Assembly: GCF_002214605.1 (NCBI RefSeq)
Contig: NZ_CP015193.1
Coordinates: 848,978-912,977 of the forward strand
Length of the DNA stretch: 64,000 nucleotides
Reading direction: 5' to 3'
Source of the DNA: Thermococcus chitonophagus
GTDB lineage: Archaea; Methanobacteriota_B; Thermococci; Thermococcales; Thermococcaceae
The notes beneath the pieces are model-generated. The model was not told the DNA's origin, did no database searches, and saw only the letters and a program-made list of their open reading frames with translations. This document shows, piece after piece, positions 1 through 64,000 of the stretch (its first letter is position 1; each line of letters begins with the position of its first letter). The translations under genes and the position numbers were made by a program.

Positions 1-42
1 GTAATCCCCAGGTCGCGGGTTCAAATCCCGCCCGGGGCTCCA
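1..42 (+). tRNA. tRNA-Thr, 3' part (cut by window edge)
   Basis: The 3' part of a tRNA runs into the window from the left. The T arm is at 15-31 (five-base stem GCGGG/CCCGC, loop TTCAAAT), the 3' acceptor strand CCGGGGC at 32-38, discriminator T at 39 and an encoded CCA at 40-42. Counting back, the last anticodon-loop bases are GTAA, so anticodon positions 35-36 are G and T. That gives NGT, a threonine anticodon. The U73 discriminator also fits archaeal tRNA-Thr. The wobble base lies outside the window. Confidence 0.85.
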
Positions 43-44
43 GT

Positions 45-122
45 GGGGCCGTAGGGTAGCTTGGTCTATCCTGCGGGCTTTGGGAGCCCGTGACCCGGGT
101 TCAAATCCCGGCGGCCCCACCA
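45..122 (+). tRNA. tRNA-Pro (anticodon TGG)
   Basis: A complete cloverleaf can be drawn: acceptor GGGGCCG paired with CGGCCCC, D arm with GGGT/TCCT, anticodon stem CGGGC/GCCCG around loop TTTGGGA (anticodon TGG), T loop TTCAAAT, discriminator A and encoded CCA at 120-122. It starts two bases after the preceding tRNA-Thr, so the two are probably cotranscribed. Confidence 0.95.
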
Positions 123-193
123 TTATTTTTTGCCATGAACCTTTACTACATTGTAAAAGTTTTTAAGGATATATTGAAAAGTGAACTTGGTGG

Positions 194-820
194 GTGGCCG
201 TGTATTATGAACATGCTCCGGCCCTTGGCTCTTACCTGATCTTGTACTTCTTCTACCTGATTCCCCTACCAGTGACGATCATATTAATATTGCTTTCTAG
301 GAGAGTCTATATACAGAAGAGACAATGGATGAAAGTTGTGAAACCACTAGTTGCATGGAGCATTTTATGGATGTTTATAAGTTCGATAGCTCAGTTTTAC
401 TTAACTCACCAGTACCTGTACCTGTATTCCCTAACAGCCACCGGTACGTGCTTTACGTCCTCGTGCTTAAAAGAAAGCATGGCACGAGATGAACTTTACA
501 AATTCAACATTACAGGAATGGAAGAGTATGGCATGCCGAACTTTGGAATAATGAGGGCATACAGGGTTACTGATTCAAGACTGGTCATGGGAATACATCC
601 ACATATCGAGCGCGTAAACGCGGTTATCATAGCAAGATCTATGTTTCCGTTGCCAGTTGTCGAAATATGGGATTACAAAGTAGATCCGAGGGATCCTCAT
701 AGAATTATTGGACTTGAAAGGTTTTACATTGTATATCCTAGCAATCCTGGGGAGGTCCTAACAGAGCACTTTGACTTTAAGTTTGAGATGTTTTCATGGG
801 GGAAGAGGTATAGTGGATGA
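194..820 (+). CDS. hypothetical membrane-anchored protein
   Basis: A 208-residue protein of unknown function. The first about 75 residues hold two strongly hydrophobic segments (about 12-33 and 50-70), followed by a soluble C-terminal domain with two early cysteines (CTFTSSC) and no motif I recognise. The likely topology is a two-helix membrane anchor with one exposed domain. The start is GTG at 194. A TATA-like stretch (TTTTTAAGGATATA, about 160-173) lies about 25 bases before it, which suggests a leaderless transcript. It stands alone between tRNA genes. It could be a lineage-specific Thermococcales protein. Confidence 0.7.
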   Translation: MAVYYEHAPALGSYLILYFFYLIPLPVTIILILLSRRVYIQKRQWMKVVKPLVAWSILWMFISSIAQFYLTHQYLYLYSLTATGTCFTSSCLKESMARDELYKFNITGMEEYGMPNFGIMRAYRVTDSRLVMGIHPHIERVNAVIIARSMFPLPVVEIWDYKVDPRDPHRIIGLERFYIVYPSNPGEVLTEHFDFKFEMFSWGKRYSG

Positions 821-870
821 ATAACCGAAAACCTTATATATCATCTTTATTGGAGCATTTTTCGGCAGGC

Positions 871-947
871 GCCCCGGTGGCTCAGCCTGGTAGAGCGGCC
901 GCTTGGTAAGCGGCAGGTCCCGGGTTCAAAGCCCGGCCGGGGCTCCA
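871..947 (+). tRNA. tRNA-Thr (anticodon GGT)
   Basis: Complete cloverleaf: acceptor GCCCCGG/CCGGGGC, D arm GCTC/GAGC, anticodon stem GCCGC/GCGGC with loop TTGGTAA (anticodon GGT), T arm CCGGG-TTCAAAG-CCCGG, discriminator T and encoded CCA at 945-947. An archaeal promoter (CCTTATATATC, about 830-840) lies about 30 bases upstream. It shares its acceptor and discriminator with the partial tRNA-Thr at the left edge. Confidence 0.96.
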
Positions 948-984
948 CCTTCTAATAAGCTTTTCGCAATGGATATAAAATCTT

Positions 985-1002
985 AGTAAAGCTTATATAT
1001 CA
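985..1002 (+). promoter_or_regulatory. probable promoter of the RNA polymerase operon
   Basis: AGTAAAGCTTATATAT contains a BRE-like purine stretch and a TATA box (CTTATATA) 60-70 bases before the rpoH start. Transcription would begin near 1022-1027, leaving a short leader. Confidence 0.55.
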
Positions 1003-1059
1003 GAACCTAAAGGCGGAGTGTGGATGACATTCGTAAAAACTTCTGGGGGGCAATTTTCC

Positions 1060-1308
1060 GTGGCGGGGAGAAAAGAGTTTAACATATTTGATCACGTATT
1101 AGTGCCTGAGCATAGAGTACTCAGTGAGGAAGAAAAGAAGGCACTATTTGAGAAGTACAAAATAACTCCTGCTCAGCTACCTCAAATTAAGGCTAGTGAT
1201 CCTGCTGTTAAAGCCCTTGGCGCTAAGCCTGGAGATGTTATTGAAATCAAGAGAAAAAGTCCTACAGCTGGAGTCTACTATTATTATAGGATAGTGGTTG
1301 AAGATTAA
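1060..1308 (+). CDS. rpoH: DNA-directed RNA polymerase subunit H (Rpo5)
   Basis: This is the small archaeal RNA polymerase subunit equivalent to the C-terminal domain of eukaryotic RPB5. It binds in the jaw/assembly region of the enzyme. The start chosen is GTG at 1060, giving 82 residues, the usual family length ([18 protein letters not shown]...). A G-rich site (GGGGGG, 1045-1050) precedes it. The open frame reaches back to 1018, but those 14 extra residues do not resemble the family. The end motif [13 protein letters not shown] is typical. It is the first gene of the rpoH-rpoB-rpoA1-rpoA2 operon, 19 bases before rpoB. Confidence 0.93.
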
Positions 1309-1327
1309 AGCTTCTTGAGGTGAGAAT

Positions 1328-4300
1328 ATGAGAGGTCCGACGGTTGTAGAGGTTACTCCCGACGATCTTTGGATTGTTATGGAGAGTTACTGGCAGGAAA
1401 AGGGTCTTGTAAGACAGCATCTCGATTCTTACAACGCCTTCATTGAGAGAGGTCTTCAGGAGGTTGTTGACGAGTTCGGTGGAATAAAGCCGGACATTCC
1501 AGATTTCGAGGTAAAATTTGGAAAAATCAGAGTTGGTCAACCAGAATTCCAGGAGCCCCATGGTCAGAGAAAGCCTTTATATCCAATGGACGCGAGGATA
1601 AGGAATCTTACATATTCTGCCCCGCTCTACCTTGAAATGATTCCAGTGATTAGGGGAATAGAACAGGAGCCCGTTGAGGTTAGAATAGGTGAGCTTCCAA
1701 TAATGCTAAAGTCTAAGGTCTGTAGGCTTTATGGCCTAAGCGATGAAGAACTTATCAAGCTCGGTGAAGATCCAAAGGATCCTGGGGGTTACTTCATAAT
1801 TAACGGTTCTGAGAGAGTTATAGTATCTATTGAAGATATAGCTCCTAATAGGACGCTTGTTGAGAGAGACGAGAGGCAGGATAGGTACGTAGCAAAGGTA
1901 TTCTCATATAGACATGGATATAGAGCATTGATCACCGTAGAGAGGAAGAAAGATGGAATTCTCTATGTCGGGATTCCGAATGTTCCTAAGCCCATTAAGT
2001 TCGTTTACATCATGAGAGCCCTTGGGCTTGAGAGAGATAAGGACATCGTCGATGCTGTTGGCAATGATCCTGAGGTTCAGCAAATACTCTTTGATAACTT
2101 GGAGGATGCAAGTGACATAACGACCCAGCAGGAGGCCCTTGAGTACATAGGAAAGCTAGTAGCCCCAGGACAGGCGAGGGAGTACAGGCTGAAAAGGGCT
2201 GAATACGTGATAGACAACAACCTCCTACCTCATATGGGTGTAAACCCAGAGGATAGGATTAGGAAAGCCTACTACCTCGGAATGATGGCCCTCAAGGTAA
2301 TTGAGCTTTCCCTGGGCAGAAGAGATGAGGATGACAAGGATCACTATGCTAACAAGAGGCTCAGGCTCGCCGGTGATCTGCTTAAGGACTTATTCAGAGT
2401 AGCATTCGGCCAGCTGGTTAAAGATATTCAGTACCAGATGACGAAGACCTATCAAAGAAAAGGTGAAAAGTATACTTTTAGCAATATCCATAGGTTCATA
2501 AGAAATTCAATTAGACCCGACGTTCTAACGGAGAGAATTGAGCATGCCCTAGCAACTGGTGCATGGCCAGGTGGAAGGACCGGTGTCAGCCAGCTTCTTG
2601 ATAGAACTAACTACGTCTCAACTCTCTCCCACCTCAGAAGAGTAACTTCACCTCTAGATAGGGAGCAACCTCACTTCGAAGCTAGAGATCTCCACGGAAC
2701 CCACTGGGGTAGGATCTGCCCAACTGAGACTCCAGAAGGTCCAAACTGTGGTCTCGTTAAGAACTTGGCCTTAATGTCCCAGATTACAACTGCCGTTCCT
2801 GAGAAGGAAGTAAAAGAATACCTAATGTCTTTGGGTGTAGTTCCAATAGAGGTTAGAAGGCCAAGCCCTGAATTATGGAGAGTTTACCTCAATGGTGTTC
2901 TCATAGGTACGGTTGAAGACGGAAAAGCTTTGACTGAGAAGATCAGGGCAGATAGGAGAAGTGGGAAGATAAGTGATGTTATTAACGTTGCCTACTACGA
3001 AGATGTTAAAGAGGTCTACGTTAACAGCGATGATGGTAGAGTTAGGAGGCCTCTCATAATAGTGGAAAATGGAAAGCCAAGGCTAACTAAGGAACACGTT
3101 CAGGCCGTAAAAGAAGGCAGACTCAAGTGGAGCGACCTAATAAAGATGGGTGTAATTGAGTACCTCGACGCTGAGGAAGAAGAAAACGCCTATGTTGCAA
3201 TGTGGCCCTGGGAAGTTACCGAAGAGCACACCCACCTTGAGCTTATGCCCGCTGCAATCCTCGGTCTGCCAGCTTCCCTAGTCCCCTATCCAGAACACAA
3301 CGCAGCTCCGAGAAACACCTATGGGGCAGGTATGGCAAAGCAGAGCCTTGGTCTCGGATGGGCTAACTTCAGAATTAGGGTTGATACGAGAGGCCACCTC
3401 CTCCACTATCCGCAGGTTCCACTCGTTGACTCGAGGATAATGAAGGCAGTAGGTTACGAGGACAGACCTGCAGGCCAGAACTTCGTCGTTGCCGTTCTTG
3501 CTTACCATGGTTACAACATGGAGGATGCCATCATTATAAACAAGGCTTCTATAGAGAGAGGCTTGGCCAGATCAACTTTCTTCAGAACTTACGAGGCTGA
3601 GGAGAAGAAGTATCTCGGCGGTCAAACTGATAAGTTCGAGATCCCAGCCCCAACGGTTAGGGGCTACAGGGGTGAGAAGTACTACAGGCACCTTGATGAG
3701 GACGGTCTCATATTCCCAGAGTCAAAGGTTGAGGGTAAAGATGTCCTAATTGGAAGAACTTCACCACCAAGATTCCTTGAGGAGAGAGGTCTTGGTAGTG
3801 TAGCTTTACAGGAGAGGAGAGAAACTAGCGTTGCTGTTAGGCCAAGTGAAAGAGGTATCGTTGACAAAGTTATAATCACGGAAACTGGAGATGGTACTAA
3901 GCTCGTAAAGGTCACCGTGAGAGACCTTAGAATTCCCGAGCTCGGTGACAAGTTCGCTTCAAGGCACGGTCAGAAGGGTGTTATCGGTCTAATCGTCCCC
4001 CAAGAAGACATGCCTTGGACTGAGAGCGGAATAGTACCAGATCTTATCGTTAACCCACATGGTATTCCATCGAGAATGACCGTCGGTCAGCTTATTGAGG
4101 CAATAGGCGGAAAGGTAGCCTCACTCAAGGGAAGAAGGGTTGACGGTACAGCTTTCATTGGGGAACCTGAGGAGAAGCTCAGGAAAGAGCTCGAGGAGCT
4201 CGGATTCAAGCACACGGGCAGGGAGATAATGTACGATGGCATAACAGGAAGGAGGCTTGAAGCAGATATATTCGTGGGAGTTATCTACTACCAGAGGCTC

Positions 4301-4681
4301 CACCACATGGTTGCAGACAAAATCCACGCGAGAAGCAGAGGTCCTGTGCAGGTTCTCACCAAGCAGCCAACTGAGGGTAGGGCTAGAGAAGGTGGTCTCA
4401 GATTTGGTGAGATGGAGCGTGACGTCCTCGTTGGTCATGGTGCGGCAATGCTACTGATAGAGAGGCTACTCGAGGAGAGCGATAAGACCGAAGTCTGGGT
4501 CTGTGAGAACTGTGGTCACATAGCAATAGAGGATAAGAGGAGGCACAAGGTCTACTGTCCAGTGTGTGGTGAGGAGGAGAGGATTAGTAAGGTTGAGATG
4601 AGCTATGCGTTCAAGCTGTTGTTGGATGAGCTTAAGGCTATGGTGATTAGACCCAAGTTAAACCTCACGGAGAGGGTGTGA
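1328..4681 (+). CDS. rpoB: DNA-directed RNA polymerase subunit B (Rpo2)
   Basis: Second-largest RNA polymerase subunit, 1117 residues, forming half of the catalytic cleft. It is a single unsplit B gene, as in Thermococcales; methanogens and halophiles have B' and B''. Visible signatures include the hybrid-binding motif [15 protein letters not shown] near residue 870 and a C-terminal zinc-binding pair CENC...CPVC near 1058-1080. The start ATG follows the ribosome binding site GAGGTGAGA. The gene is complete, with no intein or frameshift. It is cotranscribed with rpoH upstream and rpoA1, which begins 3 bases after its stop. Confidence 0.98.
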
Positions 4682-4684
4682 GCC

Positions 4685-7408
4685 ATGCAGTCCGTTAAGA
4701 AGGTTATCGGTAGTATTGAGTTTGGTATCCTCTCACCCCAGGAAATAAGGAAGATGAGTGCAGTTGAGGTTACAGTCCCAGACACTTACGACGATGACGG
4801 TTACCCCATTGAAGGCGGTGTAATGGACAAAAGGATGGGAGTTATTGACCCAGGACTTAGATGTGAGACCTGTGGGGCAAGGGCCGGGGAGTGTCCTGGT
4901 CACTTCGGGCACATAGAGCTTGCCAGGCCCGTGATCCACGTTGGATTTGCCAAGACCATACACAGAATCCTTGAAAGCACGTGTAGAGAGTGTGGAAGGA
5001 TAAAGCTCACCGATGAGGAAATCGAGGAGTACATGAAGAAGCTTGAGCTAGCTAAGAACAGGAGGAGTGAAGTGAACAAGATACTCAAGGAGATTCATAA
5101 GAAGGCAAGAGAGAGAATGGTCTGCCCGCACTGTGGTGCTCCTCAGTTCCCCATTAAGTTCGAGAAGCCAACAATTTACTGGGAGATAAGGAAGGACGAG
5201 CAGGGTAATGAGTATAAGCACAGGATGATGCCCACAGAGGTTAGGGACAGACTTGAGAAGATCCCGGATAAGGATCTCCCACTCCTCGGCCTACACCCCG
5301 AGAAGTCAAGGCCCGAGTGGATGGTTCTCACGGTTCTCCCGGTTCCCCCAGTTACCGTTAGACCCTCAATTACCCTTGAGACTGGTATTAGAGCTGAAGA
5401 CGATCTTACCCACAAGCTTGTCGATATCATTAGGATTAACAATAGGCTCAAGCAGAACATCGAGGCTGGAGCTCCTCAACTTATTATCGAAGATCTTTGG
5501 GACCTCCTCCAGTATCACGTTACCACTTACATAAACAACGAAACCTCGGGGGTTCCCCCCGCAAAGCACAAAAGTGGAAGGCCCCTCAAGACACTTGCCC
5601 AGCGTCTCAAGGGTAAGGAGGGAAGATTTAGAGGCAACCTAAGCGGTAAGAGAGTTAACTTCTCAGCGAGAACCGTCATAAGCCCAGATCCAATGATAAG
5701 CATCAACGAGGTTGGAGTTCCAATCCAAATAGCTATGGAACTCACGGTTCCCGAGAAAGTAACGGAGTTTAACATTGAGAAGCTTAAGAAAATGGTTCTC
5801 AATGGTCCCGACAAGTATCCTGGGGCTAACTATGTCATCGATCCTGATGGGAAGAGAATTAGAATAATGGAGAGTAACAGGGAATTCCTCGCTGAGAGGC
5901 TTGACATAGGCTGGACAGTGGAGAGGCACCTTCTCGATGGTGACATAGTGCTGTTCAACAGACAGCCCTCTCTGCACAGGATGAGCATTATGGCCCACCG
6001 CGTTAGAGTAATGCCCTACAAGACATTCAGGCTTAACTTGGCAGTTTGTCCACCTTACAACGCTGACTTCGATGGAGATGAGATGAACCTTCACGTTCCT
6101 CAGACCGAGGAAGCCCAGGCTGAGGCGAGAATACTTATGGAAGTTCAGAACCATATTCTCTCCCCAAGGTATGGAGGGCCTATCATAGGTGGAATTCAGG
6201 ATCACATTTCAGGGGGATACCTACTAACCAGAGAGGGAGCGTACTTCACGAGGGAAGAGGTTGAGCAGATGCTAATGTTTGCCGGCGTTGACATTAAGGA
6301 GCTCCCTGAACCCGACAAATATGAAGATGGCAAACCATTATGGAGCGGAAAGACGATATTCTCCCTATTACTCCCGGATGACCTAACGGTTTGGTATAGG
6401 AACAAGCTCTGCGACGAACCTGAGAGGTGTGAGGCCTTAGAGAAGCTAATTGAGGAGAAGCTCATACCTGATCCTGAGGAAGTAAGGAAACTGGCTTACG
6501 ATGGCTTTGTTTACATTCAGAACGGTAAACTACTGAGTGGTGCTATTGATAAAAAGGCCTATGGTAGAGAGGATGGAATAATCCTCGACCTCATAGTGAG
6601 GGAGTATGGAGTTGAGAGAGCGAGACAGTTCCTTGATCAAGTTACAAAGCTTGCAATATGGGTGATTACTCACAAGGGCTTCACAACGGGAATTGATGAC
6701 GAAGATCTGCCGGAGGAGGCCAGGGACAGGATAAGGGAAATAATTAGGGAGGCGGAAGAGAGAGTTCAAAGGTTAATTGAGGCTTATAAGAGAGGAGAGC
6801 TTGAGCCTCTCCCAGGAAAAACACTTGAAGAGACATTGGAGAGCAAGATCATGGCAGTTCTTGCTGAAGCTAGAGATAATGCTGGTTCAATAGCCGAAAA
6901 GTACCTTGGTATGGACAACCACACTGTTATCATGGCCAAGACCGGAGCTAGAGGTAAAATACTTAACATAACCCAGATGGCAGCTTTGCTCGGTCAGCAG
7001 TCAATTAGAGGTAAGAGGCTGTACAGAGGATTCAAGGGCAGGGTTCTAAGCCACTTCAAGCCAGGAGATCTTGGAGCTAGAGCAAGGGGATTCGTAGTTA
7101 ACTCATACAAGAGCGGCCTGAGCCCACAAGAGTACTTCTTCCACGCTATGGGTGGTAGGGAAGGTCTCGTCGATACAGCCGTAAGAACTGCTCAGAGCGG
7201 TTACATGCAGAGGAGGCTGATCAATGCTCTTCAGGATCTCAAAGTTGACTACGATGGTACAGTTAGGGATCCAACGGGCGTCATAGTTCAGTTCAAGTAC
7301 GGTGAAGATGGAGTTGATCCCATGAAGAGTTGGGGAGGAAAAACTGTGGATGTTGATAGGATAATTGTGAGAACTCTGCTGAAGGTTAGGGCAAATGGAA
7401 AGAGGTGA
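4685..7408 (+). CDS. rpoA1: DNA-directed RNA polymerase subunit A' (Rpo1N)
   Basis: N-terminal two-thirds of the largest RNA polymerase subunit, 907 residues. It holds the Mg-binding active-site loop [12 protein letters not shown] (near residue 458). N-terminal zinc sites are CETC...CPGHFGH (about 60-76) and CREC...CPHC. The ATG start follows GAGGGTGTGAG. The protein is uninterrupted, so no intein is present. Its stop codon overlaps the ribosome binding site of rpoA2, which carries the remaining C-terminal part of the subunit. Confidence 0.98.
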
Positions 7409-7413
7409 TTGTT

Positions 7414-8604
7414 ATGGTCTCTTCCTCCACTATTAAATCTTTAATTGAAAAGAAAGGGAAGAACCTTCCAGAGAGCGTTAAACAGGAACTCTATGAGAAG
7501 CTTTTGAAGTACAATGAGAAGTACAAGCTCACAAAGGCAGAAGTTGAAATGATAGTTGAAGAGGTTGTAAAGGAGTACGAGAGAGCCTTAGTCGAACCTG
7601 GTGAGGCTGTTGGTACAGTTGCCGCTCAGTCAATTGGAGAGCCTTCAACTCAGATGACCCTCAACACCTTCCACTATGCAGGTGTTGCCGAAATTAACGT
7701 TACCCTAGGTTTGCCCAGAATCATCGAAATAGTCGATGCGAGGAAGAATCCTTCGACGCCAATGATGACTGTTTATCTTGATGAAGAGCATCGCTATGAG
7801 AGGGCAAAGGCAGAGGAAGTTGCGAGAAGGATTGAGGGAACTACCTTGGAGAATCTTGCGAGAAGCACAACTCTAGATCTTATCAACATGGAATTTATAG
7901 TTGAAATAGATCCCGAGAGACTCGAGAAGAGTGGGCTTACAATGGAGAAAATCTTAAAGAAGCTTCAGGGCTCGTTTAAGAGCGCCGAGTTTGAGGCGGA
8001 GGGTTACACGCTTATCGTTAGGCCAAAGAAAGTTGAGAAGATCTCAGACCTTAGGAGGCTTGCCGAAAAGGTTAAAAAGCACCGTCTTAAGGGTCTCTCG
8101 GGCGTTGGGAAGACCATCGTAAGGAAGGAAGGCGATGAATACGTGATCTATACGGAGGGTTCAAACTTCAAGCAGGTCCTTAAAGTTCCTGGGGTTGATC
8201 CCACAAGGACAAGAACTAATAACATCCATGAGATCGCCGAAGTGCTGGGCATTGAGGCCGCAAGGAATGCCATTATAGAGGAGATAATAAACACGATGCG
8301 CGAGCAGGGTCTTGAGGTTGATATAAGGCATATCATGCTGGTTGCTGATATAATGACTCTTGATGGCATTGTAAGGCCCATCGGTAGGCACGGTGTAGTT
8401 GGTGAAAAGGCAAGCGTCCTTGCAAGGGCGGCCTTCGAGATAACTACGCAACACCTGTTTGAGGCCGCCGAGAGGGGAGAAGTTGACAACCTCAACGGTG
8501 TAATTGAAAACGTCCTAATCGGGCAGCCCGTTCCAGTGGGAACGGGCATAGTTAAGTTGACAATGAAGCTACCACTAAGGCCACAGAAGGAAGAGGAGGT
8601 GTGA
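7414..8604 (+). CDS. rpoA2: DNA-directed RNA polymerase subunit A'' (Rpo1C)
   Basis: C-terminal third of the largest RNA polymerase subunit, supplied as a separate polypeptide in archaea. The ATG at 7414 ([10 protein letters not shown]) is preferred because GAGGTGA at 7402-7408 lies six bases before it; this gives 396 residues, the normal size. The upstream GTG at 7405 sits inside that binding site. The conserved block with [21 protein letters not shown] (near residue 65) includes the trigger-loop/bridge-helix support region. The gene is tightly coupled to rpoA1. Confidence 0.97.
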
Positions 8605-8607
8605 TGA

Positions 8608-8907
8608 ATGGATTTAGCGTTTGAGCTTAGGAAGGCTATGGAAACTGGTAAGGTTATTCTCGGTTCTAATGAAACAATAAGGCTTGCAAAGACTGGTGGC
8701 GCTAAGCTAATAATCGTTGCAAAGAACGCTCCCAAGGAAATCAAGGACGACATCTACTATTATGCGAAGCTCAGCGACATTCCAGTTTATGAGTTTGAGG
8801 GAACGAGTGTTGAGTTGGGAACACTCCTTGGTAAGCCCTTCGTTGTAGCTTCACTTGCAATAGTTGACCCCGGCGAGAGCAAGATACTAGCACTGGCAAA
8901 GAGGTGA
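8608..8907 (+). CDS. rpl30e: ribosomal protein L30e
   Basis: A 99-residue member of the L7Ae/L30e/S12e RNA-binding family. It shows the L30e pattern of [23 protein letters not shown] near the N terminus and a C-terminal [15 protein letters not shown]. It is a component of the large subunit. The position between rpoA2 and nusA is the usual archaeal order. The ATG at 8608 follows GAGGAGGTGTGATGA with a four-base gap after the rpoA2 stop. Confidence 0.95.
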
Positions 8908-8915
8908 GATAGAAA

Positions 8916-9353
8916 ATGCCACTGAAACTCAACACAGACCAGATAAAGTACATAGCGCTTTTCGAGAGCTTTACAGGGGCCACTGTTCTTGATTGTCTTA
9001 TTGATCAGGAGAGGAACAGGCTCATCTACGTCATCAAGAAGGGAGAAATGGGTCTGGCCTTGGGCAAGAGGGGAATGAACGTCAGAAGAATCGAAAACCT
9101 CATTGGAAAGGAGATCGACCTCGTGGAGCACTCGGAGAATCCGGAAGAGTTCATAAAGAACATATACAAGACGATGGGCGTAAAGGTTAAAAGAGTTCAC
9201 ATAACTGAAAAGAGAGACGGCAAGAAGGTTGCTCTCCTTGACGTTAATCCGAGGGACAAGCCGAGGGCAATTGGTAGGGGTGGCCATAACATTAATATTG
9301 TGAAGCAATTAATGGAGAGACACCACGGAATTGAAGATGTGATAATAATTTAA
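8916..9353 (+). CDS. nusA: NusA-like transcription termination/elongation factor
   Basis: Archaeal NusA, 145 residues, made only of two KH RNA-binding domains. It lacks the S1 and N-terminal polymerase-binding domains of bacterial NusA. GxxG-type KH loops are visible as [14 protein letters not shown] (about 48-61) and [13 protein letters not shown] (about 117-129). It sits in the polymerase/ribosomal-protein operon just before rps12, as in most archaea. Confidence 0.95.
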
Positions 9354-9363
9354 GGTGATGCTC

Positions 9364-9807
9364 ATGCCAGGTAAGAAGGCTCCAAATGGTGAATTCGCCG
9401 GTAGGAAGTTAAAGCTCAAGAGGAAGAAGTTCAGGTGGAGCGATATCAGGTATAAGAGGAGAGTCCTTAGGCTCAAGGAGAAGAGCGATCCACTCGAAGG
9501 TGCACCACAGGCCAGAGGAATAGTCCTTGAGAAGATAGCTGTGGAAGCAAAGCAGCCCAACTCAGGAATGCGTAAGGCAGTTAGAGTTCAGCTCATCAAG
9601 AACGGTAAGGTCGTTACCGCGTTCTGTCCTGGTGTTGGTGCTATCAACTTCATCGACGAGCACGATGAAGTAATCATCGAGGGTATCGGTGGTCCAAAGG
9701 GTGGTTCAATGGGTGACATCCCAGGAATCAGGTATAAGGTAGTTAAAGTAAACAGGGTCTCCCTCAAGGAGCTAGTTAAGGGTAGGAAGGAGAAGCCAAG
9801 GAGGTGA
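9364..9807 (+). CDS. rps12: ribosomal protein S12 (uS12)
   Basis: Decoding-centre protein of the small subunit. The ATG at 9364 ([11 protein letters not shown]) gives 147 residues, the family length, and lies five bases after AGGTGA. The earlier in-frame GTG and ATG codons sit on the binding site itself. Conserved [15 protein letters not shown] and [20 protein letters not shown] are present. In the block I recall as CPGDGAINF in relatives, this copy reads CPGVGAINF, replacing an acidic residue. It is followed by rps7. Confidence 0.96.
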
Positions 9808-9812
9808 AGTCA

Positions 9813-10460
9813 ATGGCCAAGCCATTGAGCGAGAGGTTCTTCATTCCCAATGAGATCAGGGTTATGGGAAGATGGAGCACTGAAGACGTTGAAGTTAGGG
9901 ATCCATCACTCAGGCCTTACATAAACCTCGAGCCAAGGCTGCTCCCCCACACCCATGGAAGGCATGCCAAGAAGCACTTTGGAAAGGCAAACGTCCACAT
10001 CGTGGAGAGGCTAATTAACAAGATTATGAGGAGCGGTGGAAGCCACTACAAGGTTGCTGGTCACTTCATGAGGAGAGAGCACAGGTCACTTAACAGCAAG
10101 AAAGTCAAGGCTTACGAAGTCGTCAAGGAGGCATTCAAGATAATTGAGAAGAGGACTGGGAAGAACCCAATTCAGGTTTTAGTGTGGGCCATCGAGAATG
10201 CTGCTCCAAGAGAAGATACAACGAGCGTAATGTTCGGTGGTATAAGGTACCACGTTGCAGTTGATATTTCACCACTAAGGAGACTTGACGTTGCGCTGAG
10301 GAACATTGCCCTTGGTGCTTCAGCCAAGTGCTACAGGACCAAGATGAGCTTTGCTGAGGCCCTAGCTGAGGAGATAATCTTGGCTGCAAACAAGGATCCA
10401 AAGAGCTACGCCTACAGCAAGAAGCTTGAGATTGAGAGGATTGCAGAATCCTCACGTTGA
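9813..10460 (+). CDS. rps7: ribosomal protein S7 (uS7)
   Basis: Small-subunit head protein that binds the 3' major domain of 16S rRNA. The ATG at 9813 ([10 protein letters not shown]) gives 215 residues and follows GGAGGTGAA. Family motifs include [29 protein letters not shown] and [20 protein letters not shown]. The S12-S7 pairing is conserved across life. Confidence 0.97.
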
Positions 10461-10491
10461 TCTCCTATTCCTTTTCTCTTAGGTGTTTTTA

Positions 10492-10848
10492 ATGTTCAAG
10501 TACAAGCAGGTTATCGTTGTTAGGAAAGATTTAAAGCTCAGTAAAGGAAAACTGGCTGTTCAGGTTGCCCACGGGGCCGTTACTGCCGCTTTTAGGGCTT
10601 ACAAAGAAAAGAGAGAATGGTTTGAGAGATGGTTCAACGAGGGACAGAAGAAAGTGGTAGTTAAAGTTGAGAAGCTTGAAGATCTCTTTGAGCTGAAGGA
10701 GAAAGCCGAAAAGCTCGGCCTGCCTACTGCGTTAATTCAAGATGCTGGATTAACAGAAATCCCCCCTGGAACTATAACCGTTCTTGCCGTGGGTCCTGCG
10801 CCTGGTGAATTAGTAGATAAAGTTACAGGTCACCTAAAACTTCTTTGA
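10492..10848 (+). CDS. pth2: peptidyl-tRNA hydrolase, archaeal/eukaryotic type (Pth2)
   Basis: Releases peptides from prematurely dropped peptidyl-tRNA. The protein is 118 residues from the ATG at 10492 ([11 protein letters not shown]). Pth2 hallmarks are [16 protein letters not shown] (catalytic-site region), [14 protein letters not shown] and the final LAVGPAP...VTGHLKLL. The upstream in-frame GTG at 10483 lacks a binding site. The 3' end overlaps the convergent ATPase gene by 26 bases. Confidence 0.95.
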
Positions 10849-12172
10849 AATCCTTTAAATCCCACACGAGACCTTTTCTGCCCCTGTACTCCTTCGCTAT
10901 TATGCCGTAGTACTTTTTCCAGCCCTTGAATCTCGTTAGCTCAGCTTTCCTCTTCAATGAGCTTAAAATTGCCTCGATATCTCTGCTCCTTAACTTCTCC
11001 CACTTAACTTCGACGAATAAAACCTTCTTCTCCTTTTCATTTATTCCGATTATATCAATCTCCTCGTTCTTTTTCCACCATTTTCCGACGTTGGTGATTT
11101 TAAAGGGGAGCATGTCTTTCTTGCCTGCCTCAATCAGGAATTCCTTCCCAACTCTCTCGAAGACGAATCCAAGGTACCTGTTGTACTCCTGCTCAAAGTC
11201 TTCAATGTACCCGAACTCTAGGAGCTGGGTTTTGTTTGGATAGACGAACCTGAACCAGAACGTGAAGTAGAGGTCGCTTATATAGTACCTCCTGTTTCTG
11301 GCTTTTTCAATATCCCCAAGTGGATACTCCTCCTTGACTATGTGTAGGAGCCTCAAGTTTTCCAAATATTGAGATACCGTAGATGGTGGTAGGCCTGTGT
11401 AGTTTACTATCTCTCCGAACTTTGTATTCCCAAATGCTATCGCCTTCAGTATCTTAAAGTACCTTCCAGGTTCTCTCAATTCGCTCCTCAGTAAAAATTC
11501 CGCCTCATCAAACAGCATTTTGTTTGGCTGGAAAACTTCCTCGAGCTTTTCCCCTGATTCCAGTCTAAACTTAACTTCCTCTATATAAGCTGGTATCCCA
11601 TCGGTTATTCCAAATATTCTCACTAGTTCCTCCCATGATTTCTCGGGAAAGAACTCCTTGAGGTGGAAGAACTTTAGGGGTCTGAGTTTTATAGATAACG
11701 TTCTCCTACCGTATAGGGGACTCTTGTACCCTAAAACTTGGCTCTCCATTATACTTATTGATGATCCCGTCAGGACAAGCTTTAATCTCTTTGAGCGATC
11801 GAAGATTTTCTGGAATTTGGAAACTATCCCCTTATTTCCCTTAATCAGGTTTGGAAATTCATCTATTATGACAACATATTCGTTTTCCTCTAGTATCTCG
11901 AAAAGCTCCTCCCAGGTAAGCTCAGCCTTTTCGATTAGCTTGTTTTTGAGACCCCTCGCGACTATTCTCTTAAAGTTATCCAAGTTATCTTTTTCCAGTG
12001 TTTCCTCCGCAAAGAAATAGATATGCCTGACTCCTCTTACGGACTCTTTAACAAGCCTAGTCTTTCCAATCCTCCTCCTTCCATAAATTATTATCAGCTC
12101 CTTCCTTCTGCTTGAGTACGCTCTCCTTAGCAGTTCCAGTTCTTCTCTCCTATCAACAAATAGTTCACACAT
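10823..12172 (-). CDS. archaeal AAA ATPase with C-terminal DUF234 domain
   Basis: A 449-residue member of the archaeal ATPase family expanded in Pyrococcus. The P-loop is GRRRIGKT (about 31-38) and the Walker B is [11 protein letters not shown] (about 98-108). A winged-helix-like segment ([14 protein letters not shown]) follows. The C-terminal DUF234 part has a PD-(D/E)XK-like pattern: EIDIIG, then VEVKW near 390-410. That domain could be a nuclease or a degenerate one. Cellular role is unknown; links to mobile elements and toxin-like functions have been proposed for the family. Only AT-rich sequence precedes the ATG, and a 7-base inverted repeat spans the start region (12162-12196). Confidence 0.88.
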
Positions 12173-12196
12173 GATTATAATAATCTAACGTGAACT
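12162..12196. promoter_or_regulatory. inverted repeat in the ATPase/truD divergent region
   Basis: AGTTCAC (12162-12168) and GTGAACT (12190-12196) form perfect seven-base arms separated by 21 bases. They span the start codon of the minus-strand ATPase and its expected transcription start. It may be an operator; with this arm length chance cannot be excluded. Confidence 0.3.
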
Positions 12197-12246
12197 ATTT
12201 AACGTTTGTGGAAACCTTTTTATTTGTCCTTTAGCTCTTAAGGAGG

Positions 12247-13479
12247 ATGAGGTACCTAAGCGAGACCCCAGGAATAGGAGGAAGGATAAAAGTCTATCCC
12301 GAGGATTTCATAGTCCGGGAAGTCTTACCTTCATCGATTTTTAAGGGTGGAAAGTGCAGGATATACCTTCTGAAGAAGAGAAATTGGGAGACCATGGCAG
12401 CCATAAAGGAAATAGCGAAGAGAATTGGCATTCACTATTCTGAGATCGGCTTCGCGGGAACAAAGGATAGGCATGCTGTAACCTACCAGTACATAAGCAT
12501 CTGCAGGGATGTTGACCTTGCTCAGGTCAGGATTGCGGATATAGAAATAAAGTTCGTTGGATATGGTAGGCCACTTAGGCTTGGCCTTCTCCTGGGCAAC
12601 TGGTTTAAGATAAGGGTTAGGGATGCGGAAAGGCCAGAATTAATTAAAGACATAATTACAGAATTAAAGAATAAAGGGGGCTTTCCCAACTACTTCGGAG
12701 TTCAGAGGTTCGGCGAGAAGAGGAGCGTCAACCATATAGTTGGTAGGTTGTTGCTTGAGGGGAAGTACGAGGAGGCGGCTGAGGTCTTCCTGGGTTATCC
12801 TGGGGAAGGCATGGAGGGAGACGAGGCAAGAAGGAAATTCCTGGAGACGAAAGACGTTGATCTGGCCCTCAAGGAATTCCCCAAGTTCCTGAGGTACGAG
12901 AGGGCAATGCTTTACAAGTACAAGGAGACGAAAAGCTGGAAGAAGGCCTTTCTGGTTCTTCCAAGGCCAATATTGAGGATCTTTATCCATGCATTTCAGG
13001 CTTACCTATTCAACTTATACCTCTCGAGGAGAATCGAAGGAGGGTTGCCGTTAAATGAGGCTCTCCCAGGGGATATAGTCGTTCAGATCAAGCGTGGAAT
13101 ACCCCTCAGAACGAGAACTTACAGGGTGACGGAAACCAATGTAGACTTCGTGAACTCAAAGATAAAGAAGGGAGAAGCGATGGTTTCCGGGCCGATCTTT
13201 GGCTACTCTATGAGAAAAGCTGAAGGCATCCCAGGAAAACTCGAAAAGGAAATCTTGGAAGAGGCAGGAATTAGCCTTGAGGCGTTTAAAAAGCTTCCAA
13301 AACCGCTGAGGGAGCCTGGAGGTAGGAGGGAACTCATAATAAAGCCGAGAAAATTTGCGTATAGGATCGAGGGAAATGACGTCGTGTTCAGGTTCTTCCT
13401 GCCCAAAGGTGTTTACGCGACGAGCGTTCTCAGGGAATTTATGAAAATTAGAGCTCTATCCCCTTTACCTTGTCGCTGA
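12247..13479 (+). CDS. truD: tRNA pseudouridine synthase D
   Basis: Converts uridine 13 of tRNA to pseudouridine. The protein has 410 residues with the catalytic TruD motif [15 protein letters not shown] (about 66-80; the Asp is the nucleophile). The nested TruD insertion domain is present, as is the late motif [17 protein letters not shown]. The ATG at 12247 is the only possible start, because an in-frame stop lies at 12232-12234. The purine-rich AGGAGG directly abuts the ATG. A TATA box (CCTTTTTATT, about 12215-12224) about 25 bases upstream makes a leaderless mRNA likely. The 3' end overlaps the convergent gene at 13448. Confidence 0.95.
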
Positions 13480-13735
13480 CGTAGCCCTCTAAAATTTCAA
13501 CCCTAACGTACCTCTCTTCTCCCGTAAGGTCGGCCATTAGTGTCACTGCTCTCTGGTAGTCCCAGAGCCTTCTCTTAGCTTCATCTGTAACTCTGTACGC
13601 CATAACAATGATCTCCTTCTCCATCTTCTGGCTTGCCATTTCTATTACCTTTAGGGCATCTTCTTCCGTGAACACTCCCTTCTTCTTCACCAGCATATCC
13701 ATACCCCCGAAACTAGTTTCGGGGGTATCCATCAT
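13448..13735 (-). CDS. small conserved hypothetical protein
   Basis: Up to 95 residues, function unknown. No catalytic motif is recognised; the middle ([34 protein letters not shown]) looks alpha/beta. It could start at 13735, where ATGATG overlaps the TGA of the upstream methyltransferase, or at the internal ATG at 13702 or 13696. The latter gives MLVKKKGVF... with GGGGGT just ahead. A perfect 28-base palindrome (13701-13728) covers codons 3-11 of the longer version. Residues encoded by the palindrome (TPETSFGG) are low-complexity, so the internal start is likelier. Confidence 0.6.
13701..13728. repeat. perfect 28-bp palindrome
   Basis: ATACCCCCGAAACT followed directly by its exact reverse complement AGTTTCGGGGGTAT. 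There is no loop. It lies at the junction between the m5C methyltransferase stop and the next gene on the minus strand. It could be a hairpin that tunes readthrough and start choice, or a protein-binding site. Confidence 0.85.
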
Positions 13736-14667
13736 AAAGGCTTGACTATCTTCGCTATATAGAACGCCTCAGTATCATTATCCTGGGGATGAATTCTGAC
13801 AGTCTTCTTTAGCTCTTCGTTGTACTTTCTTCCCTCCCATTCCAAAATCGGCTCAGTTGTCTTTAATGGCAGTTTAATTTTTTCGAGCTTCGCATCCGAC
13901 TTCTGGAGGAGAAAATCTACCACTTCCTCGTTCTCTAGAGGATCTACGGTGCACGTTGAATAAACCAGAACTCCTCCGGGCTTTAAAGCTTTATATGCAG
14001 CTAGTATAAGCCTCTTCTGGAGCCTTGAGTGGTAGTAGACCTTTCCCAAGCTCCACGTCTTTGCAAACTTGAAGTTCTTTCTTATCATCCCGACGGAGGA
14101 GCACGGGGCGTCCAAAAGAACCCTGTCAAAGGTGTCTCCATATTTGGCATAGTATGCCCCATCCTTTATGGTAACCTTTGCAATTAAAACTCCTGCCCTG
14201 TTGAGGTTAGCTATGAGGATATTTGCTCTATCCTGCTTTGCGTCGTTAGCTATTATACACCCCTCGTTGCCCATGTACTGGGCCATCTGAGTAGTTTTGC
14301 TCCCTGGGGCAGCGGCCATATCCAAAACCAGCTCTCCGGGCTGTGGATCTAAGACTACGGGGGGTATCATAGAGCTGGCTTCTTGGGGAATAATCAGGCC
14401 GAGGGAGTATTCAATAAGCTGGCCGAAGTTTACATCATAAGATTTTATGAAAAATCCTTCCCCTTTCGTCCATGGAATCCTCTCGAGCTCAAACTTCTCC
14501 TCAAGCATCGACTTTATCTCGTCAAGACTCCCCTTGAGCGTGTTTATTCTAATGCTTGGTCTTAAAGGTTTGTAAAGGTAAGTCCAGAAATCTTCTGTAT
14601 CGTCTAGCTTGGAGTACCTTTCCACGAGCTTTCTGTTGATCTTCTGGAACTCTTCTCTGTAGTTCAT
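13732..14667 (-). CDS. NOL1/NOP2/Sun family RNA m5C methyltransferase
   Basis: SAM-dependent RNA cytosine-5 methyltransferase of 311 residues. The SAM-binding motif I is DMAAAPGSKTTQ (116-127). Motif IV DAPCSSVG supplies Cys189 and motif VI YSTCTVDPLENE supplies Cys239, the two cysteines used in catalysis and product release. There is no PUA domain, so it is the short archaeal form. Pyrococcal relatives have been linked to tRNA m5C. Which RNA this copy modifies cannot be read from the sequence. Its stop overlaps the next gene's possible ATG. Confidence 0.93.
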   Translation of the reverse strand: MNYREEFQKINRKLVERYSKLDDTEDFWTYLYKPLRPSIRINTLKGSLDEIKSMLEEKFELERIPWTKGEGFFIKSYDVNFGQLIEYSLGLIIPQEASSMIPPVVLDPQPGELVLDMAAAPGSKTTQMAQYMGNEGCIIANDAKQDRANILIANLNRAGVLIAKVTIKDGAYYAKYGDTFDRVLLDAPCSSVGMIRKNFKFAKTWSLGKVYYHSRLQKRLILAAYKALKPGGVLVYSTCTVDPLENEEVVDFLLQKSDAKLEKIKLPLKTTEPILEWEGRKYNEELKKTVRIHPQDNDTEAFYIAKIVKPL

Positions 14668-14871
14668 GTTTGGCTCGTTCTTGTAAGGGGTATTTAGGTT
14701 TTAGGTTTGTGTTTGGAGAGTTCGTTGAGGTGATAAATCCCTAAAACTTTATTTTCCCAATGTAAGTAATAAAAATTCAATTCCTTGGGCTATGATATTG
14801 TATATTATGTCTAAGAAATAACAGCAACTTATTAGAGGACATTTCATGGTAGGTTGATATTTTTAGCGCCG

Positions 14872-15348
14872 CTATTTGCCTGCTAAAGCGTCGTAAAAAG
14901 ATACCTCAAGACCTTTGAGGGTCTTAACACCGACTAGAACTTTATATTCTTTTACTGTGCTTTCTCCTCTTAAAACACTCTCGATTTCCTTGGTAAGTTC
15001 CTCAAGGTTATCTCCAAAGAATCCTACTATAAGATCATAGTCTCCGAGAGTCTTGTATACTTCAAATGTTCTTTTGCATTCCATAAGTTTCCTCATAAAT
15101 CTAACTATCTCCTCTTCCTTTGCGGCAGGGTTTAGTTTTATTAAAACGATTGCGTAGGAGTAACCAACTTTATCGAATCTTAGGTACGCAGATATGAAGA
15201 TATATCCTCTCCTTATAAGGTTTGTACGCCTCCATCTTACTGCGGATTTTGACATTCCTAATTTTCTTGCTATCTCCGCGTCGCTTATTCTCCCATTTTT
15301 CTTTAATAATTCAATTATGCACCAATCTTTTTCCGATAACTTTGACAT
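14872..15348 (-). CDS. Lrp/AsnC family transcriptional regulator
   Basis: A 158-residue regulator with an N-terminal winged helix (DAEIARKLGMSKSAVRWRRTNLI, about 23-45) and a C-terminal RAM-like domain (GDYDLIVGFFGDNLEEL). The family senses amino acids or related small molecules and often controls an adjacent gene. It is transcribed divergently from the racemase/DUF917/OPT cluster with only about 150 bases between, so it is the obvious candidate regulator of that cluster. A weak ACCATT/AATGGT inverted pair lies in the intergenic region (15373-15407). Confidence 0.9.
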   Translation of the reverse strand: MSKLSEKDWCIIELLKKNGRISDAEIARKLGMSKSAVRWRRTNLIRRGYIFISAYLRFDKVGYSYAIVLIKLNPAAKEEEIVRFMRKLMECKRTFEVYKTLGDYDLIVGFFGDNLEELTKEIESVLRGESTVKEYKVLVGVKTLKGLEVSFYDALAGK

Positions 15349-15435
15349 GAGGATCCCCCTCTTAGTTCAATCACCATTTTAAAAAGCATGATTAGCTCAC
15401 TAATGGTAGATATTTATTTTTGGCACTTTGATCTA

Positions 15436-15452
15436 ATGGCCTATAAGTTTTA
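15436..15452 (+). promoter_or_regulatory. probable promoter of the racemase-OPT cluster
   Basis: AATGGCCTATAAGTTTT contains a good archaeal TATA box (CTATAAGT). Transcription would start near 15470, about 25 bases before the ATG at 15496. It lies within the region shared with the divergent Lrp-type regulator. Confidence 0.55.
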
Positions 15453-15495
15453 TTGTCTATTGTGAAGTTCCTTATTGCTACTTTCTGATTCAGCA

Positions 15496-16197
15496 ATGTC
15501 TAAAATTTGGGCTCAGAAAGCTAATTTGGTGACTAGTGTAATGTACAATATTGGTTTGATTAGGGTTTTAACTTTGGAGGATGAAGATTCCTTAAACGCT
15601 CATGGAAGGTTAATTGAACGGACATTTCCCGAACTTAAGGTGGAGAGTCGATGCATAGAAGACCAGCCATTTGGCATATACGATAAAGAAAGCGAAGAGA
15701 AAGCCAAACCAAAGGTCATTAGGCTGGCAAAAGCTTTTGAAAAGGATGGAAAAGATGCAGTCATAATAAGCTGTGCTGCTGATCCGGCTGTCAAGGAGTT
15801 AAGAAAAGTTCTAAAAATCCCGGTCATTGGAGCAGGATCCTCTGCAGCCCTTCTAGCTTTGGAAGTTGGGGATAGTGTTGGAGTTATAAACTTAACCGAA
15901 GAGACTCCAAAGGCTATCTCCGAAATTCTCGGGAATCACTTAGTGGTCGAAGCCAAGCCCAAGAGAGTTAAAAATACCCTTGATCTCCTAAAAGAAGAAA
16001 GTAAAGAGGAAATTATTAAACTAGCTAAAGAAATGGAAAAAGATGTTGATGTGATAATTCTTGGATGTACTGGTATGTCTACAATTGGAGTTGCCGGCTT
16101 GCTTTCTAAGCGGGTTAATGTTCCTATTGTTGATCCGGTCGTAGCCTCTGGGGCAATGACTCTTGCAATTCTGAAGAATATAGATGCATGGAGGTGA
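15496..16197 (+). CDS. Asp/Glu/hydantoin racemase family protein
   Basis: A 233-residue cofactor-independent racemase of the Asp/Glu/hydantoin superfamily. The two catalytic-type cysteines are Cys93 (IISCAADPAV) and Cys191 (LGCTGMSTIG). The LGCTGMS pattern resembles hydantoin racemase more than glutamate racemase. A likely substrate is an amino acid or 5-substituted hydantoin. The ATG at 15496 is chosen; the frame is open to a TTG at 15475, but that lies at the predicted transcription start. It heads the nine-gene cluster and ends overlapping the binding site of the DUF917 gene. Confidence 0.85.
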   Translation: MSKIWAQKANLVTSVMYNIGLIRVLTLEDEDSLNAHGRLIERTFPELKVESRCIEDQPFGIYDKESEEKAKPKVIRLAKAFEKDGKDAVIISCAADPAVKELRKVLKIPVIGAGSSAALLALEVGDSVGVINLTEETPKAISEILGNHLVVEAKPKRVKNTLDLLKEESKEEIIKLAKEMEKDVDVIILGCTGMSTIGVAGLLSKRVNVPIVDPVVASGAMTLAILKNIDAWR

Positions 16198-16202
16198 TTA
16201 AT

Positions 16203-17288
16203 TTGAGAATAAAAATCAATGAAGAAATGGCTGAATTTGCCGTAATTGGAGGAGCATTTTTTGGTGGAGGGGGTGGAGGAAACATTGAATTAGGTCTCAG
16301 ACATGCCAAACTTGCCTTGGAACTGGGTGATGTAGTGTTAGTAGATATAGATGACTTACCCCAGGATAGTACCATAGTTACCGTATCCCTTGTGGGTGCG
16401 CCCTCGTCCAAGGAGGCATTTGTTACACCATCTCACATGATCAAGGCTTTTGAGTGTATGAAAGATGAGATTGGGGAGATCGCTGGAGTTATAACTTCCG
16501 AAAATGGTGGATACTCCACGATTAATGGATGGATTCAAGCTGCTGTTTTCGAAATTCCTGTGGTCGATGCGCCTGCTGATGGAAGAGCGCATCCTACTGG
16601 AGTTATGGGTTCTTTAGGCTTACACAATCTCCCTGGCTATGTTTCAACCCAAGTGGGTGTTGGAGGTAATCGGGAAAAAGGTAAGTATGTGGAGGTTGTT
16701 GCAAAGGGGAGTGTTTTATCAACATCTAGGATAATTAGGGAAGCAGCAGTTGAGGCAGGTGGCCTTATAGCTGTTGTTAGGAACCCTGTTTCTGTTAAAT
16801 ACGTGAAGGAAAATGCTGCCCTAGGAGCTATTAAAAAGGCAATAGATGTCGGAAAGATAATTCTTCGGTATAAGGAAGACCCTGGGAAAATGGCAGAGGA
16901 ACTGTGTTCAAAACTTGGTGGTAAGGTTGTAGGAGAGGGGAGGGTAGTTAAATATTGGCTCGAAAGTCGGGGTGGATTTGATATAGGGAGGATAATAATT
17001 GCAGATGAGAATAGGCGCGAGGTCGAATTAGTTTTCTGGAATGAGTTCATGAAATTACAAAGCAATGGAATAGAACTTGCTAAGTTCCCAGATCTAATAG
17101 TTTTATTAGATAAGCAAACAGGACTACCACTGACATCTGCAGAAGTTAAAGTTGGTGATCAGGTTATCGTTCTCATAGTTCCAAAGGAAAAGATACCCTT
17201 GGGATCTGGGGTTTTAGATCCTCAGGCTCTTTCTGTCATTGAAAGTGTAATAAACGGGGGTGATGGCTATGCTAAAGCAGGTGATTGA
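16203..17288 (+). CDS. DUF917 family protein (S-methyl-thiohydantoin desulfurase-like)
   Basis: A 361-residue DUF917 protein. This Pfam family has been renamed after S-methyl thiohydantoin desulfurase and is related to hydantoinase/oxoprolinase proteins. Visible family features are a glycine run GGAFFGGGGGG (about 16-26), SENGGYSTINGW, and VVDAPADGRAHPTG (about 120-133), equivalent to the family's DADGxGRAxP block. The TTG at 16203 is preferred because GGAGGTGAT at 16190-16198 precedes it. The ATG at 16188 would overlap the previous gene and hide that site. It probably acts on a ring-containing amide; the substrate is unknown. Confidence 0.83.
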   Translation: MRIKINEEMAEFAVIGGAFFGGGGGGNIELGLRHAKLALELGDVVLVDIDDLPQDSTIVTVSLVGAPSSKEAFVTPSHMIKAFECMKDEIGEIAGVITSENGGYSTINGWIQAAVFEIPVVDAPADGRAHPTGVMGSLGLHNLPGYVSTQVGVGGNREKGKYVEVVAKGSVLSTSRIIREAAVEAGGLIAVVRNPVSVKYVKENAALGAIKKAIDVGKIILRYKEDPGKMAEELCSKLGGKVVGEGRVVKYWLESRGGFDIGRIIIADENRREVELVFWNEFMKLQSNGIELAKFPDLIVLLDKQTGLPLTSAEVKVGDQVIVLIVPKEKIPLGSGVLDPQALSVIESVINGGDGYAKAGD

Positions 17289-18192
17289 GGCTTATGAGCT
17301 TCTGGATAGTGCAAGGGTAGATGGTTATACTGTGGCAGATTTTCTGAAGGGAAGGGGAGTAAAGGAAGTTGAAGTTACAACGATTGAGGGAGAAAAAGGA
17401 TCCACCGACTTTGTTAAAATAGTCATCCCCGGAAAGGACAGCAAAGCTCCTAAATTAGGAATTATTGGGAGACTTGGTGGTATTGGAGCTAGGCCAGAAA
17501 GGATAGGGCTTGTCTCTGATGCAGATGGTGCAATTACTGCAATAGCAGTTGCTTTAAAGTTGGCAGACATGCAAAGCAATGGCGATATTCTCCCTGGGGA
17601 TGTTATAATATCAACGCACATATGCCCAGATGCTCCTACTAAGCCTCATGAACCGGTTCCTTTCATGGACTCCCCCGTTGATATAGCTACTATGAACAAA
17701 TATGAAGTTGACAAGAGAATGGATGCAATACTCTCAATAGACACAACTAAGGGAAATAGGATTATCAATATACGGGGATTCGCAATAACTCCTACGATTA
17801 AGGAAGGCTGGATTTTGAGAGTTAGTGAAGATCTTCTTGATATTATGGAATATGTGACTGGTAGAATGCCCGCTGTGGTTCCAATAACAATGCAGGATAT
17901 AACTCCATATGGAAATGGCATTTATCATATTAATAGCATCGTGCAACCAGCAACTGCAACGGACGCTCCTGTTGTTGGTGTTGCAATTACCGCTGAAGTT
18001 CCTGTTCCTGGATGTGCGACTGGGGCTAGTCACGAGATTGATATAGAGCTAGCTGGCCGGTTCTGTATAGAGGTTGCTAAGGGATTTGGAGCTGGCAAGG
18101 TCAAGTTCTACGATGAAGACGAATTTAGAAGACTGGTGGAATTGTATGGAAGTATGAAGCATTTACAAACTCTAGGGAGGCTTGAAAAGTGA
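17269..18192 (+). CDS. DUF1177 family protein, possible degenerate M42/M20-fold hydrolase
   Basis: A 307-residue protein that I assign to DUF1177 by its sequence and its neighbours (AroM, OPT). The ATG at 17269 follows GGGGGTGA. The order of motifs parallels the M42 aminopeptidase found elsewhere in this window. SDADGAITAIAVALKL (83-98) resembles [26 protein letters not shown] (110-123) matches the [13 protein letters not shown] position. DAILSIDTT (152-160) matches GFAIDVT. GASHEIDIE (252-260) matches [11 protein letters not shown]. Asp84 or Asp86, Asp121, Asp158 and His255 could therefore be metal ligands. The first M42 histidine (AHMD) has no clear counterpart. Function is inferred, not shown. 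Confidence 0.75.
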   Translation: MLKQVIEAYELLDSARVDGYTVADFLKGRGVKEVEVTTIEGEKGSTDFVKIVIPGKDSKAPKLGIIGRLGGIGARPERIGLVSDADGAITAIAVALKLADMQSNGDILPGDVIISTHICPDAPTKPHEPVPFMDSPVDIATMNKYEVDKRMDAILSIDTTKGNRIINIRGFAITPTIKEGWILRVSEDLLDIMEYVTGRMPAVVPITMQDITPYGNGIYHINSIVQPATATDAPVVGVAITAEVPVPGCATGASHEIDIELAGRFCIEVAKGFGAGKVKFYDEDEFRRLVELYGSMKHLQTLGRLEK

Positions 18193-18848
18193 AAGTTGGG
18201 TTTATAACAATTGGCCAAAGCCCCAGAGTTGACGTTGTTCCTGAGATACTTCCCTATATACCTGGGGTTGATGTCATAGAATGCGGAGCTCTTGACGGCT
18301 TGTCTATGGATGAAATTAAAAGGCTCGCTCCCAGGGAAGGTGATTACGTCCTAGTAACGAGGCTCAGAGATGGAAGTGAAGTGAAACTTAGCCGGGACAA
18401 AATTGTGAAGAGATTGCAAGAGTGTATAGACTTCCTTGAGAGCAAGGGTGTTGATGTAATAGGACTACTGTGTACTGGAGAGTTCCCAGAGCTCTCATCA
18501 AAGAGTGCAATGTTGATAGAACCATCTAACCTGCTCATAAAGCTCGTTGAAGCTATTAACCCCAAAATCCTAGGCGTCGTAATTCCAGATAACGCCCAAA
18601 TAGACATGACGAAGGACAAGTGGAGTAGGTGCTGTGATAAGGTAATTGTCGTTAGCTTCTCTCCCTATTCTGGGGATGAAAAAGAACTTCCTAACGTCTT
18701 GGAGCCCCTTAAGGATGCAGATCTGATAGTGCTTGATTGTATAGGATATCCGGCTAGAATTAAGTATATCGTTAAGAGGGCTCTAAATATTCCGGTTTTG
18801 TTGCCGAGGAGTGTTCTTGGAAAAGTAATAGCAGAACTGGGGGAGTGA
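18189..18848 (+). CDS. AroM family protein
   Basis: A 219-residue AroM-type protein; the family has no established reaction. Signature stretches are FITIGQSPRVD (5-15), CGALDGL (32-38), GLLCTGEFP (92-100) and VLDCIGY (181-187). Cys95 and Cys184 are placed much as the paired cysteines of Asp/Glu racemases, and AroM is distantly related to that fold. It may be an isomerase, racemase or C-N/C-C lyase acting on the same compound as the first gene. The GTG start overlaps the TGA of the DUF1177 gene (GTGA), indicating translational coupling. Confidence 0.83.
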   Translation: MKVGFITIGQSPRVDVVPEILPYIPGVDVIECGALDGLSMDEIKRLAPREGDYVLVTRLRDGSEVKLSRDKIVKRLQECIDFLESKGVDVIGLLCTGEFPELSSKSAMLIEPSNLLIKLVEAINPKILGVVIPDNAQIDMTKDKWSRCCDKVIVVSFSPYSGDEKELPNVLEPLKDADLIVLDCIGYPARIKYIVKRALNIPVLLPRSVLGKVIAELGE

Positions 18849-18850
18849 AA

Positions 18851-19801
18851 ATGAACATTTATGATGCATGTGAAGTTGCACTGAAGAAGTGTTTGGGGGT
18901 AAAGGAAGGAGAAATAGTCCTAATAATAGCTGATGAAAACACTAGAAAAATTGGATGGGCACTTTGGGAGAAGGCCAGAGAACTTAAAGCTGAAGCAATT
19001 TATACTGAGATAATTCCAAGGAAAGTGCACGGAGAAGAGCCACCAAAGCCTATTGCTGAAGCAATGAAATTTGCTGATGTTGTAATTGCCCCAACTACGA
19101 AATCCATAACACATACCTTAGCAAAGAAGGAGGCATGCGAAAGGGGAGTTAGAGTTGCAACACTCCCAGGAATAACGGAAGATGTATTCGTTAGGACTCT
19201 GAACGCTGACTATGATGAGATAGTAGAACTAACGAATAAAATCGCTGATATTCTCGACAGAGGGACTCAAGTAAGAATAGTCACAAGGCTTGGGACTGAT
19301 ATCAGCTTTTCGATAGAGGGAAGAAAGGCTAGGAGGAGTACTGGAGTTTACAAGAACCCAGGGGAATGTGGAAACCTACCTGGGGCGGAAGCATATATAG
19401 CTCCTGTCGAGGGGACTGGAAATGGTACTGTTGTTGTGGACGGTTCTATGGCTGGAATAGGCCTACTCAAGAACCCGATAAAGCTGACTTTTGTTGATGG
19501 TTATCTTGAAAAAATCGAAGGAGGTGATGAAGCAAGGAAATTGGAAGAAATATTGGCCCCATATGGAAAAGAAGCAAGAAACCTTGCGGAGTTTGGAGTG
19601 GGAACAAATCCCAACGCAAGGCTTAGTGGCAATATTTTAGAGGATGAGAAAGTCTTTGGAACTGTGCATATAGCTATAGGGAGTAACTATGATTTTGGAG
19701 GGAAAGTAAGGGCTCCTATACATCTTGACGGGATAATAAAGGAGCCTACTGTTTTTGTCGACGGAGAGATGGTGTTTAGGGATGGTAAACTACTCGTATA
19801 G
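18851..19801 (+). CDS. M29-type (leucyl/PepT-like) aminopeptidase
   Basis: A 316-residue protein of the thermophilic metallopeptidase M29 family, shorter than the classical about 400. Residues matching the M29 dinuclear site are all visible: Glu180 (NLPGAEAYIAP), Glu247 (LAEFGVG), His273 (VHIAIGSN), and His291 with Asp293 (PIHLDG). It is therefore probably an active cytosolic aminopeptidase. The ATG at 18851 follows GGGGGAGTGA, and the AroM stop lies within that site. Together with the OPT transporter it suggests import followed by stepwise hydrolysis of a peptide-like compound. Confidence 0.85.
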   Translation: MNIYDACEVALKKCLGVKEGEIVLIIADENTRKIGWALWEKARELKAEAIYTEIIPRKVHGEEPPKPIAEAMKFADVVIAPTTKSITHTLAKKEACERGVRVATLPGITEDVFVRTLNADYDEIVELTNKIADILDRGTQVRIVTRLGTDISFSIEGRKARRSTGVYKNPGECGNLPGAEAYIAPVEGTGNGTVVVDGSMAGIGLLKNPIKLTFVDGYLEKIEGGDEARKLEEILAPYGKEARNLAEFGVGTNPNARLSGNILEDEKVFGTVHIAIGSNYDFGGKVRAPIHLDGIIKEPTVFVDGEMVFRDGKLLV

Positions 19802-19817
19802 TTTGTAGGTGAGTGAA

Positions 19818-21404
19818 ATGGACAACGTTGAGAGAAAGCATCCATCCGCTCTTGAGCCTGGTGTTTTGGTTCTCAACATAGCGATGGCTGTCTTAGGCTC
19901 GATAATAGGTCTTGAGCTAATCACTAGACTTGGAATTACAACAAACACATCAATTATAGGTGCCCTTATAGCAATCCTCCTTGCAAGGATACCTATCAAG
20001 GTACTAAAAGCATTTCTTGACTTAAATAGACAAAATCTCGTTCAGACTGCAATATCTGGAGCAACCTTTGGTGCCGCAAATGCAATATTTCTCCCAATAG
20101 GTGTTACTTGGCTTTTAGGTAGACAAGACCTCTTAGTTCCGATGTGGATTGGTGCGACCCTTGCAGCGATAATCGATATGACAATGATATACTGGCTTTT
20201 TGACACTAGAATCTTTCCAGCAAAGAATCCATGGCCCCCAGGCATAGCTACCGCAGAAACTTTGATAGCTGCAGCTAAAAAAGGAAAAAGAGCAATGCTA
20301 CTTTTATATGGCATGATAGCTGGTGGAATAGTGAGGTACTTAGGAATTCCAGCCGATATAGCTGGAGTTGCTTGGATTGGAAACATATGGGCCCTAACAA
20401 TGTTCGGAATAGGCTTAATTGTTAGAGGTTATTCACCGAAGCTCTTTGGAGTTGACATCAATAAGTACTATGCTCCTCACGGAATAATGATAGGTGCTGG
20501 ACTAGTGGCTTTGATCCAGATAATCCTAATAATATCAAAGAAAGCAAAGTCTATAAAAGAGGGAGAGCTTGATTACCCTCTAACTAGAACTGAAGAAGAC
20601 ATTAAGAAAGCTTTAACAAGAGGATTTGGCCTTTACCTTGTCATAGCCTTGGCTCTTGCGCTACTTGGTGGCCTATATACTGGAATGTCGGCGGGCATGT
20701 TCATTTGGTGGTTCGTATTCGCAGCAATAGCTGCCCTTGTTTCTGAGCTCATAGTTGGTCTATCGGCGATGCACGCTGGATGGTTCCCTGCGTTTGCAAC
20801 AGCCTTGATATTCCTAATACTCGGTATCCTAATGGGATTCCCAGCTCCAGCCTTGGGTCTTTTAGTGGGATTCACTGCTGCAACTGGTCCTGCATTTGCA
20901 GATATGGGATACGACTTGAAGACTGGATGGATAATTAGAGGAGAAGGCAAGGACATAAAATTCGAACTAGAGGGAAGAAAACAACAGTATATAGCGGAGC
21001 TAACTGGTCTTATAATAGCAACTACAATGGTTGCACTCTTTGCAAAGACGTACTTATCTCAGAACTTAGTGCCACCCGTTGACAGGGTCTACGTGGCCAC
21101 AATCAAAGCTGGTGCTAGCCCTGAAATAGCTAAATACCTAATAATGTGGGCAATCCCTGGGGCAATAGTTCAGGCAATTGGTGGACCAGACAGACAATTG
21201 GGTATCCTATTTGCAACGGGTCTTCTTATAAAGTATCCAATAGCGGGTATCACGGTGTTAGTGGCAATAGCAATTAGGCTTCTCGTTACAAAGATGTATA
21301 AAGAAGAGGGACAACAAGCTCTTTACGTCTTAGGTGCAGGTCTTATAGCGGGTTCAACACTCGTGAGCTTCTTCACATCGACACTTAAGATAGGGAAGAA
21401 GTAG
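19818..21404 (+). CDS. OPT family oligopeptide/YSL-type transporter
   Basis: A 528-residue integral membrane protein with about 13-14 hydrophobic segments. It resembles the OPT/YSL family, secondary transporters for oligopeptides or metal-chelate peptides: FLPIGVTWLLGRQD, a cytoplasmic loop near 240-265, and ATGPAFADMGYDLKTGWIIRG. The ATG at 19818 follows TAGGTGA. Being inside the cluster it is the likely importer of the substrate handled by the neighbouring enzymes. A T-rich stretch after the stop (21405-21435) may cause partial termination before the next gene. Confidence 0.83.
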   Translation: MDNVERKHPSALEPGVLVLNIAMAVLGSIIGLELITRLGITTNTSIIGALIAILLARIPIKVLKAFLDLNRQNLVQTAISGATFGAANAIFLPIGVTWLLGRQDLLVPMWIGATLAAIIDMTMIYWLFDTRIFPAKNPWPPGIATAETLIAAAKKGKRAMLLLYGMIAGGIVRYLGIPADIAGVAWIGNIWALTMFGIGLIVRGYSPKLFGVDINKYYAPHGIMIGAGLVALIQIILIISKKAKSIKEGELDYPLTRTEEDIKKALTRGFGLYLVIALALALLGGLYTGMSAGMFIWWFVFAAIAALVSELIVGLSAMHAGWFPAFATALIFLILGILMGFPAPALGLLVGFTAATGPAFADMGYDLKTGWIIRGEGKDIKFELEGRKQQYIAELTGLIIATTMVALFAKTYLSQNLVPPVDRVYVATIKAGASPEIAKYLIMWAIPGAIVQAIGGPDRQLGILFATGLLIKYPIAGITVLVAIAIRLLVTKMYKEEGQQALYVLGAGLIAGSTLVSFFTSTLKIGKK

Positions 21405-21455
21405 TAGCTTTTTCTATTTTCTTTCCCTACTTTCTAAATTTTGGAGGTGTTAAAG

Positions 21456-22514
21456 TTGAAAATGTATGAATTTGAATTAGGGTTAGCGGCGGAAAAATTA
21501 GTTCGCGATATCCTCAATGTTAAAGATGGAGAAGTAGTGGCAATAACTGCGGATACGCTATCAAGTGAAGACGTTGTAAATGCAACTGCTCGAGAAGTTT
21601 TTAAATGTGGGGGGAAGCCTCTCGTACTCTGGATCCCAACCCCTCCGGGAGTTGGAAAAGCCGCGGACCCAGCTCTCCCACAGCGAGCATTGATTGGCAT
21701 GTTAAAGGGTGTTGATATTTGGATAGAGTTTAACCATAACTGGCTGTTGTATTCAACCGTGTTTGATGAAGTACTCCAGGAGAATAAAGACCTTAGATAT
21801 ATCTGCTTAGTTGGCATGAACCCAGAGATTATGGTCAGGACTATTGGAAAGGTAAACATGGTAGCTCTAGCTGAATTTTTAGAGAAGCTCGGGGAGTTAA
21901 CGAGTAGTGCCAGGGAAGTCAGGATAACGACGCCCGCTGGTACAGACGTTGAGTTCAGGAACAAAAAAGGTAGGCCTATAATAGTTCACTCAGGACGCGT
22001 GAATAAGGGAGAGTACGAAATGCTCCCTGGTCAGATAAGCTGGACTCCTAAATTAAAAACGATCTATGGCAAAATTGTTTTTGATGGATCTTTGTATCCC
22101 CCAATAGGTCTTCTAAGGGATCCAGTAACTTTGATCATTGAAAAAGGGAGAATAGTTGATATACAGGGAAAAAGAGAAGCTCAGGAATTTGAAAAATGGC
22201 TAGAGAGTTTTGAGGACGAGAATATGTATCAACTTGCCCATATCTCATATGGGTTTAATCCAGGCGCTAAACTCACCGGAAACATAGTAGAAGATGAAAG
22301 GGTCTGGGGTGCGACTGAGTGGGGCGTTGGCAATATTGGACCCAGATTGGTTCCTGACATCCCAGGTGGCGTTCCGGCGGCTTCTCATTCCGATGGGATA
22401 TGCTTGAGGTCTTCAGTATGGTTAGATGACACTGCAATTATGAGCGAAGGGGAAGTTGTGAGTCCTCAATATCTTGTTGAGCTTGCAAATAAAGCCAGAA
22501 AGCTTGAAATGTGA
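21456..22514 (+). CDS. M29/NicX-like protein with 2-His-1-Asp site
   Basis: A 352-residue homologue of the previous M29-type protein, but with altered ligands. The position of Glu180 is Gln193 here (MLPGQISWTP). Glu247 is replaced by His262 (LAHISYGFNPGA). The middle His is lost (WGATEWGVGN). His311 and Asp313 remain (SHSDG). This H...H-x-D set matches NicX, the Fe(II) 2,5-dihydroxypyridine 5,6-dioxygenase, as I recall its sequence (SHIGWGLQP...CHLD). It may thus be a mononuclear metalloenzyme cleaving a ring rather than a peptidase. TTG at 21456, six bases after GGAGGTG, is the probable start; ATG at 21462 is the alternative. Confidence 0.8.
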   Translation: MKMYEFELGLAAEKLVRDILNVKDGEVVAITADTLSSEDVVNATAREVFKCGGKPLVLWIPTPPGVGKAADPALPQRALIGMLKGVDIWIEFNHNWLLYSTVFDEVLQENKDLRYICLVGMNPEIMVRTIGKVNMVALAEFLEKLGELTSSAREVRITTPAGTDVEFRNKKGRPIIVHSGRVNKGEYEMLPGQISWTPKLKTIYGKIVFDGSLYPPIGLLRDPVTLIIEKGRIVDIQGKREAQEFEKWLESFEDENMYQLAHISYGFNPGAKLTGNIVEDERVWGATEWGVGNIGPRLVPDIPGGVPAASHSDGICLRSSVWLDDTAIMSEGEVVSPQYLVELANKARKLEM

Positions 22515-22528
22515 GTGGGGGTAGCAAA

Positions 22529-23047
22529 GTGGAGATAATGACCATAATTAAAGGTAGGAGAGCAGTTAGAAAATTTGATGATAAACAAATTCCCCTACAC
22601 GATCTCAAGGAAATTTTAGAGGCAGGGATATGGGCCCCGAGTGCCAGTAACATCCAACCCTGGGAATTTATCCTTGTAACAGAAAAACAGAAAATTGAAA
22701 AAATTAAATTAGTGTCCCCTGGGCTCTTTGGGAATCCAGCTGCTTTAGTAATATTATGTATCAACAAAGAAAGGGCGAAAAAAGGTGGAAGGTTGGGTGA
22801 GAAGTATGCTCTCATGGACATAGCAATGGCCGCTCAGAATATGATGCTGGTTGCGTACTCTAAGGGCATTGGTTCTTGTCCAGTTGTTTCTTTTAATAGA
22901 GTTGCAGTTAAGGAAATATTATCAATTCCAGAACATGTAGATCCAGTTCTGATACTCACCCTTGGATATCCAAAATTCTGGCCGAAGCCTCCAAAAAGAC
23001 GAAAAGAGGTGATGCATCTTGAAGAATACGGAAACGTTATTGAATGA
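22529..23047 (+). CDS. nitroreductase family flavoprotein
   Basis: A 172-residue FMN-dependent nitroreductase-like protein. The N terminus IIKGRRAVRKFDDKQIP and the block AGIWAPSASNIQPWEFILV (about 40-58) bind FMN in this family. The C-terminal YSKGIGSCPVVSF and LTLGYP are also typical. GTG at 22529 is preferred, six bases after GGGGGTA; the frame opens at 22511. Such enzymes reduce nitro groups, quinones, or C=C and C=N bonds using NAD(P)H. Its substrate here is unknown, but its place at the end of the cluster suggests a reductive step on an unsaturated or heterocyclic intermediate. Confidence 0.88.
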   Translation: MEIMTIIKGRRAVRKFDDKQIPLHDLKEILEAGIWAPSASNIQPWEFILVTEKQKIEKIKLVSPGLFGNPAALVILCINKERAKKGGRLGEKYALMDIAMAAQNMMLVAYSKGIGSCPVVSFNRVAVKEILSIPEHVDPVLILTLGYPKFWPKPPKRRKEVMHLEEYGNVIE

Positions 23048-23309
23048 TGACCATTTTAAATTAATAGTCTTTCTTATAACAAGTGCTCGAGGACTGTTAG
23101 GTGAACCATGTCTATATGGACCACTAAGATTGCTTGATGCTGCAATTAAAACTATAGAAATAATGGAAAAATATGGCAAAGTTCCCCCAGAGATTCTTGA
23201 AATAAAGCGAGAAATAGAGAACAAGAAAAATTTAGTAATGTACGATGAAGAGGAGTTTATGGCTTTTCTTGATGAATTATCCAGGAAAATAGCCAAGCTA
23301 ATTAAATAA
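23019..23309 (+). CDS. small conserved protein (DUF6092-like)
   Basis: A 96-residue helical protein. The segment FLITSARGLLGEPCLYGPLRLLDAA resembles DUF6092, which I recall as a small family often next to redox enzymes; this assignment is tentative. The TTG start at 23019 follows AGAGGTGATG and lies inside the end of the nitroreductase gene (29-base overlap), so the two are translationally coupled. It may be an accessory subunit of the nitroreductase. It is the last gene before the CRISPR array. Confidence 0.7.
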   Translation: MKNTETLLNDDHFKLIVFLITSARGLLGEPCLYGPLRLLDAAIKTIEIMEKYGKVPPEILEIKREIENKKNLVMYDEEEFMAFLDELSRKIAKLIK

Positions 23310-23362
23310 ATATGGATGTTTTTCATTATTTTCCCAGTTAGAACCTATGAGTATTTGGCTCG

Positions 23363-24258
23363 CTTTCAATTCTCTTTTAGTCTTATTGGAACACTACCAT
23401 CCTTCAGTGTGAAGACTGAACCAAACGTCTTTCAATTCTCTTTTAGTCTTATTGGAACAACTGGTATGGCCATCTGTTCTACTATCTCACCCGTCCTTTC
23501 AATTCTCTTCTAGTCTTATTGGAACGTGACCGAGATCTACCAGCGCTACACCGGGGTGTGCTCTTTCAATTCTCTTCTAGTCTTATTGGAACCTCCACCA
23601 TAGTGACACCCCCAAAGAAAAGAGAAATCCTTTCAATTCTCTTCTAGTCTTATTGGAACGCGATCAGCTCCTCGACTCTTTCCGCGTCCTCAACGGATGC
23701 CTTTCAATTCTCTTCTAGTCTTATTGGAACACAATCAGTATAGTTCCTCCAATCGAAAATCTAACTGCTTTCAATTCTCTTCTAGTCTTATTGGAACAGC
23801 CTTCCAATCAGCAGAATCAATCGTTGAACCCTGCTTTCAATTCTCTTCTAGTCTTATTGGAACGAGAGTGGCAAGGTACTGAGGTTCAAGGGCATCTTCC
23901 TTTCAATTCTCTTCTAGTCTTATTGGAACAACCCCGGCCCCAACCCCAACAACAACCACAAGCTCCTTTCAATTCTCTTCTAGTCTTATTGGAACATTAA
24001 GTGTTAGACCTGTAGTTGAGACTTTCACATACTTTCAATTCTCTTCTAGTCTTATTGGAACCCGCAATTATTGCCAAGACCGCTATCAACCCAAACCTTT
24101 CAATTCTCTTCTAGTCTTATTGGAACACCAACAGGCCAACGTGGAGTACGGGGCATTGATAAACTTTCAATTCTCTTCTAGTCTTATTGGAACAATAAAG
24201 TGAATTAGCTCCACGTCAACACGTCAGCCTTTCAATTCTCTTCTAGTCTTATTGGAAC
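23363..24258 (-). CRISPR. CRISPR array, 14 repeats and 13 spacers
   Basis: Fourteen 30-base repeats, crRNA-sense GTTCCAATAAGAC...GAATTGAAAG, with starts at 23363, 23429, 23496, 23563, 23630, 23701, 23768, 23834, 23900, 23966, 24032, 24097, 24164 and 24229. Spacers are 35-37 bases, except one of 41 (23660-23700). The repeat ends in ATTGAAAG, the 8-base 5' handle of Pyrococcus crRNAs made by Cas6, so transcription is on the minus strand from the high-coordinate end. The two repeats furthest from the leader (23363, 23429) share one substitution (TTTTAG for TTCTAG in plus sense), as expected for the old end. No cas gene lies in the window. Confidence 0.99.
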
Positions 24259-24730
24259 AGGCGCGATTTTTCTCTCGTTTCGTCTAAACTCTTCTAAGGT
24301 GTCCCTATTAATATAAGCTTTTTGCTGAAGGGGAGTTATGAAAACCCTATGAAAATATCTGTACTAAAGGGATGACAAACTGGCTGAAATTAGTGATTGT
24401 GGGCAGTATTGATTATATTTCTTATCAGCGTTAAGGACGTGCAAAGGTTACTCCCCACTTTGTACTGCGAATTCATGATCTAGATAGTATTTTTACCAAG
24501 AACAACGATGTATACGCTCGAACACTTATATTAAAGCGATTTTCTCTTAAATCTGAAAATTTCAAAAATATTTCGTAATATTCTAGCATGCTATATTGGG
24601 CATGTTGGTATTTAGTGACAAAAGATTACCAAAAACATCCAAACGCTTTTCCGGGCTGTAATAGTTGAGAAAAACATCAAAAGGGCGATAGCTTTTAAAT
24701 TGGGGCATCTACTATTGCTTCTAAATATCT
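24259..24730 (-). promoter_or_regulatory. CRISPR leader region
   Basis: About 470 AT-rich bases without a credible gene lie between the newest repeat and archease. On the minus strand, AAAAAGCTTATATTAAT (24307-24323) forms a BRE/TATA box that would start transcription near 24285, about 30 bases before the first repeat. Pyrococcus leaders are about this length and direct spacer insertion. The region next to the repeat (24259-24300) would be the integration signal. Confidence 0.75.
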
Positions 24731-25159
24731 TCAGATGTCAGGAACCAATTGTGCCATCCATCTTCCATCTGGCAGTTGTTCTATCTTCATGTCATGATAA
24801 GTTATCGCCTTAACTTCCTCCTTGGGCTCGTGTTTTTCAGGATCAAACTTTTCGCCGTAGGCTTTTGCTTTCAGTCTATACTTTCCGTTCACCCTCTCTA
24901 TTTTGACTTCAAAGTCCCTAAAGACCAGCCCTTCGATATCATGAATTACTAATAGCTCTTCAAGGAAGTTGTAGAGGAGAGATTCGAGGTCATCCCCCTC
25001 GACTTCGATTTCCCTAACTTCTTTCTTTTCAACCTTGTTTACGTCCACGATTACGTCAAAGAGGGCTATCGCTACGGCCTCAAACGCCTCTTCGAGGGAA
25101 TCTCCATACCCCCTGATTCCTATGTCGGCCGTATGTTCGTAGTGCTCCCATGTTTTCAT
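24731..25159 (-). CDS. archease, RtcB cofactor
   Basis: A 142-residue archease, a small acidic protein that activates the tRNA ligase RtcB and lets it turn over. Conserved features are the start [16 protein letters not shown], with the metal-binding HTADIG Asp, the acidic [19 protein letters not shown], and the end [11 protein letters not shown]...W..QLVPDI. A TATA-like element on the minus strand (about 25192-25200) sits about 25 bases before the expected start. rtcB is not in this window, but rtcA is 6 kb away. Confidence 0.95.
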
Positions 25160-25240
25160 TTTTCATCCCAGGATAAAACTTAGTAGAGGGAGGTTTTAAA
25201 TTTTTGAATAGAATTAGTCCTCCCCGGGTTTGTTCGGTGG

Positions 25241-25358
25241 ATGAATTGAAATAATGAATTCTGCCATTTGTTTATATATTACATAGTAAAATATAAAAAA
25301 TATAAAAATCCAAATGCAAAAAGTAAAATCACACACAATTCATCAGTAATATGAATTG
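25241..25358. promoter_or_regulatory. repeated ATGAATTG motifs, possible operators
   Basis: ATGAATTG occurs at 25241-25248 and 25351-25358, ATGAATTC at 25254-25261, and the inverse CAATTCAT at 25336-25343. The last pair forms a perfect inverted repeat with a 7-base spacer. All lie in the AT-rich gap between archease and the membrane protein at 25420. A TATA-like TTTAAA is at 25384-25389. Confidence 0.4.
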
Positions 25359-25419
25359 CCTTTATCGAAATTAGTTTGGAAAATTTAAACACATCGTAAT
25401 TGCTGGGGGTGTTTGTGCT

Positions 25420-25728
25420 ATGTCAGATAAAACGGTTAAGCAGACAATAATAGAAATGGGTGCGTGTAGTGCGGCTTCAAGTATAAACATTGCCCTGGGC
25501 GTTATTGCCTGTCCGTTGATAGTAGTTTCGGATCTAGTTAAGCATAAGAATAAGCTTTCTATAATCAAGTTTTTCGCGCTTTTGCTGTATCCTGCTGGGA
25601 TTTACTTTTTGAAAACATACAATGAGGTTTTCGGGGTAAAAATTGGGCCTCTCGAAGGTTTTGGACTTGCCTTTGGAATATTCGCGGTTCACTCACTTAT
25701 AAACATCAAGCTTGAACCCAGGGGATAA
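25420..25728 (+). CDS. small membrane protein of unknown function
   Basis: A 102-residue protein with about three hydrophobic segments (about 14-38, 48-63, 78-95) joined by short basic loops. A cysteine pair lies in the first segment (GACSAAS, ACPL). No family is recognised. The ATG follows GGGGGTG and a TATA-like TTTAAA about 30 bases upstream. Repeated ATGAATTG elements further upstream suggest regulated expression. It is monocistronic, separated by 32 bases from the EndoQ gene, which has its own promoter. Confidence 0.65.
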   Translation: MSDKTVKQTIIEMGACSAASSINIALGVIACPLIVVSDLVKHKNKLSIIKFFALLLYPAGIYFLKTYNEVFGVKIGPLEGFGLAFGIFAVHSLINIKLEPRG

Positions 25729-25760
25729 TTAGAGATGCTTTTAAACTCCCGTCCCTTTTT

Positions 25761-27035
25761 ATGAACATGCTCGTCGATGGTGATCTTCACATCCACTCCC
25801 ACTACTCCAAGGCAGTGTCAAAAGTTATGGTTTATCTGGTGATAGCTGAGAATGCCAAGCTTAAGGGCCTGGGATTAGTTGGGACAGGGGATATACTCAA
25901 TCCCAAGTGGGAGGAGGAGTTGCTTAAGTACTCCAAAAGGGTTGATGATGGAACTTTTGATGTTAAAGGTGTCAGGTTCATTCTCACCGCGGAGGTTGAG
26001 GACAACAGGAGGGTTCACCACCTCCTAATTTTCCCATCGCTGAGCCAAGTTCACGAGCTCAGAGAGACCTTAAGGAAATACTCCCAGGATATAGATACAG
26101 AGGGTAGGCCACACGTAAACTTGAGTGCAGCTGAAATAGCTGAGATAGCCAATGACTTGGGAATTCTCATAGGGCCAGCTCATGCCTTTACTCCATGGAC
26201 AGCCCTTTATAAGGAGTACAATTCGCTGAAGGAGGCCTACGGAGATGCAAAAGTTGATTTTCTTGAGCTCGGCCTTTCGGCGGATTCGGAAATGGCGGAC
26301 ATGATAAAGGCCCACCATAACCTAACCTATCTTAGCAACTCCGATGCTCACTCTCCTCAGCCTCACAGACTGGGGAGGGAGTTCAACAGGTTCAAGGTTG
26401 AGGATATAACTTTCGAGGAAATCAGAAAGGCAATACTTAAGAGAGGAGGCAGAAGGATAGTTCTCAACGCTGGATTAGATCCGAGGTTGGGCAAATACCA
26501 CTTGACGGCATGCTCCCGCTGTTACACTAAGTACACTCTTCAGGATGCAATCGCGTTGAGGTGGAAGTGCCCAAAGTGCGGTGGAGCGATCAAGAAGGGT
26601 GTTAGGGACAGAATCCTCGAGCTTTCCGACACCAACGAGAGGCCCAAGGACAGGCCTCCCTATTTGAGGCTTGCTCCCCTAGCGGAGATAATTGCTATGG
26701 TTTTGGGCAAAGGCGTTGAGACCAAGGCCGTTAAGATGGTGTGGCAGAGGTTTCTTAAGGAGTTTGGGAGCGAGATTAAGGTTTTGGTTGATGTGCCTAT
26801 CAAAACGCTCGCGAAAGTTCATGAGGGCGTTGCGAAGGCGGTCTGGGCTTACAGGAATGGTAAGCTTATTGTGGTTCCTGGGGGAGGGGGTAAGTACGGT
26901 GAAATAAGGCTTCCTGAAGAAATAAAAAATGCCAAAATCGATGATCTGGAGGTGTTGGAAATAAAAGTTGAGGAAGAAGCTCCAAAGCCAAAACAGAGCT
27001 CTCTTCTAGACTTTCTTAAGGGGAAAGGTTTATAA
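25761..27035 (+). CDS. endonuclease Q (PHP-domain DNA repair nuclease)
   Basis: A 424-residue PHP-domain protein matching EndoQ (TIGR00375 type). EndoQ nicks DNA 5' of uracil, hypoxanthine, xanthine and abasic sites. The PHP metal motifs are DLHIHSHYSK (8-17), the histidines of RRVHHLL, GPAHAFTPW and SNSDAHSP. A zinc-binding CSRC...CPKC follows (about 250-275). The extreme C terminus KQSSLLDFLKGKGL is a PCNA-interacting (PIP) box. Start ATG at 25761 or 25767; a TATA box (CTTTTAAAC, 25740-25748) about 20 bases upstream suggests a leaderless transcript. Confidence 0.93.
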   Translation: MNMLVDGDLHIHSHYSKAVSKVMVYLVIAENAKLKGLGLVGTGDILNPKWEEELLKYSKRVDDGTFDVKGVRFILTAEVEDNRRVHHLLIFPSLSQVHELRETLRKYSQDIDTEGRPHVNLSAAEIAEIANDLGILIGPAHAFTPWTALYKEYNSLKEAYGDAKVDFLELGLSADSEMADMIKAHHNLTYLSNSDAHSPQPHRLGREFNRFKVEDITFEEIRKAILKRGGRRIVLNAGLDPRLGKYHLTACSRCYTKYTLQDAIALRWKCPKCGGAIKKGVRDRILELSDTNERPKDRPPYLRLAPLAEIIAMVLGKGVETKAVKMVWQRFLKEFGSEIKVLVDVPIKTLAKVHEGVAKAVWAYRNGKLIVVPGGGGKYGEIRLPEEIKNAKIDDLEVLEIKVEEEAPKPKQSSLLDFLKGKGL

Positions 27036-27036
27036 G
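27026..27036 (+). promoter_or_regulatory. TATA box of the DUF2178-XRE-ABC operon
   Basis: AGGTTTATAAG overlaps the stop codon of the EndoQ gene. Transcription would begin around 27055-27060, inside the tandem operators at 27043-27074. Confidence 0.6.
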
Positions 27037-27042
27037 CCTAAT

Positions 27043-27074
27043 GTAAAGAACACTTTACGTAAAGGAAACTTTAC
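27043..27074. promoter_or_regulatory. two back-to-back palindromic operators GTAAAG-N4-CTTTAC
   Basis: GTAAAG aaca CTTTAC (27043-27058) is followed without a gap by GTAAAG gaaa CTTTAC (27059-27074), and the ATG at 27075 follows directly. The two 16-base palindromes overlie the expected transcription start and block the promoter region. The likely binding protein is the XRE-type regulator encoded as the second gene of the operon. Confidence 0.85.
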
Positions 27075-27467
27075 ATGGTGGCGGGGATGGAAGTTGAGAG
27101 GATAGTACCTTTAGGAATTATAGTGGCAATGGGAGCCTTCTTGGGATGGTTCATTGGGAGGGGGAGCTTTGTAGGGGCGATGGTGGTTTTCGCCCTTGGA
27201 GCGGTGTTCTTAAACCTCTACTATGAGTTCCTGAGAAGGAAGGGCTACATTCTTGAGGACGAAAGGATCATAAGAATGGAGGAGATATCCGCAAGGAGAA
27301 CCCTTCAAGTTATATTAGTGATTCTGGCTGTCTCTATGATTTACCTTTCAACGAAGGTTCGAAGTAACAGCTCCTATAAAGGACTTATGAGCTTCTCGGG
27401 CTTATTGCTCTTTGTCCTGTTGATAATTCATGGGATCTTCAGGATTTATTACTCAAGGGTGATGTGA
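27075..27467 (+). CDS. DUF2178-like membrane protein
   Basis: A 130-residue protein with four hydrophobic segments (about 11-27, 31-48, 74-92, 104-123). A central loop is of the DUF2178 type (ILEDERIIRMEEISARRTLQ). Such proteins are regularly followed by a small XRE regulator, as here. ATG at 27075 touches the tandem operators; ATG at 27087 is an alternative, with GGTGGCGGGG before it. The function is unknown. Its operon also carries an ABC exporter, so a role in sensing or resisting a membrane-active compound is possible. Confidence 0.8.
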   Translation: MVAGMEVERIVPLGIIVAMGAFLGWFIGRGSFVGAMVVFALGAVFLNLYYEFLRRKGYILEDERIIRMEEISARRTLQVILVILAVSMIYLSTKVRSNSSYKGLMSFSGLLLFVLLIIHGIFRIYYSRVM

Positions 27468-27668
27468 GTGAAGAATAGACTTAGAGAGTTTAGAGAAGTC
27501 CATGGTTTAACCCAGGAAGAATTAGCTAGGGCTCTAGGGGTTACCAGACAGACGATAATCGCGATAGAAAAGGGGAAGTACGATCCCTCTTTAAAACTTG
27601 CGTTTAAAATAGCCCGATTTTTTGGAGTTAAAATTGAGGATATATTCATATATGATGAAGATCAATAA
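27468..27668 (+). CDS. XRE-family helix-turn-helix regulator
   Basis: A 66-residue protein consisting of one HTH domain: [47 protein letters not shown]. This is the compact YozG/XRE type, which binds palindromic operators as a dimer. The GTG start follows the DUF2178 stop directly, so translation is coupled. The twin palindromes at 27043-27074 are its probable operator, giving negative autoregulation. Confidence 0.92.
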
Positions 27669-27685
27669 CCAAGAGGTGTGGAAAT

Positions 27686-28045
27686 ATGAAGTTGGCTGGC
27701 TTGGGAGTTTACCTCCTGGGAATAGCTCTTTCCGTGGTAAGGCCACCCTTAGAGAGGCTTGCGTGCATTAACATGACTACTGGTCAAGTAATGACTAGGA
27801 TAAATCCATTCTTTCTGGTTCTCGAGCTTGGCTTGATAATGATCGGTGCTCTATTTATTGCTTTGAACTATGAGTTTAAAAACTACCATGAGAGGAATGG
27901 GTGGTTAGCAGTTAGTACCGGCCTTGGGTTTGCGTTTATCGGTGGATACTCCAAAATTTATGAGCTCTTTCTGTTTGGAGTTGTCCTAGCAACTCTTGGA
28001 ATAATAGTCTACAAGATCGGGAGGGCTAAGTATGGCGGCAGTTGA
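27686..28045 (+). CDS. four-helix membrane protein of ABC operon
   Basis: A 119-residue hydrophobic protein with four probable transmembrane helices (about 3-20, 42-62, 72-88, 91-110) and a short extracytoplasmic loop (LERLACINMTTGQV). No family is recognised. The ATG follows GAGGTGTGG. It overlaps the ABC ATPase start by 14 bases, so it is likely a partner of the transporter, perhaps an accessory or immunity-type subunit. Confidence 0.65.
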   Translation: MKLAGLGVYLLGIALSVVRPPLERLACINMTTGQVMTRINPFFLVLELGLIMIGALFIALNYEFKNYHERNGWLAVSTGLGFAFIGGYSKIYELFLFGVVLATLGIIVYKIGRAKYGGS

Positions 28046-28757
28046 GGTCGAAAATCTTGAGAAAGATTACGGAAAGATCAAGGCTCTTAAGAGGATAAGC
28101 TTCACAATAGAAGAGAGGGAAATCTTTGGTCTGATAGGTCCAAATGGTGCCGGTAAGAGTACTACGTTGAGAATCCTTGCCACTCTCCTAACCCCTACTG
28201 GGGGTAGGGCTGAGGTATTTGGTCACGACGTCGTTAAGGAGGCCGAAGAAGTTAGAAAGCTCATAAGCTACCTCCCCGAGGAAGCTGGAGCTTACAAGAG
28301 GCTGACGGGACTAGAGTACCTCGAGTTCATGGCCAAACTCTATGCAAAGGATAAAAAGAAAGCCGAAAAGATGTTAAAGCTAGGAATAGAGCTTAGTGGG
28401 CTCGGTGATAGGCTTAAGGACAAGGTCTCAACGTACTCCAAGGGAATGACGAGAAGGCTTCTTCTAGCTCGAGCATTAATGGTTAAACCAAGGCTTGCAA
28501 TTCTTGACGAACCAACAAGTGGGCTTGATATAATGAACGCCTTCGAGATAAGGAAGACGATAAAGAAGTTCGTCAAAGAGGGGGTAACCTTCCTGATATC
28601 TAGTCACAATATGCTTGAAGTTGAGTACCTCTGTGACAGGGTAGCGCTAATCCATAGGGGAAAGATCGTTGAGATCGGCGAGCCCGAGGAGCTAAAGGCC
28701 AAATATAATGCTGAGAATTTAGAAGAAGTTTTTATGGAGGCGATCAAAAATGTCTGA
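28032..28757 (+). CDS. ABC-2 type exporter, ATP-binding subunit
   Basis: A 241-residue ABC ATPase: Walker A GPNGAGKST (about 37-45), Q-loop-region LPEEAGAY, signature YSKGMTRRLLLARAL, Walker B LAILDEPTSGLD, and a switch His in LISSHNMLEVE. The sequence belongs to the CcmA/NatA-like drug- or sodium-export group. It overlaps the gene before it (14 bases) and the permease after it (8 bases). It is controlled, by inference, through the operators at 27043-27074. Confidence 0.93.
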   Translation: MAAVEVENLEKDYGKIKALKRISFTIEEREIFGLIGPNGAGKSTTLRILATLLTPTGGRAEVFGHDVVKEAEEVRKLISYLPEEAGAYKRLTGLEYLEFMAKLYAKDKKKAEKMLKLGIELSGLGDRLKDKVSTYSKGMTRRLLLARALMVKPRLAILDEPTSGLDIMNAFEIRKTIKKFVKEGVTFLISSHNMLEVEYLCDRVALIHRGKIVEIGEPEELKAKYNAENLEEVFMEAIKNV

Positions 28758-30010
28758 TTTCATGGTAATTCTAATGAAAGAGCTGAAGGACATGTTCAGG
28801 GATAAAGGTATTCTCATAGGGCTTGTGATAATTCCCCTCGTTCTGTATCCAGCGCTTGGCCAGATGGTGCAGGTTGGTATGGAGCAGGCTCAGAAGGAAA
28901 CGAAGGTCGTAATTGCGAATTTTGACTCTGGGGAGTACGCTAACATACTGATAAAGGCTTTAAAAGTTGCCCCTAACGTTACTGTAGTTGAAATAGAAGC
29001 CAAAAGTGTCGATGAGGCGTTAAAGATTGCGACTTCTAAAGGCTATAACGTTCTTGTTGTTATTCCCTCGAATTTCTCGGAATGTATAAAGGAGGATAAA
29101 AAGGCGGTAGTTGAAGTTTATGGCATATTCACGGGTATGAGTCTTGGAATGAGGGAGAGCGTGAGTGAGGGAAGGATAAATGCAGTAATCGGTGTTCTAA
29201 ATGAAGAACTTGCAAAGCTCAAACTGAAGTCCAACTTCCCTAACCCTGAAGCTGTGCTTCATCCGATTGACGTTAAGAGTTACTCCGTGCTTAAGGGCAG
29301 AATTATTAACCTTCCTCCATCCGTTGTTTCAGGGGTTATAGCATCTCAAGCGTTCTCTATTCCGCTGGTTATCTTTATAATGTTCACCATGGTTTCTCAA
29401 ATGGCTGCAGGAACTATGGCGAGCGAGAAGGAAAACAAAACTTTGGAAACGTTGCTCACTCTTCCAGTCTCAAGAACTGCCATAGTTGCTGGAAAGATGG
29501 CCGGAAGTGCTATCTTGGGACTAATAGCTGCTCTGGCCTATATGTTTGGAATGAGCAGGTACTTCTCGAGCCTTGGAATGCACTCTAACATTAAGCTTGA
29601 GGATTTGGGCCTGAGGATCACGCCTTATGGCATGATTCTCTTTGCGATCATAATATTCCTCACGATAACCTTCGCTATCTCCCTCTCCATGCTCTTGGGA
29701 ACCTTTGCGGAAGACACCAAGAGCGCTGGCACTCTGGTGAGTACCGTCATGATGCCCCTACTGTTCCCCACTTTTGCGTTCATGATTGTAGATGTTGACA
29801 CTCTTCCCCCTCTCATAAAGTACATCCTCTATGCTATTCCTTTCAGCCATCCTGTAATTGCTTCGAGGGAGATGATCTTAGGAGAGTACTCTAAGATGTA
29901 TATGAGCATAGCTTATCTCGCTTTAGTGTCCCTGGGAACACTATATGTCACAGCATGGTTCTTCAGAACTGAGAAGATCCTTACGGCAAAGATAAGATTC
30001 AGAAAAAGAG

Positions 30011-30024
<14 letters not shown>
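28750..30024 (+). CDS. ABC-2 type exporter, permease subunit (NatB-like)
   Basis: A 424-residue permease. It has one N-terminal helix (about 22-42), a large extracytoplasmic domain (about 45-200), and five or six C-terminal helices including LVIFIMFTMVSQMAAGTMASEKENKTLETLLTLPVSR, the family signature loop. This architecture fits NatB/ABC-2 exporters. The substrate is unknown. The ATG lies within the end of the ATPase gene after GGAGGCGATC. The 3' end overlaps the convergent phosphodiesterase gene by 14 bases. Confidence 0.9.
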
Positions 30025-32708
<2,684 letters not shown>

Positions 32709-32763
32709 ACATTAAACTCAGCATTCTTCCTTAAATAATTTGCAAAACCCTTATATAGCGTAA

Positions 32764-33849
<1,086 letters not shown>

Positions 33850-33892
33850 AGGTTTATTTACCTCTTCTTCCTCCCCTTTATTTGGTGATACT

Positions 33893-34237
33893 ATGAAGGT
33901 TATTAAGGAGTGGAATGTTAAAGTCAAGCTGGTAAGGACGAAGAGGGGAGCCATTCTTCACATGATTGAGCTAAGGCCCGGACACTTTTTCCTTGAGCAG
34001 AACCCACTCAAGGATTCGAAGTATGGTGTTGCATACAGAAGGATAAAGCAGAGCTTTCCAGAGTTCTATCTGTTTTGGGAGATTAAGGATAACAAATACA
34101 CTGGAAGGGTCTTAGCTGGGGCATTCCTAGAGAAGGATGAGATAGATGAGTTCGTGACGCTATTGGCTAAAACTGAGGACTTCAAGAAGTTTGAGCACAT
34201 ACTTGAAGAAATTGAGGAAGTTGAGGAAGAGGAATAA
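33893..34237 (+). CDS. conserved hypothetical protein with acidic tail
   Basis: A 114-residue protein. A compact alpha/beta body (WNVKVKLVRTKRGAILHMIELRPGHFFLEQNP..., GVAYRRIKQSFPEFYLFWEIKDN) is followed by a very acidic C terminus (EEIEEVEEEE). No family is recognised. The start ATG lies six bases after GGTGA. It stands between an M42 peptidase and tRNA-Leu, transcribed in the same direction. Both the acidic tail and the small size fit a nucleic-acid-associated or chaperone-like protein, but this is a guess. Confidence 0.7.
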   Translation: MKVIKEWNVKVKLVRTKRGAILHMIELRPGHFFLEQNPLKDSKYGVAYRRIKQSFPEFYLFWEIKDNKYTGRVLAGAFLEKDEIDEFVTLLAKTEDFKKFEHILEEIEEVEEEE

Positions 34238-34270
34238 GCTTTTTAAACTCACCTTAACACTTTTTTGTGA

Positions 34271-34358
34271 GCGGGGGTGCCCGAGCCTGGCCAAAGGGGC
34301 CGGACTTAAGATCCGGTGCCGTAGGGCTGCGCGGGTTCGAATCCCGCCCCCCGCACCA
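34271..34358 (+). tRNA. tRNA-Leu (anticodon TAA)
   Basis: A class II tRNA with acceptor GCGGGGG/CCCCCGC, anticodon stem CCGGA/TCCGG around loop CTTAAGA (anticodon TAA), long variable arm TGCCGTAGGGCTGC, T arm GCGGG-TTCGAAT-CCCGC, discriminator A and encoded CCA. A TATA-like CTTTTTAAAC (34238-34247) lies about 25 bases upstream. Confidence 0.96.
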
Positions 34359-34381
34359 CTTCTCTTTTGTAGGTGATGAAG

Positions 34382-34711
34382 ATGATGCCCATGAATCCAA
34401 AGCAACTGAAGAAGCTCATGAAGCAACTCGACATGAGGCAACTTGATGGAGTTGTTGAAGTAGTAATCAGGATGGAGGATAAGGAGATAGTCATTAAGGA
34501 GCCCGTCGTTACCGTGATCAAAGCCATGGGGGAGAAAATGTATCAGATAGCTGGAGGCCAAGAGGAAGAAAGAGTGACACTTAAGATCTCCGAGGATGAC
34601 ATAAAGCTCGTAATGGAGCAGGCTGGAGTAGATTATGAGACTGCAAAAAAGGCATTGGAGGAAACAGGTGGAGATTTAGCTGAGGCTATATTAAGGCTAA
34701 CTGAGCAGTGA
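34382..34711 (+). CDS. nac: nascent polypeptide-associated complex protein (archaeal NAC)
   Basis: A ribosome-associated chaperone that shields emerging chains. The protein is 109 residues from ATG 34382 ([12 protein letters not shown]), five bases after AGGTGA. The N-terminal part carries the NAC beta-barrel region with [30 protein letters not shown]. The C-terminal UBA domain is [30 protein letters not shown]. Archaeal NAC works as a homodimer. The 3' end overlaps the convergent HEAT-like gene by 15 bases. Confidence 0.93.
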
Positions 34712-36064
34712 GTTTGCCAGCTTTATTGAAATCTTCTTCTTTAGCTCTGGATCAAGCTCCTCAATCTCCTTTTCGTGCTCTTTCAGAAACTCAATGACTT
34801 CTCTGGGCAACTCTTCAAGTTTCACTATTCTCTTTGCTACTTCCTCTAGGAAGCCGAGGTTCTCCACTCTATTTAGGAGTGCCGATGCTAATTCTATTCC
34901 TCCCCTTACATACTTGTACTCTCCCCTTTCAAGGAGGTCGAGGGCAATTTTAATAGCCCTGTCCATTATTGAAGAGTATGTTAAGGCAAGCTCAGCAAGA
35001 ACCTTTGCGGATGTTGATCTAATCCATGGATTATCGTGAAGCAGAAACTCTGTAAGCTGTGGTATTATCTTCTCTGCGTCGTCTCTTTTTATGTAATTGG
35101 CGGCGTTTGAGAGAACCCAGAGGGCGTCCAATTTCGTTAGTAAATCTTCTGAGAGGAAGACCCTAATTACGAGTTGTAATACTTTGTAATCAGACTTAGC
35201 AAGTTCGAGAACTGCAGCATGCTGCTCCCTCTCAAACATTTTCTTTATAACTTCAACTGTGTATTCCTCAAGCTCTTTTCCTACCCTTGACTTTTCTTTG
35301 GGAGGATGTTCAAGGTAATCATCTATCTTTGCTTTGGCTTCCCTAGCCATAGTTCCCAGGTTAGATGAACCTAATTCCTTCGAGGCCCTTTCAAGGGATT
35401 CTCTGGACAGATATTCAGCTCTGTCAACTGCGACCTCTATTATACTTAAGGCAGATTTTCTTACAACGGGATCTTCGTCGTTCAGCAAATCTAAGGCGAG
35501 ATTGAATGCCTCCTCCATTATTTCGGGGTTTTCGGTTCTCGCTATTATCTCCTTTAGAACCCTAAGGGAGGCTATTTTCTTCCTTGATGACTTCCCCTTG
35601 ATAATTCCTCTTATCCACTCGAATATCCTCCTGGCTATACTCACAATTTTGGCACCTAAGGCAGCGAGTCCCTCCGCTGCGTATTCGTTAATTGGTTCTG
35701 GTTTTTCTTCGACAGCCTTCATTAGGATTTCACTAATCTCGCTACTAAGATCGGGTGGAAGTTCTATGAAGGTCAAGATAGTATTTAGAGTTTCAACAGC
35801 TTGAAGAACTACCGACTCATCTCTATCTCCAAGGAGCTCTATTATTTCGGGAATTATCCTCCTAACATCCTCTACATCAAAGTGGCCTTTCATAACCAGC
35901 TTTTTAATTATGTAGAGGCATCCCTTCTTAACTATTGGATCTTTTTCTTTGAGACCCTTTATAAGGAGATCAACTCCTTCTTCTTTGTTTGCTGAGATGA
36001 AATCTATTGCTTTCCTTAGTCTCCATCCTTTTAGGTACTCTAAGAATTCTTCGTATGCGCTCAT
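34697..36064 (-). CDS. HEAT-like repeat protein A
   Basis: A 455-residue, all-helical protein built of HEAT/ARM-like units, for example [59 protein letters not shown] and [20 protein letters not shown]. There is no enzymatic motif, signal peptide or membrane segment, so it is likely a cytosolic scaffold. It is paralogous to the gene immediately upstream. Both share the motif EYAAEGLxxLGxKI near residue 130-150 and the same repeat order. The ATG overlaps the upstream stop (ATGA). The partner is unknown. Confidence 0.8.
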
Positions 36065-37518
36065 TCTTTTTCCTCCCTTTTAAGTATGCTGTTCAGTAGG
36101 TCAAGTAACGACATAATAATTTTTTTCTCCTCATCTGTCGCATCCTCATATATGGAGTTCAGCTTGTGGAATAACGCCTCTAAGATGTCCCTGTCCAAGT
36201 TAAGAAAATTCTCTGCAGTAAGTGCATAGAACCTTAGAATTGGGAATCTTACCTCTCTGTCATTAAGTCTTTTCATGGTAAGTATAATGGCTGCCGTAAA
36301 TAAATCCTTCGTTGGTGAGTGGGTTGAAATCTCCTTTATAAGTTGCAATCCTGCTTCGACCGCTCTTTTGTCCGACGATTTTAGTAGGAGGTCGAGAAGG
36401 GATATTATGTAATCTTTTGTTCCTGGATAGAGGAAATATATGTTTGAGAGTGTCTTGACAGCCGTATTTCTCACCCATGGGTTCTTGCTCTTTGCAAGGT
36501 CTCCTAGTGTAGGTAAGATTGAGTATGCCCTAGTGGGTCCCAAGAAGTCGACTATTCTGGAGATAACCCAAAGAGCGTCTGTTCTCCTGATATAGTCGGG
36601 AGATGATAGCATGTCTATAACTTTATCTAGTACTTCCTCATTTTCCTTCGCCATCTCAGCAACTACTTCATGCTTTTCCATGTCTAGTAGTTGCTCTATC
36701 CCATATCCGCTGTATTCTTCTGCTTTTGGAACTTTTTCTGCAACTTCTATTGCTGTGAGGACTTCTTCCGCCTTTCCTTCAAGTACTCCTCCTTTGAACT
36801 TGCCAACTCTATCCTTTATTTTGTCGATTAAGCTCTTTGATATCCTAGTCTTTTGTGTAGTGACAACCCTTCCAAGGGCTGAAAGTGCCCTCTCCTGGAG
36901 GTACCGATCATCAGAATCCAGGAAGCCCATCATCTCACTCACTATTTCTTCCACGACCTCTTTGTCTTTCGATTTACTCGCAATTTCTGTCAGCGCAGTC
37001 ATTGCTGCGCTTTGGACTTCTCTTTCCTTAGTTCCTTTGATCAGCGATACTAGAAAGCCTACTATCTTCCTAACCAGTCTTGAGATCTTAATTCCAAGTA
37101 GCCCTAGTCCTTCTGCGGCATATTCTCCGAGTATACCTCTACCTGAACTAACGACATCCATTAGGGCTTCCATGACTTTATTGTAACTTTCATCTGAAAG
37201 GTCAACATTTTCGAGAACGTATCTCAGGAACTTTATTGCATCAAGAGCTGTCCTCTCAGAAGAATCTTTTACGAGAGGTATTATATCATCGAGGAGCTCT
37301 TCAATTTCTTCTGGCTTTAGATGTCCCTCTTTTGTCATCTTCTCTATTAAGAATAATGTGTTCGAACGAATTGTGTTGTTTTTATCTCTTAGTAATTCCT
37401 TAAGAATTTCGATCTTATTCTTTGCCAGGGATAATGTGTCAATGGCATCCTTTATCTTCCACTTTCTAATATCCTCTCGGAGTTGCCTAATATTTATGAT
37501 GGAGAAGCCTTTCTCCAT
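36061..37518 (-). CDS. HEAT-like repeat protein B
   Basis: A 485-residue helical repeat protein, tandem paralogue of protein A. Units include LRDKNNTIRSNTLFLIEKM, VKDSSERTALDAIKFLRYVL, LDSDDRYLQERALSALGRV and AKSKNPWVRNTAVKTLSNIY. It shares GEYAAEGLGLLGIKI with its neighbour. ATG 37518 (MEKGFSIINI) follows GAGGGCTCTGAG; the frame runs open to 37590 without a better site. The pair may form a heteromeric scaffold. It begins close to the 3' end of the Lrp-type regulator (77-base gap). Confidence 0.8.
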   Translation of the reverse strand: MEKGFSIINIRQLREDIRKWKIKDAIDTLSLAKNKIEILKELLRDKNNTIRSNTLFLIEKMTKEGHLKPEEIEELLDDIIPLVKDSSERTALDAIKFLRYVLENVDLSDESYNKVMEALMDVVSSGRGILGEYAAEGLGLLGIKISRLVRKIVGFLVSLIKGTKEREVQSAAMTALTEIASKSKDKEVVEEIVSEMMGFLDSDDRYLQERALSALGRVVTTQKTRISKSLIDKIKDRVGKFKGGVLEGKAEEVLTAIEVAEKVPKAEEYSGYGIEQLLDMEKHEVVAEMAKENEEVLDKVIDMLSSPDYIRRTDALWVISRIVDFLGPTRAYSILPTLGDLAKSKNPWVRNTAVKTLSNIYFLYPGTKDYIISLLDLLLKSSDKRAVEAGLQLIKEISTHSPTKDLFTAAIILTMKRLNDREVRFPILRFYALTAENFLNLDRDILEALFHKLNSIYEDATDEEKKIIMSLLDLLNSILKREEKE

Positions 37519-37595
37519 CTCAGAGCCCTCAAGAATTATAGGGGGTTGGAAATTTATTAAGGTTTGAGGAGTGGTTCGAAAAATGAACAATTACT

Positions 37596-38054
37596 TCACT
37601 TTATTGGAAGTTCAGTTGTTTCTTTGTGCACCTTGAGGACTATCATTGTATGGGTTCCCTCTACACCCTCGATACTCCCAACCATATCCAGGAAGTTGTT
37701 CAACTCCTCGCTGTTCTTTGTCCTTATCTTAACAACCATATCATAATCTCCCGTGGTTTCGTAAATCTCCATGATTTCCGGATACTTCACGAGCTTTGAA
37801 GCGACATCGGAATACTTGCCTGCCTTAACCTTTATCAGAATAAACGCTAGCATTGTGTATCCTAAAGCTTCGGGATCAACTATTGCAGTAAACTTCTTGA
37901 TTATTCCACTCTCCCTTAACCTTTTTATCCTCTCGTGGATCGTTGACTCTGCGAGACCGGTAATTTTTGATATTTCTCTTAAAGGAACCTTTCCATCTTT
38001 TTGAAGAATTTCTATGATCTTCTTATCGACATCGTCAAGTACTCCCCTCACCAT
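37596..38054 (-). CDS. Lrp/AsnC family transcriptional regulator
   Basis: A 152-residue regulator. The winged helix is LREISKITGLAESTIHERIKRLRESGIIKKF (about 25-55) and the RAM ligand-binding domain follows, with ETTGDYDMVVKIRTKNSEELNNF. ATG 38054 (MVRGVLDDVDKKI) follows GAGGTGTTA; the upstream GTG at 38060 overlaps that site. Its promoter (ATTTATATC on the minus strand, 38087-38095) is flanked by two symmetric sites, 38066-38077 and 38110-38138. They suggest autoregulation and joint control of the divergent LSm-L37e operon. Confidence 0.93.
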   Translation of the reverse strand: MVRGVLDDVDKKIIEILQKDGKVPLREISKITGLAESTIHERIKRLRESGIIKKFTAIVDPEALGYTMLAFILIKVKAGKYSDVASKLVKYPEIMEIYETTGDYDMVVKIRTKNSEELNNFLDMVGSIEGVEGTHTMIVLKVHKETTELPIK

Positions 38055-38065
38055 TAACACCTCTG

Positions 38066-38077
38066 GAAAAATTTTTC
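38066..38077. promoter_or_regulatory. palindrome at the Lrp-gene transcription start
   Basis: GAAAAATTTTTC is a perfect 12-base palindrome placed 20-25 bases downstream of the Lrp-gene TATA box. It therefore covers the expected transcription start, a position used by pyrococcal Lrp proteins for self-repression. Confidence 0.5.
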
Positions 38078-38109
38078 AAGAGGAAGATATAAATTTGTTG
38101 GAGGTTGTC

Positions 38110-38138
38110 TTCATACGACACTTTGAAAGTCGTATGAA
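38110..38138. promoter_or_regulatory. inverted repeat between the Lrp gene and LSm
   Basis: TTCATACGAC (38110-38119) and GTCGTATGAA (38129-38138) are perfect ten-base arms with a nine-base spacer. The element lies between the TATA box of the Lrp gene (38087-38095, minus) and that of LSm (GTTATAAAG, 38149-38157, plus). It is a good candidate operator controlling both directions. Confidence 0.75.
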
Positions 38139-38198
38139 AAAGGAAAGAGTTATAAAGGCACTTCCAATTATGTGTGTGAAACTAAAGGGGGGAGGAAA

Positions 38199-38429
38199 AT
38201 GGCTGAGAGGCCTCTTGATGTTATCCACAAGTCTTTGGATAAGGACGTGCTCGTAATTCTCAAGAAAGGGTTCGAATTCAGGGGCAGGCTCATCGGATAT
38301 GACATTCACCTTAACGTCGTTTTAGCTGACGCAGAGATGATTCAGGATGGGGAAGTAGTGAAGAAGTACGGCAAGATCGTGATTAGAGGAGACAACGTAT
38401 TGGCGATTTCCCCAACAGAAGAGCTGTGA
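38199..38429 (+). CDS. archaeal Sm-like protein (LSm)
   Basis: A 76-residue Sm-fold protein forming heptameric RNA-binding rings. Sm1 is VLVILKKGFEFRGRLIGYDIHLNVVLADAEM and Sm2 is GKIVIRGDNVLAISP. ATG 38199 follows GGGGGGAGG; the frame extends to 38172, but those residues include the binding site. It forms an operon with rpl37e, 11 bases downstream, a standard archaeal pair. Confidence 0.97.
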   Translation: MAERPLDVIHKSLDKDVLVILKKGFEFRGRLIGYDIHLNVVLADAEMIQDGEVVKKYGKIVIRGDNVLAISPTEEL

Positions 38430-38440
38430 GGTGATGGTTA

Positions 38441-38629
38441 ATGGGTAGTGGTACAGCAACTTTCGGTAAAAGGAACAAGACACCAACCCACATCAGGTGC
38501 AGGAGATGCGGTAGAAAGGCATTCAACATAAAGAAGGGCTATTGTGCAGCCTGTGGCTTCGGCAGAAGCAGAAGGCTTAGGAAGTACAGATGGAGCAAGA
38601 AGTGGAAGAAGAAAAAGAACGTTCACTGA
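38441..38629 (+). CDS. rpl37e: ribosomal protein L37e
   Basis: A 62-residue zinc ribbon protein of the large subunit. The four zinc ligands are in CRRCGRKAF and CAACGFG, followed by a basic tail ([18 protein letters not shown]). It is cotranscribed with LSm. The last seven bases overlap the convergent acdA gene. Confidence 0.97.
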
Positions 38630-40011
38630 TTCTCATACTTTTTCTTCCATTTACTCCACTTGTAGAGTGCTGATAGTGCCTTAATTGCTCTTTCTGGCTC
38701 TGGATATGCTGGTATTCCGTTCTCGTTGAGCATGTCAATTGCTTCTTTAGCCTCGATTCCACCGACAATTGCCACTACTAATGGTTTCTTCCTTCCGCTC
38801 TCGTTGTACTCTCTGATGATTATCTCGGCAAGCTCCCTTGGATCGAGAACCGCGGTTTGGCAGTAGAGGACAGCTATGGCGTGCATCTCTGGGTGGGCAA
38901 GGCCATCTCTGATTGCTCCCTCATAGCTCTTTCCATCTGCCATTCCAGTTAAGTCAACGGGGTTCTTGTAGGAACCGAATGGTGGCATGTGGTTGGCGAA
39001 TATCTTGAGTTGTTCAAGGTCATCGTATAGGTGTAACCCTTCCTCTTCAGCTGCATCTGTCGCCATAACTCCAATTCCGCCACCGTTCGTTATTATAACA
39101 ACATTGTCTCCCTGGGGCTCTGGAAGGTTGCTCAATGCTCTAGCCCAGTCGAATGCTTCCCCAATTGTTAGAGCCCTGAGAACTCCGCTCTGCTTGAATG
39201 CTGCGCTGTATATAGTATCGCTTCCCGCGAGAGAACCGGTGTGAGATGCTGCAGCTTTTGCTCCCCTCTCGCTCCTTCCAGCCTTTATCACTATTATCGG
39301 CTTTTTCTTGCTGACTTCTTTTGCTACCTCCATGAACCTTCTACCGTCCTTCACACCTTCCATGTAAATGAGAATTGCCTTAGTGTTGTCGTCATCCTTA
39401 AAGAACTCGAGTAAATCTGCATCGTCAATATCAGCCTTGTTTCCTACGCTAACTACTGCAGAAAGGCCGATCTTCTCAAGAATTGTCCATCCCATAAGGG
39501 CAATTCCTAGAGCACCGCTTTGGCTTATTAATGCTAGGGGTCCTGGGAGAACATCAGTTGGTCCAAAAGTAGCGTTGAGCTTTGCTGGCGTGTAAACAAC
39601 CCCGAATATATTTGGGCCGAGTATTCTCATGCCATACTTCCTTGCGGTCTCAACTAACTGCCTCTCAACTTTCTTCCCTTCTTCCCCAAGCTCACCAAAT
39701 CCTGAACTTATTATTGGAACGACTTTAACCCCCTTCTGTCCGCACTCCTCGAGAACCTGGGGCACGAACTTCGCTGGGACAACTATGACTGCCATATCGA
39801 CTTCATCAGGAACTTCAAGGATGCTCTTGTAGACCTTAAATTTTCTTCCGCTGATCTCTATTTCCCCACCTTTAATGTTTACTGCATAAATTTTGCCCTC
39901 ATAGCCGTACTCAATAAGGTTCTTCATAATTGCGTGTCCTATCTTCCCTGGTTTTGAAGAAGCACCTATAACAGCGATGCTTTTTGGATTAAAAAGAGCT
40001 TCCAGGCTCAT
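38623..40011 (-). CDS. acdA: ADP-forming acetyl-CoA synthetase, alpha subunit
   Basis: The alpha subunit of the heterotetrameric enzyme converts acyl-CoA, ADP and phosphate to acid, ATP and CoA, the main energy-yielding step of sugar and peptide fermentation in Pyrococcus. The 462-residue protein has an N-terminal CoA-binding Rossmann domain ([18 protein letters not shown]) and succinyl-CoA-ligase-like domains. The phosphorylated histidine is in [17 protein letters not shown] 40011 (MSLEALFNP) follows GGTGATAG. The beta subunit gene is not in this window. The promoter region holds three direct repeats (40045-40107). Confidence 0.96.
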
Positions 40012-40044
40012 TTCTATCACCTCTGAAAGCGTTTACATTTTTCG

Positions 40045-40107
40045 ATTTTCGACGAATGTTATAACTTTTCCCTTCCATTTTCGACGAAGTTATTTTCGAC
40101 ATTTGTT
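40045..40107. repeat. three direct repeats flanking the acdA TATA box
   Basis: ATTTTCGACGAATGTT (40045-40060), ATTTTCGACGAAGTT (40077-40091) and ATTTTCGACATTTGTT (40092-40107) are near-identical direct repeats upstream of acdA. On the minus strand a BRE/TATA-like GGGAAAAGTTATAAC (40059-40073) lies between the first copy and the other two. This arrangement suggests an activator or repressor that contacts both sides of the promoter. The last copy touches the pyrD stop codon. Confidence 0.7.
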
Positions 40108-41005
40108 AAACATTCAATGCTAATCCAATTATCTCTTTTATAGACGTGAAGCCTTCTTTCTTCAGATATTCCTCTAATCCATGTGCGATCTCCCTGAATA
40201 CTGAAAACCCTTTGAGATACACGGCAGTTCCTATCTGAAGGGCTGATGCTCCGGCTAGCAAAAATTCTACGGCATCTTGCCACGTTGTTATTCCCCCAAT
40301 CCCTATAACAGGTATATCCAAAGCCTTAGCTAGGTCGTATACTGCTCTTAATGCAACAGGCTTAACGCCTGGTCCGGAGTATCCCCCCACCTTATTGCTC
40401 AGTATGGGCCTTTTGGCATAGATATCAATTGCAATAGCCTTTAACGTGTTTATGGCAGAAACTGCATCTGCCTCCGCTTTCTCGGCTGCAAGACCAAGCT
40501 TGGTTATATCGCTCGTATTAGGAGTTAGCTTTGCTATCACAGGCTTCTCTGTTACGTCCTTAACAGCCTTGACAACTTTATAGACGTTGTTTGGATCTTG
40601 ACCAATTTCCATTCCATATCCCCTGGCGTGAGGGCAACTTAAGTTCAGCTCAAAGGCGTCTGCGATCTCTTGAAGTTTTTCAGCCAGAAATGCGAATTCT
40701 TCTGGAGTTCCACCGAAAATAGAAACTATGATCGGGAAGTCAAACTCTTCCCCTCGGAATTCTTCTAGAAATGCTTCCCATCCCGGATTTGGTAAACCCA
40801 TGGCATTTATTAGACCATATGGAAGTTCAACTACAGTAGGGTTATCATATCCCTTCCTTGGTTCTTTTCCGATGGACTTCGTGACAACCGCTCCTGCACC
40901 CTCTCTGTGGGCCCTCCTTAGCAACTCTGGTGTCATGTCTACAACACCAGAGGCCAAAATTAGCGGATTCTCCATTTTGAAGTCAAAAATTTCGATCTCA
41001 AGCAT
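40106..41005 (-). CDS. pyrD: dihydroorotate dehydrogenase, catalytic subunit
   Basis: Oxidises dihydroorotate to orotate in pyrimidine synthesis. The 299-residue FMN TIM barrel shows class 1 features: NPLILASGVVD, the substrate loop LNLSCPHARGYGMEIGQDP with its catalytic Cys, KLTPNTSDI and GIGGITTWQDAVEFLLAGASALQIGTA. The Cys base is that of class 1 enzymes, and the 1B form would normally need PyrK, which is absent here. ATG 41005 (MLEIEIFDF) follows CTGGGGGAAATA; the longer frame to 41077 crosses the divergent promoter. Confidence 0.95.
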   Translation of the reverse strand: MLEIEIFDFKMENPLILASGVVDMTPELLRRAHREGAGAVVTKSIGKEPRKGYDNPTVVELPYGLINAMGLPNPGWEAFLEEFRGEEFDFPIIVSIFGGTPEEFAFLAEKLQEIADAFELNLSCPHARGYGMEIGQDPNNVYKVVKAVKDVTEKPVIAKLTPNTSDITKLGLAAEKAEADAVSAINTLKAIAIDIYAKRPILSNKVGGYSGPGVKPVALRAVYDLAKALDIPVIGIGGITTWQDAVEFLLAGASALQIGTAVYLKGFSVFREIAHGLEEYLKKEGFTSIKEIIGLALNV

Positions 41006-41076
41006 CTTTATTTCCCCCAGGATACTTGGAAAAAGCTTTTTATATTTCTTAACAATTAAACATAACGGGGGTATCA

Positions 41077-42339
41077 TTGTCAGTGTTACTTAAAAATGGT
41101 TTGGTTCTTTATGGAGAAAATTATCAGCTAATCAGAGCAGATGTTTTAATTGAAGGCAGCAGAATAATCAAGGTTGGGAGGGGAATAAACGCTGGTTCTG
41201 ATGTAGTAATTGATTGTTCCCATTCACTAATTATTCCCGGTTTTGTAAATGCACACACGCACTCCCCAATGGTTTTACTTAGGGGTCTCGCTGAAGACGT
41301 CCCCCTAATGGAGTGGCTTGAAAAGTACATATGGCCAAATGAGAGGAAGCTCGGGAGAAGAGATATTTACTGGGGTGCTCTTCTGGGGCTAATCGAAATG
41401 GCAAGGTCCGGAACGGTGACATTTGTTGACATGTACTTTCACATGGAGGAAGTTGCAAAAGCAACTATGGAAGTTGGACTGAGGGGTTTCCTTGGGTACG
41501 GGATGATAGATTTAGATGACGAAGGGAGGAGGAAGGCTGAAATAAGAGAAACAGAAAAGTTTAGAGAGTTCGTACTAAAATTAAATTCTGACCTTGTTAA
41601 CTTTATCCTAGCCCCTCATGCTCCATACACTTGCTCGCTGGATTGCTTAAGATGGGTCGCTGAGAGAAGCTCTGATTGGGGATCATTAGTTACCATACAT
41701 CTCTCGGAGACAAAAGGGGAAGTTGAATCAATTAGGAAGAAATACGGGAAGAATCCAACTGAAATTCTCCTTGAAGCTGGGTTGCTAAACAACAAGTTGA
41801 TAGTAGCTCACGGAGTTTGGTTGAGTGATGAGGAAATATCACTTCTGTCGAAGCGTGGTGTAACCGTTGCCCACTGTCCTGCCAGTAATATGAAGCTGGG
41901 AAGTGGAGTTATTAGGCTTAGAAATTTGCTCGATAGTGGCGTTAATGTTGCCCTGGGTACAGATGGAGCAGCGAGCAATAATACCCTAGACATGTTTAGA
42001 GAGATGAGGCTTGCATCTCTTCTTCAAAAGGTTTACAGTTTAGACCCATCTATCGTGAAAAGTCGGGAAATATTTAGGATGGCAACATTAAATGGTGCTC
42101 GAGCTCTTAGGTTAAATTCAGGCGTTATAGAAGAGGGGAAGTTGGCAGATATCGCAATTATAGACATAAGGAAACCTCATATCCTTCCTTTAAATGATCC
42201 TATCAGCTCTCTTGTGTTCTCTGCAAAGAGTGGGGATGTGGACACGCTAATAGTGAATGGTGAAATCATTATTCTGGATGGAGAGTTCCAAACAGTTGAC
42301 GAAGAGAAAGTTATTGATAAATTCTTGGGGGTACTGTGA
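41077..42339 (+). CDS. MTA/SAH deaminase-like amidohydrolase
   Basis: A 420-residue metal-dependent amidohydrolase of the TrzN/AtzB/MtaD group. Its metal site is FVNAHTHSPMVLLRG (His-x-His), HLSETKGEV, AHGVWLSDEE and LGTDGAASNN. Relatives deaminate 5'-methylthioadenosine and S-adenosylhomocysteine; guanine or other amino-heterocycles are alternatives. The TTG start at 41077 follows GGGGGTATCA and a TATA box (TTTTTATAT, about 41036-41044). It heads a tight operon with the DUF835, macro-domain and glucan phosphorylase genes. Confidence 0.88.
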   Translation: MSVLLKNGLVLYGENYQLIRADVLIEGSRIIKVGRGINAGSDVVIDCSHSLIIPGFVNAHTHSPMVLLRGLAEDVPLMEWLEKYIWPNERKLGRRDIYWGALLGLIEMARSGTVTFVDMYFHMEEVAKATMEVGLRGFLGYGMIDLDDEGRRKAEIRETEKFREFVLKLNSDLVNFILAPHAPYTCSLDCLRWVAERSSDWGSLVTIHLSETKGEVESIRKKYGKNPTEILLEAGLLNNKLIVAHGVWLSDEEISLLSKRGVTVAHCPASNMKLGSGVIRLRNLLDSGVNVALGTDGAASNNTLDMFREMRLASLLQKVYSLDPSIVKSREIFRMATLNGARALRLNSGVIEEGKLADIAIIDIRKPHILPLNDPISSLVFSAKSGDVDTLIVNGEIIILDGEFQTVDEEKVIDKFLGVL

Positions 42340-43290
42340 ATGATAATCTTAACGCCCTCAATATTCTTGGGTATCACACTTCTCATGTTCTATGTTTTGC
42401 TATTCTATGAGTATTATATGAGGAGGGAGAAAGTTCTGCTCTATTTCTCTCTTGCGTTTCTTTCCCTGAGCATTGGTTGCTTGGTAGATGGAATAACTAG
42501 CCTTGTAAGCCTATCGGTTTTCGTTTCTTTTTTCTGGGTAGGTATTATTGAGATGTTGTCTCCAGGGATACTGAGCAAATACTCTGATGACCTTAAGTAC
42601 CTTAGCTTGGTTCCCATAGTTGCCTACCTTTATCTTTCCACTTATAGCCAGTTTATTGTTCTCTTGATCGATGCGCTTATAATGGTGGTTATAGCATTTT
42701 TAGTATATTTAGAAAAGGATCGCACTTTGAAGTTTGTTCCCTTTTTAATAATTCTCTTTGCCCTTCTTACGTTTGGCATTGGGGTATATCCTGAAATTGT
42801 GTTTAAAGTTCAGGTGATAATAGCAATAATCTTGGGGTATCTGATAACAGTGAACATTTTTAAAGTCACTATACCAGTGGCTGTTCAAGATAAGGGAATC
42901 AATATTAAGCCAGGGATTGTATTTATGAAGAACGTTCCTGAGGAGATATTAAAAACGTCCTTAATATTTTCGAGGAACCCAGGAGGAGATAATGAGAGAT
43001 GGTTCTGGATAACTAAAGTTCAAAAAGGTCCAAGAACTGTAGAGCCTACAAATCTTGTTAAAATACTGAACCTGGCAGTAAGATATTTGGAGCAGGGTGG
43101 TACTGTAGTTATAGATGGAATAGAATATCTAATCTTAGAAAATGGATTTGATTCAGTGTTAAAGTTCCTTGCTAACCTAAGGGATTATGCAATGCTCTAT
43201 AACTCTACTGTAATTATCGTTAGCGACCTAACAACTTTCTCGGAAAAAGAACGGAAGCTGTTATTAAGGGTAATTGGTGAGGAAACATGA
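42340..43290 (+). CDS. DUF835 membrane protein
   Basis: A 316-residue protein. Residues 1-180 contain about seven hydrophobic segments. The cytosolic C-terminal domain ends in the DUF835 signature GGTVVIDGIEYLILENGFDSVLKFLANLRDYAMLYNSTVIIVSDLTTFSEKERKLL. DUF835 occurs in archaeal signalling-like proteins, and its function is unknown. The ATG begins right after the amidohydrolase stop, and its own stop overlaps the macro-domain ATG. That makes it the membrane component of this operon. Confidence 0.87.
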   Translation: MIILTPSIFLGITLLMFYVLLFYEYYMRREKVLLYFSLAFLSLSIGCLVDGITSLVSLSVFVSFFWVGIIEMLSPGILSKYSDDLKYLSLVPIVAYLYLSTYSQFIVLLIDALIMVVIAFLVYLEKDRTLKFVPFLIILFALLTFGIGVYPEIVFKVQVIIAIILGYLITVNIFKVTIPVAVQDKGINIKPGIVFMKNVPEEILKTSLIFSRNPGGDNERWFWITKVQKGPRTVEPTNLVKILNLAVRYLEQGGTVVIDGIEYLILENGFDSVLKFLANLRDYAMLYNSTVIIVSDLTTFSEKERKLLLRVIGEET

Positions 43291-43844
43291 AGATTGTAAA
43301 AGGAGATATAACAAAGTTCAGAGCCGAGGCTATAGTCAATGCCGCAAATAAATATCTTGAACACGGTGGTGGGGTTGCATATGCCATCGCAAAGGCTGCC
43401 GCTGGAGATGTATATGAATATATTAGAATTAGTAAGGAAGAAATGAAAAAACAAATTGGGAGGGAGTATATAGAGCATGGAGAAGTTGTTGTTACTCCTC
43501 CTTTAAAATTGGCACAAAATGGTGTTAAGTATGTCATTCATACCGTTGGTCCATATTGTGGGGGAAAATGGGATAAAGAAAAAGAAGACAAATTGAAACT
43601 TGCAATTTTAGGGGCACTTAAAAAGGCTGATGAGCTTGGTGTTAGGAGTATTGCCTTTCCGGCTATAAGTGCTGGTATCTACGGTTGTCCCTTGGAAAAG
43701 GTAGTTAAAGTGTTTAAAGACACTGTTGAACAATTCCTAAAGGAAGCTAAGAATGTAAAAGATGTGTTTTTGGTATTATATTCCGAAACAGACTATAAGA
43801 AGGCCCTAAAAGTTTTAAAAGAGGTGGAAAACGATGAAAATTGA
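43287..43844 (+). CDS. macro domain protein (ADP-ribose-binding)
   Basis: A single 185-residue macro domain. Motifs that bind ADP-ribose are [35 protein letters not shown]-like (start to residue 40) and [16 protein letters not shown] (about 130-145). Macro domains hydrolyse ADP-ribose 1''-phosphate, O-acetyl-ADP-ribose or protein ADP-ribosylation. The ATG overlaps the DUF835 stop and the end overlaps glgP by 11 bases. The context with a glucan phosphorylase is unusual and unexplained. Confidence 0.94.
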   Translation: [185 protein letters not shown]

Positions 43845-46344
43845 TAACAGTATTAAGGAAAAAATATTGAAAAAGCTTCCCGAAAATCTTTCAAGACTAG
43901 CCGATCTTGCCTATAATTATTGGTGGAGCTGGGATCATAAAGCAATGAAACTATGGCAGAAAATAGATGAGGAACACTGGAGGCAGTATAAGAATCCTGT
44001 CAAGTTGCTTCTTGAAGTTCCAGAATCTAGACTTAGGGAACTGTCTAAAGATGATGCATTTCTTGATCTATACGAGCTCGTCATAGAGAGGTTTGAAGGC
44101 TATATGAACCAGAGTACTACATGGTTCTCTACGAACTATCCCCGTTGGGATAAGCCGATAGTTTATCTTTGTATGGAATATGGAATAAGCAAGAGCCTTC
44201 CAATATATTCTGGGGGATTGGGAATTCTTGCTGGAGATCACCTTAAAACGGCAAGTGACCTTGGATTGCCTCTTATTGCAGTTGGGCTACTCTACAAGCA
44301 TGGCTACTTTAGGCAGGAGATTGATAAAGATGGAAGACAGATAGAGATATTTCCAGAGTACAACACTAAAGAAATGCCTATAAGACAAGTACTTACCAAC
44401 GATGGAAAACCTTTGCTGATTGATGTCCCAATAGAGGGCAAAATGGTTAAGGCAAGAGTTTTTCTCGTTGAAGTCGGGAGAGTTCCATTATACCTTCTTG
44501 ATACGGATGTTTTAGAGAACCCGGAGGAGGACAGAAAAGTCTGTGACTACCTATACAACGCTGAGCCTGACAAGAGAATAAAGCAGGAAATCCTCCTTGG
44601 TATTGGTGGAATGAGGCTTCTCAAGGCATTAGAGATAGAACCTGGGGTTATTCATCTAAATGAGGGCCATCCATCATTCGCAAACTTCGAAAGAATAAGA
44701 TGGTTCATGGAGGAAGGACTCAGCTTTGAAGAGGCCCTAGAAGTTGTAAGGGGAACGAGTGTATTTACAACCCACACGCCCGTGCCAGCTGGTCATGATG
44801 TGTTCCCCGTAGATTTCGTGAGAGAAAAGTTAGCGAAGTTCTTTGAGGGGCTGCCTACTGAGAAGTTCCTTGAGCTAGGAAAGGCAAATCCAAGTGATCC
44901 AAACTTTAACATGACGATACTCTCGATAAAGACATCAAACTTTGTAAATGGTGTTAGCCAGTTGCATGCTAAGGTTACGAGGGAAATGTGGGCAGGACTC
45001 TGGGCGGGAGTACCTCTGGACGAGATACCCATTGAGGGAATAACGAACGGTGTTCATACAGCAACGTGGGTTAATGAGAACTTAGCAAAGCTCTACGACA
45101 TATACATTGGCAAGATATGGAGAGAGCACGTTAACCTTGAGGGTATATGGTATGCAATAGAGAGGATTCCTGATGGAGAACTATGGGAGGCCCATCTTAA
45201 GGCAAAGAGAGAGTTAATAGAGCTCATCAGGAGAAAGATAATGAGGAGGAACGAAAGGATCGGTATAGACGAACCTCTTCCAGATATAGACGAAAATGCT
45301 CTTATAATAGGTTTTGCAAGAAGGTTCGCGACGTACAAGAGGGCGGTGTTGCTGTTCACGGATCTTGAGAGGCTGAAGAAGATTGTAAACAACTCTGAGA
45401 GGCCAGTTTACATAGTCTTTGGAGGAAAAGCTCATCCTAGGGATGAAGCTGGAAAGGAGTTCCTCAGAAGAGTTTATGAAGTATCTCAAATGCCGGAGTT
45501 TAAGGGCAAAATAATCTTGATAGAGAACTATGACATGGGTTCAGCAAGGCTTTTTGTTTCTGGAGTTGATGTTTGGCTTAACACTCCAAGGAGGCCTCTA
45601 GAAGCCAGTGGAACGAGCGGTATGAAAGCTGGCCTTAACGGTGTCATAAATCTGAGCATATTCGATGGGTGGTGGGTTGAGGGGTACAATGGAAGAAATG
45701 GTTGGGTCATCGGAGACACGAGCACTGAGCCAGAAACCGAGGCTGATGACTACTGGGATGCAATGAGCCTCTACGATATCTTGGAGAACGTTGTAGTTCC
45801 AATGTATTATGAAAACAGGGATGCATGGATAAGGATGATGAAGGAGAGCATAAAGAGCATCGCCCCGAGATTCAGCACTCACAGGATGGTTAAGGACTAC
45901 GTGACAAAGTTTTACTCAAAGGCTATGGAACTTGGCATCTACTTAAGTAGGGATAACTTCAGGTGGGCCAAGGAGCTTGCTAAGTGGAAAGAGAAGATAA
46001 AGACGGAGTGGGATAAAGTCAACATCGAGGAAGTTAAGGTCAACGAGCACATTGTTAATGTTACGATAAACCTTGGAAACTTAAAGCCAGAAGATGTAAG
46101 AGTTGAGCTATATTATGGAATTAAAGAAGAGGAGTTCAAGATACTAAAGCCTCACATAGTTGAACTCAGGAAAACTAAAGATCTTGGGAATGGGAGGTAT
46201 ATCTACACTTACATGGGCAAAGCCCTCAAGAATATCGGTAATCCATGTTGGCACTATGCCATCAGGGTCTACGCTTATCATCCAATGATGCCCGGAAAAT
46301 TCCTGTTGGGTGGCTACATAAAATGGAAAGGGGTGGAGAGGTAA
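43834..46344 (+). CDS. alpha-glucan (maltodextrin) phosphorylase
   Basis: Phosphorolyses alpha-1,4-glucans or maltodextrins to glucose 1-phosphate. It has 836 residues, as in the short archaeal/Thermotoga type without the regulatory insert of animal enzymes. Landmarks are YSGGLGILAGDHLK (about 127-140), LNEGHPSFA, TTHTPVPAGHD and the PLP site RPLEASGTSGMKAGLNG (Lys near 597). The last about 100 residues form a beta-rich extension. The ATG follows GAGGTGG inside the end of the macro gene. Confidence 0.96.
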   Translation: MKIDNSIKEKILKKLPENLSRLADLAYNYWWSWDHKAMKLWQKIDEEHWRQYKNPVKLLLEVPESRLRELSKDDAFLDLYELVIERFEGYMNQSTTWFSTNYPRWDKPIVYLCMEYGISKSLPIYSGGLGILAGDHLKTASDLGLPLIAVGLLYKHGYFRQEIDKDGRQIEIFPEYNTKEMPIRQVLTNDGKPLLIDVPIEGKMVKARVFLVEVGRVPLYLLDTDVLENPEEDRKVCDYLYNAEPDKRIKQEILLGIGGMRLLKALEIEPGVIHLNEGHPSFANFERIRWFMEEGLSFEEALEVVRGTSVFTTHTPVPAGHDVFPVDFVREKLAKFFEGLPTEKFLELGKANPSDPNFNMTILSIKTSNFVNGVSQLHAKVTREMWAGLWAGVPLDEIPIEGITNGVHTATWVNENLAKLYDIYIGKIWREHVNLEGIWYAIERIPDGELWEAHLKAKRELIELIRRKIMRRNERIGIDEPLPDIDENALIIGFARRFATYKRAVLLFTDLERLKKIVNNSERPVYIVFGGKAHPRDEAGKEFLRRVYEVSQMPEFKGKIILIENYDMGSARLFVSGVDVWLNTPRRPLEASGTSGMKAGLNGVINLSIFDGWWVEGYNGRNGWVIGDTSTEPETEADDYWDAMSLYDILENVVVPMYYENRDAWIRMMKESIKSIAPRFSTHRMVKDYVTKFYSKAMELGIYLSRDNFRWAKELAKWKEKIKTEWDKVNIEEVKVNEHIVNVTINLGNLKPEDVRVELYYGIKEEEFKILKPHIVELRKTKDLGNGRYIYTYMGKALKNIGNPCWHYAIRVYAYHPMMPGKFLLGGYIKWKGVER

Positions 46345-47151
46345 TTACTCTCTCTTTTCTTCCTCAACTCTCTTCTTGTATGCTTCTGCAGCTTCTCCCA
46401 AGCTCTTGAAGAGTTTAAGCATCTCCATTGGTAGGGTGAGTACGATAACGTTGCTCTTATCGCTTGCGACGTCACTTATTGTCTGTAGGGTTCTAAGCTG
46501 CAAGGCCATTGGGTGTTCGCTTATAATTTCTGCGGCTTCCCTAAGCTTCTCAGCCGCCTGTCTCTCGGCCTCTGCGAGTAGGATTCTGGCTCTCCTTTCT
46601 CTCTCTGCTTCTGCCTGCTTTGCCATAGCCCTCTGCATTCCCGCTGGAAGTTCTACATCCTTGATCTCCACGGCTGTAACCTTTATCCCCCAGGGATCCG
46701 TTGCTTCGTCAATTATCCTCTGCAACTGCATGTTGAGTTTATCCCTCTCGCTCAAAAGCTCATCTAGATGTGCCTGGCCTATGACGCTCCTCAAGGTTGT
46801 TTGTGAGATCTGGGATGTGGCCATGATGTAGTTCCTAACTTGGGTTACGGCTTTTACCGGATCTACGACCCTAAAGTAGACTACAGCGTTAACTCTTACT
46901 GGCACGTTGTCCTTGGTTATCGTCTCTTGGACTGGAACGTCAAGAACTTGAGTTCTTAAGTCGACTATAACCGCTTTTTCGAATATCGGGATTATGAAGA
47001 ACAATCCTGGTCCTCTAGCTCCAACAACCCTACCGAGCCTGAATATCACTGCCCTCTCGTACTCCTTAACGATCTTGATGGCGCTGGCTAAGAATATCAA
47101 TACAAACAGCACTACTATTCCAATAACAAACAAATCTCCAGGCAAGATCAT
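46345..47151 (-). CDS. stomatin-like SPFH protein
   Basis: A 268-residue membrane protein with one N-terminal helix (about 5-26), an SPFH/prohibitin domain ([30 protein letters not shown]) and a coiled-coil C terminus ([34 protein letters not shown]). The orthologue in P. horikoshii is a target of the NfeD-type protease encoded just upstream. The ATG overlaps that gene's stop. Together they form a membrane quality-control pair. Confidence 0.95.
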
Positions 47152-48485
47152 TTCCTTTCACCTTCTTCTTCCTTTTCCCTAACAACGATAAGAGTCAGGC
47201 CATCCATATCAACTACCCTAACTTTCTCCCCCTTTTCTATAGGCTTTCCAAACTTGCTTCTAGCCTTCCATAATTCGCCCCTAACCTTGATCATACCCTC
47301 GGGGTTCAGATCTTCAACGACAACACCAATTAGCCCTATCATCTCCTCCCTACCAGTTTTTGCTTTCTTCCTGTGAGCCTTTATCACCGCGGCCATCCCA
47401 AAGGCGAAGAATAGTGCTAGCAGAACTCCTATAGTTATTATGACTATTCTCAGCTGGGAAAACACCTCCCTGTTAACTAGGTACTCCACTTCTCCACCCC
47501 CAAACAGCAGTATTCCCCCTAGTATGAACGAAATCAGCCCTGCAACTGTGAAGAGTCCAAACGTTGGTGTTAATGCTTCGGCGACAAAAAACAGCATCCC
47601 CACAACTATTAATAGCAGCCCCGCAGCGTTGTAGCCAAAATAACCAAAGCCTATTATTGCGAGGACTATCATGATCGCCCCCACTGTCTCTGGAACGTGC
47701 CATCCTGGGGTCAGAAAGCCTATTATCAACGCCCATATCCCCAGGGAGAGGAGAAGGTAAGCCATGCTTGGGTCAGTTATGTACGTAATCACCTTGTCCT
47801 TAAGTGACGGTTTCAGGTAAACAACTTTAGCGTTGGTAAAGTTGAGGGTTACATACTTACCATTTACGGGGAGTTTTGTCTGCATTCCATTCGCTTTCTC
47901 GAGCAACTCGTTAACATCCCTGGCTATGACTTCTATAACACCATACTTTAGTGCCTCCTCAGGGGTTAGGCTTAGATCCTTAGTTATGAACTCCTCTGCT
48001 ATGGTGGCGTTCCTTCCGCTTTCCTGGGCAAGGCTTTTTATATATGCGATGTAGTGATTGACTATCTTAGGGGGAGCTTGTATTATAGAACCGTTCTGAG
48101 CATAACCCAGGATGGGTCTACAGGCTCCTATGCTAGTTCCTGGGGCCATGGCGATTAAGTGGGATCCGAGGGCAATATATGTTCCAGCTGAAGCAGCCGT
48201 TGCCCCTGGAGGATAGACGTAGATTATCACGGGAACCTTGGCTTGTTGGATTCTCTGTATTATGTTCATCATAGCATCTCCCCTTCCACCTGGAGTATCA
48301 AATTCTATAATTATAGCTTCGGCTTTGTTCTCCTCTGCCAGGCTTATGTACCTGTTGAACTGGTCATAGGTATAGGAAGTTATCTGGCCCCTAATTTGAG
48401 CAACATAAACGACCTTCTCCTGAGCTAGCGTTGGAAGGAACAGAAGCGAAAAAACAAGTAACCCCAGGATCAGCTTTCCCCTCAT
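47148..48485 (-). CDS. NfeD/STOPP-type membrane serine protease
   Basis: A 445-residue protein with a signal peptide (about 1-22), then a ClpP/SppA-like protease domain with a Ser-Lys dyad: Ser99 in [12 protein letters not shown] and Lys140 in [10 protein letters not shown], matching S97/K138 of the P. horikoshii enzyme. About four or five transmembrane helices (about 235-380) and a C-terminal OB-fold NfeD domain ([25 protein letters not shown]) follow. It cleaves the stomatin encoded downstream. ATG 48485 follows GGTGACTAAG; the frame opens at 48506. Confidence 0.95.
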
Positions 48486-48538
48486 CTTAGTCACCATACC
48501 TAACAAAAGTAGTAAAAAGAATATTTAAATGTTTTCAA

Positions 48539-49861
48539 TCAAAGCCTGAACTTTCTCATAGCCATTTCTGCGGCCACCGTAATTGGGTCGATGGTTGGGC
48601 TTATTGGCGGGGCATATGCAGTTTCTAAGTAAGCAACGTCTTCAACCGTTGCGCCCTTCTGGGCTAAAGCTGAGAGCGTCATTATCCTGCCCCAGACTCT
48701 TTCCCCTCCAACTATTTGAGCCCCAATAAGCTTCTTGTCTTCCTTCCTGAATATCAACTTCACGGTTATCGGTTTGCCCCCAGGATAGTACTCTGGCTTT
48801 GTTGAGCCTTTGAACTTCCCTACAACTACATTAATTCCTTCTTTCTTCGCTCTCTCCTCTGTTATTCCAAACGTTCCTATTTCCAAATCAAATAATTCTG
48901 TAATTGCAGTATTGAATACTGGTCTAAATATGGAATTCTTGCCAGCTATATGCTCCGCCGCAACTTTCGCCATTCTAACCGCGGAAGTTCCTAGCTGGCT
49001 TAGGGTTCTCTTTCCAGTTACGGCATCTATAACCTCTGCACAGTCCCCGATGGCGTATATATCGGGATCGCTTGTCTGGAGGTGCTCATTAACGACTATT
49101 CCCCTACTTACCTCCAAACCCGCATCTCTGGCTAAGTCAACGTTAGCCCTAACCCCTGTTGCTACTAGGACTATGTCCGCTTCAACTATCTCCTTTCCGA
49201 TCTTCACGGCCTCTACAGGACTGCCAATTATCTCGCTTACACCCACACCGAACCTAAACTTAATTCCATGTTTCTCCATTTCCTCTTGCACGAGCTTTGC
49301 CATGTCTTTGTCGAGCATGGTTGGAAGCAAATGCTCGAGAAGTTCAACAACTAGGACTTCCATGCCAAGTTTAGCAAAAGCTTCTGCCCCCTCTAGGCCT
49401 ATTAGTCCCGCCCCTATCACAACGGCCTTCTTTGGCTTTCTCTCCGCTATGTACTTCTTAATCTTCCTAACGTCGTCCAAGCTCTTAAGCGTGAATACTC
49501 CCTCGTTTTCAACGCCTTTTATCGGGGGGATGAAAGCCTTTGATCCTGTGGCTATTACGAGCTTGTCATATGGAACTTCGCCTTTATCTGTAATAACGAC
49601 CTTCCTCTCTCTGTCTATCTTTTTGGCCTCTACTTCAAGCATCATTTCAATTCTCTGCTTCCTGTAGAACTCAGTCGGAAACACTATTACGTCTTCGGGC
49701 TTTTCTATCGTTCCGCTAATTACGTGGGGGAGAGCACAGGGAGAGTACTGCATCGTTGGTTCTTTGCCTATGACTATTATCTCAGCTTTTCTATCGAGCT
49801 TCCTCATGAAAAGCGCGAAGTTGCTTCCTGCGGTTCCTGAGCCTATTACAACTATCCTCAT
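48539..49861 (-). CDS. NAD(P)H oxidase / CoA-disulfide reductase family flavoprotein
   Basis: A 440-residue FAD- and NAD(P)H-binding enzyme. FAD motif IVVIGSGTAGSNFA at the N terminus, the single redox cysteine in MQYSPCALPHVISG (about 43-56), NAD-binding VVIGAGLIGLEGAEAFAKLG, and IYAIGDCAE. The family includes NADH oxidases, CoA-disulfide reductases and NAD(P)H sulfur reductases. Which activity applies here cannot be decided from sequence. ATG 49861 follows GGTGGTTCT. Its neighbours, superoxide reductase and rubredoxin, suggest a part in oxygen defence or sulfur metabolism. Confidence 0.93.
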   Translation of the reverse strand: MRIVVIGSGTAGSNFALFMRKLDRKAEIIVIGKEPTMQYSPCALPHVISGTIEKPEDVIVFPTEFYRKQRIEMMLEVEAKKIDRERKVVITDKGEVPYDKLVIATGSKAFIPPIKGVENEGVFTLKSLDDVRKIKKYIAERKPKKAVVIGAGLIGLEGAEAFAKLGMEVLVVELLEHLLPTMLDKDMAKLVQEEMEKHGIKFRFGVGVSEIIGSPVEAVKIGKEIVEADIVLVATGVRANVDLARDAGLEVSRGIVVNEHLQTSDPDIYAIGDCAEVIDAVTGKRTLSQLGTSAVRMAKVAAEHIAGKNSIFRPVFNTAITELFDLEIGTFGITEERAKKEGINVVVGKFKGSTKPEYYPGGKPITVKLIFRKEDKKLIGAQIVGGERVWGRIMTLSALAQKGATVEDVAYLETAYAPPISPTIDPITVAAEMAMRKFRL

Positions 49862-49964
49862 AGAACCACCAAAAAATGGGGGAGGAGGGGAGATATAAAC
49901 GTTGGTGTTATCCTTGGGGAGGAAAGTCAAGTTACATCAGGATGAAATATTTAAAGTTTGGAAA

Positions 49965-50312
49965 TCATTCAAGGTTGGCCTCGTTCTCCCAGAGGCCATG
50001 GATGTTGCAGTAACTTAGAGCGTAAAGCTTGCCCTTCTTATTTGTCTTTATGTAAAATACCGCCCTTGGCTCCGTTAGTGGATCGCCGTGAGCTGTAAAG
50101 GCAACCCTACCAACCATTATTGGGAAGCTTTCTCCCTCTGGGTGGAAGTACAGCTCTATCCATGCTATGTGGTGCTCTGGGGTGTTTGGATGGGGAACCT
50201 CTTTCCCTACTGAGACCTCAACTTTTACGAGGTCTCCCTCCCTTGTGTACTCTATAACTGGAACGTGCTTCTCTCCTTTCCAATCTCCACTTTTTATCGT
50301 GTCCTTCAACAT
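49965..50312 (-). CDS. superoxide reductase (neelaredoxin type)
   Basis: Reduces superoxide to hydrogen peroxide at a mononuclear Fe(His4Cys) centre. The protein is 115 residues from ATG 50312 (MLKDTIKSGDW), after GAGGTGA. Iron ligands are in GEKHVPVIEY, VPHPNTPEHHIAW and the C-terminal SYCNIHGLW. The loop between GRVAFTAHG and TEP is about nine residues shorter than in the P. furiosus enzyme as I recall it. It is cotranscribed with the rubredoxin gene 10 bases upstream, its usual electron donor. Confidence 0.95.
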   Translation of the reverse strand: MLKDTIKSGDWKGEKHVPVIEYTREGDLVKVEVSVGKEVPHPNTPEHHIAWIELYFHPEGESFPIMVGRVAFTAHGDPLTEPRAVFYIKTNKKGKLYALSYCNIHGLWENEANLE

Positions 50313-50322
50313 CTCCATCACC

Positions 50323-50484
50323 TCAATCTATTCTTTCAAATTCATCTTTAGGTGCCCCGCATAGGGGGCAGATCCAATCTTCAGGAAGGTCTTCGAACTT
50401 AGTTCCTGGGGTTATTCCGTTTTCTTCATCTCCTTCCTCTTCATCATAGATGTAGCCACAGATTTTGCATCTCCACTTTGCCAT
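50323..50484 (-). CDS. rubredoxin
   Basis: A 53-residue rubredoxin, read directly on the minus strand from ATG 50484 to TGA 50325-50323. It begins [19 protein letters not shown] and ends [17 protein letters not shown]. The four iron-binding cysteines are in CKICGY and CPLCG. It passes electrons to superoxide reductase, encoded immediately downstream, and possibly to the flavodiiron protein at 54762-55979. A TATA box in the palindrome CCTTATAAGG (50519-50528) lies about 40 bases upstream. Confidence 0.96.
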
Positions 50485-50629
50485 ATTGGTTTCCTCACTT
50501 CATGATTTGTAGTTCGTCCTTATAAGGTTTGTGGTTCAAACTCAATTAGTTTTCTGCAATATATATTTTATCTCCACAAAGGTTGGATTTTAATATGCTG
50601 ATATCAAATTGAAAGTTTGGGGGACTAGA

Positions 50630-52396
50630 ATGAAAGGCAAGGTTGCAATTCTGCTATCACTAATTATCCTAGTTGCAGGGTGCCTTGGTGGGCAAAGCAC
50701 TACACCTCAAGAGAAGCTGGAAAATTTGGATCAAATAAAAACTATCTTTAATTTATCAAAATCTCAAATTGATTACCTTACAAATAACGGCATTCTCGTT
50801 ATACCTAATGGGAGAGGGGCTGGAGATATTTATTCGCTTCTCGTAAAAGATGAAGTTCCTGGGATTATCACAGTTGATTCTGCTTTCCTATTATATTCTC
50901 AGGTCTATTTAATTTCCTATTTTTGGATTCTCGAAAATGACGTATCCCCCACTCTTAGAAATCTCCTTTTATACCTAGTAAGGGAGAGTGCCAAGGCGGG
51001 AGATATAGATGTTGCGTCGTATCTTGCTGTTGCCCTTCTAATGCTTGATCCGAATGTAACTTTGCCTGCACCCCTGCCTGTTTCTAAACCCAATGAAACA
51101 GGGATACTGTCTGCAATTACTTGGCTTACTAAAGAGGGAATAAATGTATCGTCTAAGGAGGGCAACTTAGAAGTTGTAAGGTTAGCGAAAATAATTAAAG
51201 GATGCCCTGAGTGTCTCCAGAATATCTCGAGAATAGATTCCGAATTAACATTCTTCTTAGGCCCTTCAAGAGGATTAAGTGTCCTTGACTACGTTAATAA
51301 CCTTGATGCCATTGCTTCGGGAAGAGTTTCTCCACTTCAATTATTGGCCTCTAAGCAACCTCTAATAGTCAGGGGTAGAAGCTTAGAAAAGGAGTTACGA
51401 GTTTCCTTATTTGGTGTGAGGCTTGATCCTGGAAGTTATATCCTCGAAACATTGATATATCCAAATCTAGGACCTAACCCAACTTCTAAGACGTACTCGA
51501 GAATATTAGCTTATGGTGATTCTGCGGGATTACTTTCGAAGCCTATATCGTTCTATAGGACCTGCGACAATCTGGACCAGAATAGAGACAAGTATTGGGG
51601 GGAGATATATGAAATAACCATAAGCTTGTACAAGAGGAAGATAATATCTGCAAAAGATGCAAATAATATTATTCCCCTCCTTCCAAATCTAGTATACTTA
51701 CCAGCGGTTTTAGGGTCTTCATATGCTTACACTATAGCATCGTCTCTAGGGTACTGTGATTTTCAATTCCAGTATAAGAGGTTGGTAAATCAATTCAGGG
51801 AAATTCCCCCCGATTCAATGAAAAATAGAGCGGCAAGGGCCATTAAACTACTTTTCGAAGCAGGAAGACCAAGATCAGATGGTTGGGAGAAAAGGTTCAT
51901 TAATACGACTATCTCATTCTGGCTTATTATGAATGGAGCTGAGAATTTTACAATTGTCAAAGATACCATACCCTCTGGTAGGCTTGCGGATGCGTACATT
52001 GAACCTTACCCTGAAGTTTATGCAGAGCTGTATGCGTCTCTTAAAGAATTGGATGGTTTCCTAACTGCAATGGGAGTCAACGATGAAACTCTGAGATGGG
52101 CAGTTAATAGGGCAGCCGCATTGATGCTTAGGGCTTACCAAGTCTCTACCAAGATAAAGGAGGGCAAGACGCTAACCGAAGATGATTTAATATTCTTGAC
52201 CCAAGAATTTCCAAGGGATTCTATTGCAATACCCCACTCGTTTGGTGGCATTAGGTTACCGAAGAATCTTGTCATTTATTCCCGGGAGGGCATGTCTCTC
52301 AGAGCAGAAGTTGAGTTGGGTACAGTCCTAGTAGTTTATAATAACAAAATATTTGTTGGCCCAATAATTATTAATAAGGCTTGGATAGAGGGATGA
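50630..52396 (+). CDS. DUF3160 family lipoprotein
   Basis: A 588-residue secreted lipoprotein. The signal peptide MKGKVAILLSLIILVAGC ends in a lipobox, with Cys as residue 18. A mature domain of DUF3160 type follows, with the typical PYPEVYAELYASLKELDGFL and late beta strands. ATG 50630 follows GGGGGACTAG; the TTG at 50609 is unlikely. It has no recognised catalytic motif. It begins an operon whose other products are cytosolic KaiC-like proteins, so it may be the outside sensor or substrate-binding part. Confidence 0.83.
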   Translation: MKGKVAILLSLIILVAGCLGGQSTTPQEKLENLDQIKTIFNLSKSQIDYLTNNGILVIPNGRGAGDIYSLLVKDEVPGIITVDSAFLLYSQVYLISYFWILENDVSPTLRNLLLYLVRESAKAGDIDVASYLAVALLMLDPNVTLPAPLPVSKPNETGILSAITWLTKEGINVSSKEGNLEVVRLAKIIKGCPECLQNISRIDSELTFFLGPSRGLSVLDYVNNLDAIASGRVSPLQLLASKQPLIVRGRSLEKELRVSLFGVRLDPGSYILETLIYPNLGPNPTSKTYSRILAYGDSAGLLSKPISFYRTCDNLDQNRDKYWGEIYEITISLYKRKIISAKDANNIIPLLPNLVYLPAVLGSSYAYTIASSLGYCDFQFQYKRLVNQFREIPPDSMKNRAARAIKLLFEAGRPRSDGWEKRFINTTISFWLIMNGAENFTIVKDTIPSGRLADAYIEPYPEVYAELYASLKELDGFLTAMGVNDETLRWAVNRAAALMLRAYQVSTKIKEGKTLTEDDLIFLTQEFPRDSIAIPHSFGGIRLPKNLVIYSREGMSLRAEVELGTVLVVYNNKIFVGPIIINKAWIEG

Positions 52397-53782
52397 ATGT
52401 GGTGGGAAGGGATGGGAAAATTATTTGGTATTGAATATTTTGACAAAGATATAATTGAAGGAGGATTTCCAGATGGTTCAGTAATTCTAGTTGCGGGGGA
52501 GCCTGGATCTGGCAAAACGATATTCTCTGCAACTTTCTTATACAATGGTTTTGTGAAGTTTGGAGATAAAGGTATCTACATCTCTCTTAGCGAGACAAAG
52601 AGAGAGTTCTACGAGCAAATGAAGATGTTGGGGATGGACTTTGAGACGTTTGAAAAGGCAGGAGTTTTTAAGTTTATAGATCTTGTAACGGTTCCTGCTG
52701 AGACAGTACAAAAGGAGATAGAGCTTATAATGAATGAGATAATCAAATTCAAGCCAGATAGAATTGTGCTTGATTCGGTTACAGTAATTTCAAATCTCTT
52801 AGGGAGGGAGATGACGAGGACTTTCCTCCATACAATGTTAGGGCGGATAGTAAAAGCATACAATTCGACAGCTATTCTCATAGCTGAAAAGCCAATTGGA
52901 AAGGACAGCATTGGTTTTGGGGTGGAAGAATTTGTTGTCGATGGCGTAATATTCCTAAAAAGCAGGAAAGTTGGGGAAAACATTGTGAGAACAATCGAAG
53001 TTAGAAAAATGAGGAGAAGGAGGATAAAAAGGCCAGAATATGAGTATGCAATAACTGATTATGGAATTGAATTCTTTGCTGTCCCTGAGCTTAAGAGGGC
53101 AGAATATGAGGAACCAATTTGGGAGAAGATAACCACTGGAATAGAAAAACTTGATAAATTACTGGAAGGTGGAATATACCGGGGGTCTACTGTCCTTTTA
53201 GTTGGGATGACAGGAACAGGAAAGACAACATTTGCATTACACTTTGCTATTTCAAATGCCCTACAGGGAAGAAGAGTTGTGTATGTATCTTTTGAAGAAC
53301 CTATAGATCAGCTCCTAAGAACTGCTCAAAACTATGGACTCAAAATATGGGAGGCTTTAGACTCAGGAAATTTGATATTACAGAGTTGGATCCCTGAAGC
53401 AACAACGCCTTTGCAACTTTTCATTAATATCAGGAATCTTATAGAGGAGTTTAAACCTGTTGCAGTGGTAATAGACAGTTTAAGTGCTCTTAGAGAACAC
53501 ATAGGCGATAGAGACATTTCAAAGGTTCTAAGATACCTCTCAATTCTCGCTAAATCCAAGAAAAGTGCTCTTTACTTTACACTTACTGACGAATCTAACT
53601 CCTCAATTGTTCCCTCAACGAATGCAAGCACCTTGGCAGACGTCATAATTTGGTTAAAGTACTTCATATCTGAGGGTAAACTCGAGAGGAGGCTTATAAT
53701 AGTAAAGGCAAGGGGCTCTAATCATTCGAGGAAATTGCACAAGTACGACATCACGGACACTGGGGTGATTATCTATGAGTAA
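52397..53782 (+). CDS. double-domain KaiC-like RecA ATPase
   Basis: A 461-residue protein with two RecA/KaiC domains. P-loop 1 is GEPGSGKT (34-41) and P-loop 2 is GMTGTGKT (about 272-279). Domain 2 keeps the paired glutamates of active KaiC (VSFEEPIDQ), whereas domain 1 has SLSETKRE, so ATP use may differ between halves. Walker B-like segments are DRIVLDSVTV and VAVVIDSLSAL. It starts directly after the lipoprotein stop; ATG 52412 after GGTGGGAAGG is an alternative. Archaeal KaiC homologues are often signalling ATPases. Confidence 0.9.
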   Translation: MWWEGMGKLFGIEYFDKDIIEGGFPDGSVILVAGEPGSGKTIFSATFLYNGFVKFGDKGIYISLSETKREFYEQMKMLGMDFETFEKAGVFKFIDLVTVPAETVQKEIELIMNEIIKFKPDRIVLDSVTVISNLLGREMTRTFLHTMLGRIVKAYNSTAILIAEKPIGKDSIGFGVEEFVVDGVIFLKSRKVGENIVRTIEVRKMRRRRIKRPEYEYAITDYGIEFFAVPELKRAEYEEPIWEKITTGIEKLDKLLEGGIYRGSTVLLVGMTGTGKTTFALHFAISNALQGRRVVYVSFEEPIDQLLRTAQNYGLKIWEALDSGNLILQSWIPEATTPLQLFINIRNLIEEFKPVAVVIDSLSALREHIGDRDISKVLRYLSILAKSKKSALYFTLTDESNSSIVPSTNASTLADVIIWLKYFISEGKLERRLIIVKARGSNHSRKLHKYDITDTGVIIYE

Positions 53783-54074
53783 GGGACAGGAAATTCTTGT
53801 TAGAGCTCTAGCAAATGCATTAGACAAGGTCAGCCCAGGGCTAAAAGCAGTTCTTGAGACCCATTTGAGAGTCTCTCTTGGTGAAGGTTTGGAAGTTGCA
53901 TATAGTGATCCGAAAAAGTTTAAAGAGGCTGTAGCTAAGTTATTTGGGGAGTATAGCTCAAGATTACTCGAAATGGTTGTTATTGATCAGGTTAAAGATG
54001 TCTTAGGAGGTTCTGAACCTCCAAATACACTAGAGGAGTTAGTGGAGATTCTTAAAGAAGTCTATGGTGAGTAG
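53775..54074 (+). CDS. small helical protein of the KaiC operon
   Basis: A 99-residue, helix-rich protein of unknown function (ILVRALANALDKVSPGLKAVLETHLRVSLG...FGEYSSRLLEMVVIDQVKDVL). The ATG lies inside the end of the KaiC gene, eight bases overlapping, after GGGGTGATTATCT. It may be a regulatory or adaptor subunit of the KaiC-like ATPase. I do not recognise a family. Confidence 0.7.
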   Translation: MSKGQEILVRALANALDKVSPGLKAVLETHLRVSLGEGLEVAYSDPKKFKEAVAKLFGEYSSRLLEMVVIDQVKDVLGGSEPPNTLEELVEILKEVYGE

Positions 54075-54076
54075 GT

Positions 54077-54751
54077 ATGAGAGATCCACTATCAATAATT
54101 GCAGAGGCCGCTAAGAGACTTAGCCCAACCCTTATAACTCATGAGATAGGAAGTGACGTTGAGATTATTTTGTATAATCTTGCTAAAAAGATCAGAGCAA
54201 GTTATGAAAATTTTGTAGTTATCTCTTTCAATGATGCGTATGCTGCAGTAATGAGGTATCTCAGATCAATATTCAATGATGCTGACCAAGTATTTGGAGC
54301 TGATAGGCTGATATCCATCAATCCCTTTCTTGAAGAGGATTTAATGCCTGAAATAATAGTTGAAACATCTGACCCTGAGATTATAGCTGGGAGGATTGGA
54401 GAAGCAATAAAGGGTCTTGATAACTCTCTTTTCTTCGTTCTTGGTCTGGATCTTTATGGAGTAAGGCATAAGGGGGAATTACCCCTAATGATACCTGGCA
54501 TAACAAAGGTTCTATCGAGAGCCCCAGGAAATAGCGTCGTAATGACCTTTAACACGAAAATGTTTCCCGAGAGCATACTTGAAATAGTTAACAGTTTTGC
54601 GCTGAATGTAGTCAGGCTTGAAGTCAAAGTTGTTGGAGTTTCAATAAAAAGGATCCTAACAATAATAAGAAGCCCATTCATGGAATACAATCTAAAGTCC
54701 TGGAGGTATGAGGTTACCAGAAATGCTGTAATATTCATTCCCGAGAAATAA
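54077..54751 (+). CDS. KaiC/RecA-like protein lacking a P-loop
   Basis: A 224-residue protein whose strand order looks like a RecA/KaiC core (FVVISFNDAYAAVMRYL, LFFVLGLDLYGV, NSVVMTFNTK). It has no Walker A or clear Walker B. It may be an inactive paralogue of the double KaiC that acts as a partner. The start ATG is two bases after the previous stop, with GGTGAGTAGGT ahead. It ends close to, and convergent with, the flavodiiron gene. Confidence 0.65.
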   Translation: MRDPLSIIAEAAKRLSPTLITHEIGSDVEIILYNLAKKIRASYENFVVISFNDAYAAVMRYLRSIFNDADQVFGADRLISINPFLEEDLMPEIIVETSDPEIIAGRIGEAIKGLDNSLFFVLGLDLYGVRHKGELPLMIPGITKVLSRAPGNSVVMTFNTKMFPESILEIVNSFALNVVRLEVKVVGVSIKRILTIIRSPFMEYNLKSWRYEVTRNAVIFIPEK

Positions 54752-54761
54752 AGGAGAGTAT

Positions 54762-55979
54762 TCAAAAGAGAGCCCTGACAGTTTCTCTAATCTTTTCTTC
54801 ATCTTCCTTTGTTGGCCTTCCCCTGCTTTCGATGGTTGCCATATGATCAAACTTACTCCTTGCAATCAGGGTCTCTATCTTCCTACCTGCCACACCGCCC
54901 CAGCCAAATGCTCCAACTATAAGGACTGGCTTCTCATAGTTAGCCTTGTCTAGTATTTCAAATAGGGCATATCTGATTCTGGGGTGTATATCTGCTTCAA
55001 ACGTTGATGCTCCAATTACTATTGCCTCGGCAGTGGGGACCTCCCCAAGGATGTCGGCAACTGCTGGACTCTCTCTATCCGTAAATCTGTACACAATGGG
55101 CTTCTTTCCTAGCTTCTTTAGCTCGTCTATCACTATCTTCATTCTCTCCTCAACGAAGCCATACATAGAATCATAAATTACGAGAACTTTGTCCTTTTCA
55201 GGAATCCCAGCTCCTATCCGCTCGTAATGTTCAAATATTCTACTTGGGTTCTTTCTCCAGATAAGCCCGTGACCAGGAAGAATCATCTTGGCATTATCTA
55301 TAATCCCGAGCTTCTTTAGCTTCTCAATATTCTGGACGATGTACTTGTGGTAGTGCCCGATAACAGTTACAACGTACTTAGTAACATATGGGAGGTACTC
55401 CTTTACAACTTCTTCGCTGGAATCATCTATCTCCTCTGGAATTGAGTAGCCCCCTCCTGCATCACAGCTGAATATAAGTTTGTCCTCAACCACGTATGTT
55501 ATCATTGTATCGGGCCAGTGAAGCCACGGGACAGTTATGAATCTAAAAGTTCTATTCCCTATCTTGAGCTCCTCTCCATCTTTAACGACTTGGAAGTTCT
55601 TAACAACTTCTTTCCCATAGAAACCCTCCAAGAGGTTTCTTGCGAATGCAGTTCCTATAACTCTAGCCCTATATCCGTTTGCTTCGAGAACCTTAGGCAA
55701 AGCACCGCTGTGATCTGGTTCAGTATGGTGGACTATGATATGGGTTATCTCCCTGGGATCAACGAGCTTAGTTAGCTCCTCTAAAAACATATCTGCATAA
55801 TCCTTCTTTACGGTGTCAAAGAGAACAACAGCGTCTTTGAGTTTCATTAGGTATGAATTGTAAGTTATACCCTCTGGAATATACCATGTTGCCTCAAAGT
55901 ACTTTATTTCATCATCATTTATCCTTATGAGGTAGAGCTCAGGCTCATTAAGTATCTTCTTTACTAAGATTCCAGCCAT
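54762..55979 (-). CDS. FprA-type A flavoprotein (flavodiiron protein)
   Basis: A 405-residue oxygen or nitric oxide reductase. The N-terminal metallo-beta-lactamase-like domain has the diiron ligands in HHTEPDHSGALP (about 84-95), a His in VPWLHWPDTM, CDAGGGY and GHGLIWRKNP. A flavodoxin domain follows (VLVIYDSMYGFVEERM). Electrons usually come from rubredoxin, encoded 4 kb away together with superoxide reductase. That makes this stretch an oxygen-defence neighbourhood, although the genes are separately transcribed. Confidence 0.95.
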   Translation of the reverse strand: MAGILVKKILNEPELYLIRINDDEIKYFEATWYIPEGITYNSYLMKLKDAVVLFDTVKKDYADMFLEELTKLVDPREITHIIVHHTEPDHSGALPKVLEANGYRARVIGTAFARNLLEGFYGKEVVKNFQVVKDGEELKIGNRTFRFITVPWLHWPDTMITYVVEDKLIFSCDAGGGYSIPEEIDDSSEEVVKEYLPYVTKYVVTVIGHYHKYIVQNIEKLKKLGIIDNAKMILPGHGLIWRKNPSRIFEHYERIGAGIPEKDKVLVIYDSMYGFVEERMKIVIDELKKLGKKPIVYRFTDRESPAVADILGEVPTAEAIVIGASTFEADIHPRIRYALFEILDKANYEKPVLIVGAFGWGGVAGRKIETLIARSKFDHMATIESRGRPTKEDEEKIRETVRALF

Positions 55980-56298
55980 ATTACCACCTCAGAATGATTT
56001 GCCACATGTCATATAAAGTTTTCTGTGCTCACCTCATCATTACGATTTTCGAACCTATATAGTTTGATGATATTGCAGAAGCAATACTGTTCTATCCAGC
56101 GCTTTCTTGGCAAAGTTAAAGGATTTTTGATCTCATTTAACTTAGTTTGGAAGTATGTTCTCGAGGGTAATAATCTAACAACTGTTTTTAAAGAAGTTCC
56201 AAAATAAAGCAGTCTCACTTTATTTAACAGGGAATTTTGGCATATGTTCTAAAGCCAAGAGAATGACTTTTTAAATTATATCTTTCAGAGCTATTTTT
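55980..56298. other. intergenic region without a supported gene
   Basis: About 320 AT-rich bases. Near 55995-56010 is the minus-strand TATA-like ACTTTATATGAC of the flavodiiron gene. Near 56270-56280 is TTTTTAAATTATA, the probable promoter of the SDR gene. The middle (56040-56220) shows only short overlapping frames on both strands, without binding sites or family resemblance. Confidence 0.6.
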
Positions 56299-56991
56299 AT
56301 GAAGAAGGTTGCGGTAATTACTGGGGCTTCAAAGGGGATTGGTAGGGCGATAGCCAAAGCCCTGTCTGAAGAAGGATTTTCTCTTTCTTTGGGAGCTAGA
56401 AGTGTTAATCTCCTTAAAGAATTAGTAGAAGAATTGAACACGGAGGTTTTCTACTCTTATCTTGATGTTTCTGATCCTGTGAGCGTCAAAGAATTTGCCA
56501 CTAATACTCTCAAAAAATTCAGGAACGTTGATGTTGTCATAGCGAATGCTGGAATAGGAATCCCAGGGAGACTCGATGAGATAAGCGAAGATGACTTTAT
56601 GAGAACCATCCAAGTAAACTTACTGGGAGTCTGGAGGACAATAAAAGCATTCCTCCCCTCCCTAAAGGAAAGAAGGGGTGTTGCGATAGTTGTCACTTCA
56701 GATTTATCAACTAGGCTACTCCCTGGAAGCGGGGCTTATGTTGTGAGCAAATGGGGGGCTAGAGCTTTAGTGAGAACCTTCCAGCTTGAAAATCCTGAGG
56801 TCAGATTTTTGGAGCTCAGACCTGGAGCCGTTGACACTCACTTTTATGGCAAGCCTGGAAGAAAGAGAGAGGAAGGCTTCATGAAGCCGGAGGATGTTGC
56901 CGAAATAGTGAGGATGGTAGTGAAACTACCTACCCATGTTAGGGTTGAAGAGGTCATGTTCAGGTCAATTTACCAGGACCCCGTTTACTAA
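56299..56991 (+). CDS. short-chain dehydrogenase/reductase
   Basis: A 230-residue SDR with N-terminal TGASKGIGRAIAKAL (9-23), NAGIG (about 84-88), and the catalytic Ser and Tyr-x3-Lys in VTSDLSTRLLPGSGAYVVSKWGARAL. The TGxxxGIG pattern indicates NAD(P)(H) binding. The substrate is unknown. A TATA box about 25 bases before the ATG and no binding site point to a leaderless mRNA. The 3' end overlaps the convergent regulator by four bases. Confidence 0.92.
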   Translation: MKKVAVITGASKGIGRAIAKALSEEGFSLSLGARSVNLLKELVEELNTEVFYSYLDVSDPVSVKEFATNTLKKFRNVDVVIANAGIGIPGRLDEISEDDFMRTIQVNLLGVWRTIKAFLPSLKERRGVAIVVTSDLSTRLLPGSGAYVVSKWGARALVRTFQLENPEVRFLELRPGAVDTHFYGKPGRKREEGFMKPEDVAEIVRMVVKLPTHVRVEEVMFRSIYQDPVY

Positions 56992-57374
56992 CTAAACAGC
57001 TCTAAGCAGACGTTGCACTCCTTTGGATTTAGCGTTGGATCTATAAGGGAGTGGAAGTTACAGACGTATCCCTTACCTAGCATCTCCAAGGTTAGCTTTA
57101 CCAGAGACTTGTGGATTTCGTACTCGCTGGGCCTCTCCTCTATTACCCACTCTGCTATCTCTTTGACTTTTTCATCTATGTCCTTGAATTGCTCGACGTC
57201 AATTAATGCTCCCCTGTCTTTCTTTAAGTACCTTGAAACGGCCGACTGGGTTATGTGTAAAAGTTCAGCTATCTCATCTTGCTTCAACCCTTTTTCCCTT
57301 AGAACTTGAACTAACCTCCTCCTTAAAGATGGGTAAACGTAGCGGGAAGCGACTTCGAAGGCTGAAACTTTCAT
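56988..57374 (-). CDS. HTH regulator linked to thiC (COG2522-like)
   Basis: A 128-residue protein. Its HTH is KGLKQDEIAELLHITQSAVSRYLKKDRG (about 27-54). The C-terminal region has three cysteines (VCNFHSLIDP...CNVCLEL) that could bind a metal. It resembles the HTH half of archaeal ThiR but lacks a ThiN ligand domain. It lies 31 bases after thiC on the same strand, and has its own TATA (CTTATATACC, about 57393-57402). It is a candidate regulator of thiC through the inverted repeat at 58691-58718. Confidence 0.82.
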   Translation of the reverse strand: MKVSAFEVASRYVYPSLRRRLVQVLREKGLKQDEIAELLHITQSAVSRYLKKDRGALIDVEQFKDIDEKVKEIAEWVIEERPSEYEIHKSLVKLTLEMLGKGYVCNFHSLIDPTLNPKECNVCLELFS

Positions 57375-57405
57375 GGTCGTAAATTATGACACGTGGTATA
57401 TAAGG

Positions 57406-58683
57406 TTATTCCCTGAGCATATCGTTTATCAGCTTTATCGCGCACAGGTCTCCGCACATTGAGCACGCCTCAGTCTTTGTTGGCCTCTCCTTCCTTATTT
57501 CAATGAACTTTTCCTTATCCATGGCGAGCTCATATTGTTTGGCCCAATTCAGGCTTCCCCTTGCAACGCTCATTAGATAGTCCTTCCTGTAGTCCTCTTC
57601 GAACCTCGTGAGGTTTACTGCGTGGGCGGCGAGCTTCGTTGCGATAACTCCTTCCTTAACGTGCTCCACTGTGGGCAGGCCAAGGTGCTCGGCTGGTGTG
57701 ACATAGCATAGGAAGTCCGCCCCGTTCAGGGCGGCTATTGCCCCTCCTATAGCTCCAGCTATGTGATCGTACCCGGGAAATATATCCGTCACGAGAGGCC
57801 CTAGGACGTAGACTGGAGCATTGTCCGTAGCTATTTTCATCAGCTTTATCTGGGCGGGGATCTGATCTATTGGGACGTGCCCCGGACCTTCAACCATCGT
57901 CTGAACTCCGACCTCCCTCGCCCTTCTAACGAGCCTTCCCAGTGTGTAGAGTTCCGCTACTTGTAGCTCATCTCCAGCATCTGGCAATCCCCCAGGTCTA
58001 AGCCCATCTCCCAAGCTTAAGACTACATCATACTCTTTGGCAAGCTCTAGTAGGTAGTTATAATCCTTGTAGAATGGGTTTTCTTCACCCCAGTGCAGTA
58101 TCCACGCGGCTAAGAACGTTCCTCCCCTCGAAACCATTCCTACTACCCTTTTGACTCTCTTCATTTTTTCCACTACTTCTTTAGTAACTCCAACGTGAAT
58201 CGTTGCAAAGTCGACACCATCCTTGAAGTGCTTCTCTACGGCCTTCCACATGTCCTCTTCACTCATTTCTATTATTGCCTTCCCTTTAGCCAGCATTTCC
58301 TCGGCTGCCTGATATATTGGAACTGTTCCAACTGGAACATTTACGGCCTTCATTATCTTTCTCCTTATTTCATCTAGATCTCCACCCGTCGAGAGATCCA
58401 TTATAGTGTCCGCCCCATACTTAACGGCGATTTGAGCTTTCTTTATCTCCTCTTCCACGTTCACAATGTCCCTTGAAGTCCCTATGTTTGCGTTTATCTT
58501 TACCCTAACCCCTTGGCCAACTGCTACTGGCTCGACCCACTCATGAACTTTATTCCTGAATATAACGGTGTATCCCTTAGCTACGAGCTTTCTCAATTTT
58601 TCCGGGCTTATACCTTCCTTTTGAGCGATTTGCATCATTTCATCCGTGATTACACCTTTCTTTGCCTGCTCGATTTGCGTCAT
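57406..58683 (-). CDS. thiC: phosphomethylpyrimidine synthase ThiC
   Basis: A radical-SAM enzyme that rearranges aminoimidazole ribotide into the HMP-P pyrimidine of thiamine. The protein has 425 residues; core motifs are NANIGTS, MDLSTGGDL, VSRGGTFLAAW, SLGDGLRPGG, MVEGPGHVPIDQIP and GYDHIAGAIGGA. The Fe-S cysteines at the C terminus read CSMCGDLC, that is C-x2-C-x3-C rather than the C-x2-C-x4-C of bacterial ThiC. ATG 58683 follows GGTGATAAAA. The promoter contains an eight-base inverted repeat. Confidence 0.96.
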   Translation of the reverse strand: MTQIEQAKKGVITDEMMQIAQKEGISPEKLRKLVAKGYTVIFRNKVHEWVEPVAVGQGVRVKINANIGTSRDIVNVEEEIKKAQIAVKYGADTIMDLSTGGDLDEIRRKIMKAVNVPVGTVPIYQAAEEMLAKGKAIIEMSEEDMWKAVEKHFKDGVDFATIHVGVTKEVVEKMKRVKRVVGMVSRGGTFLAAWILHWGEENPFYKDYNYLLELAKEYDVVLSLGDGLRPGGLPDAGDELQVAELYTLGRLVRRAREVGVQTMVEGPGHVPIDQIPAQIKLMKIATDNAPVYVLGPLVTDIFPGYDHIAGAIGGAIAALNGADFLCYVTPAEHLGLPTVEHVKEGVIATKLAAHAVNLTRFEEDYRKDYLMSVARGSLNWAKQYELAMDKEKFIEIRKERPTKTEACSMCGDLCAIKLINDMLRE

Positions 58684-58690
58684 TTTTATC

Positions 58691-58718
58691 ACCAAGTTTT
58701 TATTTTCGAGAACTTGGT
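58691..58718. promoter_or_regulatory. inverted repeat in the thiC leader
   Basis: ACCAAGTT (58691-58698) and AACTTGGT (58711-58718) form perfect arms with a 12-base spacer. They sit between the thiC TATA (TTTTAATAC on the minus strand, about 58729-58737) and the ribosome binding site, over the expected transcription start. This is a good position for a thiamine-responsive repressor. Confidence 0.7.
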
Positions 58719-58761
58719 AATCCAATAAGTATTAAAATCTTTGCCTAAAGAAAAGAGGATG

Positions 58762-60660
58762 TCAGAGAGATTTCCTCATAACTGCAGTTCCATACCCAAC
58801 AAAGAGTACCCTGTCTGGATCCAAGGCCTTAACGACCTCAGGCCTGTGGGTAATTATTACCGCTGTTATTCCTGCTTCCCTTACAATTTCTGCAACCTTT
58901 CTTGCTACCCTCATTGCCGTTAGTGTGTCAAGATGAGCTGCGAACTCATCGATAAGTATTAAGTTTGGCTTTTCCGCGAGAAGGGACGCTATTTTGGCCC
59001 TCTCTTTCTGGCCCGTTGACAGCTCGGAGAACTTGGCCCTGTAAAGGACCGCATCACTTAACCCTGCTCTATTTAGCACTTCTACGGCAGCATTTAGATC
59101 CTTGATCTTTCTGTAGACGTGCTCTAGAATGCTTTCCGAGCCGAATTCTGGCTCAAACTCTCCAGGAATCATTACTGCAACCTTAACGTTATTTGGAACT
59201 TCGATTTTTCCACTAGTTGGCCTGTACTTCTCTTCCCAGTAACCTTTGACGGCCCCTAGGATTAGCCTAAGCAATGTTGTCTTACCGGCACCGCTTGCTC
59301 CTACAACTGCTATAACCTCTCCAGGCTTTATCTCGAAGTTTAGGTTCCTCAACACCGGCCTCTGAATTATTCTATGCCTAACCCCGAAAGCCTTCAACAA
59401 CTCTTGAATTTCTTCTGGGAGGCCTTTTATGTCGAGCTCGCTCTCGAAGACCTTGCTTACATTCTTGAACACTATCGGACCCTTAAGCGGTTCCACTTTT
59501 CCGTAGCTTGGCTTCCAGAGAGGTTCCTTGGGAGCATAGGGATCTTCCTTAAAATATCTCTCTAGGTACTCCTTGGCCTCCTGGGTTAGGGGGTATATCA
59601 GGACGGGCCTTCCGCTCGCGGTTTCCCAGACGAACCTAAAGCCAACTTTCTCGAAGAATGGATTGTAGCGGGCCATTTGTGCTATTGTTTCCACAAAGTG
59701 CTTCTTCTTCCTCATCTCGGGTATTCTCCTCTCCGCGACCCATTCCAGTGCCGCTTTAACGCTTAACTGTCCAATGCCGTCCGAGCGGTAGTCTGGGTGA
59801 ACAACGACTCTCGCAATCCTCGCTCCTGCTGTGTTGCTCTCTCTCAATGCCCTTTCTTTGGCCTTCTCCCATAACAGGGATCTGGCTATCTTCTTTGGGT
59901 ACTTCTTCCTTAGCTCCATGAACAGTTCGTGCATTATCTTCTCCGGCCAGAAGCTTGGCTTTAACCAGTCTTCTGGAAACACCTTCTCCCTTATATTCTT
60001 CTCTATCTCCCCATTGGGTAGCCTCCTGTGCATTAGGGGTATCGGTGGATCTACCCTAACGTACGCCAGAATCCTGGGCTCGTACTCCTCCCTCTTAACG
60101 AGTTCAAGGAGGAGAAACCTTGAGGCTGGGGTGGAGCCCTTAATCTCTAATATGTGAACGTACTTGTCGGTTTTACACTTGGGGCATATCGGCTTAGTGT
60201 TTGCCTCGATTATTGTTCCGCACTTCTCACACCTCCACAGGGCCACTTTCTCCTTCTGGCTTGCGTAGTGGTACTGCTCGAGTTCAGCTATCGCCTCAAA
60301 ATCGCTCTCGTACGTTGCCTCTCTCGCCCTTATTTCGTACTCATACAGTAGCTCGCCCGTTAGGGGGGAGTAGCGCTTTGCTTTGTACGTCTTCTCCCAA
60401 AGGGGCCAGACCTTTATCTTCTCTCTATTGTAGAACTTGTACAGCTCGTAATCGTTGAATTCTAGAATTTTTACTCCGTCCTTCTCCTTTGGCTCCTTCA
60501 GTGGCTTTATCTCAACTTCATCTCCCTCTATGAACCATTGGGCTATGCCGCTCATGTACAGCCTGTATACTCCCTCCTCTGTATCAACCTCGAGAACGCC
60601 GAACCAGCGGTGCTTAAACTTCGGTATCTTGCTTTCCCTAACCTTTCCTCTGATGAGCAT
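58762..60660 (-). CDS. GNAT acetyltransferase-like / ABC ATPase fusion (COG2401 type)
   Basis: A 632-residue fusion. Order: an N-terminal beta domain (1-60), a zinc ribbon WRCEKCG...CPKC (about 142-162), and a GNAT-like domain (RIARVVVHPDYRSDGIGQLSVKAAL, about 265-290). The soluble ABC ATPase follows, with Walker A GASGAGKTT (about 456-464), signature LSTGQKERAKIASLL and Walker B LILIDEF. No membrane helix is present, so it is not a transporter. The zinc ribbon and the GNAT domain suggest RNA or translation-related acylation. The function is unknown. Confidence 0.9.
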   Translation of the reverse strand: MLIRGKVRESKIPKFKHRWFGVLEVDTEEGVYRLYMSGIAQWFIEGDEVEIKPLKEPKEKDGVKILEFNDYELYKFYNREKIKVWPLWEKTYKAKRYSPLTGELLYEYEIRAREATYESDFEAIAELEQYHYASQKEKVALWRCEKCGTIIEANTKPICPKCKTDKYVHILEIKGSTPASRFLLLELVKREEYEPRILAYVRVDPPIPLMHRRLPNGEIEKNIREKVFPEDWLKPSFWPEKIMHELFMELRKKYPKKIARSLLWEKAKERALRESNTAGARIARVVVHPDYRSDGIGQLSVKAALEWVAERRIPEMRKKKHFVETIAQMARYNPFFEKVGFRFVWETASGRPVLIYPLTQEAKEYLERYFKEDPYAPKEPLWKPSYGKVEPLKGPIVFKNVSKVFESELDIKGLPEEIQELLKAFGVRHRIIQRPVLRNLNFEIKPGEVIAVVGASGAGKTTLLRLILGAVKGYWEEKYRPTSGKIEVPNNVKVAVMIPGEFEPEFGSESILEHVYRKIKDLNAAVEVLNRAGLSDAVLYRAKFSELSTGQKERAKIASLLAEKPNLILIDEFAAHLDTLTAMRVARKVAEIVREAGITAVIITHRPEVVKALDPDRVLFVGYGTAVMRKSL

Positions 60661-60703
60661 GAAACCACCGAAAATATAGTTGAAGAAAAGTTAATAACGA
60701 TTT

Positions 60704-61060
60704 CTAACAGGTAACGTGGATAACAGCTAAAACCTTCTTCTTGCCCCAGAGCTCTTCGACCAACTTCAAGGCCTCTGGAGTTGGTCTTTCTACTACCTCC
60801 TTTTCCTTCACTAGTTCCTTCGCCCCCGGGAGTAGGGAGAGCATCCCATATATTCCGGTACCTACTATTAGGACATCGAAGTCCTCCCTAAGGTATTCTT
60901 TAAGCTCCTCTGGATCAAATTTATGGCTCGTCCCGTGCTTTTTCTTGCTTATCTCCTTCTTCCTCCTCTCTATTCTGCCACTTGGATAGATGACTATGTC
61001 GTGGTTGTACTTTATCCCGTTTATTTCAACGCTCCCGAACTTCACCTCTCCGACTTTCAT
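60704..61060 (-). CDS. Mth938-like (DUF498/AAMDC) protein
   Basis: A 118-residue protein of the Mth938 fold. It has the family pattern VEINGIKYNHDIVIYPSGRIERR, VLIVGTGIYG and PEALKLVEEL..KKVLAVIHVTC. The biochemical role is not established; human AAMDC relates to adipogenesis. ATG 61060 (MKVGEVKFGSV) follows GGAGG eight bases upstream; the frame is open to 61108. It is the last core gene before the restriction-modification module. Confidence 0.87.
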   Translation of the reverse strand: MKVGEVKFGSVEINGIKYNHDIVIYPSGRIERRKKEISKKKHGTSHKFDPEELKEYLREDFDVLIVGTGIYGMLSLLPGAKELVKEKEVVERPTPEALKLVEELWGKKKVLAVIHVTC

Positions 61061-61416
61061 CGGGCTCAGCCTCCACCGGTCCCGGGCATCAGATACCCCA
61101 AAGGCCAATCTACATCATTGCCCTTTTATTCTTCTCTAATCTCTAAAATTGAGAAAGATAAGTCCTTCTCATAATGTTCTTGTGCTTTGTTTGTTTTTAT
61201 TTTTATCTCTGCAATTCCGTAACTATTTTGTTGTACCTATTCTATCAACGCATTTCCAACTGTCCCATAGAGGAATGTACAAACACCAACTGTATGTCAA
61301 GTTATATTAAACAATAATACTGGAGAAATTCTTTGTATTATGATGAAAATTCAAAAGAAGAGCTTAGACATGATAAATTTTTATTATAGCCTCTGTTAAT
61401 ATTTTTGGTGATTTGG
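61061..61416. other. AT-rich junction before the restriction-modification module
   Basis: About 350 bases rich in A and T, without a supported gene. The region is a plausible insertion boundary for the accessory module. A TATA-like ATAAATTTTTATTATA (about 61373-61388) lies 20-35 bases before the endonuclease ribosome binding site and is the probable promoter. I see no clear direct repeats marking integration. Confidence 0.5.
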
Positions 61417-62235
61417 ATGGTTAGAAATCTCGTTATTGATATAACAAAGAAACCAACACAAAATATTCCCCCAACAAATGAAATAGTTGAGGAAGCAATT
61501 ACTGAATTGAATGTAGATGAGCTTCTTGACAAATTATTCGAGAAAGACGAGAGAGGAGAAGTTATAACTCCCTCAAGAATTGCAAAAATGCTTGAGGAAA
61601 AAGCATTCGAGATTTACAAAGAATATGAAAAACAAGTAAGGGAAGCTTATCTTTCAGCTAGGTATAGCAGAGAGAAACTTGAACAGTCTTTTCAACAGGC
61701 TCGATTCTCAAGAGGTGGAAAGACATTCGAGGTAATCTTTACAAAACTACTTGACAGGTTTGGAATTAGATATGAACACGACAGAATGATTAAAATCTAC
61801 GGTTACATTACAGAAGGCGAAAAGCCTGATTTTATTATACCCTCTGTAAGGACTTTTCTCAATGACCCTTCTTCAGCAATATTAATAACAGTGAAAAGGA
61901 AGGTTAGAGAAAGATGGAGGGAGGCCGTTGGTGAAGCACAAATTCTAAGAAATAAGTTTGGAGACAAAATCAATTTTTGGTTCGTTGGGTTTGATGAGGA
62001 ATTTACAGTATACTCAGCAATTGCAATGCTCGACAATGGAATTGACAGGGTCTATGTCATAGATGGTAGATATGACAGCCTCATTGAAGAACTTAAGCGG
62101 ATATCCGACCCTAATTTTAATGAGGACAAATACATACAGAAAATCAGAAGATTCTCAGATATTTTTGATGACATAATACAATTCATGAATAAGCATGAAA
62201 ATAAGAAAAGAGAAAAACAATTAACTCTTGTGTAA
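61417..62235 (+). CDS. type II restriction endonuclease, EcoRII-C/BsaWI-like
   Basis: A 272-residue predicted nuclease. The sequence ARFSRGGKTFE (about 95-105) is like the R-xx-R-xGK-xFE helix of CCGG-family and EcoRII C-terminal enzymes. It is followed by KPDFIIP (136-142) and ITVKRKVRERWREAVGE (158-174), an (E)...PD...(x)VK-K pattern of the PD-(D/E)XK fold. ATG 61417 lies five bases after GGTGA. It is convergent with, and overlaps by 15 bases, a DNA methyltransferase, as expected for a restriction-modification pair. The recognition sequence is unknown. Confidence 0.85.
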   Translation: MVRNLVIDITKKPTQNIPPTNEIVEEAITELNVDELLDKLFEKDERGEVITPSRIAKMLEEKAFEIYKEYEKQVREAYLSARYSREKLEQSFQQARFSRGGKTFEVIFTKLLDRFGIRYEHDRMIKIYGYITEGEKPDFIIPSVRTFLNDPSSAILITVKRKVRERWREAVGEAQILRNKFGDKINFWFVGFDEEFTVYSAIAMLDNGIDRVYVIDGRYDSLIEELKRISDPNFNEDKYIQKIRRFSDIFDDIIQFMNKHENKKREKQLTLV

Positions 62236-63522
62236 TACAACAATGTTTTCCTCTGCCATCGTTTCGACAGTCTCTCCTTTTCTATTTGACGGTGAAACTC
62301 TGTGGGGCATTCTCTTATTTGGAATGGCTCTCACATATGTTACCTCATGTTCATAACCAAAACTTTCGAATATTTCGACATAAATTTCATCAGTTGGTAT
62401 CCTTACCCCTTTTACTGTCCTGTTGGCAACGACAAAAACAACGTATCCTTCCTCATTTAGGAGTTCATCGAGGTTTTTACTGGCTTTATAGAAGTCTATG
62501 AAATATGAGAGTACCTCTCTTGCTCTCTTTTCATCCTTCTCTGCAATTAGGTGAATTACTTTATCAAGCTTTTCTGATGGGATAGAGTGTTTTAGCGACT
62601 TTGCAGGCTTTCCTCCAAGGGCTATTTTGTCTATTGCTCTTATCAATTTATAATCAAAGTCCATCCATTGGAGTGACAACCGAGAAAACTGCCCATAAGC
62701 AACAGTGGTCTTTGAATCGCCATAGGGAGGAGAAGTTAATATTAAATCAACGCCCTCAATGTCAGCTTTTTCAAGGACATTATGGTACATAGGCTTTGCG
62801 AAAGCAGTCTTATCTTTTGCTATATTATAAAATTCAGCCATTTTTAGGATATTCCTCTCTGCATACTTTACAAAGGTTTCATAGACATCTGGATTCCAGT
62901 CCTTTAATTTTTCCTCTGGAATCCTATATAATTTGTGTTCGCTGTTCCTTGTATTGCTCACATATCTAACAGTCTCGCTGAAAGCAACTTTGAAGAAATC
63001 TCTAATGTTTTCATCTTCAATCTTCCAAATTTCTTCTTTAACAATCACGAGATGTTTCGAGACACGTGGCTTAAACCAGTAGTCGATGTTGAAGTAGTTT
63101 GGAACTTCAACATCAAGTTGTCCTCTCTCAAATTGGTCGAGTTTCCTTCTAATGTTTTCTCTTAACTCTTTAAAGTACCTTTTCAATATCCTTGGGTCTA
63201 TTGGCGTTGTTTTGACTTTTGAAAGTAAAATTGCAAGTGGATTGATGTCGAATCCATAGCTGTTTATATTCTTTATTTTCGCCTCGACTAAGACAGTTCC
63301 TGAACCGCAAAAGGGATCAAGAATGACCTTTGCATTCTTGCCCCAAAGCTTTATCGATTTTCTGGCAACTTGTGGTATCATCATAGCCGGATAAGAGTGT
63401 ATTCCATGGGTTAAAATTTTAGTATTAGCTGTTGTGAAATCCCAACTCGGATCTCTAAATTTCTTCTCTCCAACTTTTTTCAATACAACTTGTGCGTTAA
63501 TGAACTCATCAAGTGTCTTCAT
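62221..63522 (-). CDS. DNA methyltransferase of the restriction-modification system (N4-C/N6-A type)
   Basis: A 433-residue amino-methyltransferase. The SAM motif DPFCGSGTVLVEA (about 87-99) comes before the catalytic motif LTSPPYGDS (about 260-268). TSPPY favours N4-cytosine methylation but does not prove it. The long middle part may include the target recognition region. ATG 63522 (MKTLDEFINA) follows AGAGGTGATCAC; the frame continues to 63579. The small gene just upstream stops at 63527, so the two are coupled. Confidence 0.9.
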   Translation of the reverse strand: MKTLDEFINAQVVLKKVGEKKFRDPSWDFTTANTKILTHGIHSYPAMMIPQVARKSIKLWGKNAKVILDPFCGSGTVLVEAKIKNINSYGFDINPLAILLSKVKTTPIDPRILKRYFKELRENIRRKLDQFERGQLDVEVPNYFNIDYWFKPRVSKHLVIVKEEIWKIEDENIRDFFKVAFSETVRYVSNTRNSEHKLYRIPEEKLKDWNPDVYETFVKYAERNILKMAEFYNIAKDKTAFAKPMYHNVLEKADIEGVDLILTSPPYGDSKTTVAYGQFSRLSLQWMDFDYKLIRAIDKIALGGKPAKSLKHSIPSEKLDKVIHLIAEKDEKRAREVLSYFIDFYKASKNLDELLNEEGYVVFVVANRTVKGVRIPTDEIYVEIFESFGYEHEVTYVRAIPNKRMPHRVSPSNRKGETVETMAEENIVVLHKS

Positions 63523-63526
63523 GTGA

Positions 63527-63838
63527 TCACCTCTCAGCATACTGTTCAATTGTTGAAATAACCCTCTCCATGACTTCATCCCAACTCATTTTGTCATATA
63601 AGGCCCATTTTATGAAGTCGTCTGTGTGGAGTTTTAGTATCTTGAGGAATAACTGCCATCTAATGCCCATTTTCTTGAGTTCTGGCTTCCAATTATCCCA
63701 AAGAAATTTTTGGAGTTTATTAAATGACCATACAGCAAGAGAGTCATGGTCAATATTATTTGTTGAACCAAAATTTTGTCTTACATTCCTGATAAACTCT
63801 TTTATTTCGTAAGGTTCTTTAAGCTTTTGTAATCCCAT
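63527..63838 (-). CDS. small accessory protein of the restriction-modification module
   Basis: A 103-residue protein rich in Lys, Trp and aromatic residues (WSFNKLQKFLWDNWKPELKKMGIRWQLFLKILKLHTDDFIKWALYDKMSWDE). No recognised family. The ATG follows GGGGGATATAGCC, and a TATA-like CTATAATATT lies upstream (about 63876-63885 on the minus strand). It ends four bases before the methyltransferase ATG. It may be a controller, a vsr-like helper or a specificity subunit, but it has no HTH that I can see. Confidence 0.65.
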   Translation of the reverse strand: MGLQKLKEPYEIKEFIRNVRQNFGSTNNIDHDSLAVWSFNKLQKFLWDNWKPELKKMGIRWQLFLKILKLHTDDFIKWALYDKMSWDEVMERVISTIEQYAER

Positions 63839-63901
63839 GGCTATATCCCCCTACCGACATATCTGGATATCCCAATATTATAGATCCAAACAGAGGGATG
63901 T

Positions 63902-64000
63902 TTATATAAACATTTTTCGATCTAAATCCTTTAAGTCGAGCACCTCGGGAGTTTTACCATCTATTTCCTCTGCCATGAGCAGGAATTTCTTTTTCTTGGC
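63902..64000 (-). CDS. C-terminal end of a minus-strand gene (cut by window edge)
   Basis: Thirty-two codons are open on the minus strand from the right edge to TAA at 63904-63902. The tail is lysine-rich and then acidic, ending EVLDLKDLDRKMFI. Only the end is visible, so no function is assigned. The stop is followed by the promoter of the restriction-modification genes on the same strand. Confidence 0.55.
   Translation of the reverse strand, partial: AKKKKFLLMAEEIDGKTPEVLDLKDLDRKMFI

Follow-up and report, generated by a model that had tools for sequence, protein, structure and literature searches.

A composite Thermococcus chitonophagus operon with a predicted cyclodipeptide oxidase pair and a possible role in cyclic dipeptide breakdown

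Organization of the locus

The window analysed, a stretch of 64,000 nucleotides from Thermococcus chitonophagus, contains nine plus-strand open reading frames and a divergent Lrp-type regulator gene, all verified in the sequence (Table 1). Neighbouring plus-strand genes overlap by 4–29 bp or are separated by gaps of 7 bp and, at the widest, 36 bp, a spacing consistent with one transcription unit. This confirms the close packing and the divergent regulator described in the original prediction. Its family names also hold: PF01177, PF06032/PF20906, PF06675, PF07302, PF02073, PF03169, PF00881 and PF19585 all score above their curated Pfam cut-offs (for example, 25 bits for PF06675, 23.8 for PF07302 and 28.7 for PF19585), and the NicX-like protein is recognized by sequence (PDB entry 7cn3), profile and predicted fold.

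Rac probably starts at the ATG at 15541 rather than at 15496, since from there it opens with an MxxIGLIRVL motif, as does its homologue in the Bacillota locus L216; homologues of the DUF1177 protein begin at the position equivalent to the ATG at 17269. The divergent placement of the Lrp gene recurs in loci L026, L027, L030, L038 and L043. When the intergenic regions of six loci were compared, they aligned poorly, and no clear palindrome that might serve as an Lrp operator was seen.

Table 1. Genes of the operon and its divergent regulator, with positions in the window.
Product	Position	Strand	Remarks
Lrp/AsnC-type regulator	14872..15348	-	PF13412/PF13404 above cut-off, PF01037 just below; divergent from operon
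Rac, Asp/Glu/hydantoin racemase superfamily	15541..16197	+	218 aa; PF01177, 95.3 bits
DUF917 / S-Me-THD-like protein	16188..17288	+	PF06032 and PF20906
DUF1177 protein, zinc-exopeptidase (M17/M28-like) predicted fold	17269..18192	+	PF06675, 459.8 bits
AroM, second racemase-superfamily protein	18189..18848	+	PF07302, 246.5 bits
M29-like metallopeptidase, short form	18845..19801	+	PF02073, 46.2 bits
OPT-family oligopeptide transporter	19809..21404	+	PF03169, 95.7 bits
NicX-like/M29-like paralogue	21441..22514	+	PDB 7cn3, E 6.7e-12; no Pfam match
CDOA, putative cyclodipeptide oxidase subunit, nitroreductase fold	22511..23047	+	PF00881; best PDB match AlbA 8uc3_A
CDOB, putative cyclodipeptide oxidase small subunit (DUF6092)	23019..23309	+	PF19585, 96.4 bits

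A predicted cyclodipeptide oxidase pair at the end of the operon

The final two genes, taken in the original prediction for a flavoreductase and a small helper, are instead identified from their sequences as a cyclodipeptide oxidase (CDO) pair of the AlbA/AlbB type. Characterized CDOs form filaments and catalyse the alpha,beta-dehydrogenation of cyclic dipeptides. The closest solved structures are AlbA for CDOA (8uc3_A, E 1.6e-30) and AlbB for CDOB (8uc3_D, E 2.4e-8), the subunits of albonoursin synthase from Streptomyces noursei, likewise a two-gene oxidase. Andreas et al. 2024 (PMC11055893) name as key residues Arg24, Arg28, Ser54 and Cys135-Pro-Val of AlbA and Glu33, Pro34, Tyr37 and Arg41 of AlbB. 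These align with R16, R20, S46 and C123-P-V of CDOA and with E29, P30, Y33 and R37 of CDOB; the catalytic and FMN-binding residues, including the FMN-phosphate arginines, are therefore retained, and mostly so across family members. These residues and the pairing of the genes argue against an ordinary nitroreductase with an unrelated helper.

The pair differs from AlbA/AlbB in that CDOA aligns an Asp with the covalent-flavin Cys115 of AlbA, in the catabolic appearance of the operon and in its presumably anaerobic host. According to PMC11055893, covalent flavin attachment through Cys115 is confined to CDOs associated with a cyclodipeptide synthase (CDPS) and the cysteine is generally missing from non-CDPS CDOAs; it is thus no hallmark of the CDO family at large. 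The identity of the pair moves the leading substrate from a hydantoin towards a 2,5-diketopiperazine.

The DUF1177 protein and the two M29-like proteins

A sequence search of the PDB with the DUF1177 protein gave no meaningful match, and structure prediction was therefore used. The AlphaFold2 model (pLDDT 89.7) matches M17/M28 aminopeptidases in Foldseek (E about 1e-8, probability 1.00, TM about 0.5), which suggests a zinc-exopeptidase fold, a new assignment for this family. The protein is 58–85% identical across the aligned phyla, with Asp87, His120, His130, Asp161, His223 and Glu271 invariant in the alignment. A single-sequence query of viral contigs gave no match.

The two M29-like genes split into an EEHHD class with a dinuclear metal site and a QHxHD, NicX-like class, which is also a new assignment. 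In the short M29-like protein the five-ligand signature is complete (Glu182, Glu249, His275, His293 and Asp295), the residues Glu, Glu, His, His and Asp being the metal ligands of M29 enzymes; the pattern is present in 39 of 39 full-length relatives. The protein thus has the full dinuclear signature of the M29 aminopeptidases PepS and AmpT, but with 318 residues against their approximately 410 it is shorter in its N-terminal part.

The NicX-like protein matches a profile of NicX, the 2,5-dihydroxypyridine 5,6-dioxygenase of Pseudomonas putida, with an E value of 1e-27, and its model (pLDDT 93.8) superimposes on NicX with a TM score of 0.77. In NicX the metal ligands are His265, Ser302, His318 and Asp320, and His105 is a substrate residue. 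The fold and the His-His-Asp triad are shared (His267, His316 and Asp318), but Arg302 takes the place of the Ser302 ligand and Tyr104 that of His105; together with Gln198, the triad forms the QHxHD signature of a site predicted to be of the mononuclear type. An O2-dependent reaction of the NicX type is unlikely in T. chitonophagus.

Racemase-fold proteins, DUF917 and the hydantoin alternative

Rac and AroM both score above the cut-offs for their racemase-superfamily families (PF01177 and PF07302) and both contain a conserved pair of catalytic-type cysteines: Cys80 and Cys178 (220-residue form numbering) in fractions of 0.97 and 1.00 of 40 Rac homologues, Cys95 and Cys184 in 1.00 and 0.98 of 63 AroM homologues. 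The DUF917 gene is present in a single copy in the genome. Its product belongs, over nearly its whole length, to the superfamily of the thiohydantoin and S-methyl thiohydantoin desulfurases (NF058529 and NF058532), but falls about 140–170 bits short of both NCBIfam equivalog cut-offs (300.7 against 440 and 280.4 against 450 bits). The link of DUF917 to thiohydantoin desulfuration made in the original prediction is thus not upheld, and true desulfuration is set aside as the main reading.

Catabolism of a hydantoin or thiohydantoin has to be considered nonetheless. An imported five-membered cyclic ureide would be racemized by Rac and AroM, DUF917 would act on the ring and the metallohydrolases would remove the carbamoyl group. 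The membership of Rac in the Asp/Glu/hydantoin racemase family, the kinship of DUF917 with the desulfurases and the HyuA-like hydantoinase genes that adjoin DUF917 in the CDO-DUF1177 loci L207 and L146 all fit this scheme; two racemase-fold genes plus DUF917 also suit hydantoin chemistry, which counts against a diketopiperazine substrate. However, DUF917 is under both desulfurase cut-offs, the genome has no match to the HyuA hydantoinase (PF05378) and no hydantoinase or carbamoylase above cut-off (TIGR01879 was found only below it), CDO chemistry is proven on 2,5-diketopiperazines, and importers of the OPT and Dpp/Opp types point to a peptide. We consider a hydantoin substrate rather unlikely. 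A related proposal, of hydantoin- or allantoin-like substrates for CDO-like proteins outside CDPS clusters, is made by the authors of PMC11055893.

A widespread core and an optional module

The first seven genes, Rac-DUF917-DUF1177-AroM-M29-OPT-NicX, make up a conserved module. Five further loci of Thermococcaceae (L026, L028, L030, L031 and L038) keep its order unbroken, more than expected by chance; the module is partial in L027 and L043. The OPT protein is 82–89% identical to the copies in relatives' modules. A DUF1177-AroM core occurs over many phyla, both bacterial and archaeal, alongside OPT or an ABC peptide importer of the Dpp/Opp type. In the 38 DUF1177 loci with full flanks, which come from many phyla, same-strand neighbours within 8 kb include AroM (28 loci), DUF917 (13), M29 (13), racemase (12) and OPT (10). 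The conserved co-occurrence in other genomes, on which the original prediction had staked its claim, is therefore found. OPT and ABC importers occur together in one of these 38 loci; their mutual exclusion is a mere tendency (Fisher p = 0.12).

CDO is present in one of 50 distant DUF1177 genomes and in six of the 12 DUF1177 genomes of the host's phylum, where the co-occurrence of DUF1177 and CDOB in six genomes exceeds chance (Fisher p = 4e-4, uncorrected for phylogeny). Since the core is found without CDO in 49 of the 50 distant genomes and in a genome of the same genus (G026, locus L038), CDO does not define the substrate of the core. The operon is composite: its core is widespread and its CDO module optional.

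Ten CDO loci are readable in Thermococcaceae. Each has genes of the racemase family, DUF917 and a peptide importer within about 11 kb, and nine have a NicX-like gene too. Importers are of two kinds, OPT or ABC systems whose peptide-binding protein is of the SBP_bac_5 type, which favours a peptide-like substrate. Similar sets exist further afield, in Bacillota (L216: NicX-OPT-Rac-DUF917-DUF1177-AroM-CDOA-CDOB plus M20) and Anaerolineae (L138/L082: CDO-NicX-DUF917-DUF1177-AroM plus ABC importers), and M20 aminoacylase-type genes are recurrent neighbours. Outside Thermococcaceae, NicX is only weakly enriched at CDO loci (9/45) relative to DUF1177 loci as a whole (9/80). Some CDO loci of Thermoproteota have none of the partner genes; in L187, CDO adjoins an aldehyde ferredoxin oxidoreductase gene.

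The absence of CDO from most genomes with the core suits another explanation, in which the substrates are unusual linear peptides (D-residue-containing, iso-, cross-linked or heat-damaged), the transporter and metallopeptidases are central, the racemases convert D to L residues and CDO, as a side module, deals with ring-closed by-products. Peptide importers, the full metal site of the M29-like protein, the predicted exopeptidase fold of DUF1177 and the M20 neighbours are in line with it. It leaves DUF917 and the NicX-like protein unexplained, though both recur with CDO and racemases, and we judge it improbable.

The novelty claimed in the original prediction is partly anticipated. PMC11055893 reports non-CDPS CDO clusters in which hydantoin racemase, DUF917, AroM and OPT are enriched, and notes them in Thermococcus; CDOA/CDOB, transporters of the OPT or ABC peptide type and peptidases are common to those clusters and the present operon. 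The accessible part of that text does not name DUF1177, and it gives no account of the paired M29-like and NicX-like genes, of two modules that can occur separately, of the core's wide occurrence without CDO or of a catabolic scheme.

A possible pathway for cyclic dipeptides

Import and dismantling of a ring-containing, peptide-like nitrogen compound, much as originally predicted, is still the best reading, with diketopiperazines replacing hydantoins as leading substrate. We tentatively propose, with a probability of about 0.45, that the Lrp-controlled operon imports and dismantles small cyclic peptides or close cyclic amides, with 2,5-diketopiperazines the likeliest. Cyclic dipeptides occur commonly and withstand ordinary peptidases, hydantoin-hydrolysing strains can also cleave them, and knowledge of their degradation is scant (PMC3852281).

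The OPT protein would take up the cyclic dipeptide, and Rac and AroM would epimerize the acidic C-alpha, making D-containing rings usable. CDOA/CDOB, with non-covalent FMN and an electron acceptor other than O2, would then dehydrogenate the C-alpha/C-beta bond. The oxidized ring is formally a tautomer of 2,5-dihydroxypyrazine and so resembles the NicX substrate 2,5-dihydroxypyridine; it would be opened by the NicX-like protein, the DUF917 protein or both, the former by hydrolysis, given that the host is presumably an anaerobe. The DUF1177 and M29-like hydrolases would finally cut the linear N-acyl or dehydro-dipeptide. The resulting amino acids, 2-oxo acids and ammonia would feed a peptide-fermenting hyperthermophile.

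AlbAB is itself biosynthetic, and PMC11055893 lists as options both a biosynthetic role, leading to a modified cyclic peptide or a hydantoin metabolite, and a purine/allantoin pathway. Here the transporters are importers rather than exporters, there are several hydrolases and CDO is missing from most core loci, making either role very improbable. The genome gave no match to cyclodipeptide synthase (PF16715), but neither did the control genomes, so that this speaks at most weakly against biosynthesis.

If cyclic dipeptides are indeed the substrates, the operon would show how an anaerobic archaeon can break them down. DUF1177 and AroM would then gain a first role, and the cyclodipeptide oxidases found outside biosynthetic clusters a catabolic one; the question is tractable with about nine heat-stable proteins. 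More speculatively, and with considerable doubt, it may exemplify a widespread anaerobic pathway, not yet described, of import, epimerization, oxidation, ring opening and hydrolysis, in which a NicX-fold protein is a non-oxygenase ring-opening hydrolase and DUF1177, AroM and the non-CDPS CDOs acquire first functions. Thermal formation may be an ecological source of cyclic dipeptides; their formation has been reported in water at pH 11, not under hydrothermal conditions. In relatives that lack CDO, the same scheme would operate without the dehydrogenation step.

Organization of the gene cluster

The nine plus-strand genes of the original prediction and its divergent Lrp-type regulator were confirmed, with ATG 15541 a better placement for the start of the first gene, Rac, than 15496. 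The genes overlap by 4–29 bp or are separated by gaps of 7 and 36 bp, making it likely that they form a single transcription unit. Eight of the nine proteins match Pfam-type families above curated cut-offs; the ninth, the NicX-like protein, is without a Pfam family and matches NicX by sequence and predicted fold (TM 0.77). The host genome is complete (1.96 Mb, a single contig) and the host is presumably anaerobic.

Positions of the cluster, its neighbours and related features in loci of other genomes
Feature	Sequence	Positions	Remark
Lrp/AsnC-type gene	window	14872-15348	divergent from the nine-gene cluster
Nine-gene cluster	window	15541-23309	plus strand
CRISPR array	window	23363-24258	directly downstream of CDOB
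Sodium:solute symporter and M20 aminoacylase-type gene	L038 (same-genus genome)	1640-4289	adjoin module A without CDO
M20-AroM-DUF1177	L039	7283-10302	reduced unit; other module genes absent
HyuA-like hydantoinase/oxoprolinase gene	L207	12577-14142	adjoins DUF917 in a CDO-DUF1177 cluster
HyuA-like hydantoinase/oxoprolinase gene	L146	4731-6269	adjoins DUF917 in a CDO-DUF1177 cluster
FrhB-like and aldehyde ferredoxin oxidoreductase genes	L187 (Thermoproteota)	7634-9004 and 10525-12369	flank CDOA-CDOB; no partner genes

The cyclodipeptide oxidase pair

Judged by sequence, CDOA and CDOB, which close the cluster, encode a cyclodipeptide oxidase (CDO) pair that was overlooked when they were taken for a flavoreductase and a small helper. 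The best solved matches are AlbA for CDOA (8uc3_A, E 1.6e-30) and AlbB for CDOB (E 2.4e-8); CDOB also belongs to PF19585, the family by which PMC11055893 defines CDOB. The residues named there as catalytic or FMN-binding are kept: Glu33, Pro34, Tyr37 and Arg41 of AlbB correspond to E29, P30, Y33 and R37 of CDOB, and Arg24, Arg28, Ser54 and Cys135-Pro-Val of AlbA to R16, R20, S46 and C123-P-V of CDOA (conservation was scored over 34–36 homologs). The covalent-flavin Cys115 of AlbA is replaced by Asp, as expected of CDOs outside synthase clusters. The neighbourhood of CDOA-CDOB in L187 gives a hint that ferredoxin-type partners may take electrons from anaerobic CDOs.

Modular composition and distribution

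Thermococcaceae loci show two arrangements. Module A consists of Lrp followed by Rac-DUF917-DUF1177-AroM-M29-OPT-NicX; in module B, Rac-DUF917-Rac-NicX follows an ABC importer whose binding protein is of the SBP_bac_5 family, and both CDOA-CDOB and an Lrp gene adjoin it. The window contains module A with CDOA-CDOB placed directly after NicX. In two other loci (L026 and L031) M20 and a racemase gene lie between module A and the CDO. In all ten readable Thermococcaceae CDO loci, racemase, DUF917 and peptide-importer genes are at most about 11 kb away, and nine of the ten contain a NicX-like gene. Among 115 sampled genomes of the phylum, DUF1177 was present in 12, CDOB in 13 and both in six (Fisher p = 4e-4, uncorrected for relatedness).

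A DUF1177 profile search, from which 80 loci of many bacterial and archaeal phyla were kept, found AroM in 50, M29 in 26, DUF917 in 24, OPT in 21 and components of Dpp/Opp-type ABC importers in 20. CDOB occurred in only 1 of 50 genomes from this search; the CDO is therefore an accessory to a widespread core. A reverse survey, which was seeded with CDOB and covered samples from three further phyla (45 loci read), found DUF917 in 22, racemase in 12, NicX-like and M29-like genes in nine each, DUF1177 in five and AroM in four. A Bacillota locus (L216) has almost the gene set of the window, NicX-OPT-Rac-DUF917-DUF1177-AroM-CDOA-CDOB plus M20; no partner genes were seen in some ten CDO loci of Thermoproteota, L187 among them, of which several lie on short contigs.

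CDO clusters without a synthase, Thermococcus included, are described in PMC11055893 as enriched in hydantoin racemase, DUF917, AroM and OPT, their function being left open there. The additions made here are an entire operon from a complete genome, its modular make-up and the CDO-less core across phyla, as well as a predicted DUF1177 fold, two putative classes of metal site and a catabolic scheme that can be put to the test.

Candidate enzymes and proposed function

At five aligned positions, the M29-like and NicX-like proteins fall into two classes: EEHHD (39 sequences), the pattern of dinuclear M29 peptidases, and QHxHD (all remaining sequences except fragments), that of mononuclear NicX. 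Because the Ser302 ligand and His105 of NicX are missing, the window's NicX-like protein resembles NicX in fold and triad and is at most a candidate dihydroxypyridine dioxygenase. The DUF1177 model (pLDDT 89.7) matches M17/M28 zinc aminopeptidases by predicted fold; homologs are 58–85% identical to the window's copy (52-sequence alignment), and the literature searched contained no paper describing its function. Two cysteines are conserved in Rac and likewise in AroM (homolog alignments); two-base racemases require such paired cysteines.

The gene set is best read as importing and breaking down cyclic dipeptides or similar cyclic amides. In this reading, peptide importers would take up the cyclic dipeptide, Rac and AroM would be two epimerase-type proteins, the CDO would be the oxidase (characterised relatives act on 2,5-diketopiperazines), DUF917 and the NicX-like protein would be two ring-acting candidates, and two metallohydrolases would serve in the breakdown route. 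From chemical reasoning, a two-electron-oxidised diketopiperazine would be a tautomer of a 2,5-dihydroxypyrazine, similar to the NicX substrate. Common peptidases fail on cyclic dipeptides, which hydantoin-hydrolysing bacteria can cleave (PMC3852281). Hydantoin catabolism, as originally predicted and in part proposed in PMC11055893, stays alive with less support here: the HyuA-like neighbours in L207 and L146 support a hydantoin-type role of DUF917 in other organisms, but the window's DUF917 falls under both desulfurase cut-offs, and the genome searched contains no HyuA and no hydantoinase or carbamoylase match above cut-off.

The CRISPR array next to the cluster consists of 14 copies of the 30-nt repeat CTTTCAATTCTCTTYTAGTCTTATTGGAAC, at a spacing of 65–71 nt.

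What the first reader, a model, noticed from the sequence alone, without database searches (positions are those of the whole stretch)
17269..18192. DUF1177 protein may be a remodelled M42/M20-fold peptidase
Four consecutive blocks of this protein line up in order and spacing with the M42 peptidase at 32803-33849: SDADGAITAIAVAL with [23 protein letters not shown] with [22 protein letters not shown] with YGFAIDVT, and GASHEIDIE with [11 protein letters not shown]. Asp, Asp and His ligand positions persist while the first His and the EE pair change. This would give a domain of unknown function a testable fold and active site.
Basis: partly seen in the sequence, partly recalled or inferred. Interest (0 to 1): 0.7.

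Follow-up and report, generated by a model that had tools for sequence, protein, structure and literature searches.

The report
Unknown protein with rebuilt peptidase fold
A widespread protein family of unknown function appears to have the shape of zinc peptidases but a rebuilt active site, and it sits among genes that look like a pathway for taking up and breaking down unusual peptide-like compounds.

Summary
The fold claim holds; the proposed ligand set does not. The 307-aa protein at 17269-18192 is PF06675 (DUF1177). Two confident AlphaFold2 models (pLDDT 90.5 and 89.9) match zinc exopeptidases: M42 Z 17.4, M28 Z 17.5, M20 Z 17.1, and M17 by Foldseek. M42 itself is not detectable by sequence, but a broad M20 profile is: hhalign 60-75%, 0 of 300 shuffles, in the register that puts D84 on the M20 metal-bridging Asp. 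In 148 relatives D84 and D158 are invariant. D121 is kept in only 46 and H255 in 84; the M42 metal-His position is Gly248 (148 of 148), the HxD motif reads R68-x-G70, and the catalytic Glu position is P120 (138 of 148). So it is a remodelled member of the fold, not an M42/M20/M28 peptidase by active site. The invariant set R68, D84, D86, D158, D210, H220 is the better mutagenesis target. Neighbours are S-Me-THD (DUF917), AroM, racemases, peptide importers and, in Thermococcales-like genomes, a cyclodipeptide-oxidase-like pair. This suggests a catabolic step on peptide-derived heterocycles; the reaction is inferred.

The parts
17269..18192 (+). DUF1177 protein (PF06675), 307 aa, predicted zinc-exopeptidase (MH-type) fold
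17470..17478 (+). R68-L69-G70: position of the M42 HxD metal motif (manual register [14 protein letters not shown] / APKLGIIGRLGGIG); R68 145 of 148, G70 148 of 148
17515..17529 (+). S83-D84-A85-D86-G87: position of the metal-bridging Asp of M20/M42 (D84); D84 148 of 148, D86 146 of 148 (2 Glu)
17617..17631 (+). H117-I-C119-P120-D121: strand that carries the Glu-Glu pair in M42; P120 138 of 148, D121 46 of 148, H117 134 of 148, C119 136 of 148
   Evidence: register manual
17647..17649 (+). H127 of the P-H motif, 142 of 148: possible extra ligand
17740..17742 (+). D158, end of the strand that carries the second metal Asp in M42; 148 of 148
17896..17928 (+). D210 ... H220: invariant Asp and the only invariant His of the family (both 148 of 148)
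18010..18012 (+). G248, register of the M42 metal His (RYIHS); Gly in 148 of 148
18031..18033 (+).
14872..15348 (-). Lrp/AsnC-type regulator, divergent
15475..16197 (+). Asp/Glu/hydantoin racemase family (PF01177); start codon uncertain
16188..17288 (+). S-Me-THD-like (former DUF917; PF06032 + PF20906), overlaps DUF1177 by 20 nt
18189..18848 (+). AroM (PF07302), overlaps DUF1177 by 4 nt
18845..19801 (+). M29-like aminopeptidase (PF02073 E 4.5e-12)
19809..21404 (+). OPT oligopeptide transporter (PF03169)
21441..22514 (+). second, more divergent M29-like protein (PF02073 below cut-off, 15 against 27 bits)
22511..23047 (+). nitroreductase-fold protein (PF00881), candidate cyclodipeptide oxidase subunit A
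23019..23309 (+). PF19585 (DUF6092), candidate cyclodipeptide oxidase subunit B, overlapping the A gene by 29 nt

Best explanation
DUF1177 is a zinc-exopeptidase-fold (MH-type) protein whose catalytic centre has been rebuilt. It keeps the core alpha/beta/alpha scaffold, the bridging-Asp helix (S-D84-A-D86-G) and the second metal Asp (D158). It has lost the HxD motif (now R68-x-G70), the Glu-Glu base/ligand pair (now P120-x) and the last metal His (now G248). Most likely it is a stand-alone, lid-less enzyme that binds one metal, or one metal plus an Arg/His pair, through D84, D158 and a new invariant side chain (H220 first, H127 second). It would hydrolyse an amide or carbamoyl bond in a small peptide-derived heterocycle or its ring-opened product. 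That compound would be imported by the OPT or Dpp-type transporter and processed by S-Me-THD, racemase and AroM. Shown here: the predicted fold, the conservation, the gene context. Inferred: metal binding, the reaction, the substrate, the order of steps.
For: Fold: model 1 pLDDT 90.5, pTM 0.92. Foldseek gives 368 chains at E<=1e-3, top M17 7e-9, M28 2.8e-8, DapE (M20) 3.9e-8. VIA Z 17.5 LapA (M28), 17.4 5ds0 (M42; 3.2 A over 226), 17.1 5-nitroanthranilate aminohydrolase. Model 2, on a homologue with R121 and Q255, repeats it: top row 5ds0 M42 Z 17.4. Sequence: hhalign to a 37-row M20 profile 59.6%, E 8.9e-5, 97 columns, 0 of 300 column shuffles. Site: 148 of 148 for D84, D158, D210, H220; 146 of 148 for D86; 145 of 148 for R68. 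Such strict conservation argues against a decaying pseudoenzyme. Context over 86 loci: AroM 61, S-Me-THD 39, M29 38, racemase 34, OPT or Dpp-like transporter 55 (both in 1).
Against: No coordinates were available, so clustering of R68, D84, D86, D158, H220 and H127 is unmeasured. H127 is Arg or Tyr in 6 of 148 and H117 is Asn in 12 of 148, so neither is universally needed. The M20 signal is fragile: 9.2% with the 20 classic rows alone, 0.6% with the 17 M20D rows alone. No Pfam MH family is hit by any of 75 members at E<=10. Ten of 86 loci show none of the searched neighbours (some are short or cut). A separate M20 peptidase is present in 12 of 86 loci, so DUF1177 is not simply a substitute for one.
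Confidence: 0.6

Rival explanations
1. Same fold, but a non-catalytic or non-metal protein: a subunit or chaperone of the pathway (as transferrin receptor is a dead M28 fold, recalled), with the invariant residues forming a binding or assembly surface.
For: Most of the canonical metal/base features are gone; dead members of this fold such as transferrin receptor match as well (Z 17.1).
Against: Six polar residues (D84, D158, D210, H220, and D86, R68 nearly) stay fixed across bacteria and archaea, more like an active site than an inert scaffold.
Confidence: 0.2
2. One reading: a remodelled M42/M20 metalloenzyme using D84/D86, D121, D158 and H255 as ligands.
For: D84, D86 and D158 are invariant or nearly so; blocks 1-3 rank high among registers.
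Against: D121 46 of 148, H255 84 of 148; block 4 ranks 108 of 299; hhalign puts H255 seven residues after the metal His.
Confidence: 0.05
3. An isomerase, lyase or cyclase on the same fold (as glutaminyl cyclase is on M28), acting on the hydantoin-like or peptide substrate without net hydrolysis.
For: Glutaminyl cyclases are among the Foldseek matches of model 2 (4f9u E 3.8e-7); the loss of the Glu general base fits a non-hydrolytic step; neighbours are racemase-like.
Against: Nothing specific points to it; the glutaminyl cyclase single-metal ligands (Asp, Glu, His; recalled) are not all kept here.
Confidence: 0.13
4. Fold agreement is convergence or a generic alpha/beta/alpha match, with no common descent with M20/M42.
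For: No sequence hit by BLASTP, HMMER or PDB profile search; M42 and M28 profiles are at noise.
Against: Z 15.9-17.5 over 214-263 residues in two models, with the 50 rows shown all of this superfamily; M20 profile match in the structurally expected register.
Confidence: 0.07

Closest known systems
M20 family (ArgE/DapE, HyuC-type; 5-nitroanthranilate aminohydrolase 5k8m)
   Same: Fold (Z 17.1); SDADGAITAIAVAL aligns with SDMKGGLAGLIFAA; broad profile match.
   Different: No HxD, no Glu-Glu, no final His; no dimerisation (lid) insertion: only 16 residues separate R68 and D84.
M42 tetrahedral aminopeptidases (5ds0, 9qr6, 1y0r)
   Same: Fold (Z up to 17.4, rmsd about 3.0-3.2 A, 16% identity over the aligned part for 5ds0 and 1y0r); HxD strand register rank 1 of 294.
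   Different: No profile detection; lid domain absent; HxD, Glu-Glu and last His replaced.
M28 (LapA, AAP, SGAP; glutaminyl cyclase; transferrin receptor)
   Same: Fold (Z 17.5), no inserted lid, chain length close to SGAP/AAP.
   Different: hhalign at noise; metal ligands H97, E151/E152, H256 (numbers recalled) have no counterparts.
M17 leucyl aminopeptidases
   Same: Top Foldseek rows of model 1 (E 7e-9), present in VIA rows of model 2.
   Different: hhalign 0.6%.
Cyclodipeptide-oxidase gene clusters without CDPS (PMC11055893)
   Same: Hydantoin racemase, DUF917, AroM, OPT/ABC peptide transporters, peptidases and CDO A/B are described there (section 6 read); the window operon has all of these.
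   Different: The paper does not name DUF1177 (no occurrence); most DUF1177 loci lack a CDO (B subunit in 1 of 86).

Membership tests
DUF1177 (PF06675) | Match over Pfam gathering score | tested here: met
   459.8 bits against cut-off 25
Zinc-exopeptidase / clan MH fold | Same overall fold as solved members | tested here: met
   Two predicted models, Z 15.9-17.5 in the rows shown, Foldseek E about 1e-8; prediction, not experiment
Peptidase M42 (PF05343) | Sequence-profile match to the family | tested here: not met
   No Pfam M42 hit in P0001 at E<=1 or in 75 members at E<=10; hhalign 0.5%
Peptidase M42 (PF05343) | Metal and base residues H-x-D, Asp, Glu-Glu, Asp, His | tested here: not met
   Only the two Asp positions kept: R68-x-G70, D84, P120-x, D158, G248 (register)
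Peptidase M42 (PF05343) | Inserted lid/PDZ-like domain | tested here: not met
   R68 to D84 is 16 residues against 114 (H63-D177) in the window M42; oligomeric state not testable
Peptidase M20 (PF01546) | Sequence-profile match to the family | tested here: inconclusive
   hhalign 59.6-75.3% with a mixed 37-row profile, 0 of 300 shuffles; 9.2% and 0.6% with its two parts; no Pfam hit
Peptidase M20 (PF01546) | Canonical metal ligands and Glu base | tested here: not met
   HxD and Glu-Glu absent
Peptidase M28 (PF04389) | Canonical metal ligands and profile match | tested here: not met
   hhalign 0.2-0.7%; ligands absent as above
Peptidase M17 (PF00883) | Sequence-profile match | tested here: not met
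   hhalign 0.6%; no Pfam hit
Metalloenzyme | Metal bound at D84/D158 | not testable with these tools
   No coordinates, no assay

The most novel reading that the evidence does not exclude
DUF1177 is a new enzyme class on the zinc-exopeptidase fold with its own active site (R68, D84, D86, D158, D210, H220). It carries out an amide or ring-opening step in a widespread archaeal and bacterial pathway, not yet described, that imports and dismantles cyclic or hydantoin-like peptide compounds. In Thermococcales-like genomes the pathway starts with a cyclodipeptide-oxidase-type dehydrogenation.
Probability: 0.3. Interest if true: 0.72.

Novelty: new variant of a known kind. Interest (0 to 1): 0.5.

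Why it matters
A strictly conserved family of unknown function, found in 11 of 99, 7 of 296, 27 of 300 and 33 of 299 sampled genomes of four phyla, gets a fold, a residue list for mutagenesis that differs from the first guess, and a gene context that suggests substrates to try. It would also show that the exopeptidase fold was refitted with a non-canonical centre, and would add a component to the non-CDPS oxidase clusters reported in PMC11055893.

Tried and rejected
BLASTP of DUF1177 against the window M42: only chance. phmmer and a 75-row profile against PDB sequences: no relative (the one row, RNase P, E 0.34, is noise). Search for sequence intermediates in 296 genomes: matches are either above 410 bits or below 15 bits, so no bridge was found. 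Removing the lid from the M42 profile did not help. hhalign with M28 and M17 at noise. Viral contigs: none. Viral structures: only remote M17/M14-type matches. H117/C119 as a catalytic pair was considered and set aside: Asn or Ser/Ala in a divergent clade. An extra helix-region M42 block that I tried scored as chance (rank 66 of 277). Arabidopsis 'DUF1177' in PMC4738358 (passage read) looks like a slip for DUF1117 (recalled). Literature searches for DUF1177 and PF06675 in the held library found no study of it; whether InterPro, ECOD or AlphaFold DB already place it in this fold could not be checked. Rows dropped: 6 of 80 loci (L047, L063, L067, L068, L090, L095) were left out of A3; 6 fragment rows were left out of the 148; exact duplicates were removed (150 to 148), near duplicates were not. 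The 37-row M20 profile holds repeated copies of one ORF from overlapping loci (L135, L144, L175).

Full report
What is there. The stretch 17269-18192 on the + strand encodes a 307-residue protein, PF06675 (DUF1177), E 2.7e-138. It lies inside a run of close or overlapping genes, 15475-23309: racemase (PF01177), S-Me-THD-like (PF06032/PF20906), DUF1177, AroM (PF07302), an M29-like peptidase, an OPT transporter, a second and weaker M29-like protein, a nitroreductase and PF19585, with a divergent Lrp-type regulator upstream. The genome is one 1.96-Mb contig. It is probably a Thermococcales archaeon, an inference: the closest named relative is a Thermococcus contig at 82% identity.

The observation. 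A further block, M42 [14 protein letters not shown] with APKLGIIGRLGGIG, is the best of 294 registers. Plain BLASTP sees nothing. So the pattern was real in part, but weak by itself.

The fold. AlphaFold2 with 75 sequences gave pLDDT 90.5 and pTM 0.92. Foldseek against PDB found 368 chains at E<=1e-3, led by M17 (7e-9), with M28 (1cp7, 2.8e-8) and DapE (4h2k, 3.9e-8) close behind. VIA-align gave Z 17.5 for LapA (M28; 3.4 A over 230), 17.4 for the M42 5ds0 (3.2 A over 226) and 17.1 for 5-nitroanthranilate aminohydrolase. Rows within 1 Z are ties, so no single family is preferred. A second model, on a bacterial homologue that has Arg at 121 and Gln at 255, gave pLDDT 89.9 and the same answer, M42 5ds0 first at Z 17.4. 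The order of elements fits: two helices, a hairpin, the HxD-position strand 63-67, helix 83-103, strand 112-121, strand 153-159, strand 170-178, helix 187-197, strand 235-242, helix 256-274. The M42 lid is absent: 16 residues link R68 and D84, against 114 in the window M42.

Common descent. hhalign with M42, M28 and M17 profiles is at noise. With an 11-row M20 profile the best local match is 83-115, SDADGAITAIAVALKL against SDMKGGLAGLIFAATI, 15-20%, reached by 1 of 150 column shuffles. With 37 rows it is 59.6% (75.3% from A3 alone), residues 1-115, E 8.9e-5, reached by 0 of 300 shuffles; the reversed profile gives 0.5%. Against this, the 20 classic rows alone give 9.2% and the 17 M20D rows alone 0.6%, and no Pfam exopeptidase family is hit by any of 75 members. 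I read this as borderline support in the expected register, strengthened by the structures.

The active site. In 148 relatives (75 of A3 plus 75, less 2 duplicates) these are fixed: G70, S83, D84, G87, T116, D158, N163, D210, H220, G248 (148 each), D86 (146, 2 Glu), R68 (145). Not fixed: D121 (46; Asn 56, His 16, Arg 14) and H255 (84; Gln 23, Asn 16, Arg 10, Tyr 9, Asp 6). The weak M42 match at 255-271 puts H255 on the Asp seven residues after the M42 metal His, hence that His falls on G248. H255 also lies at the start of the last helix (256-274). By this register, partly manual, the peptidase set His, Asp, Asp(bridge), Glu, Glu, Asp, His reads Arg68, Gly70, Asp84, Pro120, variable121, Asp158, Gly248. 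Two of seven remain, both Asp, and in the canonical enzymes these two sit on the same metal (recalled). The invariant H220 and D210, with R68, are the natural candidates to complete a new centre. This is inference, as no coordinates could be read.

Context. Over 86 loci (6 plasmid, 80 genome contigs, many cut short) AroM occurs in 61, S-Me-THD in 39, M29 in 38, racemase in 34, OPT in 33, Dpp-like permease or binding protein in 23, and OPT or Dpp in 55 with both in only 1, so either of two peptide importers serves. AroM follows directly in 38 and S-Me-THD precedes directly in 30. A PucR-type regulator family occurs in 22, its representative confirmed as PF07905; a family whose representative is a cytosine/purine/allantoin permease occurs in 8; M20 peptidases in 12. 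In Thermococcales-like genomes the pair PF00881/PF19585 is linked. Of 21 genomes given, 18 are of the window's family: PF19585 is in 6 of 8 with DUF1177 and 0 of 10 without (Fisher p 0.0015, not corrected for kinship). The distance is about 5 kb in the window, about 7 kb in two others and 15 kb in a third; in two the genes lie on different contigs. G025 shows the full order with an added M20 peptidase and second racemase. PMC11055893 (section 6 read) describes cyclodipeptide-oxidase clusters without a cyclodipeptide synthase that are enriched in hydantoin racemases, DUF917, AroM and OPT/ABC transporters, and names Thermococcus. PMC11760959 (passages) says the A and B genes overlap by 20-30 nt; here the overlap is 29 nt. 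DUF1177 is not named in the first paper.

Mechanism. Most likely the operon imports a peptide-derived compound, may desaturate it, opens or desulfurises a hydantoin-like ring (S-Me-THD), inverts stereocentres (racemase, AroM), and hydrolyses the products (M29, M20). DUF1177 would supply one hydrolytic step by a centre built on D84/D158. The gene set is shown; each chemical step is inferred. An inert subunit or a non-hydrolytic enzyme on the same fold remain open.

Verdict. Fold right, ligands half wrong, family membership in M42/M20/M28 not met by active site. A new variant of a known fold, with a better mutagenesis list.

Noticed in passing
22511-23309: Nitroreductase (PF00881) and PF19585 (DUF6092) genes overlapping by 29 nt look like a cyclodipeptide oxidase A/B pair in what is probably an anaerobic archaeon; PF19585 is in 6 of 8 family genomes with DUF1177 and 0 of 10 without.
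   Followed up: partly
18845-19801 and 21441-22514: Two M29-like proteins in one operon; the second scores below the Pfam cut-off (15 against 27 bits) and may be a remodelled paralogue.
   Followed up: no
   Followed up: partly
L012 (NZ_CP057460.1) 5553-10960: IclR-OPT-DUF1177-AroM-PepE-racemase cassette flanked by transposases on a conjugative Klebsiella plasmid, so the pathway can move horizontally.
   Followed up: no
L032 9629-10471: A recurrent neighbour family (7 of 86 loci) whose representative has no Pfam match at E<=0.001.
   Followed up: no
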